A DNA stretch of 53,173 bases from Chrysophaeum taylorii (Eukaryota > Sar > Pelagophyceae > Pelagomonadales > Pelagomonadaceae). Below are positions 1-53,173 of this stretch, piece by piece (position 1 is the first letter of the stretch; the number at the start of each line of letters is the position of its first letter). The DNA lies in NCBI GenBank assembly GCA_029834535.1, contig JAQMWT010000112.1:1-53173 (forward strand), read 5' to 3'. Made by a program: the position numbers and the translations under genes. The notes beneath the pieces were generated by a model, which saw only the letters and a list, made by a program, of their open reading frames with translations, was not told where the DNA came from and did not search any database.

Positions 1-80
1 GACAAACCAGAACAGAGTAACATGACAGAGGGTTTGCGAAGATTGGGCTCTTGTGAGAGAAACACTGGGCGAGAAAGTAT

Positions 81-2895
81 TCATTTTAATGGCGTAGTGT
101 TCTGCTGGACGAACTTGTTCTGTTTCCGAAGATTAAGAATCAAAGGGCGAAACCACGGGCTATCTGGTAAAACTCTCTTGCGGAGGTAGTTGTAATATGC
201 CAGTAGATCCCTGTTTTCGTGGTATCGCTCGAGCGGAAATGCGAGGGAGCGTAGTTCGAGTTGCTTGTCGCGAGCGATGTTGTAGGTGAGACAAGGTAGA
301 GCAGGTAAATTAGCTGCTACGTAGTGTATGGGAATACGCACATCTTTGTCTATGCGGCTCGTGACAGCGCTGAGCTTTGGCTCAGATCGATCATTGAACA
401 CAGTGGTCAGATTCGTCTGGTTCCACTCGAGCTTGCTCAGGATAGCGAGATGTCGATTGTGCACTGGCTGAAGACATAAGGCGAAGTCAATCTTGACGTA
501 GCCAATTTGTGGATGATCTGGTAGGGGAACAGCGATGTTACGTGTTAACATCATGTGTGAGGCACGTTGTTGTCCAGTGGCTGTTTGAATAACAATCGGC
601 GCGTATTTGGAGTCCAGTGGAATAATATGATTGGGTATTGCAAAATCGTAAGTGGACATCAATGAGATGGTAGCACAAGAGTCAAAATGTAGAAAGGAAC
701 AATGTGGAGGGACACTGTTTAGTCAAAATGTAGAAAGGAACAATGTGGAGGGACACTGTTTACCTTCATGTAGTTGGTGAGGAAGGCGTTTTCCGAATGT
801 GGGCAAGTAGTGGAGAGGCTGGCTGTGAAGAAGTTCTCCAGCAATAACAGATGCGTTGGAATAATAATCGGCTGAACAGGTGGTGATGGTTCGTCAGCCT
901 CATCAGCCATGCCGTGCTTTTCATCAAATGACGATAGCGAAGTATGATCGGCATCCCTTTTGGTTTCGGCTTGTGGTGGTAGGTTGAGGGCAGATTGGAC
1001 CTGTGAAGATAGCGAGGACAGTAACGCTGGTGGTAAAGCCGAGATGGCGGAAGCTGTAAAGAAGTTAGGCACAATATTGGAGGGATTACCCTGTGTGTTG
1101 GGGGCATTCTTCGTGTCTGTAGTAGGAGGAGTTGCCTTTGGGGTGGGAGCAGTAACAACAGTATGATGTTGTGGCTCCACGTAGTTTAACGACTTTTCGG
1201 TCGAGGATAGATGAACGTCTACATCATAAATGATGTCTTCTGCGAACATGAGTTGTTCGTTTAGGCGAAGCAGTGGATGTCGTTGACAGAATATCAGCGG
1301 ATTGCAATAGAGTCTCAAATCGCTTGGTGATATTCTGTTGTAGCTGAGCCGTGATATCATTATCTGTCACATGCTTTGTAAGTTCACTACACTGCTATTG
1401 CCGTGTATTTAAGGTGTGCTTCGTTCGGTCTAATAATTTCTTGTTAGATCGAGAGGACCTGTCGAAAGTCGAGGGTAAATTGGACGGTCATGGGACTGTC
1501 CAGCAGTTTTCTTGGTGACATAAGAATCACCAGAACGATAATAGGATAGGTCGCTGCGAGAGAAAGGCTGGCGAGCATCGTTAGAGTTAAGCAAGCGTCT
1601 AGCATTAAACATGGAGGGTGTTCCAGGTTGAGAAGAGGTGATGGACGCGAGTGTGTTTGCAGTTTGAGTCAGACTTTTGTCTGATAAATCCAACGTGTTG
1701 GTAAGTAGTAATTTTGGCTTTGGTTGTGGTGTCAATCCTTCGACGTAGGGTTGCCAAGAAACCGGGCGTTCAAAGCGTCTTTTCTTCGACCCATTTGATA
1801 CTACATTATATAAGTCTAATGCGCATTCTAAGATATAGCTAGGGTTGGTAGGGTGACACAATCGTTCAGCGTCTGGCACAGGCCGAGATGAAGATCGAGT
1901 TTCATACATATAACACCAATCTACCCAACCACGATCGTAACGATTTTTGCTGGTATTATCGGCATAGTGCCGATGTGTCTCTTCATAATTTTGTTCACAA
2001 AGAGTACCAAAGTCGAATTGGAGATCAGTCTCTTCCTGGTTAAGTTGGTAAGAGATTCGCCTAAACGCTAGGACAGCTTCAATAAAGACATGGACATACC
2101 AGTTAGGATTATAAACAACAGAGTTAAATTGCTGTTTCAGGTAGGACACATCAGTAGTCGTAACAGACTCGTAGTGACTAAAGGCGATGAGCATAATGGC
2201 TCGAGCCTTGTTGGGTAAATAACTTTTGTTATACACCTCATTGATGGTGGGCCAGGCCGCAAGTGCTGGTTTTCCAACACTTTCAAGATTGAAGTAAGTA
2301 TGCAAGAATGTAGCATACGTGTTCTGATAAGTGTGCCAGTCAGCAGCAGTTAACGAAAACATGGTAACAGGGGCACGAACACGGGTGTCAAAAGCTAATG
2401 CTTTCGGGTGCGCGCGATTTAAGATTCGTTCCTCTTCTAAGAAACGAGCATTGATTTCAGGGCGTAATGCCTTGACTTCATTGTCGTAACAGACAGTAGC
2501 TAGCTGAGCTACTTCTGCATCAGGTAAGTGGGGAAAGCTTCATTGGTGAAGTGCCATTCCTGATACTCAGGGGGCAATTCATCAACAGCTAAACGGAGAT
2601 CAGCAGCCCTATCGGTCTTCCATTCCAGGAAAACGCGATCGAGAATTTGATTCCGGAGGATCTCGTAGTCCTTGCATGACCGAGTGTATGCTTCGTACGA
2701 GTCGTACTCGAGGAAGGCATCGGCATGACTGGACCGTAATAATTGCTTGATCTGTTTAATTTGCAAGGATACCTTGCGGGTCTGAAGCTGAAATCGATTT
2801 CCTTCGTTGAGAAACTCAACTACAGGAGCTTCGAGCTTCAATATATCCGCACCTGTGATCGCCTTGGGTGCGGCTCGTGCTGCGTGTTCTGCCAT
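81..2895 (-). pseudogene. copia-1 copy A gag-protease ORF (broken)
   Basis: This is the gag-protease ORF of the copia-1 family. It starts at the ATG at 2895 (protein begins MAEHAARAAPKA), and an in-frame GTG lies further upstream. It ends at a stop at 81. The N-terminal half is helical and gag-like but matches no gag family I can name. The last third has a retropepsin-like layout, with F-D-S-C-A-T-I-S where families usually have D-[ST]-G-A. A single-base slip near 2530 puts a stop after the first block, with reading resuming in another frame to 1430. A 41-bp tandem duplication at 680-761 shifts the frame right at the protease active site. A parallel copy lies at 18424-21055 on plus. The pol ORF would follow off the left edge of the window. 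The retroelement gag-protease role is well supported by position and by the pol of the sister copies. Confidence 0.75.
680..761. repeat. 41-bp tandem duplication in protease
   Basis: Two adjacent identical 41-bp units lie at 680-720 and 721-761. Because 41 is not a multiple of three, the duplication breaks the protease frame. The other gag copy (about 20570-20610) has one unit only, so this is a copy-specific event, either a real slip or an assembly duplication. Confidence 0.9.
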
Positions 2896-3397
2896 AGCAG
2901 TTGACGGGGAACCTGTGGGTTCAGTCACGCAGTTGACACTGTCTAGACATTCTAAGGGGGTCTGTCTATCGGTGTCTATGTACACTCATGCGTTCTCGAT
3001 GGAAAGATGTCTATTTGACAACTGTGCAAGCTGTGAGTCCAGAGTAGTGTCGCTAAGCGTAGTCACTCATGGCAGCTGGTTATTTTGGTGCTCTCAAGGA
3101 GCTTGTTAGGTGCATTGCCATGGAATGTACGAGTGGACGTACCCAAAATATTCCATAACATGTGTGCAAGAGTACAGGTTAGCCAACTTACACACACATC
3201 AACATTAACATGACAATACGATACTATGAACAGGTGCACACAAGGTTACACGATCACGTGTGCAAAATATGCTATATACAGCCCAATGGTAATGGCGTTA
3301 TATTGACAAGCGTGTTTGCGTGGCGAGGCTGGACCGGCGCGGTAACAGTCCAAAACCCATAGGTTACGTGCACGCTTTGACACATGGTTTCTCAGGG
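2896..3397 (-). other. copia-1 copy A 5' leader
   Basis: About 500 bp between the primer-binding site and the gag ATG. It aligns with 17922-18423 of copy B in the opposite orientation. I see no ORF in it that is shared by both copies, so it is most likely untranslated leader carrying packaging and translation signals. Confidence 0.7.
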
Positions 3398-3417
3398 ACC
3401 CGCCTGGGCCCATAACC
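3398..3417 (-). other. Primer-binding site, half initiator tRNA-Met
   Basis: Read on minus, GGTTATGGGCCCAGGCGGGT directly follows the LTR terminus CTCTGCA. GGTTATGGGCCCAG is complementary to the anticodon stem-loop of eukaryotic initiator tRNA-Met (CTGGGCCCATAACC), not to the tRNA 3' end. Drosophila copia and its relatives are known to prime from such cleaved half-tRNAs. An identical site lies at 17902-17921. Confidence 0.85.
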
Positions 3418-3678
3418 TGCAGAGCATTTAGCATGCAGTGGTAAGTCACCTGGGAAACCATCCCGTCTCATCATGAACGTCTGGAAGTATTTAATTCGGG
3501 GAATGAAGGTTATGTTCCCTATATCCTCAGAACACGACAGGCGGCATCTAGAACTACACGAGAAAGGTTAAGTGTATAGTGCTACATACCTCGGGACGCG
3601 CTAGACCATGATGATGAGCTTGAGCACAAATCAGAGGACTAATTGACTGTGTAGAAAGGAAGAAGGAGGGTAAGGAAG
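3418..3678 (-). repeat. copia-1 LTR, inner partial copy
   Basis: LTR sequence starting with the TGCAGAG end and abutting the primer site. Relative to the 315-bp LTR at 3679-3993 it lacks about 55-60 bp at the element-5' side. Both it and the next LTR begin with TGCAGAGCATTTAGC, so the two lie head to tail. Confidence 0.85.
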
Positions 3679-3993
3679 TGCAGAGCATTTAGCAAGCAGT
3701 GGTAAGTCACCTGGGAAACCATCCCGTCTCACCATGCACGTCTGGAAGTATTTAATTCGGGGAATGAAAAGGTATGTTCCCTATATCCTCAGAACACGAC
3801 AGGCGGCATCTAGAACTACACGAGAAAGGTAAAGTGTATAGTGCTACATACCTCGGGACGCGCTAGACCATGATGATGAGCTTAAGCACAAATCAGAGGA
3901 CTATTTGATTGAGTAGAAAGCAAGAAGAAGGGTAAGGAAGAGATCACGTTCTTAACGGACGGATAAGGGTAAGAGGCAGCAGATTTCTCTGCA
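3679..3993 (-). repeat. copia-1 full LTR
   Basis: A complete 315-bp LTR with terminal inverted repeats TGCAGAG/CTCTGCA, the same length as the 5' LTR of copy B (17587-17901). The polypurine tract CTCGAGGGGG (minus strand, 3994-4003) lies directly upstream, as expected for a 3' LTR. Confidence 0.9.
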
Positions 3994-4005
3994 CCCCCTC
4001 GAGAT

Positions 4006-4165
4006 GTGTATAGTGCTACATACCTCGGGGCGCGCTAGACCATGATGATGAGCTTAAGCACAAATCAGAGGACTATTTAGTTGTGTAGAAAGGAAGAAGA
4101 AGGGTAAGGAAGAGATCACGTTCTCGACGGACGGATAAGGGTAAGAGGCAGCAGATTTCTCTGCA
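4006..4165 (-). repeat. copia-1 LTR, outer partial copy
   Basis: About 160 bp of the element-5' half of the LTR, ending in CTCTGCA at 4165. A second polypurine tract (4166-4175) follows, and then the 3' ORF of another element. Together with the two preceding LTR segments this makes a three-part LTR run joining two element bodies. Confidence 0.85.
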
Positions 4166-4240
4166 CCCCCTCGAGATGTCTTAAGCGCAAGGTGCGTCTA
4201 TAGAACATCTCTTGAGAAAGATGATGATGAAGGAAGAAAA

Positions 4241-4606
4241 TGACCCTTACCCTGATCGCCGACTGCGGTTGCGATGGAGGACGGTGCCTCATGAATCCTG
4301 AGCCTTGCGAGGGCATCCGCCCTCCCGGCGTAGGTTGGCACCTATTCGCCTCCCGGGCGGGCCGGTTGGCAGCCGGAACGTTCGCATTGGGACGGGGTAT
4401 GGCCGGGGGGCGAAGACGGAAGGTCATCGACGAGTTGGTTCTCAGTCACATCGCGGTCTCCTCGTCGCATGGCGACAAGCTTGATGGTCACTCTCCGCCG
4501 ACCGGCCTTTCGGCGCTCCTCGTCTACAGGCCCGTGATTCCGGACTGGCTCCCGTCGGTCCGGCCTGGCTCCCATGCTCGGGAGAGGTCTGAAGTTAGTT
4601 AAGTTA
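4241..4606 (+). mobile_element. SINE with (TTAG)n tail
   Basis: A 366-bp insertion flanked by perfect 12-bp repeats GAAGGAAGAAAA (4229-4240 and 4607-4618). It starts TGACCCTTACCCTGATCG and ends in GAAGTTAGTTAAGTTA. The equivalent place in copy C (about 45535) is empty. Close copies lie inverted at 13430-13792 and 22911-23260. The last ~75 bp before the tail match the 3' ends of the LINE fragments at 31181 and 31709. I cannot identify pol III A and B boxes with confidence, so the origin of the head is open. Confidence 0.85.
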
Positions 4607-4650
4607 GAAGGAAGAAAAAAATGAGAATACAGTCTTGATGGTCGCAGAGG

Positions 4651-6020
4651 TCACATACGAAGCATCAAGAGTATAGAAGGGTCGTAGGACTTGGACTTGG
4701 TGGAGCTGAGAGTCGATTTGACCCTTTCGAACAGAACATTAAGAAACACAGATACAACAGACAGTGTGTTAGGATTATCAATCATCGTCAGCTTCTGCTG
4801 CAAGGTGGTGAAGACCAATAGCTGAATGATGTGGTGCCAAGAGAAGGGTGAGTGCAAATAGAGCATTCAGTATGGATGGCGACAGAGAATCTAGTTGAAA
4901 GGTGTCCAGTTGGTTTTCCAAAAAGTTGGACTTGGCGAACGAAGATAGAAGAGTCTTCAGATTCACATGAGAGCGGACGGAATGCTCTGAAGCATGAGAG
5001 CAACTTGTCACGTAGATGAAGGAGGTGATCGTCCTGGGAGGAGTGGTTGGCAGCATATTGGTCATCATAAGCTGTAAGAGTTAAGCGAGACAGCAGCTCT
5101 GGGATCTTGTACCGTGTTATGAGTAACACGTGTGCATTGGCAGTAGGAGGAAACAGCCGATTCTCTAGGGAGGTGATTGAAGCAATGGCAGCCTGTAGAT
5201 CAGTGCGCAGAGATAGACTTTTCAGCGCCGAAGGTGTCGACTTTGCGGATATATAGGCGAAGAGTTTCCTGGAGTTGCTCGACTTGCTGATGTAAGGCAT
5301 CGACATCAGCCGAGGCAGAAGAAGCAGGGTGTGTCGATGGTGAAGTCCTTTCCAGGGTAGGTCATGATGTGGGGAGTGAGTAGTTTAAAGACGTCTCGGT
5401 CAACACATGCTGTGCAAGTAGGGGGTATTTCGCGTTAGATTGCTAGTCAAAAGAGTATATAACTCCGCTGGCAAATGATAGGTGCGTATGATGGTCGCGC
5501 GTATATGACCAGCTGAGCGCGCATCACAGGGGGATTGGATGGAAGTAGCGTTGCGAGCACACACAGTAGGTTGTATAGGCACCTGATCGGTGTTGTGACA
5601 AGCACAGCAAATGTTCATGGTAATAGCAGAAATGGGGGTGTGACCATTCTTCTTATGGTCGTCCGTGTTGAGGTGACTCAGCACTTCAGTGGGGAGTTCA
5701 CGAGGTGTTTGTGACTTCGAACTGTGCGTGGTCGAGACAAGGAACGTTGGTTGTCCCAAATTTTTGAGGCATTGCGTACAGAAGGATGACAAAATGAAAC
5801 GTTCGCGTTTGGGGCCTCTGTAGCAGCCAATAGAAGCAATAGCAGGGGCAGCTACCCAAGGTATAGTAATGGGTAGGCGCATGGATATGAATGTTGTTAG
5901 TTCCACAAACAGTGAAAGGTCAGTAGACTCATAGATCGAGTTGAGTGCCGTAGCGATTTCCGCTCGCATAAAAGAAGAGAGAGACGGGGTGGCAGGGACA
6001 CGGAAGTTCTCAAAGAGAGA
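4651..6020 (-). pseudogene. copia-1 ORF3 (3' of RNase H), truncated
   Basis: This is the third ORF of copia-1, equivalent to 45607-47338 in copy C, from an element whose pol and 5' parts are missing here. The best block runs from about 6020 down to 5400. It contains a Cys-rich segment (C-C-A-C-H, then CAR and SPCDAR spacings) that could bind metal, preceded by PRELPTEVLSHLNTDDHKK. The part nearer the LTR (5306-4651) is split over two frames. No similarity to envelope, RT or chromodomain proteins is visible. At 6020 homology stops and a GC-rich block begins. Conservation in three copies argues that ORF3 is a genuine part of the element. Its function is unknown. Confidence 0.6.
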
Positions 6021-7210
6021 GCGACCGAACGAGACTCGACCGTCGACGGGTCGAACACCGTTTGACCTTCGATACGATGCGTGCCGGCGTCTTCGTCGCC
6101 GCTGCGAGCCACCGCCGTCGCGACCGCGAACTCGGACTCTCCCCCGAGGGCGACAAGGGCTCGCCGTAAAGTAAAAGTCGCGGCCTTCGTCGACGCCGCC
6201 TCGACGACGTCGCCGCGCGCGACGAGTCTTCGAGCTCGACGCGTCTGCGACCGCGATTTCGGCTTGGTCGACGCTGGTCGCGCGACGTCCTGGGACTGGC
6301 CGCGCTCTGGCCATCGCAAACCTCGCGACCTACAGCACGAGCGCCGGCTACGGATCGAAGACGCGTCGACGTCGACGAACCCGAAAAAAAACTCCGCGGC
6401 GCGCCGCCGATCACCGAGCTCGACGCGTCTGCCAGCGCGATTTCGCCTTCTTCGCCGCTGCTCGCGCCCCGTCGTCCGAGTGGCCGCCCCGAGGACTTCC
6501 GCTTCGGCTTCTACGACAGACGCCCCGCCGCCGCGAGACGCGAACGCGGAAAGACCGACGACGAACGCGAGCGCCCGCGGACTTCCGCGAGGGGACCGCG
6601 ACGCTCGCTTCGCGACCCATGCCGCGGACCACCGCGAATCGCGCCAGCGCGCCGTCGAACGTGGGGACCGCGACGCCCGGCCCACAACCCACGCCCAGGA
6701 ACAACGCGGCGACGACCGCGACGAGCGCGCCGCGCGCCGACGCGCCGACGCGCCGACGAACGGCCGCGCGCCCGCGCGCGTCCACGACGACCGCCCGTGG
6801 CCGCGCTCTGGCCATCGCCGACGGAGACGAAGACCTCCCCGCTCGCGTCTACGGCGAAGCCCGCTTCCACGGCCACGCCTCGCTCTTCCCGCAGCGGCCG
6901 TCCTCGCCACGAGAACCTTTCGACCGTCGACCGCGACGGTGCGTCCGGTATCTACGTCTACACCATCGGCCACCATCGACCACACGGATACATCTCCGTC
7001 GTGCTCCCTCGAAACGCACGCCCTCTCAACTCCAAAACGGTGCGCGCTCCATTCTCCGCCGCCTCATCCCTGTCTACCTCCTCGAACTCGCACCATGGAT
7101 ATTAATAAAAGACTACTACGCCCTATATCCCCTCGGCCTTACACTCCCCAATGGGGAGTCCGCCTCCTCCAGCCCGAACCTGTTGTCTCCTCCCACGAAA
7201 TCCCACGGTA
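6020..7210. other. GC-rich low-complexity block
   Basis: This stretch is much richer in GC than its neighbours and full of CGCG and GACG runs. Long ORFs open on both strands at once (for example 6081-7211 plus and 5897-6985 minus) and are Arg/Ala/Thr-rich, as expected from lack of stop codons rather than selection. Imperfect internal repeats are visible: GAGCTCGACGCGTCTGC near 6231 and 6417, and GGCCGCGCTCTGGCCATCGC near 6299 and 6800. I see no recognisable protein. Confidence 0.6.
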
Positions 7211-7315
7211 AAGAAAGAGAATAAAACGGGCGTGTGGTCGGAGGCCAATTCCACCGCGTCGCGCCACGCAAAGCCGAAAAAAAAATAAAAAAACAGCCAT
7301 AACGCTAACCCCCAC

Positions 7316-7609
7316 TGTGGCAGTAACGCCCATTTCCCCCACTTGCCTGCCTGCCACCTGACTTACCCTGATTGTTGCCCTGGTATTGACCTTGCATTTA
7401 TGGGGGGGGGTGTCGAGATGACACCTTCACCTGCGCTTCCACTGGACCCAATGTACCGGGCATTTGTATGGCTTTCTTGCTGTCTTCTTGATATTACCCT
7501 CTTTTGATTGTCCGATTTCGTGATGGCGTGAGGTATTACACTGACATCGGGCGTGTGGTGGTTTCACCCGCGGTTCGGGTTGGGAGGAAGGGTTGTTGAG
7601 GCCCCCGGT
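7316..7609 (+). repeat. gypsy LTR, 3'-truncated outer copy
   Basis: It begins TGTGGCAGTAACGCC like the 3' LTR at 16927 and matches it to GGCCCCCGGT. It then switches at 7604-7609 to inverted leader sequence. The bases CCCGGT are common to both partners at the switch, which suggests a microhomology junction. Confidence 0.85.
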
Positions 7610-7898
7610 GTAGTCCCTCGCCGTCAGGGAGGTGATCTGCCTCGCGCGAGCTAGTTAGGTCTTATAACAATGCCTTGCGATATGCAAAAGTATGCAAAAT
7701 GAGTCGTAGTGACTCCGCTCCCCGTTCGATCCGAATCACGTAAAATGAACCCCACGGCGGTACCCGTGATCCTCTGGATCTTCACCCACAAATGCGTCGG
7801 CTTCGCACTCACTCGACCGTTACGAACCGACTCGCCGCCGAAAAACAGGAGATCGATAGTCCGGGAGTTGGACTATCGATTCCCGTTTCTGAGACCAC

Positions 7899-8231
7899 TG
7901 TAGTGGTTTTCTCAGATACCCGCCCCTCCTGGCCGGACCGGGGGCCTCAACAACCCTTCCCCCCAACCCGAACCGCGGGTGAAACCACCACACGCCCGAT
8001 CTCCGTGTAATACCTCACGCCATCACGAATTCGGACAATCAAAAGAGGGTAATATCAAGAAGACAGCAAGAAAGCAATACAAATGCCCGGTACATTGGGT
8101 CCAGTGGAAGCGCAGGTGAAGGTGTCATCTCGACACCCCCCCCCCATAAATGCAAGGTCAATACCAGGGCAACAATCAGGGTAAGTCAGGTGGCAGGCAG
8201 GCAAGTGGGGGAAATGGGCGTTACTGCCACA
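7899..8231 (-). repeat. gypsy LTR, full copy in inverted orientation
   Basis: 333 bp with TGTGG start (minus strand at 8231) and CTACA end (7899), the same length as the 3' LTR. An inverted primer site (7880-7897) follows it, so it is the 5' LTR of a minus-oriented fragment. Confidence 0.9.
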
Positions 8232-8473
8232 GGGGGTGTCGAGATGACACCTTCACCTGCGCTTCCACTGGACCCAATGTACCGGGCATTTGTATTGCTT
8301 TCTTGCTGTCTTCTTGATATTACCCTCTTTTGATTGTCCGATTTCGTGATGGCGTGAGGTATTACGCTGAGATCGGGCGTGTGGTGGTTTCACCCGCGGT
8401 TCGGGTTGGGAGGAAGGGTTGTTGAGGCCCCCGGTCCGGCCAGGAGGGGCGGGTATCTGAGAAAACCACTACA
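8232..8473 (+). repeat. gypsy 5' LTR, 5'-truncated
   Basis: It lacks about the first 90 bp of the LTR and starts at the G-run, GGGGGTGTCGAG. The rest, to AACCACTACA, differs from the 3' LTR at only a few bases by eye, suggesting a fairly recent insertion. Confidence 0.9.
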
Positions 8474-8474
8474 G

Positions 8475-8492
8475 TGGTCTCAGAAACGGGAA
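8475..8492 (+). other. gypsy primer-binding site
   Basis: TGGTCTCAGAAACGGGAA begins one base after the LTR. Its reverse complement ends in CCA and has the form of a tRNA acceptor and T-arm; it extends to TCGATTCCC, a T-loop signature. Priming is therefore from a tRNA 3' end. I could not assign the tRNA species. Confidence 0.8.
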
Positions 8493-9092
8493 TCGATAGT
8501 CCAACTCCCGGACTATCGATCTCCTGTTTTTCGGCGGCGAGTCGGTTCGTAACGGTCGAGTGAGTGCGAAGCCGACGCATTTGTGGGTGAAGATCCAGAG
8601 GATCACGGGTACCGCCGCGGGGTTCATTTTACGTGATTCGGATCGAACGGGGAGCGGAGTCACTACGACTCATTTTGCATACTTTTGCATATCGTAAGGC
8701 ATTGTTATAAGACCTAACTAGCTCGCGCGAGGCAGACCACCTCCCTGACGGCGAGCGACTACACCGGGAAGGCCGTCCATACCCATTTTGCATACTTTTG
8801 CATATCGTCATATCGTACATTTTGCATACTTTTGCATATCGTCATATCGTAAGGCATTGTTATAAGACCTAACTAGCTCGCGCGAGGCAGACCACCTCCC
8901 TGACGGCGAGCGACTACACCGGGAAGGCCGTCCATAGTCTTCACGCGCAAGGCAAATGCTTCCGTAAGACCAGCGCACCGGTACAGCGCGCAGTAGTCAG
9001 ACGGCTGCCGGCAATTGTCGTCTGACGAAAAGAATACAACAAGTGAGTTGTGAACATCCGGAACAAACCTATTATCCGGGCAAATCGCGATC
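8493..9092 (+). other. gypsy leader with tandem duplication
   Basis: The leader between primer site and gag contains a duplicated block: CATTTTGCATACTTTTGCAT through GGGAAGGCCGTCCATA at 8671-8781, then again at about 8813-8938, with an extra CATTTTGCATACTTTTGCAT unit between them. No ORF of note. It may hold packaging or translation signals. Confidence 0.75.
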
Positions 9093-11153
9093 ATGGCAGA
9101 GAGGCCAATGACAGAACGATCGCAGTGGTTTCGGGACGCACAGGGGCGTCTGCAACGATTCAGTGCAGGGACTCCATTTGCGTCTATTGGAAGAACACCG
9201 TTCAGTACGCCCTTTCAACGACAGGAAGCCGAGGAAAGCGGCATCGGAAGAGAGGCAAGATCATATGATAGCCTCGACAGCCCCCCAAGCGTGGTCATCC
9301 TTCCGGATCCACGCGGCGGCGAAGGGGGAGCTACGGTTGCGTCAGACGCAACTTCAAGACAAGGTGAGCCGACGTTCCCGTACGCACGACCCTACGAACG
9401 TGCGATGAATACTACGGAGTCATCTCGAGCGGAACCCGAACCGTTTACGGCGATGCGTGGACCAGAGGAGAGTGCACCTCCTAGGCCACCATCTGTGAAT
9501 ACGAGAGCGACAGATTTTCGCGGGGATGTCGACCCCGAGGTTCTGCAGACCATCAACGAACGATTCGAGATGTACCAGTCGCAGATGGAGCAAATCATAC
9601 GTGAACTTGAGAACACCCGCCGCGACGCTCAACAACAACGCTCAGAAGTGGAGCGACAGCGGATCGACAACGATCGACTTCGGCGAATGATGGAGGAATC
9701 CATGCGGGCGCATGCTCGAGAGGCACGGCCAACCTCTCCGAATGCTACGCGTGTTACGCCCGACGACGATGATGACGCTGTATCGGCACTGACCGACGAT
9801 CAGCCACCGCGAAGTCGACCGGAGCCTACCCCGCACCATCATACTGACCCCGGTTCGGCGCGTCCTCGTGACGAAGAAGAAATACTTCATGTCAGGAAGG
9901 GAGCTGCTGGTATGACACGTATCACATTCTCGAATCTCACGGGGCAAATTACCAAGGACCGTGATGAGGTGGACGCGTGGTGGATGCAATTGCGGCGTAT
10001 GATGGAGGGAAAGATTGATAAACCCTCAATAGCGATGAACGTGATTGGAGGTGAGTATCAACTCGCCCCTATGGAAGCTTATCGCAAGTGGGAAGTTGAA
10101 CGACCGCAGATGTGGAAACAATACAAGGATGGGACCATCACAATGAAAGAGTTGCGCCAGCATGATGAGGACTGTCTGGATGCTATGCAAGAAGCGACGA
10201 AGCTTCCTTGTCCACCTCGGGCTACGGTTGAGGAGCTTGAACGTGAATGGTTCAATTTACGGCAGGGGAATTTATCGTTGAATAAGTATATCGCGCGATG
10301 GGTGCAGAAATTCGGCCAGTGGAGAGCAATGTCAGGTGGCGATACTGATCCGGCTGCGTTCCGTTCGCATTTTAACGCTGGTCTCAATTATGAGCGTTTG
10401 CGGACGAGCGTCGAACTTGCTCAGGCCTCACCGCATATGAAAGCATCTACTCTCACCCTCAACGATGTCATTCAATTGACCATCCAAATTTCCAAGATTC
10501 TGGAAGCCAACCCTACTGCCAACATCGAAGATGCGATTAAGAAGGAGAAAGGAAAGGAGCACGCACCACGAATGAGGAGAGAGCAGCAGCAGCAGAGGCA
10601 GCAGTTGCAGCCAGTCCAACGGGTTGGTTGTGTTACTGACTCGGGAGTTGGAAGCTGGCTACCACAGGGGATAGATAACCATACGCGTCAGGCAATTACG
10701 ACGTGCCTCAGTTGCGGCCGGCATGGTAATTTTCATCACGACAACGGTGTATGTCCTGTGCCGGACAATCCCTCGAGGAAGAGGCGTGCTGCTCAGACGT
10801 TGACGGCTGCGGGTTTTCCAGCAACGCCAGAGGGACAGGAGCAATACCGACGGACGCTTTTAGCTGCAGCAGGACAGGCTTCAGTGACTCAGCTGGCGCC
10901 GCGCGTTGTGCAACAGCCGCAGGTGGTCTACACAGCAGCACAGGTGCCAGGTGCAGGTCAACAGCAGCGTTTGTTTGGTTGCAGACTCTCAACAACAGGT
11001 AGTCCGAAGGCAGCCCGCAGTGCAGCGGACCGCTCAGACCTCGGTGCGCCTGGAGGATCTGACTACGGCTCTCAACACGATGAACTTGATTCGTCAGGCA
11101 CAGCAGACGGCTCCGCCGGGCAGAGGGCGACAGTCTCAGAGAGCGAACCCTAG
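9093..11153 (+). CDS. gypsy gag polyprotein
   Basis: A 686-aa ORF from the ATG that follows the leader. It has a charged coiled-coil-like segment (about residues 150-200, RRDAQQQRSEVERQRIDNDR), then a retrotransposon gag core (about 280-470, with EREWFNLRQGNLSLNKYIARW and FRSHFNAGLNYERL), then a zinc knuckle-like C-L-S-C-x7-H-x4-C near residue 540. The knuckle is longer than the usual CX2CX4HX4C. The C-terminus is Gln-rich. Near 10980 the coding appears to move to the +1 frame (protein QQQVVRRQPAVQRTAQ up to 11358), so the last ~55 residues of this ORF are probably out of frame. Its role is to form the retrotransposon particle and bind RNA. Confidence 0.8.
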   Translation: MAERPMTERSQWFRDAQGRLQRFSAGTPFASIGRTPFSTPFQRQEAEESGIGREARSYDSLDSPPSVVILPDPRGGEGGATVASDATSRQGEPTFPYARPYERAMNTTESSRAEPEPFTAMRGPEESAPPRPPSVNTRATDFRGDVDPEVLQTINERFEMYQSQMEQIIRELENTRRDAQQQRSEVERQRIDNDRLRRMMEESMRAHAREARPTSPNATRVTPDDDDDAVSALTDDQPPRSRPEPTPHHHTDPGSARPRDEEEILHVRKGAAGMTRITFSNLTGQITKDRDEVDAWWMQLRRMMEGKIDKPSIAMNVIGGEYQLAPMEAYRKWEVERPQMWKQYKDGTITMKELRQHDEDCLDAMQEATKLPCPPRATVEELEREWFNLRQGNLSLNKYIARWVQKFGQWRAMSGGDTDPAAFRSHFNAGLNYERLRTSVELAQASPHMKASTLTLNDVIQLTIQISKILEANPTANIEDAIKKEKGKEHAPRMRREQQQQRQQLQPVQRVGCVTDSGVGSWLPQGIDNHTRQAITTCLSCGRHGNFHHDNGVCPVPDNPSRKRRAAQTLTAAGFPATPEGQEQYRRTLLAAAGQASVTQLAPRVVQQPQVVYTAAQVPGAGQQQRLFGCRLSTTGSPKAARSAADRSDLGAPGGSDYGSQHDELDSSGTADGSAGQRATVSESEP

Positions 11154-12282
11154 CCAGCACAGTGATGGTGTCGCCGCTCGGTGCCTTGAAGTGCTTGGCG
11201 AAGATCAGGATGACACTAAGCGAGCGGACTACTGCACTGTGCAGTATTCTGAGCTCATGGAGGGAAACGTGTATGATGATGACGAGGTTGGGGGCCATGA
11301 TTATAGCTTCTCTGCGGAAGGCTATTCCCCTACCTCCTTCCTTTTTGGTCATCACTGAAGATGCATGGGTGGAGGAGCAGGAGCAAAGTACCGAAGTGAC
11401 TGGAGTTGCATCTAGAGTTCTTTCGGAAGACGAAGATAATCGTGACGAATTGGGGTATACGATTGTTCGTGTGGGACAAGATACCTTGGTTGCCATGGAT
11501 ATAGTGCCACCGAGGGACGACTGTGCCGAGCGTTATGCTGCTCACCCTTCCATCTCTTCGGATTTTGAGAATTTCTGCCCTCAGACTGCGTTGAATACTA
11601 CTCAGGATCAATACCATCGTGAAAATAAAGCCGTAAGGTACGATGGTGCGAGATCCGCCTCTTTGACGTATGTGCCTGTGGCTATCTCTTCGCAAGATGG
11701 TTCGAAATATTCCATCATCGCTGCCGGTTTGGATGGCATGGCTGATTCCCCCTACATCGATCACCGCTTGTATCGCAAACTTGATCGTGACGGCAAAATC
11801 ATCTATCGTCAGCCACTCCCTACGATTCGTATTCTAAATGGGTCAGGAGGTTCGGGAGCTGCTATTCGAGAATGGGCCATCCTCCGGATCTCCTTGGTGC
11901 CGACGACATCCATGCTGCTCATGTTCTTCGTTGGTCAAACGAATGGGCAGTTACTATTAGAAGCACGAGAATTACGACTCTTGGGTACGATTTTGGATTA
12001 TGCGACAGAGAGAGCTATTTTTCGGCGTTCTGAAGTGACCATTGGAGTTTTGAAGAATCGGACTTCCGCCTCGCCACAAGACCAGCATGGAATTGTGCTT
12101 TACAATGATGCATTCGATGCGACTCCGCAGGTAGTGCAGATGTTCCCGACAGCTAAGCTTGCTGTGCAATACGGAAACATCCAAACTTGGACGCCAGTTG
12201 GTAAACCGTGGAGTTATGACAGTCAGTCTATGGCGTTCTATTCGTATCAGAGCGAATCACCATCACATTCCTTCCGGTGATC
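11154..12282 (+). CDS. gypsy protease-like pol N-terminus (frameshifted)
   Basis: This part reads mostly in one frame (11345-12280). It holds an acidic linker, then a segment KYSIIAAGLDGMADSPYID followed about 75 residues later by LEARELRLLGTILD. The spacing resembles a retropepsin, with a catalytic D-T/S-G replaced by D-G-M-A and a late hydrophobic-G element. Position between gag and RT supports a protease role, but the motif is off-consensus. The frame changes at about 11350 (from the gag tail) and about 12270 (into the methyltransferase), and each join could be a single indel. Confidence 0.45.
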
Positions 12283-12284
12283 AG

Positions 12285-14066
12285 ACTGCTGGAAAAGCTG
12301 AAGACCAACTTGAATGCCCTGCAGACGAGGAAGATATCATCCCTCATTTCGCGTACGTGACGAGTACTCGATTTCTTCTTCCAAACCAACCGTACTTCTT
12401 GGAGATGGAGTGCGATGTGCCGCTGGAAAAGAGTCACGTATTCCGACCTTATCGGTCACTCCTCCAAGATCTCCGCCTTGTACCTGGTTCCTATTCATCG
12501 TATTGTGCTGATGAGCCCAACGAAGTTCATGTGGCTGTGGAGCACATTGGTGACGAACCCATTGGTATCGACCCCGAAGTCCCGGTGGTCGAAGGCGAGA
12601 TCATGCCGCATGAAGGATGTGTCAACATGCAGCTAGAAGCCACTGATGACGTGTGTCATGCCACTCTTACGGCTGCTGTTGACGACGACGAAGTCGAAGA
12701 GGATGTCTTGAGTGACAGACCTCCTCCTCAGCCACCTCCAGATGAAGAAGTGAAAAAGGCACCAGAAATGGAGATGGAGGCGACTGTTAAGGAGCTGCTA
12801 TCTAAGCACGCCTCCTTGGTTTGGATACCCATCACCTACACCTTTGTCGTCGTCTACTTTGCTGGCGCTGGAGGATCAACGTTGGGTATCCGGCGATGCA
12901 ATGAGCTATATGGCAGTTCATTTCGCATTGTCCTGGCTTTGGATGCTTGTCCTCAAGCCCGAGCCACCTTCGAACTCAATTTTCCGAAGATTCCCTATGT
13001 TTTGCATGAGTTGGGGAAATCTCATCGTCGTACATACGACTTGGTGTTGTCGTATTTACATTCAGATTTTCGGAAGCACTCTTATTTTCACGCCAGTCCG
13101 CCGTGTATATATGGATCGACTGCCAATTTGCACTACAGGGACGCACGCAAGGGCGCTACTATTACTTCTTGGGTCCTGCGTCATTCCCGCAACGCACCTT
13201 ATGTGATTGGACGATGGACACTTGAGCAGGAACCATCAGTGATCCCTTTTGTGCATCACCAATTTTATGTGCCGCGTATTGTTGATTTCTATAGTATCAC
13301 GCCAGCGCTGCTGTGCTCGCGCACGCGCCTACTTACTTGCAATGTTCGCTTGGAACTGCCGTTATTATCGCGTGTACCACCGAATTTACGGGACCGTTTT
13401 GGCCCAGCATTGGGATTTACAGGTGGTCAACTAACTAACTAACTTCAGACCTCTCCCGAGCATGGGAGCCAGGCCGGACCGACAGGAGCCAGTCCGGAAT
13501 CACGGGCCTGTAGACGAGGAGCGCCGAAAGGTCGGTCGGCGGAGAGTGACCATCAAGCTTGTCGCCATGCGACGAGGAGACCGCGATGTGACTGACAACC
13601 AACTCGTCGATAACCTTCCGTCTTCGCCCCCCGGCCATACCCCGTCCCACTGCGAACGTTCCGGCTGCCAACCGGCCCCGCCCGGGAGGCGACTAGGTGC
13701 CAACCTACGCCGGGAGGGCGGATGCCCTCGCAAGGCTCAGGATTCATGAGGCACCGTCCTCCATCGCAACCGTAGTCGGCGATCAGGGTAAGGGTCACCC
13801 GCTCATTATAGTGAACAGTTTCTCATCTACGCGCCCGGCTATCGGCCCTGCCTTTACGGTGACGCGCAATAAGCTCCGCTTAGGACCTCATTTCTCGAAC
13901 ACCCGTCCACTCACGTTGCAGATGCACCAGGAAATTATGACCGTTCCTGCTACGTGGCAATGGGGTGCGACAGTTTCCGAGACAGTAGCTATGAAGATGC
14001 TTGGCAGTATGGTGCCACCCGCGACTATGACGCGGATTGCGCTAGCAGTGCACAATTCGTTTGAAC
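12285..14066 (+). pseudogene. Cytosine-5 DNA methyltransferase domain in pol, SINE-interrupted
   Basis: Clear C5-methyltransferase motifs appear in order. Motif I is FAGAGGSTLGI (from 12858). Next come VLALDACPQARATFELNFP and the motif IV loop HASPPC, with the catalytic Cys codon at 13104-13106. A motif VI-like WTLEQEPSV follows, then a motif VIII-like LLCSRTRLL. Beyond the SINE are FTVTRNKLRL, the Rx-LT region and LGSMVPPATM (motif X, usually GNAVPP). The domain has little room for a target-recognition region, so it is compact. It would transfer methyl from AdoMet to cytosine C5. The 12285-12850 part is an acidic linker. Removing the SINE (13430-13792) and one GGTCA copy rejoins the two halves in frame. 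ENV is degenerate to EQE; activity is uncertain. Confidence 0.88.
13430..13792 (-). mobile_element. SINE inserted in the methyltransferase
   Basis: 363 bp in inverted orientation: its tail reads ACTAACTAAC on plus, and its head is at the right. It is flanked by GGTCA (13425-13429 and 13793-13797), although TGACC also starts the family consensus, so the true duplication may be shorter. It belongs to the same family as 4241-4606 and 22911-23260. Confidence 0.85.
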
Positions 14067-14766
14067 CTTCACTTCGAAATTTGGGTAAGTTGCGGAATAT
14101 TGCGACGACTACGCTAGCCCAACCTGATCACCATATTCTACGGTTTTCACCTTTTGCTGTAGAGTCGCGCATTCCAACGCTCGACCCTGCCACTCGAAGT
14201 GTATCATGGATTGCGCCCGATGAACTCTATTCTTCTGCGAGTCCTGCACCATCCGCTGCTGCCACCACCACCCCGCCACCGCCTTCAGTTACATCGCCTG
14301 GGACGGCTTCATCTTTTGCAGGGGGCACCGTCGCCACTGCTGTTATGCAGAGCAACCAAGTTGATAACCAGCCCTCCGCAACTGCTGAAGAAGAAGGCAC
14401 CGCGAAAGAGCGACCAGCGTATTTCAATACGTACGACGTTCCGTGGGCGGACACGCCTCACGACGAACATGGTCAACCTTCACCGGTGATGCCTCCTCAT
14501 TTAGCGGATCAGGAGAGCATGCAGGTCATCCCTCCGACCGTCGCGCAGGTCGAAGAGGTGATGACTGAGTTGGGTATTACAGAGCATCCTGCCTTAGATG
14601 ATGACGAGAAGCTGATGATGAAGCATTTAATCTCGTATTCGTGGGCATTTTTCGATGATGTGATGAGACCTGTTGATTCACCTGAAGTGACGCTCCGGTT
14701 CAAAGAAGAGAACCCGACTCCGTCAAACTCTCGCCATATCAGTTATCGAAAGAAAAGATTGAATGT
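14067..14766 (+). CDS. gypsy pol linker between methyltransferase and RT
   Basis: This is the continuation of the ORF at 13697-14845 after the methyltransferase. It has a Pro/Ala/Thr-rich low-complexity stretch (14230-14350), then a conserved-looking segment (VEEVMTELGITEHPALDDDEKLMMKHLISYSWAFFDD) that resembles the region before gypsy RT. A frameshift near 14750 moves reading into the RT frame. Confidence 0.6.
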
Positions 14767-16209
14767 TTGCGGATGCAGATTGAAGCATGGACCCGAGACG
14801 AAGTTATTCGTCCCGCGAATTCTCCATGGGGTTTCCCTATTTTGATGTTGCCTAAGAAAGGTGCTGAGCCTGGCACTTCCAATGCTTACAGAGCAGCTGT
14901 CGACCTACGGCGCCTCAATGCATTGCTCAAGGATGATAGCTGGCCGAGTGTGAGCATGGCTGACGCGTTGATGTTTCTCATTGACAAGTTTTGTCGTTCC
15001 AGTTTGGATATTCGTTGGGGCTATCACAATTTACGATTGTCGCTGGATGCACAAGATGTGGTCACCTTCACTAGTCCTCTGGGAGCGTACAGCTACATGC
15101 GTCTACCTTTGGGAGTCAAACCAGCCGGAAGTTTGTTTTGCAAGCAGTTGAACACTGACTTGTCGCAATGGCTATATCGTGATCTCGTGGCATATATCGA
15201 CGATATTCTCGCCGGTCACGCAGATACAAAGAATCACTTGCAGTGCCTTGTGCAAGTTATTCCCCATCTCGCCTTGAAGGGGTACAGCGCCAAGATCAAG
15301 AAGATTCATTTTATGCAAGAAGTCATTGAGTTTTTGGGTCATTTATCTACCCCGAACGGACTTCTTCCATCACCAAGATCTTTAGAAGCCATCAGACACA
15401 TGCCAATTCCTGGCACTTTGTCGGATGCTGACCCTAAGAAGCAAGTGCGATCTTTCCTTGGAATGGGGAGCTTTTGCCGGCGTTATGTAAGGAATTTTGC
15501 GAAAGTTGCAGAGCCATTAAGACAACTGACGTTGCCGGACGTGAAATTCAAGTGGACGAAAGAGTGTCAGGAAGCTTGGGATGCCATCATCGAGGCTATT
15601 GTCACGTCGAAGGGCGTCTACCATCCTGATTACTCGTTGCCTTTTTACATTCGAACTGATGCTTCCGCGCATGGGTTGGGTGCTTACCTATTTCAAAAAG
15701 TACCAGTCGTTGACGACGATGGAAGAGAAAGAATCGAAGAGAGAGTTATCGAGTACTGGAGTCGAACCGTGCCTAAGTCGATGAGGAAGTATGATCCTCG
15801 GCGCTTGGAACTCCTCGCAGTACTCTCTGCTCTCGAAAATTTCCGATTTTATATCGAAGGTCATCAGACGAAGTTAGAGACGGATCATCGTAACTTAACG
15901 TTTCTGCGGGATTCGAATCATACGTCTGGACAGTTAGCACGATGGGCTATGCGGCTTGCTGCGTTCGACCGGGAGCTCGGATACAAACCTGGAAGCTCCC
16001 CTGGCATGCGTATTCCGGATTGTCTGTCGCGCAACCCTATCGACAAATTGATCGAGAAAGATGAAGACGGGGAACCGATCAATGATTTTTTTTTTGATTT
16101 TCCAAGAAATCCCCACCGATGTCCCTGGCACAGCTTGCTTCACCTTCTCTTCGGTGACGATGCCCATGCTGACGGACAGCGGACCCACCGCAGCTATGGT
16201 AGCAGTTAG
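14767..16209 (+). CDS. gypsy reverse transcriptase and RNase H
   Basis: A 480-aa ORF with the full gypsy RT-RNase H core. RT shows WGFPILMLPKKG, AVDLRRLNALL, SSLDIRWGYHNL, MRLPLGVKPAGSLF and the catalytic Y-I-D-D at 15193-15204 within LVAYIDDILAGH, then FLGHLSTPNG and VRSFLGMGSFCRRYVRNFA. RNase H shows TDASAHGLGAYL (first Asp), RRLELLAVLSALENFRFYI (Glu), TDHRNL (Asp) and PDCLSRNP. It copies element RNA into cDNA and degrades the template. The start is in another frame upstream, so the first codon here is not a true start. The end of the ORF (after 16080, next to a T8 run) has no integrase features. Confidence 0.93.
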   Translation: MRMQIEAWTRDEVIRPANSPWGFPILMLPKKGAEPGTSNAYRAAVDLRRLNALLKDDSWPSVSMADALMFLIDKFCRSSLDIRWGYHNLRLSLDAQDVVTFTSPLGAYSYMRLPLGVKPAGSLFCKQLNTDLSQWLYRDLVAYIDDILAGHADTKNHLQCLVQVIPHLALKGYSAKIKKIHFMQEVIEFLGHLSTPNGLLPSPRSLEAIRHMPIPGTLSDADPKKQVRSFLGMGSFCRRYVRNFAKVAEPLRQLTLPDVKFKWTKECQEAWDAIIEAIVTSKGVYHPDYSLPFYIRTDASAHGLGAYLFQKVPVVDDDGRERIEERVIEYWSRTVPKSMRKYDPRRLELLAVLSALENFRFYIEGHQTKLETDHRNLTFLRDSNHTSGQLARWAMRLAAFDRELGYKPGSSPGMRIPDCLSRNPIDKLIEKDEDGEPINDFFFDFPRNPHRCPWHSLLHLLFGDDAHADGQRTHRSYGSS

Positions 16210-16926
16210 TACACGACAGAACGTACAACCGCCTCAATTCTCGTACGAGTCTGAGCCAGTTGACTCCGTCGAACGTCTCCCTTTTGCGGATCAAGCGGAG
16301 GATGAGATCACTCTCGATGAGATAGCGAAAGAGCAAGCTGACGGATTACTACTCGGACGTCGAGCGGATTTTTGAGCGTCTCAAGACAAAAAGCGAGCCC
16401 AGGAGACCACCCACAGTCTCCGAAAAGAGGCAGAAAGAAGGCCGGAGAGACCAACCATAGTCTCTGAGACCAACCATAGTCTCTGGCGAGGCAAAAGGCT
16501 TGTGCCGTGTAAGTCCGTCGCACCGGTCAACCGCGCGAGTCGAACAGTAGCCGGCAAATTTTGCTGCTCGACGCGAAGTTTTGGTGTTCGAGATAGCCGT
16601 TGATATCCGAGAGAAACCGCACCATGGAAACTAGAGGAGACTGACGTTTGTTCTGCGACCGCTTCTGCTGAAGAACGACGCTTAAGACCAGAAGACAAAG
16701 ATCCTGACGGAGGTAGCTTCACATGCCTATGACCCAACATGGAGGGCTGTGAACCCTGTGTGACTGATTTTCGCCCGGATGAAATCGATGTCCTCGTCAC
16801 TAACTTCGGTCTCCACAGCAACAAAGTTCCTGCTGATGTAGCTGAACGAGCTTATCGTACCATTCGTGAGCATGACCTTCGTCACCCTTGAAGTCGAGGA
16901 CGACTTCATCTCACGTAGGGGGCTCC
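16210..16926 (+). other. gypsy 3' region, no integrase
   Basis: About 700 bp between RNase H and the 3' LTR. It holds a short ORF tail to 16375, a duplicated GAGACCAACCATAGTCTCTG near 16460-16482, a stretch partly similar to the leader (CGCACCGGT...CAACCGCGCG near 16520 compared with 8977), and a short ORF from 16739. I find neither the HHCC zinc finger nor the DDE core of an integrase. A G-rich tract next to the LTR (about 16915) may be the polypurine tract. Confidence 0.55.
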
Positions 16927-17259
16927 TGTGGCAGTAACGCCCATTTCCCCCACTTGCCTGCCTGCCACCTGACTTACCCTGATTGTTGCCCTGGTATTGA
17001 CCTTGCATTTATGGGGGGGGGGTGTCGAGATGACACCTTCACCTGCGCTCCCACTGGACCCAATGTACCGGGCATTTGTATGGCTTTCTTGCTGTCTTCT
17101 TGATATTACCCTCTTTTGATTGTCCGATTTCGTGATGGCGTGAGGTATTACACTGAGATCGGGCGTGTGGTGGTTTCACCCGCGGTTCGGGTTGGGAGGA
17201 AGGGTTGTTGAGGCCCCCGGTCCGACCAGGAGGGGCGGGTATCTGAGAAAACCACTACA
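16927..17259 (+). repeat. gypsy 3' LTR
   Basis: 333 bp from TGTGGCAGTAACGCC to ACCACTACA. It matches the inverted full LTR (7899-8231) and the solo LTR (39371-39701). It is followed by CCAC, matching 7312-7315. Confidence 0.92.
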
Positions 17260-17263
17260 CCAC

Positions 17264-17586
17264 AACGCTTCGCGCAACGGAAAGCAACGAAAACGGTACA
17301 CACCCTACCCAAGAACGAAAAGTTGCCCAGCAATCTTCAAGAACCGAAAAGACTCAATTCCACGGCGTGAGACGGCGTTTTTGGTTGGCTCCCGAGACAC
17401 GGCGGCCCTCGAGGCCCTGGGGGGTCCGGGGGTGTCCCCCGGCGGGAGGTTTGGGGGGCAGAGCCCCCCAATTCTCGGGGGGTTCGGGGGCTTGCCCCCC
17501 GAGAAAAAGGCCGGGAAAAACCCGACTTGGCCTTACTAGTCCACAATAATTAATTGGGGAACCTCAGTGTGCCAGTGAGCACACAT
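17264..17586. other. Flank with G-rich hairpin module
   Basis: 17390-17545 is a run of short G6/C6 inverted repeats (GGGGGGCAGAGCCCCCC, CGGGGGTGTCCCCCG, CGGGGGCTTGCCCCCCG) ending in CCCGACTTGGCCTTACTAGT. The same module occurs inverted at 40365-40515. Short translations are Gly/Pro-rich and not coding. The rest is unassigned. Confidence 0.7.
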
Positions 17587-17901
17587 TGCAGAGAAATCTG
17601 CTGCCTCTTACCCTTATCCGTCCGTTGAGAACGTGATCTCTTCCCTACCCTTCTTCTTCCTTTCTACACAATCAAATAGTCCTCTGATTTGTGCCTACGC
17701 TCATCATCATGGTCTAGCGCGTCCCGAGGTATGTAGCACTATACACTTTACCTTTCTCGTGTAGTTCTAGATGCCGCCTGTCGTGTTCTGAGGATATAGG
17801 GAACATACCTTTTCATTCCCCGAATTAATTACTTCCAGACGCTCATGATGAGACGGGATGGTTTCCCAGGTGACTTACCACTGCTTGCTAAATGCTCTGC
17901 A
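17587..17901 (+). repeat. copia-1 copy B 5' LTR
   Basis: 315 bp with TGCAGAG start and CTCTGCA end, collinear with 3679-3993 in the opposite orientation. The primer site begins at the next base. Confidence 0.92.
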
Positions 17902-17921
17902 GGTTATGGGCCCAGGCGGGT
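17902..17921 (+). other. Primer-binding site, half initiator tRNA-Met
   Basis: GGTTATGGGCCCAGGCGGGT directly after the LTR. It is complementary to the anticodon arm of initiator tRNA-Met and identical to the site at 3398-3417. Confidence 0.85.
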
Positions 17922-18423
17922 CCCTGAGAAACCATTTGTTAAAACGTGCACGTAACCTATGGGTTTTGAACTGTTACCGCGCCAGTTCAGCCTCGCCACG
18001 TAAACACACTTGTAAATACAACGCCATTACCATTGGGCTGTATATGATACTTTTTTTGCGCACGTGATCGTGTAACCTTGTGTGCACCTGTTCATAGCAT
18101 CGTGTTGTCATGTCAATGTTGATGTGTGTGTAATTGGCTAGCCTGTACTCGTGCACACATGTTATGGAATATTTTGGGTACGTCCACTCGTACATTCCAT
18201 GGCAATGCACTTAACAAGCTCCTTGAGAGCACCAAAACTAACCAGCTGCCTGAGTGACTACGCTTAGCGACACTACTCTGGACTCACAGCTTGCACAGTC
18301 GTCAAATAGACATATTTCCATCGAAAACGATGAGTGTACATAGACACCGATAGACAGACCCCCTTAGAATGTCTAGACAGTGTCAACTGCGTGACTGAAC
18401 CCACAGGTTCCCCGTCAACTGCT

Positions 18424-21055
18424 ATGGCAGAACACGCAGCACGAGCCGCACCCAAGGCGATCACAGGTGCGGATATATTGAAGCTCGAAGCTCCTGTAGT
18501 TGAGTTTCTTTACGATGGAAATCGATTTCAGCTTCAGACTCGCAGCGTATCCTTGCAAATCAAGCATATTAAGCAATTGTTACGGTCCAGTCATGCCGAT
18601 GCCTTCCTCGAGTACGACTCGTACGAAGCATATACTCGGTCATGCAAGGACTACGAGATCCTCCGGAATCAAATTCTCGATCGCGTTTTCCTGGAATGGA
18701 AGACCGATAGGGCTGCTGATCTCCGTTTAGCTGTTGATGAATTGCCCCCTGAGTATCAGGAATGGCATTTCACAAAGAAGCTTTCCCCAACTTACTTGAT
18801 GCAGAAGTAGCTCAGCTAGCTACTGTCTGTTACGACTATGAAGTCAAGGCATTACGCCCTGAAATCAATGTTTCGTTTCTTAGAAGAGGAACGAATCTTA
18901 AATCGCGCGCACCCGAAGGCATTAGCTTTCGACACCCGTGTTCGTGCCCCTGTTACTATGTTTTCGTTAACTGCTGCGGACTGGCACACTTATCAGAACA
19001 CGTATGCTACATTCTTGCATACTTACTTCAATCTTGAAAGTGTTGGAAAACCAGCACTTGCGGCCTGGCCCGCCATCAATGAAGTATATAACAAAAGTTA
19101 TTTGCCCAACAAGGCTCGAGCCATTATGCTCATCGCCTTTAGTCACTACGAGTCTGTTGCGACTACTGATGTGTCCTACTTGAAACAGCAATCTAACTCT
19201 GTTGTTTATAATCCTAACTGGTATGTCCATGTATTTATCGAAGCTGTCCTAGCATTTAGGCAAATCTCATACCAACTTAACCAGGAAGAGACTGACCTTC
19301 AATTCGACTTTGGCACTCTTTGTATAAAAATCTATGAAGAGATACATCGGCATTATGCCGATAATACCAGCAACAATCGTTACGATCGTGGTTGGGTAGA
19401 TTGATGTTATATGTATGAAACCCGATCTTCATCTCGGCCTGTGCCAGAAGCTGAACGATTGTGTCACCCTACCAACCCTAGCTACATTTTAGAATACGCA
19501 TGAGACCTATACAATGTAGTATCAAATGGGTCGAACAAAAGACGCTTAGAACGCCCTGTTTCTTGGCAACCCTATGTCGAAGGTTTATCATCTCAACCAA
19601 AGCCAAAGTTACTACTTGTAAAAATTCTGGACCCAGCAGACAAAAAGTCTGACTCAAACTGCTAACACACTCGCCTTCATCACTTCGTCCCAACCTGGTA
19701 CATCTTCCTCGTTTAATGCTAGACGCTTGCGTAACTCTAACGATGCTCGCCAGCCTTTCTCTCGCAGCGACCTATCCTACTATCGTTCTGGTGATTCTTA
19801 TGTCACCAAGAAAACTGCTGGACAGTCCCATGACCGTCCAATTTACCTTCGCACTTTCGACAGGTCCTCTCGATCTAACATGAAATTATTAGACCGAACG
19901 AAGCACACCTTAAACACCCTGCGAGAACAGTGTAGTGAACTTACGAAGCATGTGACAGATAATGATACCACGGCTCAGCTACAACAGATTATCAACAAGT
20001 TATTTGAGACTCTATTACAATCAGCTGACATTCTGTCAACGACATCTACTGAGGACGACAGTAGTTTACTTCGTCTAAACGAACAGCTCATGTTTGCAGA
20101 AGACATCATTTATGATGTAGACGTTCATCTATCCTCGACCGAAAAGTCGTTAAACTACGTGGAGCCACAACACCATACGGCTGTTACTGCTCCCACCCCA
20201 AAAGCAACTCCTCCTGCTACAAACACACAGGGTAATCCTTCCAATACCGTGCCTAACCTCTTTACCGCTTCCGCCATCTCGGCTTTACCACCAGCATTAT
20301 TGTCCTCGCTATCTTCACAGGTCCAATCTGCCCTCAACATACCATCACAAGCCGAAACCAAACGGGATCATACTTCGCTATCGTCATTTGATGAAAAGCA
20401 CGGCATGGCTGATGAGGCTGACGAACCATCACCACCTGTTCAACCGATTATTATTCCAACGAATCTGTTATTGCTGGAGAACTTCTTCACAGCCAGCCTC
20501 TCCACTACTTGCCCACATTCGGAAAACGCCTTCCTCACCAGCTACATGAAGGTAAACAGTGTCCCTCCACATTGCTCTTTTCTATATTATGACTCTTGTG
20601 CTACCATCTCATTGATGTCCGCTTATGATTTTGCAATACCCAATCATATAATTCCACTGGACTCCAAATACGCGCCGATTGTTATTCAGACGGCTACAGG
20701 ACAACAACGTGCATCACACATAATGTTGACACGCAACATTGCTGTTCCCCTACAAGATCATCCACAAGTTGGCTATGTTAAGATCGACTTCGCTTTATGT
20801 CTTCAGCCAGTGCATGACCGACATCTCGCTATCCTGAGCATGCTCGAGTGGAACCAGACGAACCTGACCACTGTGTTCAATGATCGAGCTGAGCCAAAGC
20901 TCAGCGCTGTCACGAGCCGCATAGACAAAGATGTACGTATACCCATACACTATGTAGCAGCTAATTTACCTGCTCTCCCTTGTCTCACTTACAACATCGC
21001 TCGCGACAAGCAACTCGAACTTCGTTCCCTCGCATTTCCTCAAGCGATACCATGA
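18424..21055 (+). pseudogene. copia-1 copy B gag-protease
   Basis: Start at ATG 18424 (MAEHAARAAPKAITGAD). It aligns along its length with the minus-strand copy at 81-2895. The second half (19727-21055) carries the protease-like YYDSCATISLMS and a long aspartyl-protease-like fold region with VGYVKIDFALCL. Damage includes frame slips near 18775 and 18880, a TGG to TGA change at 19402-19404 and a TTA to TGA change near 19500. Copy A has its own, different frame slip at about 2530, so the intact ancestral frame can be inferred to span both. The D-S-C-A variant is present in both copies. Confidence 0.75.
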
Positions 21056-21599
21056 AAACAGGGATCTACTGGCATACGCCACTACCTACTCCATGAGTTT
21101 TACCAGATCGCCCGTGGATTCGCCCTTATCAATCAATCTTCGGAAACAGAACAAGTTTGTTCAGCAAAATACGCAGCCATTAACTTGACTACTTTCACGC
21201 CCAGTGTTTCTCTCACAAGAGTCCAATATCCGCAGACCCTCTGTCATGTTACTTTGTTCTGGTTTGTCAACTCCGGCGTTCCTGTCTCAAGCCACTAATG
21301 ACTTAATTAAATATCAATGTAAAGTTGTTGTTGAGTCTGATGATACGCTTGTTCGTATGTCACGCCACCGTTTTCCTACAGTATTATTATTTGTATCTCT
21401 CCCCGCCTTTAGTAACCATCTTCACCTAATCTCACCAGAGGAAAGGCGCACATTCTATTTATAATTGAGATCACTCCTCCCTGCACAAACAAGAATTTAC
21501 TAAAACAGCATAAGACAGAAGACTTACACAGCCTGCTGGACGATTCTCTTTTCGACAGCATGTTGTCTGTTCCATACTACACTTGATTACTGTGTCGAT
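21056..21599 (+). other. copia-1 gag-pol spacer, copy B
   Basis: This is the remainder of the gag C-terminus in a shifted frame (copy A continues about 55 residues to its stop at 81), then about 400 bp with no shared ORF. Compared with copy C, roughly 85 bp are missing near 21580. Confidence 0.55.
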
Positions 21600-22910
21600 G
21601 TTGTTGATAGGTTCCCGACCTACCTCTGTGGCGACTACCAATCTAGAGAAAGATGGATATGCATCGCACGCAGATATTCTACTGGACCAATTAAATTATT
21701 GTCGTGCCCTATCCTCCATCCACGCCCCTTCCTAAAGATCGTGGATGATCTACAAGCTATTCCCAAACGAATTTGGCTACCTAAACACGTATCCAAAGAC
21801 TGGATCCGGTGTTCCCCGATCCTCCATATTCCCGTTCCTAAAACGTTTGCACCTTACTCGTACGGTTCTGCCAGCTTACATGGCTGACTTGAACCTTAAT
21901 ATGTCTGCCTTCGCCTTCACTCACGCAACAGGCTATGTTACTGCTTCGTGCCGCGCCGCCTTCACTCACAACAGGCTCACGAGCAGCGTACTCACTCTGT
22001 TCAATCCGAGCGTACTTATCATCAGTTGTGCTTTAAACGCTCCTCTATGGAGCCGCTACCCAATGCAATGTACCCTATACACGCTTTTTTTTTTACAATC
22101 CTCTATAACTTGTTTGCCAGCTTTCACATTAACTCGCCCACTCCTGTGTCCTATTACATAACCGTTTTCGAAACTAACCAACCGTCACACAGGTTATTAC
22201 TTACAACCTCATCAACATCACACAACTACTTCTTAACTGGTGGCCACCATTCCGACGGCAACCTCACCATAGAGAACGCCACCATCAAATATCGACTTCC
22301 ATCGACGCTTTGGAAGCACGTATACGTTCACTGCTTCCGACATCCCCGCGACCGGGACAGGTCCATATATTTGGCCGTTTATGGGTTACTTGTGGATAGT
22401 CCAAGCCCTTCCCCAAGTTGGCTCTGCTGCCACCATGGCACCGCCATACAAAAGCTTTTGTCCAGATGCTCTTTGTGATGCCTGGCTGCGTTACCTACAA
22501 GGCCACCGACAGCTCTTTCGATTACAAGGATTCTCATTTTGCTCTGGAAGATCACCATGCCTATCTCATCGTCGCTACGCGTGGTACCTTCGTGGAAGTG
22601 ACCGCAAACTGGCTCTAAAATCACCCATGCTTGCTCCATTGCCCACCGTCCGGCGGTATGCCAATATTATTTTACTCGACCTCGCAACGGAAATTACGCT
22701 ACCCCACTCGACCGAGTTGATCTGTGCTAACAACCACGCCAAACAACAGGCAAATCTTTCCTCTTGTTCACGCCATGACCTTTGTTGTGATACATGCTCA
22801 GCTGCCGTTTGCCTGCTGGCGCCGCCGTACAATTCTGTACAAGCAATTCATCTGCTCTCGTTGCCGGATACAAACCTCATGTTGGACCCTACCTTCCAAC
22901 ATACTGCTGC
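21600..22910 (+). pseudogene. copia-1 pol N-terminal extension, copy B
   Basis: Starts near ATG 21600 (MLLIGSRPTSVATTNLEKDG) and aligns with 51600-53112 minus of copy C. It is split into many frames by single-base indels. The segment gives no match I recognise. It lies between gag-protease and the integrase zinc region, where ordinary copia elements have little sequence. Confidence 0.55.
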
Positions 22911-23260
22911 TAACTAACTAACTAATCCGCACCCTCCCGAGCATGGTTTCAGCGACTGACAGGCTTCTCAGTCCGGAATCACGGGCCTGTAGACGAGGAG
23001 CGCCGGTTGCCGGTTGGCGGAGAGTGACCATCGCCTTGTCGCAATGCGACGAGGAGACCGCGATGTGATTGACAACCAACTCGCCGATAACCTTCCGTCT
23101 TCGCCCCGGCACACCTCCTGTCCCACTGCGAACGTTCTGGCTGCTAACCGCCTGCCTGAGGCGAATAGGTGCTAACCTACGCCGGAGGGCGAGCCTTCGC
23201 AAGGCTCGTGATCATGAGGCACCGTCCTCCATCGCAACCCCGCAGTCGGCGATCCACATC
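22911..23260 (-). mobile_element. SINE inserted in copia-1 pol
   Basis: 350 bp flanked by GCTGC (22906-22910 and 23261-23265). Copy C has the empty site (CATACTGCTGC followed by the pol sequence, near 51715). The tail reads TAACTAACTAACTAA on plus. This copy is more diverged than the other two. Confidence 0.85.
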
Positions 23261-26200
23261 GCTGCAGTGACGCAAACCTATGTATCCAATTTCATGATCG
23301 CCAACGCTTCCACCACGTGCAGCACAGATGCCTGTCTTTGCAATGCTTTTACGATGCCCATTTCCAGCAACTGCTTGACCGAAATGTCAGTTAAACCATA
23401 TACTTCGTCCTACGAATACTCGTTACTCGTGATGATGAGGATGCACTCAAGTGACCCTGCTGCGCACCAGGATGACGACGCACCGCCTTCCTGCCTTAGA
23501 CACCGAACTCAAGTTCGATGTTCGGTGCAAACGGCATATTCCTGCTCATCTCACCTCGTAAGTCCTCGCACACGGATCCACTGAATATCTCAATGCCAAA
23601 GAACGTGCCAACGTTTACCGGTGCATCACTGCCCCGACAACGTCGCTGCCAAGGCCCCCAACGCGCTTGTTCGCCCTGTCTCTGCTTTGACATACCATAT
23701 CGCGACTTATGCACCGACTGCATCGCACACAACAAGCGCCACCCGCACGCTAATGCGACCAAGCCTTCTTGAGCAAACTCACAAGGCCGGCGAAGTCTGG
23801 CGTGCGACGGCGGCTATGTGACCATCCCATCCGAATGGGAGGCTTCACACATATCATCGTCTTCAAGGAACTCATTTCGAAATTTCTCTTGGTGTACTTT
23901 ACACGCACCACCAACGCCACGGAGTTCACTCAAGCTCTGGATTTTGTGTATGACTTGTCGTACACAACTCAACGTGCACATGCGCACCTCTACTCCGATG
24001 ATCTTTGCCTACTTTAGCCAGCACATTACCCCGTACCGCGTCGATAAGGGCATTCAACTCATCGCCTTCCCGCCGTACATGCACCACTTTAACTTTGAAG
24101 TTGAGTCTGCCATCGGTTTCATCGCCCCGCCTCCTCAACTCGCCTTCGTTCTCCTTAATGCTCACTATCGTGGCGCCAAGATCGTGGAACCCGCCATCAT
24201 GTTCCCGTGGGCGGTGATACACACCGTTCAAAGCTACAACCTTCTCCTGAACGCCACGCTCGAGCGCATTCATCATGCTATCCTGAGTCCGCCAGCTACT
24301 ATACAACCAACTCAACACTCCCCAACATGATATGCTCAAGAGTTTTGGCGCTGAATGTTACCTTCTATTGGAGCCCCATGAACACCAGTGGGAACCGTGC
24401 CGCCGCAAATATTATATCTGTTGCGCCAACGCGCAAACCCGCTTGTCCCTCGCGTCGACCATCTCGCTGACGTCGTCTCAACCCTGAAAACGGACAAATT
24501 CGTGTTTCGTCCGCTGCATCCTTCACATGTTTCAGCATCCTACCCTGATCCTGAACTTGCTCCTCCGCCTCACGCTCCTCCCGCGCCTTTCTCGCTCACA
24601 CCCCACACCGCTATCCAAGACCATGTCATTCAGAGGGGGACACGGACTCATCCTCAGAGGGGGCACTCCCACCTCCTTCAGCTCCTTCTTCGTCCCCTGC
24701 TCCTGCCTCTTCTCCCTCTTCTAACACTCCTGCCGACGATTCTGGCTCTATGTCACCGCCGCCCTTGCTTCCTTCTTACAGACACCTTTGCACAAGATGA
24801 CCTCATTCTTGTCCCAGGTTCCAAACAGCCCAACACCCGCAAGGCCACTTCTATGAAAACTATCCGAGCCCGGTCAAGCGTCTACTATTGGTGCTTACAA
24901 AGCCGCTGGTGGCAACTCGCCGATTTCCGCTGGGATCTTCGCCACCACTTTCTTACGTTCAAGTCTCCGCCCTCTCCGCCCTTCATCTCAGTGGTGGTAT
25001 CCTGGTCTGCTATCTGCTCAGAGGGGGACATGCGCGTTGTCGCCTGTCTTCTCCCGTTGCGCGCACTTACTATTTGCCCGCTACCCGCACGTCGATGGTT
25101 ACTTCGCCCACGCCAAGTGCGCATCCAGCATCCCAGCTGCAACCTTAATAACTGTTGATGGTTCACCTGCGTGCCCATTCCTCAGCCCTTTTGCGTTCAC
25201 TGAACACGCTGCTGCCTTCGGCACTTCTTCCTTCAATATGCACTTACGTACCTGGCGCCGACCAGCTTTATTGATCACAACTCCTCCGAGTTTGGCGCTA
25301 CTTGCATCTCTGGCCGACTTGGAGGAATACCTTCTGGTCTCTACAGAGTTTATCACCCAGGTCTTACACACCGACCCTACTATCCATATTCAACTGGAAT
25401 CTGCTCCTACTCCTGCCGACGCTGTTTCCGCTTATCCCGAAGTTGCGCACACTGCCTCGACCGCAACGTCGCTAAACTATAATTCACCAGCCATTGGTCC
25501 TGACGAATATAAGGTCCAAGAAGCGGACGTTTCATTGACGAATATAAACTTAAGTGCCTCCACGGTTTGTCGCCTGAAAACAGGCACGCCTACCTCGCCA
25601 TCGCCAAGGAACTCCACGACATTATCCGCTTTGGCTGCTTCAAACTTCCCTACCCGACGGTGTCTCTGTCCTATTGACAGCAAGATGGTGCTGAAGATTA
25701 AAACAGACTCTGCAGGCAATACAGCAGCACAAGGCTCGCCTCGTACTACGTGGCTTCCGCATCTTGGCGCCGATCTTTGGTACCTTCAGCCCCATGGCCA
25801 CCATGACCGCAATCCGGGTACTACGCTATTGCAGCATACAAGCAATTGCCTGTCTACCATGCAGACGTCCCGAACGCCTTCGTTCAGTCTGACATCGATG
25901 CCAATGCGCATGTTCAGTTACCAGACGGCATCAAGCTTATCGACCCGATGACGCTAAGTACAAGGGCCGACGTCTACCGAAATGCTGAAGTCACTTTATG
26001 ACTTCGGCAATCACCATCTCTTTGGAACAAAGAGATAGACGGCTTCTTCCGTTGCCTACAAACGCCTGCATTCACTCTTGCTCTATATGCTCGAGTATCC
26101 GCACATGCTAAGTTCGTCGTATGCGTCTGTCTGTAGACGACATTGTTATTGTGTCCAATGACGACCCTCTTCGTACTGAGTCGCGGATGCCCTCCACAAA

Positions 26201-27286
26201 CGGTATGCTGTAGGCAGTTTTGAACCTGTCCACCCTCCTAGGCATGCTGTGTCGCCATCTGATTTGTCTCCATTTCTCTGGATGTGCAAGCTGTTGATGA
26301 ACTCTTCGCTGATCACCCAGTCTTAGCAACTGACCCTGCCAAATATCCTATGTCATCGTCCTTCAAATAAAGATGGCACTCCCAGCTCTGAAACAGAGTT
26401 GTACATCAATTCGCACTTTGCCACCCTCCTTGGCAAGCTGGTGTTCATGCAAGTTCTGCAGACCTGACTTCGCAAGCCTTGGGCAGATGTTCGTGGTATG
26501 CATGCACCCACGTATGTTCACGTCCAAATGCTAGAGCATTTGCCTGCTACCTCAAGGAAGCCGGTCCGCTCACTTCGCCTCTGGTTCCATCCTAAAGGTA
26601 ATGCCATTGAAGCTCACCTTCGCACTGTCTCCGCTAATCGAATTGATCTATCCACTGTGGTCGACTACCAACCGCGGATGTATCTACTGGACAGTTTGAC
26701 CCCTTAGTTGCCATGGTTGACGCTGACAATGCCCCTTCCTTAGCACAGGAAGATATGAAATCTACCACCGGGTTTGTCTTCTATCCACTGCCTTATTGGT
26801 TGGAAAAGCAACCAACCGATTGTCTCCTGCTCAACTCACGAAGCTGAGTTGATTGCCCTCAGTATTTGTGCTGATGCTGTTTGGCTACGCAAGCTGTTGT
26901 TGGAACTCTCCTTTGTCGTCAACCCCACCTTCTACGTCAATGCTAATGGTGAGAACACCGCTGACCCTGTCGACTTCTTCGATGACAATGACAACCCAAG
27001 CTGAAGATATGCGCTTCATCAGAAGCTCACCCCTCTTGTCTGACAATGCTGCCGCTGTTCACACCTCATAACCAGATGGTCCTCTCGATCCAAGGCACTG
27101 TCGACCATGGTTTAAAACCGTGAGTACATCTCGTACAGAAAATACGAGTCCATCATGTTCCCGGCAAGCTGAACGTGGCGGATGGTTTTACAAAGCCACT
27201 TGCTGCTGAGTTCTCCACTTTTCGTTCTCTCGGCTCGGTATGCATCATGTGCTTGACGACGCCTTACAGGATTGAAGATGCCTAAC
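23261..27286 (+). pseudogene. copia-1 pol: integrase, RT, RNase H, copy B
   Basis: Fragments in all three frames match copy C. They include the integrase zinc region (RDLCTDCIAHNKRHPH), the integrase core (HIIVFKELISKFLL, FNFEVESAIGFIAP), the RT start (KMVLKIKTDSAG) and the RNase H end (IVSCSTHEAELIALSICADAVWLRKLL). Dozens of one-base indels relative to copy C make it non-functional as written. Confidence 0.75.
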
Positions 27287-27428
27287 TCTAGTGACCGCAA
27301 CGTCGTTAAACTAGCCCTGGCTCACCCTTAAGTCGCCTGTAGCTGCGGCCATCTCACTAGTCGGTTGAAGGACGTCCTTCGCTCTCCACGGCCGAACCTT
27401 CCCCAGGTTGTCGCAAAAGCAACGAACC

Positions 27429-28737
27429 ATGACTCGCGCCACAACTCGCTACCGGCTGCTGCTGTTTGCACCGACACTGCCGCATATCTCACCAGTCGTT
27501 GACGACGTTCCATTTCTGCCTCGTATTGACTATGCTGCTTACGAGCTTGTCTCTCTCCTTACCTTACCGCTATCCATATCCATGCGCTCACCCATTAATA
27601 TACTTGGGAGCTGCTCCTGCTACAGCGCTTTGGGTTTGTTAAGTCACAGATGCCCCAAACGCGAACGTCTCATTTTGTCGCTTTCCTTTTTTTCTTCTTC
27701 GCTGCTCAATGATCGTGGACAACCGACTTTCCTAGTCTCGACCACGTTCCAAGGCACGCCCCGTGAACTCCCCACTGAAGTGCTGAGTCACCTCAACACG
27801 GACGACCATAAGAAGAATGGTCACATCCCCATTATCACAACACCATCAGTTCGCTTGTGACCGTGTTCGAACACGAGTCGCAAAGCCTGCGGCCGGCGTC
27901 ATGCCATCCATTCAGCATTTGACATTACTGTTGCTCGATCGCGTGTACGCACATCTTGACGACTACGCATCATCCTCTGATGATACAGAACCGTCATCAT
28001 TTGAGATGTAATGCCTGGCCACACTTATGCTCAGGCAGAACATAAGGCTTCTGAAATTTTTAACGTTGACTGAAACGCCGTTAAACCACTCACACTTCAC
28101 GTACCCACGCCGACGCTACTCTGGGATATCCTGCCATCGTTATTACGCCTTGCTTCGCTTGTTGATTTCGACGTCTTGTGCCAACAAGTCGACCAACTCC
28201 AGGCTGACTCTTGAATCTATATTACCGAGGCTGCCATTGCTTCAATCACCTCCCTGGAGAAACCGGCTCTTCCCTTCTACAGCCAACACTCACGTGTCGC
28301 TATCCGACACTGTGCAAGATCACGAGCTGTTGTCTCGCTTAACACTCACTGCTCATGACCAACATGTTGCAACCACTTCGGACGATCACCTCTTCATCTA
28401 CGGATAAAGCTGTTTCATGCTTCAGAGCATTCCGTCCGCTCTCATGTGAATCTGAAGACCTTCTATCTTCGTTCGCCAAGTCCAACCTTTTTTGAAAACC
28501 AACTGACACCTTTCACCGCATCTCTGTCGCCATCCATACTGAATGCTCTACTTGCACTCATCCTTCTCTTGGCACCACATCATTCAGCTATTGGTGTTCA
28601 CCACCTTATGCCAAGCTGACGATGATTGATAATCCTAACACACTGTCTGTTGTATCTGTGTTTCTAATGTTCTGTTCAAAAAGGGTCAAATCGACTCTCA
28701 GCTCCACCAAGTCCAAGTCCTAAGTCCTTCATCCTTC
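27429..28737 (+). pseudogene. copia-1 ORF3, copy B
   Basis: Starts at ATG 27429 (MTRATT, compared with MTATTATT in copy C) about 140 bp after pol. It carries PRELPTEVLSHLNTDDHKK like the other copies, then breaks into many frames. It is shorter than in copy C because of deletions around 27850-28030. Function unknown. Confidence 0.55.
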
Positions 28738-28843
28738 GCTCTGATGCTTCGTATGTGACTCTTAGACCATCAAGACTGTATTCCTCCTTTTTCTTCATCT
28801 TCATCTCTTCTCACTCTACAGTCGCACCTTGCGCTTAAAGACT

Positions 28844-28853
28844 CTCGAGGGGG
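28844..28853 (+). other. copia-1 polypurine tract
   Basis: CTCGAGGGGG immediately before the 3' LTR start TGCAGA. It is the same as the tracts at 3994-4003, 4166-4175 and 45469-45478 on minus. It should prime plus-strand DNA synthesis. Confidence 0.85.
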
Positions 28854-29144
28854 TGCAGAAATCTGCTGCTCTCACCTTATCCGTCCGTTGAGAATGGTCT
28901 TTCACCCTTCTTCTTCCTTCACAATCATCATAGTCCTCTGATTTTGCTTGCCATCATCCATGTCTGCGCGTCCTTATGTATGTAGCACTATACACTTTAC
29001 CTTCTGTGTAGTTCTAGATGCCGCCTGTCGTGTTCTGAGGATATAGGGAACGCGCCCTTTTCATTCCCCCAATTAAATACTTCAGACGTTCATGATGGAC
29101 GGGATGGTTTCCAGGTGATTACCACTGCTTGCAATGCTCTAGCA
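28854..29144 (+). repeat. copia-1 copy B 3' LTR
   Basis: About 291 bp, collinear with the 5' LTR but with many small deletions. It ends TGCTCTAGCA instead of TGCTCTGCA. The difference from the 5' LTR is mainly indels. Confidence 0.85.
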
Positions 29145-29149
29145 CAGTA

Positions 29150-29445
29150 TCCGCGTGCAGTGGGCCAAGGTCACTGAAGAACCGTCCTGTCTCACCGTGT
29201 GAGTTTGCAGGTTAGCGTTCAGGGCACGGCTGTCCTTCATCCTCAGCATTAATGACAGACTACACTCAGAACTACACCTAGCTTAAATGCGAATCTCACG
29301 TACTTACGGACGCGTCATACCGTTATTCAAAGTGTGGGAAGCAAATCATATACTATTTGATTTGGTGTAAAATGCATGAAAGGGTTACATCGATGTTCTC
29401 AACGGACGGAATAAGAGCAGGAGTCAGCCCGCAGATTTCTCTGCA
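29150..29445 (-). repeat. Diverged copia-1-like LTR, inverted
   Basis: It aligns, at roughly 70 percent by eye, with the minus-strand LTR at 3679-3993, from GCAGTGG and CCGTCCTGTCTCACC to CAGATTTCTCTGCA at 29445. It directly abuts the 3' LTR of copy B tail to tail. It is either an old solo LTR or the edge of a lost element. Confidence 0.65.
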
Positions 29446-29545
29446 AAGGCAAAGGAGGGTTCTGGTTGGAACATAAAAAATAGGGGAAAGTCGAGTTTAA
29501 CCTCACTACATACATTGATCACTGTCGCAACTGGGCCAAGTTTCT
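29446..29545. other. Unassigned spacer
   Basis: A short AT-richer stretch including GGGGAAAGTCGAGTTTAACC, weakly like the end of the G-rich module. Nothing else seen. Confidence 0.3.
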
Positions 29546-30165
29546 AAATCGCTAATCGACACATGTTTGTCTGTTTGTCTGTCTGTCCTCGATTTAGGTG
29601 CGATCAGGCAGGCGCGATAAGCGCTGACCGTAGGCGCTAGAGCCGACGTGATCCTCCGCCTACGGCGACCTCGTAAGACTATTTACGACCCGCGGCGGCT
29701 CTTCAGCGCGCCATTTCACGCCCTGTCGAAACGATGTTGTCGATGCTGACGAAACGCGCGCATGATCGCGCCTTTTTTCCCAGACCGCGTCGGGCCCTGC
29801 GTTAAGACCAGGTTTGGTCGGAAGATCACGCATCGTTTACAGTTTGCAGCTTTTCTACCCTGACAACCAACGGCATGTTGGCTGGAAAGCGCGAGCTTAA
29901 GGTCTTCGCAATCTCGACCCGTCGCACGTCACGAACGGTATCAAGACACATGACGATCGTGTCGTGTCACCGAGCTCCTCCACCTGTATCCCTTAAGGCC
30001 CGCCGACGCCAAACGATCACCAAGAGCCAGGGCCAGACGCCCCGCGAGGTCGGCGTCCTCTCGCCCAAGCCCGTCTTCTGTCACGTCCAGCTCTACGTGG
30101 CTCTCTGTCGATCGGCAACCCCGGGGATATGCTCTTCTGAGTCGACGACTCCACCCTATACATTA
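29546..30165 (+). pseudogene. PIF1/Helitron-type helicase C-terminus remnant
   Basis: It matches 39702-40350 in the opposite orientation. The best coding stretch reads [20 protein letters not shown], then [17 protein letters not shown], the last helicase motif region of PIF1-like helicases encoded by Helitrons (family form: [25 protein letters not shown]). Upstream bases match the TPRNDVV region of the other copy but are frameshifted. No Rep endonuclease domain is seen nearby. It starts with a (GTCT)n-like run, TGTTTGTCTGTTTGTCTGTC. Confidence 0.65.
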
Positions 30166-30566
30166 TACCGGAAATCTACATTTTCGTTTGCACACCTTTG
30201 TAGCTTTGGCTACAAGTGAACTTCAAGCGAACTTCCACATCTTTTACGTCATCTTCGATGCGGCCCTCCCCCTTCGGCACGGAGACCGTTGGGCCGCCAA
30301 TATCCCTATGTTTAGTCTCTCAACGTATAAGTTTGGTCAATCCAGATCTGGATTGATCAAACTTAAGTGATCACAAGTGCAGGCCAGTAAGTTCACCTAG
30401 TCCCACCAGTAAGTTCAACCCCAGTAAGTTCACCTGGTCCCAGTAAGTTCACTTACAGTGCGCGTGTAGACGCCGGGAGGGGGCTTATCGGTATTGCGCA
30501 GCACGTGTGGGGTAGGGTTCGCCGACAAAACAGGGGCCGCCGTGATCAGGCTTTCAGCGGTTCTGC
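30166..30566. repeat. Palindrome and 19-bp iterons
   Basis: 30328-30365 is a 38-base palindrome with one mismatch, centred on AGATCT and with TGATCAAACTT arms. 30380-30460 holds about four copies of (C)CAGTAAGTTCACCTGGTCC, then CAGTGCGCGTGTAGACGCC...GGGGCTTATCGGTATTGCGCA. The iteron block and its following sequence recur at 39137-39760, where the solo LTR splits them. No gene seen. Confidence 0.7.
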
Positions 30567-31178
30567 ATGTCGCGCTGTGACTCCGGAGCGTCCTTCGACT
30601 TCGAAACGAACGACGAGAAGGACGATATCGATGCGGCCTTCGCTCAGGTCGAGCGGGAGCGTGGTGGTAACACGCCGACGTCGGTAGACCACGACGCCGC
30701 GAAAGAAATCAAGAAGTCGCTTGCCTTGACGAACGTAAACGACTATGAGAGATCGCCGAGTACGCTGTCGCAGCTCACAGCGTGCAAACACGAGGCTCCA
30801 CTTTACTCGACCTAACCAAGTTGCCAAGTTCAGCATGTGTGTTCGCGAGGCCGACTTGTAGCAGATGATGTTCGACACGGGCGGCAAGCACGGCGTGTAG
30901 AATATGGTCAACAGCGCGACAGGGTTGTCGTTCAAGTGCAAGATACAAGGCTGCAGCTTTTATGCGCGCGCTGCTCGTTGTGATGTGCAAGTAGACAATA
31001 TCGCTACGTTTGCTAAAAGGCACACCTGCTCCGAGCCTTTGTTCGAAGATCCGGCTATATCGCGAAGCACTTCCACGAGGCCATGACGGTTCTCATCAAG
31101 GGCTCCGTGGAGGGCAATTCAGGCGGCTCTTTTCTCGGCATACGCGTTTCAAAAACATCCGCAACAACGTCATCCGCT
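30567..31178 (+). pseudogene. MULE-like transposase N-terminal remnant
   Basis: An acidic, charged ORF (30567-30815) is followed, after a stop, by 30904-31086. The latter holds LSFKCKIQGCSFYARAARCDV...FAKRHTCSEP, a C-x4-C...H-x-C arrangement like the zinc-binding domain that precedes MuDR/MULE transposases. The transposase core is missing; a LINE begins at 31181. Confidence 0.4.
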
Positions 31179-31180
31179 TA

Positions 31181-31641
31181 CTAACTAACTAACTAACTTC
31201 GGACCTCTCCCGGGCATGGGAGCCAGGCTGGGCCGGCAGGATCCGGTCCAGGATCACAGAGCAAAATCACACAGTTGAGGTAGAGGCGAGGATGAAAAGG
31301 CGTTGATGGCGGACCGCCACTGCGCGCGGTCTTGTGCGAGGTCGTGCCACGACTTGAAGGGGATGTCGCATTTCCGGAGTGCCTTGGCGAGCGTCCTCCC
31401 GTACGTCATCTGCGGAGCCCCCGGTGGGCGCTTGGAGCGGACACAAGACGAGAGCATCTTGCGAGGGGGTCGGGAGAAGGGCATGCGGGCGACGTGACCG
31501 GCCCAGCGGAGCTGGCGGCGCGTGACGTAGACGTCGATGGACTCGAGGCCGAGGCGACGCAGCAGGATCTCCGTCGAGATGTGGTGGAGCCAGGTGTGCT
31601 TCCGGGTCACAAGACACATGACGCGGGCGCACTGCGCGTGG
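31181..31641 (-). mobile_element. LINE 3' fragment a
   Basis: Minus strand. It encodes RRQLRWAGHVARMPFSRPPRKM...KRPPGAPQMTYGR...W..LAQDRAQWR, the typical C-terminal end of non-LTR retrotransposon ORF2. It is followed by a 3' UTR and a (GTTA)n tail (CTAACTAACTAACTAAC on plus). It is heavily 5' truncated, and its 5' edge near 31641 is shared with the target repeat of fragment b. Confidence 0.8.
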
Positions 31642-31708
31642 AAGCACCGCAGCCGGCGCTAAAGGCAAGAGATGACGAACCGGGATCGTTCGCTGTAGTC
31701 TGCAATAA
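31642..31708. repeat. 67-bp target duplication, left
   Basis: The 67-bp sequence AAGCACCGCAGCC...TCTGCAATAA is repeated at 32602-32668, on either side of LINE fragment b. Confidence 0.85.
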
Positions 31709-32601
31709 CTAACTAACTAACTTCGGACCTCTCCCGGGCATGGGAGCCAGGCTGGGCCGGCAGTAGCCGGTCCAGGATCACAGAGCAAAAATCACACAGC
31801 TGGGGTAGAGGCGAGGGATGAAAATCCGTTGATGGCGGACCGCCACTGCGCGCGGTCTTGTGCGAGGTCGTGCCACGAGTTGAAGGGGATGTCGCATTTC
31901 CGGAGTGCCTTGGCGAGCGACCTCCCGTGCGTCATCTGCGGAGCCCCCGGTGGGCGCTTGGAGCGGACCCAAGACGAGAGCATCTTGCGAGGGAGTCGGG
32001 AGAAGGGCATGCGGGCGACGTGACCGGCCCAGCGGAGCTGGCGGCGCGTGACGTAGACGTCGATGGACTCGAGGCCGAGGCGTCGCAGCAGGATCTCCAT
32101 TGAGATGTGGTGACCAGGTGTGCTTCCGGGTCACACGACATGACGCGGGCGCACTGCGCGTGGAAACACCGCAGCCGGCGGAACAGGACCTCGGTGAGGC
32201 ACCACGATTCCGCACCGTGAAGGAGGATGGCCAGGACGAGCGAGACATAGACGAGGCGCTTGGCGCGAGCAGAGACGGACTTCGAGGCGAAGATGCAGTC
32301 CCGCAAGGCACCGAAGGCCGGAGACGCCTTCTTGATCCGCGCGTCGACGTCTGAGTCGTCGCGGCAGTCGCGCGAGAGGACCGAGCAAAGGTACTTAAAC
32401 TGGTCGACGACCGGTATGAAGCGGCCGCGCCCGAGCTCGATGTCCGAGAGGTTCGTGTCATCGAACGACTTTGGGTCGCCGTACAGGTGTGCCGGGCGAG
32501 CGACGAACAGCATCTCCGTTTTGGACGCCGCTTTCGTGTGTCGGTTGCCGCAATGCACCTCCATGCCCCAGGCGTCGCAGTGTTCGATGAGGCGCGGTGT
32601 C
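31709..32601 (-). mobile_element. LINE 3' fragment b (RT end)
   Basis: Minus strand, 893 bp, with a tail CTAACTAACTAAC on plus. It encodes the RT thumb and C-terminus: FKYLCSVLSRDCRDDSDVDARIKKA, FGALRDCIFASKSVSARAK, LVLAILLHGAESWCLTE, then, after a frameshift near 32110, RRQLRWAGHVARMP. Such sequence is typical of LINE ORF2 after the catalytic domain. It is about 95 percent identical by eye to fragment a in the overlap. No endonuclease or YADD core is present because of 5' truncation. Confidence 0.85.
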
Positions 32602-32668
32602 AAGCACCGCAGCCGGCGCTAAAGGCAAGAGATGACGAACCGGGATCGTTCGCTGTAGTCTGCAATAA
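32602..32668. repeat. 67-bp target duplication, right
   Basis: The partner of 31642-31708. The match ends at TGCAATAA, after which the flanks differ (CTAACTAAC compared with ACATTGAATT). Confidence 0.85.
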
Positions 32669-33305
32669 ACATTGAATTAAAGTGCATCCGAACGAGCATG
32701 GGCGACGAAACAGCGCGGAATCAGCGCCGTCTTGCGCAGGCCTTGTTTGTGGATGTTGTTCTGCGAGTGTTCGCATGTTGATGCATGTGTATGGTCAAAC
32801 TTGGAGGCTTTGTGACCAAACTTTGTAACATCGCTGATCAACGTTTGTGATCAAACTTGCAATCAAGTAATCAAACTTGCATACTTGTGACCAAACTTGT
32901 AGCTTTTTTGCGCAAACCTAATTTATTTTGGTGTGATCAAACTTCGAACAATCACATCGAACTTGTGGTATTTTTCTACTTACTAGGTAGACATTTTGGC
33001 CGTTGAAAATAAGAGAACTTTTGAGAAGTTTTGAGAAGCTCTGAGAATTTTTGGGGAGTTTTGAGAAGTTTTGAGAAATTTCGAGAAGTTTTGAGAAGTT
33101 TAAAGAAGGATTTTGTTACTGAGTCAGCACGTTCCGAAACTGAACACGAACCTCGGCTTTCCAAGCGGCACGAAGCGCGGCACGAAGCGCGGCACGGGAT
33201 CTCTAGAAGATTGCACTCATTTGCTCCTCTCCTCACGGGCTACCTGTGGGCCCTTTCGTCTAGAGACATCGGTTGTGGGAACCTTGTCGTTCGCGACTCG
33301 CCGCA
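32669..33305. repeat. GATCAAACTT iterons and GAGAAGTTTT repeats
   Basis: 32790-32950 carries at least six direct copies of a T-G-A-T/C-C-A-A-A-C-T-T-G motif. 33012-33107 is a run of 10-12-bp units, TTTTGAGAAG, with a few variants. 33165-33192 has GGCACGAAGCGC repeated. No supported gene. Confidence 0.75.
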
Positions 33306-33863
33306 CGCGATGGCATAAAAGATGATAAAGAGTGGTATGGCGAAGAGAAAGTGTACAAGCGCGCTGTTGATGCGTGGAAGCGCCTGTGGCGTGTTGGAGA
33401 TGATCGTTTTCTCGAACGCGAACGTGCGGTCCTTCGCGACAAGATGGGGCGATTGCGGGCAGCTCGTCGTGAAGCTCTTGCCGCCGGCGACGAGGATGCG
33501 GCGATGCTGCTTGAGCGTCAACGCGAGGCCAAGCGTATTGCAATTGCAGAGCGGCGTGATGATCGTCTAGAAGAAGCGCACGCCGGCGACGAGGACGCTT
33601 TGCGCGCGCTCGAGGACGAACGCGAGGCTGACCGTCTGCGCCACGTCGCAAGGCGCGACAAACGTTTAGAAGAAGCGCACGCCAGCGACGAGGACGCGAT
33701 GCCCGCGCTCGAGGACGAACGCGAGAGTGATCGTCTGCGCCAAGCCGTATGCCGCAAGAGTCGCAGGGGAGCTAAACGAGCTCGTCGTAGTCACCAGCAG
33801 CACCCCCCCCCCCCTTTTCTAACTTTTTTTTTTCAACCAAAGCCCTTGCCGCGCGGGCCCTAA
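33306..33863 (+). CDS. Charged 33-residue-repeat protein (uncharacterised)
   Basis: An open frame without an upstream in-frame ATG before 33444. The segment from 33306 (IKDDKEWYGEEKVYKRAVDAW) looks coding, so the 5' end may be truncated. It contains about two and a half repeats of 33 residues, RLEEAHAGDEDALRALEDER...; successive copies start at 33564 and 33663, exactly 99 bp apart. It is strongly charged and helical, likely coiled coil. Arg/Glu repeat tracts of this kind occur at the N-terminus of some Helitron proteins. I cannot assign a function. It ends after poly-Pro and poly-Phe tracts made by C and T homopolymers. Confidence 0.4.
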   Translation, partial: RDGIKDDKEWYGEEKVYKRAVDAWKRLWRVGDDRFLERERAVLRDKMGRLRAARREALAAGDEDAAMLLERQREAKRIAIAERRDDRLEEAHAGDEDALRALEDEREADRLRHVARRDKRLEEAHASDEDAMPALEDERESDRLRQAVCRKSRRGAKRARRSHQQHPPPPFLTFFFQPKPLPRGP

Positions 33864-34000
33864 TGACGCGCTCTTGACCCTCACCCTGATTTGTACACTC
33901 AGCCTTTAAGTCTCTCATAACGCCATACTTTTTCGCGATGGAGGACGTTGCCTTCTGAACCCGCTCCTTGTGACGGAATCGGTCCTCCCGGCGTAGGCTT
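33864..34000 (+). repeat. SINE-head-like fragment
   Basis: It contains TTGACCCTCACCCTGATTT, then GCGATGGAGGACGTTGCCTT and CCTCCCGGCGTAGGC. These match, in the same order, three stretches of the head of the SINE at 4241. The rest diverges and no TTAG tail is present. Confidence 0.55.
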
Positions 34001-34779
34001 TTGAGATGCCGCGGCTTGTATTTGCCGACTTTCTTGTGCAGTACTCGACGATGCAGCTGCGGCGGGAGATCTTGCGGCGGGGCCGGGTTAACGAGATGCT
34101 CGAGGAGGAGGATAAGGAGGTGTTCAGTTACGGTCGTGCGAGTTGTTTATGCGGGCGTAACGGCACGTGTTCGCGTTGCCGTCCCATGTCCCAGCTAGAG
34201 AGCTAACTCCGGATCGGGTACGCGATGGTGAGGAACTCCTGAACGGGTTGCGTGGTCCTGCACAGTCTCACGCAGGTGTGGGACTACAATCTTCGGGTGC
34301 TCCAGGAGCGTTGCCTCTCGCAGTTTCTCGAGGTCGTCGAGTTTCGCGCTCTTGACCCCGAGTCGACTCGCAAGGACGTTCTCCCTCTCGGATTTTGGGA
34401 TCCAGCATGGGGTTTTCCGTCTCACGCAGACCATGAGCCTCTGGCGTGATGTCCGCTTGTTGCCGAAGAATGGCGGACGACCACGGCACAGCTCCATGAC
34501 GAGTCGCGGTTCGGGATGCCTCTACGAACTATGGAAGGTGCGAGAATGGGCCCAGCTTAAGCACGCCAAGCCGTGGGAATCTGCTCTCGAGGCCGCGCGT
34601 CGCTGCCCTCTCTCCTTGCATATCGCCGCGCTGTCTTCAGATCTTCTTCTAAGGTTGTCATGGGAGGGTGTCCATGCCGTGCGTGTACCGCCACGTTAAA
34701 TTCTGCGTAGCCGGAGCACCTGTCTCGCACTTAACGCATTTTCGCACCAATAGCGCTCACGCGCCCTCTTAAAATGCCT
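34001..34779 (+). other. Unassigned ORF remnants
   Basis: Short plus-strand frames at 34006-34206 (VFADFLVQYSTMQLRREILR with CLCGRNGTCSRC), 34252-34449 (LHSLTQVWDYNLRVLQERCL) and 34439-34699 read like pieces of one protein broken by frameshifts. I recognise none of them. Position between two iteron blocks suggests a mobile-element remnant. Confidence 0.3.
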
Positions 34780-35160
34780 CATTAAGTTTGATTGTCAGAA
34801 CCAAAGTTTAATCAATACTGTGGAAGTTTGAGGCGTAGTGATCATACTTGTTGACCAAACTTTGGATGAGAATGAGCAAACTTACAAGGTCATTGATCAA
34901 ACTTGGACGGTCGATTGATCAAACTGAATGCAACTTCGGAGTGACCAAAATTAACTGATCAAGCTATAGCGAGTGTGATCAAACTTGTGAATTTCCCCAC
35001 AAACATACACCAAATTGATCAAACGTCATAGAAATTGGCCAAACTTTCTCATCAAGCTTGACCCATCCCAAAAAAATATCCACCTAACTCGGCATCTCAT
35101 TGGTCGCTGCGACGTTTCGTGACGTGCCATATCCACCTAACGACCAATCCGCGCTCGAGT
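34780..35160. repeat. Second GATCAAACTT iteron block
   Basis: At least eight copies or variants of TGATCAAACTTG occur between 34790 and 35060, mostly in direct orientation, followed by two ATCCACCTAA copies (35078 and 35131). 35161-35457 has no supported feature and leads to the 3' end of the CPSF160-like gene. Confidence 0.7.
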
Positions 35161-35457
35161 TAGGTGCCTTTGCAGGTCTGAGTACAAAAAAAGGGCCACT
35201 CTCCTAGCCTCAACATCGGCAGACGACTAATAAACAGGGACCTAAAGTTGTGCAGGGTGTCTACGTACCTACGGGGCGCGTTAAGCCAAGTCGGAGCGCA
35301 AAGTACCAGGGAGGAAGAGATTTGTAGTCCGGGGAGGAGAGAAGAAGAAGATAGTGGAGGGCAAGCGGACGAGGCTTGGTGGCGAGGTGCAGAGAAGCCC
35401 AATTGCCCTTTTTCTTCATTTCCTTTCGCTACACGTGCACCTCTAAGAACCCTCAGC

Positions 35458-38400
35458 TCAGAAAAATTTTGCCCAGGCTTCTATCGTGTAAACCTGGTTG
35501 ATGATGTGCCTCGCACTTTCCTGTGAACAAGACAACCCGGGGCTGTGCCACGATTGCGCAATAGCAGCTGCAAGGTGTGTTTGCATGGTTCTGGTCATGT
35601 TGAACGCTCGTGATAGTACTGCGCCATTTAGAACTCCAGTAGTTGTTGTTGTTCCCCCCTCAAACGCACATACAGCATTAGCCACTATGCGCTGGAGCCC
35701 AAAAAGTTCACGACACGCAGCTTCACTCACGGCTACATACGTGCTGATGCCACCATCAGCGCAGCAGACAGCACTGGCCCAGGATGATGGAGACAGAGGA
35801 TGTAATACCGAGGTTGTAACAGGTGCTGTGTGGTTTGCAGCGATCATCGAAGAACAACTCAGAGGACGTTGGTTCTGAAATATGTTGTTTCCAACGATAA
35901 GCGCACTACTCGAGTTGAATATTAAGGCAGCCAGCTGCATGTGGTCAATGATGAGAGCGAGCTGTGAGGCGCTTGCATAATGCTGGCCGATTTCAGTGAC
36001 AAGCTTGTCTTCTGGGCGCCAAAAAAGAAAGCGGCTTCCACGTGGTGTGGTATAGAACGCGTAATGCTTCACACAAGTTAGAGTAGCGATGAATGGTCCA
36101 CAAGTGTGGTGCTGAGCAAGCTGGCGGAGTTGCATCTGGTTGTCTGACGGTACAGGACACAGCGAGTATATTTCGAATTTAGCACCAACAGCAACCGCAA
36201 GTGAGGAATCTCCGAGCTGATTCAAACATGACACTAAGCCCGGCATCTCCCTCACTATCACCAACGTTAAACGGCGGTTAATGACTTGAAAAATCAACAG
36301 GCGACCACGTGGGCGTCCATGTTCCACATGTCCCATGATGCGTCTGTGTGTTCCTACACACACGTAAATGCGCCCTGATGTTACGAGTCGACGCATACAT
36401 ACACCTTGCTCGTTTTCCAGCAGCAGGCAGGCTTGATGAATTCGGTTACTTGCTGTCACCAACCGGACCTCGCTGCGAGTTTGTTGCACATTGGGCATGT
36501 AGACCCATACCGACTTCCATGCGCTTGTAGGTCGATGTTGTTGTTGGAATTGCATCGTGCTGTATGCGTTACGACAACTTGACCCCAAAGAACACGTGTC
36601 AACAAGGGCGGCAAATAGTGGTGGCGTTTCTGAGCAGCATGTTACGACACAGTGGCCCTTAACCACCGAGGGTCCAAGGAAAATCTTATGAGCGACGAGC
36701 CTTCCGTCAGTTAAGATGATGTTCCCGAAGCCCGTACCAAGGCAAAGCTCTTCTCCAGAGATCCACCCGTAAAGGTGCCTCAGGGTAAGAGTGATGCCAT
36801 GGCATGTTTCCACGATGTGGATTGTGCCCCGTTCCATCAAAATGACAGCGCCGTGGATGCCACAAGCAACAAACACTCCAGATCGTGACTCTATACTATC
36901 GAAGGGCGTCAACTCTGTGCCTTTGAGAATGTCTGTATCGATGCGGCGGAATTCTGTGCATCGCTTGAAAACAGACAGTTCTTCGTTCACCAATACTACG
37001 AGACACCATGAGCCACAGAACCCGTCAGTTAGCAGATGCAGTCGGATATCGTTAGTAACTACACCCTCAAATGATTCCCTGTTGGCATCAAGTAGGCACC
37101 GGGGGCGGTTAGCGAGGTTGGCTAATGAGCGATAAACAAGTTGCCAAGTCTGTGCGTTGAAAACTACGATGGGTCCGGCATTTAATGACGCACAGACGCA
37201 GAAGCAATCGCTTAAAGCTTGCATATTTCGCGCACCTTTGCATCTAACACAGGCTTTCTCGTGCACTCGCGTCATTTTGGTGGTAGCGTCTGGGTAGGCA
37301 CAGGATGCGGTAAACGGATGAGTCGTCACGAGATTGCACTCATGAGAAAACTGCGAGGCAGAACTGAGAGTTACTGTGTCGTACAAACCATCTGTCCTCC
37401 TCTGAACACGGGGGATGAGTTCCAACAATTCGCCTTGTCTTGTAACCGCAACAGCAACACCACAGCACGATGAAGCTGCTTTCAGCACAAAGCCAGATAC
37501 AGAATGCTCGCAGATGATCCGACCATCAGCTGCTGCTAACATCATGCCACAAGCTGAATCGACGAGCGCTTCTTCCTTAAGAAAGCAGCCAGCTGCGAGA
37601 AACTTTCGTAAGCTATTTCGCGGAGTTTGGACGATCATCCAGCTACCTGTGCCTACTGCAGCCGCCACTTGTCGGATGACCATTGAACTTTCCAGAGCCA
37701 AACGAGATGACAATGATGCCAGAAGTCCAGACGAGCAACACACGACGAGCTCCGACATGGCCCGCTTCACTTGTGGTGTTGGATTCTGCCTCTGAAACGG
37801 CCATGAATGGGTACACTTCACTGAGAATGTCGCATCAACGATCGCCCCGAGTGAAAACAGGGAATCACACACTTCCAGGTCACAATAAAACGCTCCGTCA
37901 CTCCGCTCAAAATTTCGCGTGGTAATATCACATTTCGGTAGCATCTTGAACCCACCATTTAATCGGAGACGGATAAGCAATGAGTCGTCTGTCCTTGACC
38001 CAATAAACATAAGATTGGACGCTTTGTTGACAGCTACCGAACTAACACCTGAGGCCAGTCTTGCGAGTGGGACAATTTCGGCGGTCTTGGTGTGGAGTAA
38101 CCATGCTGTGTAGCTCACAAAAACTACTACCAAGCCCTCACGAAGTGACGCTGCCTGAACATCGGAATATAATTCGATGGACACACTAGTCTCGACACCA
38201 GGGCCCTCAGCTTCGGCAAGAGCGCTTAGCTTCATTGATGCTTCGATGTAGCCGTACTTCCCCAATCGGGTAACTCTGTTCGCACTAAAGATAATAATGT
38301 TATCAATATCGTGGCAGAGGAGTTTCATACAGACACCAGGCACATTGGTTGTCTCCCACAGCTTCGTTGCCTGGCGATTATCAAGTCTAACATTGAAATG

Positions 38401-39015
38401 ACGCACGATAGATAATCCTTCAATCATCATGTTCCGTAAGGCCACAACAAGGGAACAAGATCCAGCATGGAAAGAGTCCCGCGCTGGTACGACAGCAAAA
38501 TCCAAGATCGCAAAGTGTGACGAATGCTCAATTGCCCTAAAGGCTTCGTTACCAGACGCGCTTCCAAAGCTTGAAGCAGGCAGAACCACTAACTCTCGAC
38601 CCACGGCAATGACAACGGTCAACGATTGCACACGCATTGACATTTTGATACTTGATTCATTGAGTCTGTCAGGCAGTGTGTTCCCTGTAATTGCGCCTTC
38701 TTCGGCATCATACACAAAAATTGGGAATGCCGCTTCCGCCTCCAAGTCAATTCGACAGATACACAACATGGGATAGCTACTGAATGAAACGGCAATGAGA
38801 TCATTGCCGTCGGGGGACTCAAGAGTCCCTGCCTCACTGATTGTCGAGAACAGGTCGATACTTGCGATTTTCAGGAGATTGCTGTTGGATCGGACGGAGT
38901 ATATCTCGAGTCTCTTCGCTCGTGCTACAACTAACGCCTCATCCCCCTCAATCGACGCCCACGTACAAGCACTTATACTTGTCGCCGGAAGCACATCACA
39001 GTGGTAGAGGTACAT
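35458..39015 (-). CDS. CPSF160/CFT1-like cleavage and polyadenylation factor
   Basis: One uninterrupted 1185-residue ORF from ATG at 39015 to TGA. The start (MYLYHCDVLPATSISACTWA...ALVVARAKRLEIYSV) fits the CPSF160 N-terminus. Residues about 333-350 (SNLMFIGSRTDDSLLIRL) match the shared propeller signature of CPSF160/DDB1. RPRGRLLIFQVINRRLTLV near residue 900 matches the CPSF160 RGR-ILIF segment, and the C-terminal 60 residues fit the family's helical end. Human and yeast homologues are longer (about 1350-1440), so this is compact. In other eukaryotes the protein scaffolds the complex that recognises the AAUAAA signal. DDB1 or SF3b130 are the alternatives; the N-terminus and the RGR-LIF segment favour CPSF160. 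It is the only likely host gene here. Confidence 0.72.
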   Translation of the reverse strand: MYLYHCDVLPATSISACTWASIEGDEALVVARAKRLEIYSVRSNSNLLKIASIDLFSTISEAGTLESPDGNDLIAVSFSSYPMLCICRIDLEAEAAFPIFVYDAEEGAITGNTLPDRLNESSIKMSMRVQSLTVVIAVGRELVVLPASSFGSASGNEAFRAIEHSSHFAILDFAVVPARDSFHAGSCSLVVALRNMMIEGLSIVRHFNVRLDNRQATKLWETTNVPGVCMKLLCHDIDNIIIFSANRVTRLGKYGYIEASMKLSALAEAEGPGVETSVSIELYSDVQAASLREGLVVVFVSYTAWLLHTKTAEIVPLARLASGVSSVAVNKASNLMFIGSRTDDSLLIRLRLNGGFKMLPKCDITTRNFERSDGAFYCDLEVCDSLFSLGAIVDATFSVKCTHSWPFQRQNPTPQVKRAMSELVVCCSSGLLASLSSRLALESSMVIRQVAAAVGTGSWMIVQTPRNSLRKFLAAGCFLKEEALVDSACGMMLAAADGRIICEHSVSGFVLKAASSCCGVAVAVTRQGELLELIPRVQRRTDGLYDTVTLSSASQFSHECNLVTTHPFTASCAYPDATTKMTRVHEKACVRCKGARNMQALSDCFCVCASLNAGPIVVFNAQTWQLVYRSLANLANRPRCLLDANRESFEGVVTNDIRLHLLTDGFCGSWCLVVLVNEELSVFKRCTEFRRIDTDILKGTELTPFDSIESRSGVFVACGIHGAVILMERGTIHIVETCHGITLTLRHLYGWISGEELCLGTGFGNIILTDGRLVAHKIFLGPSVVKGHCVVTCCSETPPLFAALVDTCSLGSSCRNAYSTMQFQQQHRPTSAWKSVWVYMPNVQQTRSEVRLVTASNRIHQACLLLENEQGVCMRRLVTSGRIYVCVGTHRRIMGHVEHGRPRGRLLIFQVINRRLTLVIVREMPGLVSCLNQLGDSSLAVAVGAKFEIYSLCPVPSDNQMQLRQLAQHHTCGPFIATLTCVKHYAFYTTPRGSRFLFWRPEDKLVTEIGQHYASASQLALIIDHMQLAALIFNSSSALIVGNNIFQNQRPLSCSSMIAANHTAPVTTSVLHPLSPSSWASAVCCADGGISTYVAVSEAACRELFGLQRIVANAVCAFEGGTTTTTGVLNGAVLSRAFNMTRTMQTHLAAAIAQSWHSPGLSCSQESARHIINQVYTIEAWAKFF

Positions 39016-39370
39016 TTGGCAAACTCCTCACATTCCGGGATGAGAAGTGCGTGATCGGTCAAATCGCGACGCGGGTCCACGGGGGCGGGGCCGGGGGCCG
39101 GTGAAGAGACGAATAAGTTTATTTGAAAATTCCGCCGGTCAGTAAGTTCACGTAGCTCACACCCAATCCTTTGAGCTCGTCGCTCTCACCCCCGCCAATC
39201 CAAGCTGCTTTGATCCGCACGTGTCTGTCTTGAGTTTACTCTAAAAACCCCAGTAAGTTCACCTGGTCCCAGTAAGTTCACCTGGTCACTCAGTTCACCT
39301 AGTCCCAATTTATAACCTCCGTAAGTTCACCAGGTCCCAGTAAGTTCACCTACAGTGCGTGTGTAGACGC
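39016..39370. repeat. CPSF160-like gene upstream region with 19-bp iterons
   Basis: 39016-39105 is GC-rich and probably holds the promoter of the minus-strand gene; no TATA box is obvious. 39137-39352 carries five or six copies of CAGTAAGTTCACCTGGTCC or variants, as at 30380-30460, followed by CAGTGCGTGTGTAGACGC, where the solo LTR begins. Confidence 0.65.
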
Positions 39371-39701
39371 GTGGCAGTAACGCCCATTTCCCCCCACTTG
39401 CCTGCCTGCCACCTGACTTACCCTGATTGTTGCTCTGGTATTGACCTTGCATTTATGGGGGGGGTGTCATCTCGACACCTTCACCTGCGCTTCCACTGGA
39501 CCTAATGTACCGGGCATTTGTATTGCTTTCTTGCTGTCTTCTTGATATTACCCTCATTTGATTGTCCGATTTCGTGATGGCGTGAGGTATTACGCAGAGA
39601 TCGGGCGTGTGGTGGTTTCACCCGCGGTTCGGGTTGGGAGGAAGGGTTGTTGAGGCCCCCGGTCCGGCCAGGAGGGGCGGGTATCTGAGAAAACCACCAC
39701 A
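39371..39701 (+). repeat. Solo gypsy LTR
   Basis: 331 bp matching 16927-17259, from GTGGCAGTAACGCC to ACCACCACA, flanked by GACGC on both sides (39366-39370 and 39702-39706). The empty site can be read at 30470-30490 (GTGTAGACGCCGGGAGGGGG). Solo LTRs form by LTR-LTR recombination. Confidence 0.92.
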
Positions 39702-40350
39702 GACGCCGCGAGGGGGCTTGTCGGTATTGCGCACCACGTGTGGGGTAGGGTGGAGTCTTCGACCCAGAAGAGCAAATCCTCGGGGTTGCCGATCGACAGA
39801 GAGCCACGTAGAGCTGGACGTGACAGAAGACGGGCTTGGGCAAGAGGACGCCGACCTCGCGGGGCGTCTGGCCCTGGCTCTTGTTGATCGTTTGGCGTCG
39901 GCGGGCCTTAAGGGATACAGGTTGGAGGAGCCTCGGTGACACGACACGATCGATCATGTATCTGGTACCGTTACAGTGGCCGTGCGACGGGTCGAGGTTG
40001 CGAAGACTTTAAGCTCGCGATCAAAGTCAGCATGCCGTTGGTTGTCAGGGAGTCGAAAACTCGACTGTAAAGAGCGAGGCGTCGTCTTCCGACCCAACCT
40101 AGTCGGCCGAAAAGAACTCCGACGCCTCGTCTCCGGGAAAAAAAAGGCCGCGGTCATGCGCGCGTTGTCAGCATCGACAACATCGTTTCGACGGGGCGTG
40201 AGAATGTCGCGCCGAAAGAGCCGCCGCGGGTCGTGGAAATAGTCTGCGAGGTCGCCGTAGACGGCTTGGAGGATCAATGCCTGGCTCGCGGGCCTACCTG
40301 ACCCTTACCCTGAATCGGGGGACAAACAGACAGACAGACAAACATCTGTC
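39702..40350 (-). pseudogene. PIF1/Helitron-type helicase C-terminus remnant
   Basis: Minus strand. It begins ILQAVYGDLADYFHDPRRLFRRDILTPRRNDVVD (from about 40274), the PIF1 region between helicase motifs. After frame changes near 39955 it continues [20 protein letters not shown]...[26 protein letters not shown]. This is the C-terminal third of a Helitron-type helicase, which unwinds DNA during rolling-circle transposition. The N-terminal helicase motifs and Rep domain are absent. It is better preserved than the plus-strand copy at 29546-30165. Confidence 0.7.
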
Positions 40351-40579
40351 GATTAGTAGTAAGGACTAGTAAGGCCAAGTCGGGTTTTTTCCGGCCTTTT
40401 CTTGGGGGGCAAGCCCCCCGAACCCCCCGGGAATTGGGGGGCTCTGCCCCCCAAAACCCCCCGCCGGGGGACACCCCCGGACCCCCCAGAGCACCCCGGG
40501 CCTCTGCAGCCGCGCACCGACTCGGGTGCCGACCAAAAACGACGTCGCACGCCGTGGAAACGTTTTTTTTATCATTTTC
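40351..40579. other. G-rich hairpin module, inverted copy
   Basis: The reverse complement of the module at 17390-17545, with short perfect hairpins GGGGGGCAAGCCCCCC and GGGGGGCTCTGCCCCCC. It ends near 40560 at a T8-9 run, 20 bp before the copia-2 LTR. In both places the module is next to helicase-remnant sequence or to DNA that once joined it. Confidence 0.7.
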
Positions 40580-40675
40580 TGTGAGGAAGCTACGACACTT
40601 ACCCCTGCACCACGTATCCAGTATCCCTACGTCATTCTCTTATCGCTAGTCTAACGCCCCATTCCAGTTGTCACA
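40580..40675 (+). repeat. copia-2 5' LTR (short)
   Basis: 96 bp with perfect 5-bp ends TGTGA...TCACA, directly followed by a primer site. The left boundary rests on those ends alone, since no second LTR copy is in the window; 96 bp is short for a copia LTR. Confidence 0.6.
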
Positions 40676-40690
40676 TGGTAGCAGGTGCAG
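40676..40690 (+). other. copia-2 primer-binding site
   Basis: TGGTAGCAGGTGCAG. The first nine bases are complementary to the 3' end of eukaryotic initiator tRNA-Met (CTGCTACCA), the classical primer. This contrasts with the half-tRNA site of copia-1. Confidence 0.7.
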
Positions 40691-40785
40691 CGTTCGTTCG
40701 TTTCGATCGAACCTGTGCTTGACTTCACGTCGACTCCTCATCGGCTTCAGTTCATTGCTACGTGTTCGGTTCGTTCTCGTTTATC

Positions 40786-41687
40786 ATGTCCTCGATCGAA
40801 ATTAAAGATAGCAAGCTTTCGCAAAAACTTGATGCCTTCAGCGGTGAGCGACATCTTTTTCACCAATGGACCCGGCGCCTGGAAAACATGATCATTTCCA
40901 CCGGTGATCGCATTATCTTGACCAACGACACTTGGACCAGCATTTCCGCCTCTGGCTGCTCTGATGGAGAATTTGGTGTTAAGCAGCAACGTTGGTACTC
41001 TGCACTGTTTATGGCACTTCCAATGCATGATACTGATCGTGCGGATATCCGTAAAAACCGCGATATGAACTTCACGCGGCTTTACAAGCGCATTACCGAT
41101 GTTTACATGGGCCATGGGGATCGTGTCGCTCAGCATGCAATTGCTTCCTTGCATTCCTTGGTATGCAACAATATTGATGAACTTGAGTCTTTTCTTAACG
41201 AGTCTGTTCTTAACAAGTTCATCACCGGTGTTCAAGTTGCTCGGCATCATCAAGATTTCCCTGACACTCTTGCATTGCAGTTGCTTCAGACGAAAATCCC
41301 CGACTCGATCTTGTCTAAGGATCTCATCGCCCTTGACCCTAAACTGCGCACATATGATGGTTTTGTTATCGCCTTAACAGTAAAGTTTTCGATTATCTTC
41401 AGACCAAGTCTGCGCTTGTCCATGCTACGCTCCGTGAGGGTCCCCGCCGTCGTGAACGTTGCAACTTTTGCGGTCGTACCAAACATCCTTCGGATAAATG
41501 CCTTCATCGTCTCAATGCTTTGCGCTCCCAACAGCGTTCTCGCCCTCGCCCACCTTTCCGTTCCCGGCCTTCGCCTCCATTTCCCCGTGGTTCTTTCCAT
41601 CGCAAGCGCCCACGCCCTACTGACCTTTGTCACTTCTGTGGTATTCCTGGCCATCACCAGAAGGATTGTCGTAAGCGCCAGCGATAG
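40786..41687 (+). pseudogene. copia-2 gag with two zinc knuckles
   Basis: Start at ATG 40786 (MSSIEIKDSKLSQKLDAFSG). The gag core includes FHQWTRRLENMI and HDTDRADIRKNRD, in the style of copia UBN2 gag. Around 41378 a missing T in a T-run moves the frame. Afterwards CNFCGRTKHPSDKC and CHFCGIPGHHQKDC give two canonical CX2CX4HX4C knuckles. The frame ends at TAG (41685-41687) and pol continues in the same frame directly after it. It forms particles and binds RNA. Confidence 0.8.
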
Positions 41688-44600
41688 TTGCTCTCCCAAG
41701 CCGCAGCCCGCCCTCGCCCTCGTCCCCAATACCCACCTCGATCCAATCCCCTCTACCCACCTCGATCCAATCCCCAATACCCACCTCGACCCCATCCACC
41801 ATTCTACCAAAACTATCTTTCCGCCCCCATCCCACTCTTGCCCCCATCTCAACCCTCTCCGCCGCTTCTTGCGTTGCCACCCTCCACCACACCCTCTGTC
41901 CCACCTTCCACCGCCATATCCCCTCCTGGCCCATCTCTTTCTGCACCCACCTATCCGTCTTTCAAATTCCTTCTTCTTTCCATCTCCGCCTCCATTCACC
42001 AAGTCCTTTCCTCCACCAATGCCCTTACCGCTCTGCTCACCGCTCGTGAGCGCGACTACCTGCACAGCAACAACCTTCGCCTCGTCGTCTACGATACCGG
42101 GGCCAACGTCAATCTCTTCAATTCCCCTGCTGGTTTCACTGACCTTGACAATACTCAACAGCACAACATCACTTCTGCTATCGGCACTGGCTCTGTTTCT
42201 GGTTCTGGCACTGCTCACTTAACGTTCCCTTCAATTGGTCCTCTTGACAATCGTGGTCTTCCTTCTCCTGCACCCGCTCTTTCCGCCCCTCATGGCATCG
42301 ATGTCGCGTTCCCGCATACCCTCATATCTCCTGGCCTTGGTGACAAACGGATTCTTTCGGATCATGCCCTTGCGCAAGTTGGTTACGATTGTCATACGAT
42401 TCAGGATGTTGGCCTTACTCACCCGCAACGAATTTTACGTCACCGTCAAACGCATCACGTTATTCCCCTGCTTCGTCGCTGTGGTCTTCTTTTGATCGTC
42501 TGTTGGATCGGCAATACGACCGCTGCGCCCTACGCGGACTTCGTTTCACCTTTTGTGGCATTTTCTTCTTGCCCTCGCGTACATGACCCTTGTGCGTTTC
42601 CCGTTGTGTCTCAACGCACTCAACTTACCTTCGACCTTCGGCATGCTCGTCTTGGTCACTATAGTCCCTCTTATATCCGACGTTTGTCTTCTCTCGCTGT
42701 TGGCGCACCGCTGTTCCCCAGCTCCGCGTCTCTTTCTTTTTGTCCTGCTTGTGCTCTAGGTAAAATGCATGCTGCGCGTGTTGGCCAACGTAAAGCACAT
42801 GCCTCCACTTCCACCTCGCTTCCTGCCACCGAGCCTTTGTCCCGCCCACGTGCCTTTGCGCCCTATCTTATTATCCACGCAGATCTCATGTTTACAGGCG
42901 TTCCTTTTTTCATTTACCACGACCGTGCCATCCTTACGTTTGTCGATGATCATACGCGCCGCCGCACACGTTACTTTGCCCCACGACACGATGCACTTAC
43001 GAACGCTCGTCAACTCGAACTTTTCTGTCTACCGTGGTTCGCCCATTTGGATATCGCATCGCCCTCATCTACACCGATCGTGACCGCTCTCTTATGGGCC
43101 AATTCGAAACCTTCTGTCTGGACAACAACATCGCCCTCAAACGGGCTCCTGCTGCTCAGTCCAAAACTTCACAGGCGCACGCTTTTTCTGGTGTTGTGGA
43201 GCGCTCTCATCGCGCAACTGCGGATATTGCTCGCACTCTTTGGTGCATGCGCACCGTCCACCTGATTTTTGGCGTTGGGCCATGGAAACGGCTGACTTCA
43301 TCTCCGAGCGCATGCCAAACCCCTCTAACCCTGGTTACATGACGCCATATGAAATGCTACATGAAACTCTCCCCCGTGTCGATTTTCTTCGTGTTTGGGG
43401 CTGTCCTGCTGCAATTCTTACTGGCGATAAATGGCCTACCAAAGCTATAACAGGTATCTTCATTGGGTATCCCTCTGCCGGACCTGGTTATCGCATATTG
43501 CTTCGACGCTCCACTTGTCCGGTCATCCATTCATCTATTGACGCTCTTTTTGACGAAAATTTTGCCATGCGTAAGTCTCTGTCCTCCCAACCCCTTCCTC
43601 CTCCTCTTGAGGATTCTCGTTTCCCTGACTTATTTTATTATGACCCTCGTTTGTCTTCCGCTGTTGCTCCCTTGTCTCCTGTTTTTCATGCTCAGGAGCC
43701 GGCCTTATCGGGACTGATCACCCCAGAAACAATACCACAACCGTCAACGGACAATACGAAAAGTGCACCATTACGTCGAGCCAAAAGGGGCCGACCGCGC
43801 AAAGTCGACCAAAGCGCATTACCAACCAACACCAACAAACCATCGAACTTTCATTCTAGCGTTCGTCCACAACCCAACGTCAATTCTGTCTGTCCTCAAC
43901 GTAATGTCGATTCTGTTTCCTCCTGTCATACTGTCGATTCTGTTTCCTCCTGTCACTCTCTGTATGTCTCTTATTCTAGCTTTCGTTTGTTAGTTCACTA
44001 TGTCTTCCTTCCCCTTTGTCTAGCTCACACCCTTGTTGATCCCCATGCTGTCCATGTTCATTACTCTGCTTCTGAAGAAACCTCTCAGTATTCTTACATT
44101 GACGACGGCGCTATCACTTCCACACACTTACGCGAAGCTTTGGCTCAGACAAATCCTGAGCGTCCTGGCTGGTTGCAAGCCATCGCCAAAGAATATCATT
44201 CCCTCGGTCAGCTTGGTTGCTGGGATGTTGTTCGCGTTCCTTCGACTTTTTCTGGCAACATCTGTACCCTCAAGTGGATCCTCCGCAAGAAGTATGACTC
44301 TGGCCGCTTCAAATCGTACAAGGCTCGCCTCGTTGTCCGCGGTTACACCCAGGTTCACGGCATTGATTATCACGACACCTACTCGCCGGTTGCTAACATC
44401 GTCACCATGCGTTTCTTTCTAACTTTTGTTGCTGTTCATGACTGGGATTTGCACAAGTTGGACGTCAGCTCCGCTTTTATCCAAGCTCTCATTGACGAAG
44501 ACATCTATGTCTGGCCACCCGAAGGCTATGCTCCTCGCCAACCCACCGATGGTTCCAAAATCGTTTACAAGCGCCGTCGCTCTTAGTATGGTTGCAAACA

Positions 44601-45154
44601 AGCTTGTCGTAATTGGTGGCTTTATTTGGAACGCTTCCTTGTCAATGATTGTGGCTTCGTCCGCGGATCTGGTGACACTTGCAGTTACAAGCTCGTACTT
44701 AATTCTACCGTTGTCCTACGTCTCGTTCTTGTCGTTGATGATCTTCTCGTGGCGCACCCTCGTCATTGCCTTGGCCATTACCAAGCCTTCTTCCTCCGTT
44801 TCCGAACCTTCACTGACGTCAACGAGCTTGATCTGACCACTTACGTTTGTCTTCGCATTACGCGTGATCGCCCTCGACGCACGCTCACTCTTGACCAATC
44901 CCATGCCATCCGTGAAATCCTTACCGAACATCGCTTCATCAACAGTAAACCCGAACTGACTCCCGCTCCCAAAGGTCTTCATCTTTCTGCGGCTGATTGT
45001 CCTGCTCCTGGCTCTCCATATCACGTCTTCGTGGCGCGCATCCCTTTTCGTCGTATTGTTGGCTGTGTTTTATTTATCTCCATCATGACTCGCCCTGATA
45101 TCACTTGGTCCGTCAAACAGTGTGCACGTTTTTCACACAATCATGGTAAACCCC
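41688..45154 (+). pseudogene. copia-2 pol: protease, integrase, RT (truncated)
   Basis: A Pro-rich linker precedes the protease active site VVYDTGANVNLF (about 42089). The pre-integrase zinc region reads HARLGHYSPSYI...CPACALGK, and the integrase core follows (IIHADLM, TFVDDHTRRR, HAFSGVVERSHR). RT shows LKWILRKKYDSG, YKARLVVRGYTQVHGIDY, YSPVANIVTMR, LDVSSAFIQA and the catalytic VVDD in LVLVVDDLLVAHP, ending at RRIVGCVLFISIMTRPDITW. Damage: frame slips near 43020 and 43230, and a TAG at 44584-44586 in the conserved S-L-Y-G-x-K-Q region, replacing Leu. RNase H is missing because copy C inserted at 45155. Confidence 0.88.
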
Positions 45155-45468
45155 TGCAGAGCATTAGCAAGCAGTGGCAAGTCACCTGGGAAACCATCCC
45201 GTCTCATCATGAACGTCTGGAAGTATTTTATTCGGGGAATGAAAAGGTATGTTCCCTATATCCTTAGAACACGACAGGCGGCATCTAGAACTACACGAGA
45301 AAGGTAAAGTGTATAGTGCTACATACCTCGGGACGCGCTAGACCATGATGATGAGCGTAGGCACAAATCATAGGACTATTTGATTGTGTAGAAAGGAAGA
45401 AGAAGGGTAAGGAAGAGATCACGTTCTCGACGGACGGATAAGGGTAAGAGGCAGCAGATTTCTCTGCA
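45155..45468 (-). repeat. copia-1 copy C 3' LTR
   Basis: 314 bp with CTCTGCA/TGCAGAG ends, followed on plus by the polypurine tract complement CCCCCTCGAG (45469-45478). The left flank is ACCCC from copia-2. Confidence 0.92.
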
Positions 45469-45606
45469 CCCCCTCGAGATGTCTTAAGCGCAAGGTGCGA
45501 CTGTAGAGCATCTCTTGAGAAAGATGATGATGAAGAAAAAGGAGGGAATGCAGTCTTGATGGTCACAGAGGTCACATACGATGCATCAAGAGTATAGAAG
45601 GGTCTT

Positions 45607-47338
45607 AGGACTTGGACTTGGTGGAGCTGAGAGTCGATTTGACCCTTTCGAACAGAACATCAAGAAACACAGATACAACAGACAGTGTGTTAGGATTATC
45701 AATCATCATCAGTTTCTGCTGTAAGGTGGTGAACACCAATAGCTGAATGATGTGGTGCCAAGAGAAGGATGAGTGCAAGTAGAGCATTCAGTATGGATGG
45801 CGACAGAGAATCTAGTTGAAAGGTGTCCAGTTGGTTTTCCAACAAAAAGTTGGACTTGGCGAACGAAGATAGAATAGTCTTCAGATTCACATGAGAGCGG
45901 ACGGAAGGCTCTGAAGCATGAGAGCAACTTGTCACGTAGATTAAGGAGGTGATCGTCCGGGGAGGAGTGGTTGGTAGCATGTTGGTCATGAGCGGTGAGT
46001 GTTAAGCGAGACAACAGCTCTGTGATCTTGTACAGTGTACAAGTAACACGTGGGTGTTGGCTGTAGGAGGGAAGAGCCGGTTCTCCAGGGAGGTGATTGA
46101 AGCAATGGCAGCCTCGGTAATATAGATTCGAGAAGAGTTCCCTGGAGTTGGTAGACTTGCTGGCACAGGACGTCGAAATCAGCAAGCGAAGCAGAAGGCG
46201 TAGGTAACGATGGCGAAGATATCTCCAGAGTAGCGTCTAGCGTGGAGTGTGAGTAGTTTAACGACGTTTCGGTCAACACATGCTGTGCAAGTAGGGGGTA
46301 TTTCGCGTTTAGAAAGTGCAGAAAGTCTTGATGTTCTGCCGGAGTATAGGTGGGGCCGAACATTACATCCAGGAGTGATGGCGGCTTTGTATCATCTGAG
46401 GATGATACGTAGTCGTCAAGATGTTGTGCCCACGATTGGGCATCAGTATTAATCTCATGGTGGTATTTGGAGGGCTTGAACATAGCCTGAGTTTTACGAG
46501 CCTGTGTTCGCACGAGAGTTACTAAAAAGTTAAGATGCTCCAGTTGCATCTGAGTAATAAGCCGAAGATCCAGTGCGAATGGCAGTTGAGTGGTGGAGTC
46601 TGTGGCTGCATCGGTTACTGATAAGACTAAATGAGCAAGTGACGGATGTTGCGTTAGACTGCTAGTCAAGAGAGTATGTAGCTCCTTTGGCAAATGATAC
46701 GTGCGTATGATGGTTGCGCGTATATGACCAGCTGAGCACCCATCACAGGAGGGTTGGAAGGAAGTAGCATTACGTGCACATACGATAGGTTGTATAGGCA
46801 CCTGATCGGTGTTGTGATAATGGGGATGTGACCATTCTTCTTATGGTCGTCCGTGTTGAGGTGACTCAGCACTTCAGTGGGGAGTTCACGAGGTGTTTGT
46901 GCCTTGGAACTGTACGTGGTCGAGACTAGGAAAGTCGATTGTCCACGATCATTGAGGCACTGCGTAAAAAAAGGAAAGCGACAAAAAGAAACGTTCGCGT
47001 TTGGGGCATCTGTTGCAGCCAATAGAATCAATAGCAGGAGCAGCTTCCCAAAGTACAGTAATGGGTAAGCGCATGGATATGAATGTGGTCAGGTCTACAA
47101 ACAATGGAAAGTCAGTAGGCTCCTAGGTCAGTGTGAGTTCCACTCGCATAAAAGAAGAGAGAAATGGGGTGACAGGGAAACGGAAGTTCTCGAGGAGAGA
47201 GATTCCTCGCTTGTAAGCAGCATAGTCAATACTGAGGCCGTCCTGGAACGTCGTCAGCGACTGAGGCGAGATATGCACGGCTAGTGTCGGTGCAAACGCA
47301 GCAGGCAGTGTCAGTGTGGTAGCAGTTGTAGCAGTCAT
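45607..47338 (-). pseudogene. copia-1 ORF3, copy C
   Basis: Starts at ATG 47338 (MTATTATTLTLPAAFAPTL) about 210 bp after the pol stop and ends near 45607 (LFERVKSTLSSTKSKS). It is read in several frames: 47338-47123, 47031-46830, 46801-45990, 45989-45790 and the end. Features: ENFRFPVTPFLSSFMR; PRELPTEVLSHLNTDDHKK; a Cys-containing block, CARNATSFQPSCDGCSAGHIR; an acidic middle; and near the end a hydrophobic run, SILNALLALILLLAPHHSAIG, that could be a membrane segment or buried helix. Nominal length is about 570 residues. The protein is present in all three copies and unlike any retrotransposon protein I recognise. Confidence 0.6.
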
Positions 47339-47548
47339 GGTTCGTTGCTTTTGCGACAACCTGGGGGAAGGTTCGGCCGTGGAGAGCGATAAAGGACCGT
47401 CCTTCAACCGACTAGTGAGATGCCGCGGCCACGGGAGTGTCAATAAAAGACATGAACAACACTCGCCCGCGTACAATAATTTGTGGCAAAAGAAGGTAAG
47501 GCCAGGGCTTGTTTAACGACGTTGCGGTCACTAGAGTTAGGCATCTTC

Positions 47549-48412
47549 AATCCTGTAAAGGCTTGTCGTCAGAAGCATGATGCATACCGAGTAGAGAACG
47601 AAAAGTGGAGAACTCAGCAGCAAGTGGCTTTGTAAAACCATCCGCCACGTCCAGCTTGCCGGGAACATGATGGACTCGTATTTTCTGTAGCGAGATGTAC
47701 TCACGGATTTTAAACCATCTGGTCGACAGTGCCTTGGATCGAGAGGACCCATCTGGGTTATTAGAGGTGTGAACAGCGGCAGCATTGTCAGACAAGAGGG
47801 GTAGGCTTCTGATGAAGCGCATATCTTCAGCAATTGGGTTGTCATTGTCATCGAAGTCGACAGGGTCAGCGGTGTTCTCACCATTAGCATGTTGACGTAG
47901 AAGGTGGGGTTGACGACAAAGGAGAGTTCCAACAGCAGCTTGCGTAGCCAAACAGCTTCAACAGCACAAATACTGAGGGCAATCAACTCAGCTTCGTGAG
48001 TTGAGCAGGAGACAATCGGTTGAAGTTTGCTTTTCCAACCAATAAGGCAGTCGAAAAGATAGAAGACAAACCCGGTGGTAGATTTCCTATCTTCCTGTGC
48101 TAAGGAAGGGGCATTGTCAGCGTAAACCATGGCAACTAAGGGGTCAAACTGTCCAGTAGGTACATCCTGCGGTTGGTAGTCGACCACAGAGGATAGATCA
48201 ATTCGATTAGCGGAGACAGTGCGAAGGTGAGCTTCAATGGCATTACCCTTAGGATGGAACCAGAGGCGAAGTGAGCGGTTTTCCGGCTTCTTGAGGTAGC
48301 GAAGCAAATGCTCTAGCATTTGGACGTGAACATACGTAGGTGCATGCATACCACGCGAACATCTGCCCAAGGCTTGCGAGAAGTCAGGTCTGCAGGCCAC
48401 TTGCATGAACAC
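47549..48412 (-). pseudogene. copia-1 RNase H, copy C
   Basis: The C-terminal pol domain: PENRSLRLWFHPKGNAIEAHLR, VYADNAPSLAQEDRKSTTGFVFYLFDCLIGWKSK (Asp), CSTHEAELIALSICAVEAVWLRKLLLELSF (Glu), then a frame slip near 47870. It ends with IQKIRVHHVPGKLDVADGFTKPLA and a stop at 47547. This is the typical copia RNase H with the HVPGKxxxADxxTK tail. Confidence 0.85.
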
Positions 48413-51400
48413 CAGCTTGCTAAGAGGATGGCAAAGTGCGAATTGATGTACAACTCTGTTTCAGAGCTGGGAGTGCCATCTTTATACTTGAAGGACGATG
48501 ACATAGGATATTTAAGCGGGGTCAGTTGCTGCAAGACTGGGTGATCAGCGAAGAGTTCCTCCAGCTTGGCTTGCACATCCAGAGAAATGGAACCGTCAGA
48601 TGTGCGACACGCACGCATGCCTAGGAGGGTATGGACAGGTTCAAACTGCTCTACAGCATACCGTTTGTGGAGGGCATCCTGTAACTCGGTACGAAGAGGG
48701 TCATCATTGGATACAATAACAATGTCGTCTACAGACAGACTGCTTACGACGAACTTAGCATGTGCGGATACTCGAGCATATAGGCAAGAGTCCAAATGCA
48801 GGCGTCTGTAGCCAAGGCTACGGAAGAAGCCGTCTATCTCTTTGTTCCGACGAGATGGTGATTGCCGAAGTTCATAAAGTGACTTCAGCAGTTCCGGTAG
48901 ACGTCGGCCCTTGTACTTAGCGTCATCGGGGTCGATAAGCTCGATGCAGTCTGGTAGCTGAACATATACGCTGGCATCAATGTCAGACTGAACGAAGGCG
49001 TTCGGGACGTCTGCATGGTAGACAGGCAATTGCTTGTATGCGGCAATAGCTAGTAGTACCCGGATTGCGGTTATGGTGGCCATGGGGCTGAAGGTGCCAA
49101 AGAAATCGGCGCCAAGAGATGCTAGGAAGCCACGTAGTACGAGGCGAGCCTTGTGCTTAACGTATTTGCCTGCCGAGTCTGTTTTAATCTTCAGCACCAT
49201 CTTGCTGTCAATAGGACGAGAGACACCGTCGGGTAAGGAAAGTTTGAAGCAGCCAAAGCGTATAATGTCGTGGAGTTCCTTGGCGATGGCCTTGAGGTAG
49301 GCGTGCCTGTTTTCAGGCGACAAACCGTGGAGGCACTTAAGTTTATATTCGTCAATGGAAACGTCAGCTTCTTGGACCTGATATTCGTCAGGACCAACAA
49401 TGGCAGGTGAATTATAGTTTAGCGACGTTGCGGTCGAGGCAGTGTGCGCAACTTCGGGATAAGCGGAAGCGGCGTCAGTGGGAGTAGGAGAGGCAGATTC
49501 CAGTTGAATATGGATAGTAGGGTCGGTGTGTAAGACCTGGGTGATAAGCTCTGTAGAGACCAGAAGGTATTCCTCCAAGTCAGCCAGAGATGCAGAAGTA
49601 GCGCCAAACTCGGAGGACTTGTGATCAATAAAGCTGGTCGGCGCCAGGTACGTAAGCGCATATTGTAAGGAAGAAGTGCCGAAGGCAGCAGCGTGCTCAG
49701 TGAACGCAGATAAAAGGTGCTGAGGAATGGGGCACGCAGGTGAACCATCAGCAGTTAAAAAGGTTGCAGCGGGGATGCTGGATGCGCACTTGGCGTGGGC
49801 GAAGTAACCATCGACGTGCGGGTAGCGGGCAAGTAAGTCAGTGCGCAACGGGAGAAGAAGACGAGCTAACAACGCATGTTCCCCCTCTGAGCAGATAGCA
49901 GACCAGAGGATACCACCACTGAGATGAAGGGCGGAGAGGGCGGGAGACTTGAACGTAAGAAAGTGGTGGCGAAGATCCCAGCGGAAATCGCCACCAGCGG
50001 CTTTGTAAGCACCAATAGTAGACGCTTGTAACCGGGCTCGGATAGTTTTCATAGAAGTGGCCTTGCGGGTGTTGGGCTGTTTGGAACCTGGGACAAGAAT
50101 GAGGTCATCTTGTGCAAAAAGGTCTTTGTAAGAAGGAAGCAAGGGCGGCGGTGACATAGAGCCAGAATCGTCGGCGAGAGTGTTAGAAGAGGGAGAAGAG
50201 GCAGGAGCAGGGGACGAAGAAGGAGCTGAAGGAGGTGGGGAGTGCCCCCTCTGAGGATGAGGAGTCCGTGTCCCCCTCTGAATGACATGGTCTTGGATAG
50301 CGGTGTGGGGTGTGAGCGAGAAAGGCGCGGGAGGAGCATGATGCGGAGGAGCAAGTTCAGGATCAGGAGTAGGATGCTGAAGCATGTAGAGGAATTGCAG
50401 CTTGGACGAAACACGAATTTGTCCGTTTTCAGGGTTGAGGACGACGTCAGCGAGATGGTCGACGCGAGGGGAGACGAGCGGGTTTTGCGCGTTGGCGCAA
50501 CAGAGATATAAATATTTGCGGCGGCACGGTTCCCACTTGTGGTGTTCATGGGGCTCCAATAGAAGGTAACATTCAGCGCCAAAAATCTTGAGCATATCAT
50601 GTTGGGGAGTGTTGAGTTGGTTGTAGAGTAGCTGTTGCGGACTCAGGATAGCATGATGAATGCGCTCGAGCGTGGCGTTCGGGAGAAGGTTGTAGCTTTG
50701 AACGGTGTGTATCACCGCCCACGGGAGCATGATGGCTGGTTCCACGATCTTGGCGCCACGATAGTGAGCATTAAGGAGAGAACGAAGGCGAGTTGAGGAG
50801 GCGGAGGCGATGAAACCGATGGCGGACTCAACTTCAAAGTTAAAGTGGTGCATGTACGGCGGGAAGGCGATGAGTTGAATGCCCTTATCGACGCGGTACG
50901 GGGAAGTAATGTGCTGGCTAAAGTAGGGCTTGAAGCCATCGGAGTAGAGGGTGCGCATGTGCACGTTGAGTTGTGTACGACAAAAGTCATACACAAAATC
51001 CAGAGCTTGAGTGAACTCCGTGGTTGGTGGTGCGTGTAAAGTACGCCAAGAGAAATTTCGAAATGAGTTCCTTGAAGACGATGATATGTGTGAAGCCTCC
51101 CCATTCGGATGGGATGGTCACATAGCCGCCGTCGCACGCCCAGACTTCGCCGGCTTTGTGAGTTTGCTCAAAAGAAGGCTTGGTCGCATTGAAATGCTTG
51201 TGCGGGTGGCGCTTGTTGTGTGCGATGCAGTCGGTGCATAAGTCGCGATATGGTATGTCAGAAGCAGAGAATCCAGGGCGAGCAAGTACGTTGGGGGCCT
51301 TGGCAGCGACGTTGTCGGGGCAGTGATGCACCCGGTGGAAGCGATTGGCACGTTCTTTGGCATTGAGATATTCGGTGGATCCGTGTGCGAGGGACTTACG
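48313..51400 (-). CDS. copia-1 integrase and reverse transcriptase, copy C
   Basis: An 893-residue open frame (50994-48313), preceded in shifted frames (51363-50987) by the integrase start: RDLCTDCIAHNKRHPHKHF, then VWACDGGYVTIP (first Asp) and HIIVFKELISKFLLAYFTRT. In the long frame LYSDGFKPYFS and HFNFEVESAIGFIAS give the second Asp and the Glu region. A Pro/Ser-rich linker follows. RT shows VLKIKTDSAGKYVKHKARLVLRG, GTFSPMATITAIRVLLAIA, YHADVPNAFVQSDI, LKSLYELRQSPSRRNKEID and SVDD in place of YVDD (LSVDDIVIV). Integrase inserts cDNA; RT makes it. Confidence 0.88.
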
Positions 51401-51559
51401 AGGAATGGGATGAGCGGAATATGCCGTTTGCGCCGAACATCGAACTTGAGTTCGGTGTCTAAGGCAGGGGAAGGCGGTGCGTCGTCATCCTGGTGCGCAG
51501 CAGGGTCACTTGGAGGTGCATCCTCATCATCACGAGTAACGAGAGTATCTTCGTAGGAC

Positions 51560-53112
51560 GAAGATATAGTTTAACGACATTTCGGTCAAGCAGTTGCTGG
51601 AAATAGACATCATAAAAGCTTGTGCCAAAGACAAGGTATCTGTGCTGCACGTGGTGGAAGCTGATCAACGGTCATGAAATTGGATACATAGGATTTCTTC
51701 GTCACGGCAGCAGTATGTTGGAAGGTAGGGTCCAACATAAGGATTAAATATCGGCAACGAGGAGCGAAGTTGCTTGTACAGAGTGCTGTACGTACCGGCA
51801 GGCAGAGCATTGCTGAGCATGTCACAGCAAAGGTCATGGCGTAGAGACAAGAGGGAAGATTCCTGTTGTTTGGTGTGGTTGTTAGCACGAATCAACTCCG
51901 GTCGAGTGGGGTAGCGTAATTTCCCGTTGCGAGGGTCGAGTAAAATAATATTGGCATACCCTCGGACGGTGGGCAATGGAGCAAGCATGGAGTGGATTTT
52001 AGAGCCGAGTTTGCGGTCACTTCCACGAAGGTACCCTATATAGCGACTATGAGATAGGTGGTGATCTTCCAGAGCAAAATGAGAATCCTTGTAGTCGAAA
52101 GAGTGTCGGTGGCCTTGTAGGTAAGGCAGCCAGGCATCACAGAGAGCATATGGACAAGATTTTTTGTATGGCGGTGCCATAGGTGGCAGCGGAGCCAACT
52201 TGGGGAAGGGCTAGACTATCCACAAGTAACCCATAAACGCTCCAAATGTATGGACCTGTCCGGTCGCGGGGGATGTCGGAAGCAGTGAAACGTATACGTG
52301 CTTCCAAAAGCGTCGATGGAATCTGATATTTGGTGGTGGCGTTCTCTATGGTGAGGTTGCCGTCGGAATGGTGGCCACCAGTTAAGAGTAGGAGTTGTGT
52401 GATGCTGATGAGGTTGTAAGTAGTAACCTGTGTGACGGTTGGTTAGTTTCGAAAACGGTTATGTAATAAGGACACAGGAGTGGGTGAGTTAGTGTGTAAG
52501 CTGGCAAACAAGTTATAGAGGATTGTAAAAACCTTGACGTGTATAGGGTACGTTGCATTGGGTAGCGGCTCCATAGAGGAGCGTTTAAAGCACAACTGAT
52601 GATAAGTACACTCGGATTGAACAGAGTGAGTACGTTGCTCGTGAGCCTGTTGTGAGTGAAGGCGAAGCAGTAACATATTGAGGGATTCAAGGTCAGCCAT
52701 AGTAAGCTGAGCAGAACCTGTGCAGAGTAGGTGCAAACGTTTCAGGAACGGGATATATGGAGGATCGGGACACCCGGATCCAGTCTTTGGATACGTGTTT
52801 AGGTAGCCAAAGTCGCTTGGGAATAGCTTTGTAGATCATCCACGATCTTTAGGAGGGGCGTGGATGGAGGATAGGCCACGACAATAATTTAATTGGTCAA
52901 GTAGAATATCTGCGTGCGATGCATATCCATCTTCCTCTAGATTGGTAGTCGCCACAGAGGTAGGTCGGGAACCTATCAACAACATCGACACAGTAATCAA
53001 GTGTAGTATGGATAAGGTTGCCACTGTGATGTGGTCTGATGACAGTATTATGGAGAAGCGTCATCTCCGCCAGTAGTACCAAGGGCGGAGTAGCTTGATT
53101 GACAGACAACAT
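51560..53112 (-). pseudogene. copia-1 pol N-terminal extension, copy C
   Basis: Reading starts near ATG 53112 (MLSVNQATPPLVLLAEMTLL) or ATG 52985 (MLLIGSRPTSVATTNLEEDG). It continues through several frames to 51665 (LQGHRHSFDYKDSHFALEDH, GYANIILLDPRNGKLRYP, RHDLCCDMLSNALPAGTYSTLY). It precedes the integrase zinc region by about 250 bp. Conserved with copy B at the protein level, but no known domain is visible. It has no counterpart in copia-2. Confidence 0.55.
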
Positions 53113-53173
53113 GCTGTCGAAAAGAGAAAGTGTCCAGCATGCTGTGTTAAGTCTTCTGTCTTATGCTGTTTTA

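What the first reader, a model, noticed from the sequence alone, without database searches (positions are those of the whole stretch)
12285..14066. Cytosine-5 DNA methyltransferase carried inside a Ty3/gypsy polyprotein
Motifs I (FAGAGG), IV (SPPC), VI-like, VIII-like, FTVTRN and X (GSMVPP) appear in order between the protease-like region and RT, inside the LTR boundaries. Capture of cytosine methyltransferases by LTR elements has been reported in dinoflagellates and a charophyte alga, so the principle is known. This placement and lineage may be new. The enzyme could methylate its own cDNA or host DNA, helping the element persist under epigenetic control.
Basis: partly seen in the sequence, partly recalled or inferred. 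Interest (0 to 1): 0.92.

Follow-up and report, generated by a model that had tools for sequence, protein, structure and literature searches.

The report
DNA methylase inside algal retrotransposons
A large family of virus-like jumping genes in an unidentified photosynthetic alga carries a DNA-methylating enzyme built into its main protein, and natural selection has kept that enzyme's sequence, which suggests the enzyme is useful to the jumping gene.

Summary
The window carries a C5 cytosine methyltransferase (MTase) domain at 12789-13430 and 13793-14074, between protease-like and reverse transcriptase regions of a Ty3/gypsy element, split by an insertion with a 5-bp duplication. It is not private: the window's own genome (70.8 Mb, unnamed) holds at least 266 places with this domain, in several subfamilies. 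Of 99 close RT matches, 80 have it upstream on the same strand. Uninterrupted copies pass Pfam's cut-off. Catalytic residues are kept down to 37% identity. dN/dS is 0.19 among copies and 0.065 between two subfamilies, like the RT. Profiles put the domain near prokaryotic/phage Dcm enzymes; the published gypsy case is Dnmt3 (PMC5890265). A Ty1/copia family in the same genome carries a second, dissimilar C5 MTase. The host is a fucoxanthin-type alga with DNMT5 and DNMT2. The principle is known; the enzyme type and double capture look new. Activity is untested, and no clear CpG-decay footprint was found. The window copy is dead: methylase interrupted, integrase missing.

The parts
8232..8473 (+). 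partial 5' LTR (right-hand 242 bp), running into the 5' untranslated region
   Evidence: 98.3% identical to 17018-17259; the same LTR end and 5' UTR are found in relative L062
9093..11153 (+). gag frame (zinc-knuckle-like CLSCGRHG..H..GVC, named by eye)
   Evidence: ORF of 686 aa; 94% identical to gag of relative L062 over 601 aa; Retrotrans_gag only weak, E 0.039, below cut-off
11162..12280 (+). protease-like region; motif GLDGMADSPYI instead of D[ST]G
   Evidence: ORF; motif compared; no Pfam protease match, so the label is by place and by eye
12789..13430 (+). C5 methyltransferase, N-terminal part (motifs I, IV, VI, VIII)
   Evidence: PF00145; 97% identical to relative; relatives' alignment with invariant P104, C106, E146, Q147, R178, R180
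13430..13792 (.). SINE-like insertion splitting the methyltransferase, with 5-bp duplication GGTCA
   Evidence: an inverted copy at 4241-4601, parts at 31182, 31706 and 23035; junctions compared with a relative
13793..14074 (+). C5 methyltransferase, C-terminal part (motifs IX-like, X)
   Evidence: PF00145 E 1.7e-3; 97% identical to relative
14767..16209 (+). reverse transcriptase and RNase H
   Evidence: RVT_1 1e-13, RT_RNaseH 3.9e-26, RT_RNaseH_2 6.7e-24
16210..16924 (+). remnant between RNase H and 3' LTR; the integrase present in relative L062 is absent here
   Evidence: tblastn with the L062 integrase core finds nothing in the window; L062 has Integrase_H2C2 2.8e-17 and rve 7.8e-8
16925..17259 (+). 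3' LTR, 335 bp
   Evidence: its right part also stands at the 5' end of L062

Best explanation
The window holds one dead, SINE-interrupted copy of a large Ty3/gypsy family in an unnamed, probably ochrophyte, alga. Its Gag-Pol carries a full C5 cytosine methyltransferase between the protease-like region and the RT. SHOWN: the domain occurs across the family (several subfamilies, 37-84% domain identity, the same place in Pol where read), its catalytic residues are conserved, and it is under purifying selection about as strong as the RT's. SHOWN BY PROFILE ONLY: it is of prokaryotic/phage Dcm type. INFERRED: one old capture; the enzyme is made as part of Gag-Pol, packaged with the RNA, and methylates cytosines of the element's new cDNA or of DNA around new insertions; the host's DNMT5 could then keep CG marks through replication. 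Such marks would let the element pass as host DNA and limit its own damage, so that it persists at high copy number.
For: PF00145 above cut-off in uninterrupted copies of three subfamilies. At least 152 and 128 domain matches, 266 merged places. RT linkage: 80 of 99 rows at 80-100% identity and 21 of 43 rows at 61-64%; 0 downstream among the 139 rows tested. The one RT row without a listed domain that I read had the domain. L061 reads Gag to RT in one open frame with the MTase inside; in L062 the frame runs from Gag through the MTase to the start of RT. Invariant P104, C106, E146, Q147, R178, R180 in four gypsy copies and P0001. dN/dS 0.189 against 1.63 and 1.38 in shifted frames; L062 against L061 0.065 for MTase and 0.069 for RT. 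A 54-58-aa RT stretch and the MTase give the same grouping of four copies. A fold model of the window piece matches C5 MTases. Host DNMT5 and DNMT2. hhalign to the Dcm profile 98.8%. Precedent: SymbioDIRS DNMTs methylate CG de novo in yeast (PMC5890265, section 10 read).
Against: CpG o/e of the element is 1.05: no depletion in absolute terms, though lower than in ten host-gene loci (1.20-1.46) of higher GC. C>T singletons at CpG are 12 of 98 sites against 25 of 282 elsewhere; pairwise C/T rates are CpG 0.024, CpA 0.014, CpC 0.012 but CpT 0.034. So there is no clear footprint of lasting CpG methylation. Motif VI reads EQ instead of EN, and motif VIII lacks its Q. Activity, expression, packaging and target site are untested. 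The dN/dS copies were picked by protein similarity, which lowers dN; dS between subfamilies is 1.5, near saturation. Of 25 copies, 8 have a stop in the domain. 19 of 99 close RT rows and 22 of 43 distant ones have no listed MTase; the lists are capped, so this is open either way. KnitGypsy DNMT showed no activity in yeast, called inconclusive there (PMC5890265). The Dcm type rests on profiles, not on a tree with all eukaryotic DNMT classes, and the phage sequences were themselves found by searching with this domain.
Confidence: 0.62

Rival explanations
1. The domain is conserved for something other than DNA methylation: it binds nucleic acid or SAM, or acts as a structural part of Gag-Pol.
For: Motif VI and VIII variants (EQ for EN, no Q before RxR); no clear CpG footprint.
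Against: The catalytic Cys, the motif VI Glu and both motif VIII Arg are invariant in three gypsy copies, P0001, a phage enzyme and P0002 and in a fourth gypsy copy; a purely structural role would not need them all.
Confidence: 0.15
2. The enzyme acts on RNA (the element's RNA or its tRNA primer), like DNMT2.
For: DNMT2 is a C5 MTase of tRNA (recalled; also PMC12344493, section 5 read); Foldseek's top hit for the window model is human DNMT2, though C5 MTase rows are close together.
Against: Against single sequences the gypsy profile scores a phage Dcm at 97.2% over its full length and the host's DNMT2 at 15.6%.
Confidence: 0.08
3. The domain modifies cDNA to escape a host nuclease or DNA-based defence, a restriction-like shield rather than a silencing mark.
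For: Dcm-type profile; absence of a clear CpG footprint would fit a transient or non-CG mark.
Against: No such nuclease was looked for; the active precedents methylate CG (PMC5890265, section 10).
Confidence: 0.12
4. It is a host Dnmt3-class gene captured by gypsy, as reported in Klebsormidium.
For: Same element class, and also inside the Pol ORF (PMC5890265, section 9 read); the fold searches list DNMT3 chains among others.
Against: FAGAGG and SPPC motifs are of the DNMT1/2/5/Dcm type, not the Dnmt3 type (motif types recalled). The profile search of all PDB chains lists only 8yf3, E 0.036, and no DNMT3; the profile match to prokaryotic Dcm is full length.
Confidence: 0.05
5. Private insertion, chance match or assembly artefact.
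For: Window pieces score below the Pfam cut-off on their own.
Against: At least 266 places in the genome; dN/dS far below shifted frames.
Confidence: 0.01

Closest known systems
KnitGypsy-Dnmt3 of Klebsormidium nitens (PMC5890265, sections 9 and 10 read)
   Same: LTR Gypsy element with a C5 MTase inside the Pol ORF, several copies, conserved key residues, purifying selection (Ka/Ks < 0.2 reported there; 0.19 among copies here)
   Different: Host is a charophyte; the DNMT is of Dnmt3 class, here Dcm-like by profile; its repeat structure is described as that of a DIRS element, here ordinary LTRs
SymbioDIRS-Dnmt3 and SymbioLINE-Dnmt of Symbiodinium (PMC5890265, section 6 read)
   Same: Retroelements with C5 MTases in hundreds of copies; the DIRS version is active on CG in yeast; the LINE version is an orphan DNMT type, as this one may be
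   Different: DIRS and LINE elements, not LTR gypsy; dinoflagellate host. That paper states Copia there lacks any DNMT (passage), whereas here a copia family has one
'Orphan' DNMTs of eukaryotes (PMC12344493, section 5 read)
   Same: Lineage-restricted DNMTs outside the ancestral classes, some in LINE elements or viral insertions, thought to be prone to lateral transfer
   Different: That section names no gypsy element with an orphan DNMT; it mentions DNMT3 members in 'LTR Copia and DIRS' elements, citing PMC5890265
Prokaryotic/phage Dcm-type C5 methyltransferases (phrog_116, TIGR00675, PDB 3g7u, 8yf3)
   Different: Embedded in Gag-Pol; motif VI EQ instead of EN; below NCBIfam's cut-off for dcm
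P0001, a protein listed from MMETSP (recalled as a marine microbial eukaryote transcriptome project) and JGI contigs
   Same: E 4.7e-35, 30% identity over 88%; shares W..EQ, RxR, FTVT, VHNS
   Different: 332-aa predicted protein that starts after motif I and has SPSC for SPPC; whether it lies in a retroelement is unknown; no species in the record

Membership tests
C5 cytosine methyltransferase (PF00145) | profile score over the curated cut-off | tested here: met
   L062 38.8, L061 38.4, L075 27.2 bits against 22; the interrupted window pieces alone 19.6 and 18.3, below it
C5 cytosine methyltransferase (PF00145) | catalytic Cys (motif IV), Glu (VI), Arg-x-Arg (VIII) | tested here: met
   invariant; motif VI is EQ rather than EN, motif VIII lacks its Q
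C5 cytosine methyltransferase (PF00145) | 5mC-forming activity | not testable with these tools
   no assay or methylome here; sequence footprint not clear
C5 cytosine methyltransferase (PF00145) | fold | tested here: inconclusive
   model of window 12801-13430 has mean pLDDT only 60.4. 48 of the 50 Foldseek rows shown are C5 MTase entries, but the VIA list mixes in other methyltransferases, and the alignment behind the model held Dcm enzymes, so it is not independent
Ty3/gypsy LTR retrotransposon | gypsy-type RT and RNase H | tested here: met
   RVT_1, RT_RNaseH, RT_RNaseH_2
Ty3/gypsy LTR retrotransposon | integrase downstream of RNase H | tested here: met
   in relative L062: Integrase_H2C2 2.8e-17, rve 32.9 bits just over 32.6, Integrase_p58_C; not found in the window copy
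Ty3/gypsy LTR retrotransposon | flanking LTRs | tested here: met
   335-bp LTR at 16925-17259; left one partial and rearranged
Dnmt3 class (as in KnitGypsy-Dnmt3) | groups with Dnmt3 in a tree or profile comparison | tested here: inconclusive
   no Dnmt3 among profile hits to PDB, but Dnmt3 chains appear in the fold lists; no tree with reference Dnmt3 sequences was made
Prokaryotic/phage Dcm type | full-length profile similarity | tested here: met
   hhalign 98.8%, E 1e-16, columns 24-301 of 308
Prokaryotic/phage Dcm type | NCBIfam TIGR00675 (dcm) cut-off | tested here: not met
   22.9, 22.5 and 18.6 bits against 100.65; so 'Dcm-like', not filed as a member of that NCBIfam family

The most novel reading that the evidence does not exclude
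In this alga two unrelated LTR superfamilies, Ty3/gypsy and Ty1/copia, each captured a different Dcm-like C5 methyltransferase. Together they supply the de novo arm of DNA methylation, while the host keeps only the maintenance enzyme DNMT5. The host methylome would then be written by its retrotransposons.
Probability: 0.2. Interest if true: 0.93.

Novelty: new variant of a known kind. Interest (0 to 1): 0.76.

Why it matters
C5 methylase capture by retroelements was described in detail from dinoflagellates and one charophyte (PMC5890265). This case adds a fucoxanthin-type alga, a Dcm-like enzyme, and two LTR superfamilies in one small genome, with hundreds of copies under purifying selection. 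The host also keeps DNMT5, so one methylome plus one expression assay could test whether retrotransposons write de novo methylation that a host then maintains.

Tried and rejected
Private insertion or chance match: rejected. Dinozoan host (Perkinsus and the like): the spliced-leader pattern, recalled, has 0 matches. rDNA as a name tag: Rfam SSU search unanswered and a universal SSU pattern, recalled, has 0 matches. Phycobiliproteins: none (plastid contigs may be missing). Species name from assembly size: nothing usable. Relatives of the gypsy domain: none in two protein searches; P0001 by profile, with two more at E 0.81 and 0.98, not significant; none in genome contigs; two phage Dcm loci in viral contigs; none for P0001 in viral contigs. 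Flank dN/dS is not usable: frames are broken by indels and only 15 to 106 of 300 pairs qualified; gag between L062 and L061 was saturated. A CpG-decay footprint was looked for and not clearly found. The 57 PF00145 matches first looked like copies of the window domain; they are not: 1 DNMT2, 1 DNMT5, 28 read as the copia type, and the other 27 coincide with rows of the copia search (compared by eye). The VIA list does not settle the class: C5 MTases and other methyltransferases lie within about one Z unit of each other below the top row.

Paper searches for retroelement DNMTs in algae or stramenopiles (one search listed 15 of 41) showed no report of this family. Only open-licence PMC text is held. 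One opinion paper (PMC6338049, passages) says that DAM- and DCM-encoding Ty3/Gypsy and DIRS elements occur in Stramenopiles among other groups, without detail, so the lineage as such may not be new. PMC3145265 (passages) gives DNMT2, DNMT3 and DNMT5 for diatoms and DNMT5 for Aureococcus; the passages seen speak of no DNMT in a retroelement.

Full report
WHAT IS THERE. The window is one contig (C112) of an unnamed 70.8-Mb, 697-contig genome. Between 8232 and 17259 lies a damaged Ty3/gypsy element: partial left LTR 8232-8473, gag frame 9093-11153, a protease-like region, a C5 methyltransferase (MTase) split into 12789-13430 and 13793-14074, RT and RNase H 14767-16209, and a 335-bp right LTR 16925-17259. 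The two window halves hit PF00145 separately and in order, at E 6.9e-4 and 1.7e-3, each below the family cut-off on its own. The gap is a SINE-like insertion; its junctions share the 5-bp duplication GGTCA. A relative's integrase core finds no match in the window, so this copy cannot be autonomous.

IT IS A FAMILY TRAIT, NOT A PRIVATE INSERTION. A search of the genome with the window's N-terminal MTase part gives 152 matches (150 of 768 candidates scored, so a lower bound), dozens of them 93-98% identical over nearly the full query; open frames reach 1,815 aa among these and 2,129 aa among all rows. A divergent relative (L075) as query gives 128 (128 of 1,017 scored). Merged, the 278 printed rows make 266 places. 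Among loci L031-L062, 27 of 32 show the 306-aa domain as one collinear match and L061 shows 303 aa of it (L038 and L062 are the same place). The rest are the window, two frameshifted copies (L042, L057) and one shorter match (L041). Of 25 copies compared, 8 have one in-frame stop in the domain.

LINKAGE TO RT. An RT search gives 143 matches (142 of 1,077 scored). Of 99 rows at 80-100% identity, 80 have a listed MTase match upstream on the same strand within 5 kb (median 1,096 bp over 78 of them). Of 43 rows at 61-64% identity, 21 have one; one short fragment row was left out. None of the 139 rows tested has one downstream within 5 kb. The MTase lists are capped, so the 19 and 22 rows without a listed MTase are open either way; the one such locus I read (L082) does carry the domain, 48% identical to L075 and 38% to L062.

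ARCHITECTURE. Copy L061 reads Gag, protease-like region, MTase and RT in one open frame of 2,129 aa. In L062 a frame of 1,802 aa runs from Gag through the MTase to the start of RT, and the rest follows in broken frames; both copies are broken further down in pol. In L062 the MTase is followed by RT (RVT_1 5.5e-13), RNase H (6.5e-20), the zinc-binding integrase domain (2.8e-17) and the rve core (7.8e-8, just over cut-off). The order is therefore Gag, protease-like, MTase, RT, RNase H, integrase. Four copies group the same way by a 54-58-aa RT stretch and by MTase: {window/L062, L061} and {L075, L082}. That fits one old capture followed by inheritance with the element (inference).

WHAT KIND OF C5 MTASE? 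Against single sequences, the gypsy profile scores a phage Dcm at 97.2% over its full length, host DNMT2 at 15.6% and host DNMT5 at 0.1%. The phage sequence had been found by searching with this domain, which favours it. Profile against profile, the match to a small prokaryotic/phage Dcm set is 98.8%, E 1e-16. PHROGs phrog_116 matches at E 8.6e-12 to 4.5e-8; NCBIfam's dcm cut-off is not reached. Against all PDB chains the profile lists only 8yf3 (E 0.036). No tree with all DNMT classes was built, so 'Dcm-like' is a profile statement. The only significant protein relative found is P0001 (E 4.7e-35, 30% identity over 88%), listed from MMETSP and JGI contigs. Its species and genomic context are unknown.

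A SECOND CAPTURE. The 57 PF00145 matches of the genome-wide search are not the window's family: one is DNMT2, one DNMT5, and 55 are of another type. Locus L081 shows where that type sits: a 547-aa gag ORF and a 1,939-aa pol ORF with PF00145 (2.3e-8), a weak rve match (0.0015, below cut-off) and RVT_2 (1.3e-39), which is the Ty1/copia type. At least 150 matches exist (150 of 366 scored); only this one was read along the whole element. dN/dS of its 126-aa core over 25 copies is 0.113, against 1.86 and 2.06 in shifted frames, with the same caveat on how copies were picked. Its MTase aligns with the Dcm profile (86.7%, 150 columns) but not with the gypsy MTase (0.1%). The simplest reading is two independent captures; this is inference.

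THE HOST. It has 84 light-harvesting protein matches, some of them exons of one gene. One of them has solved fucoxanthin-chlorophyll proteins as its best PDB matches (E 7.7e-80). Of eight tubulin-family matches, six were read: single-exon tubulins and one FtsZ-like protein, named by eye. It has DNMT5 and DNMT2. A photosynthetic stramenopile is the best inference; the species was not identified. No DNMT1- or DNMT3-like gene surfaced in the six-frame PF00145 search, but that search scored 123 of 474 candidates, ignores introns, and also missed the gypsy domain, so absence is not shown.

HOW IT PROBABLY WORKS. Selection on the catalytic residues and the fixed place inside Gag-Pol suggest that the enzyme is made with the replication proteins and acts in or near the particle, on cDNA or on the target locus. 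In the precedent, SymbioDIRS MTases methylate CG de novo in yeast, while KnitGypsy gave no activity, called inconclusive (PMC5890265, section 10 read). Here a host DNMT5 could maintain CG marks. Against a lasting CG mark: element CpG o/e is 1.05 and C>T singletons at CpG are 12 of 98 sites against 25 of 282 elsewhere. Pairwise C/T rates are CpG 0.024, CpA 0.014, CpC 0.012, CpT 0.034, so CpG is not the top context. On the other side, ten host-gene loci have CpG o/e 1.20-1.46 and TpG/CpA o/e 0.71-1.02 against 1.09 in the element, which would fit mild decay or only the difference in GC. In Symbiodinium, too, only the LINE family showed CG depletion (passage), so this is a missing footprint, not a disproof.

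WHAT IS KNOWN. PMC5890265 (abstract, sections 6, 9 and 10, and passages) reports C5 MTases in Symbiodinium DIRS and LINE elements and in a Klebsormidium Gypsy, the last of Dnmt3 class, and says Symbiodinium Copia lacks one. PMC12344493 (section 5 and passages) mentions DNMT3 in 'LTR Copia and DIRS' citing that paper, and describes lineage-specific orphan DNMTs, some in LINEs; it also suggests that 5mC may be re-acquired through foreign DNMTs. PMC6338049 (passages) proposes antiviral roles and says DAM- and DCM-encoding Ty3/Gypsy and DIRS elements occur in Stramenopiles among others, without detail. PMC9998398 (passages) puts DNMT5a in diatoms, bolidophytes, pelagophytes and dictyochophytes. 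PMC3145265 (passages) gives DNMT2, DNMT3 and DNMT5 for diatoms. PMC12477816 (passages) describes a different, ParB-linked N4/N6 MTase in an Ectocarpus DNA transposon. I found no report of this family in the searches named under Tried and rejected. Verdict: a real, old, selected capture; a new variant of a known kind.

Noticed in passing
L081 (C96:60600-69400), also L003-L030: A Ty1/copia family (at least 150 MTase matches) carries a different C5 MTase ahead of integrase and RVT_2; core dN/dS 0.113.
   Followed up: partly
window 7308-8768: The 5' side has three LTR pieces: forward 7308-7609, inverted 7899-8233 with its UTR, forward partial 8232-8473, forming a large palindrome; possibly self-integration or nested insertion.
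   Followed up: no
window 13430-13792: SINE-like repeat with terminal CTAA repeats and a 5-bp duplication; copies or parts at 4241-4601, 23035, 31182, 31706; no tRNA found in the window by ARAGORN.
   Followed up: partly
window 11700-12000: The protease-like region has DGMAD where retropepsins have D[ST]G (recalled), in the window, L061 and L075.
   Followed up: partly
window 25546-26052, 44173-44688, 49377-48472: Copia-type RT remnants (29-34% identity to L081 RT); the copia MTase itself has no match in the window.
   Followed up: no
window 235-2989 and 18330-21039: Two long inverted copies of another repeat, 91-97% alike piece by piece, lie on either side of the gypsy element.
   Followed up: no
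L001 (C634) and L002 (C621): Host DNMT2 (1g55, E 3.9e-39) and DNMT5 (7r76, E 3e-143) in uninterrupted frames of 360 and 2,086 aa.
   Followed up: partly
P0001: A transcript protein from another eukaryote shares the unusual W..EQ motif VI with the gypsy MTase; it may mark the same element in another lineage.
   Followed up: partly
L032-L060, MTase domain: Pairwise C/T differences are commonest before T (0.034), above CpG (0.024), but singletons do not show this; unexplained.
   Followed up: partly
PDB 8yf3: The only PDB sequence match of the gypsy MTase profile, weak at E 0.036, is a cytosine C5-carboxymethyltransferase; too weak to read anything into.
   Followed up: no
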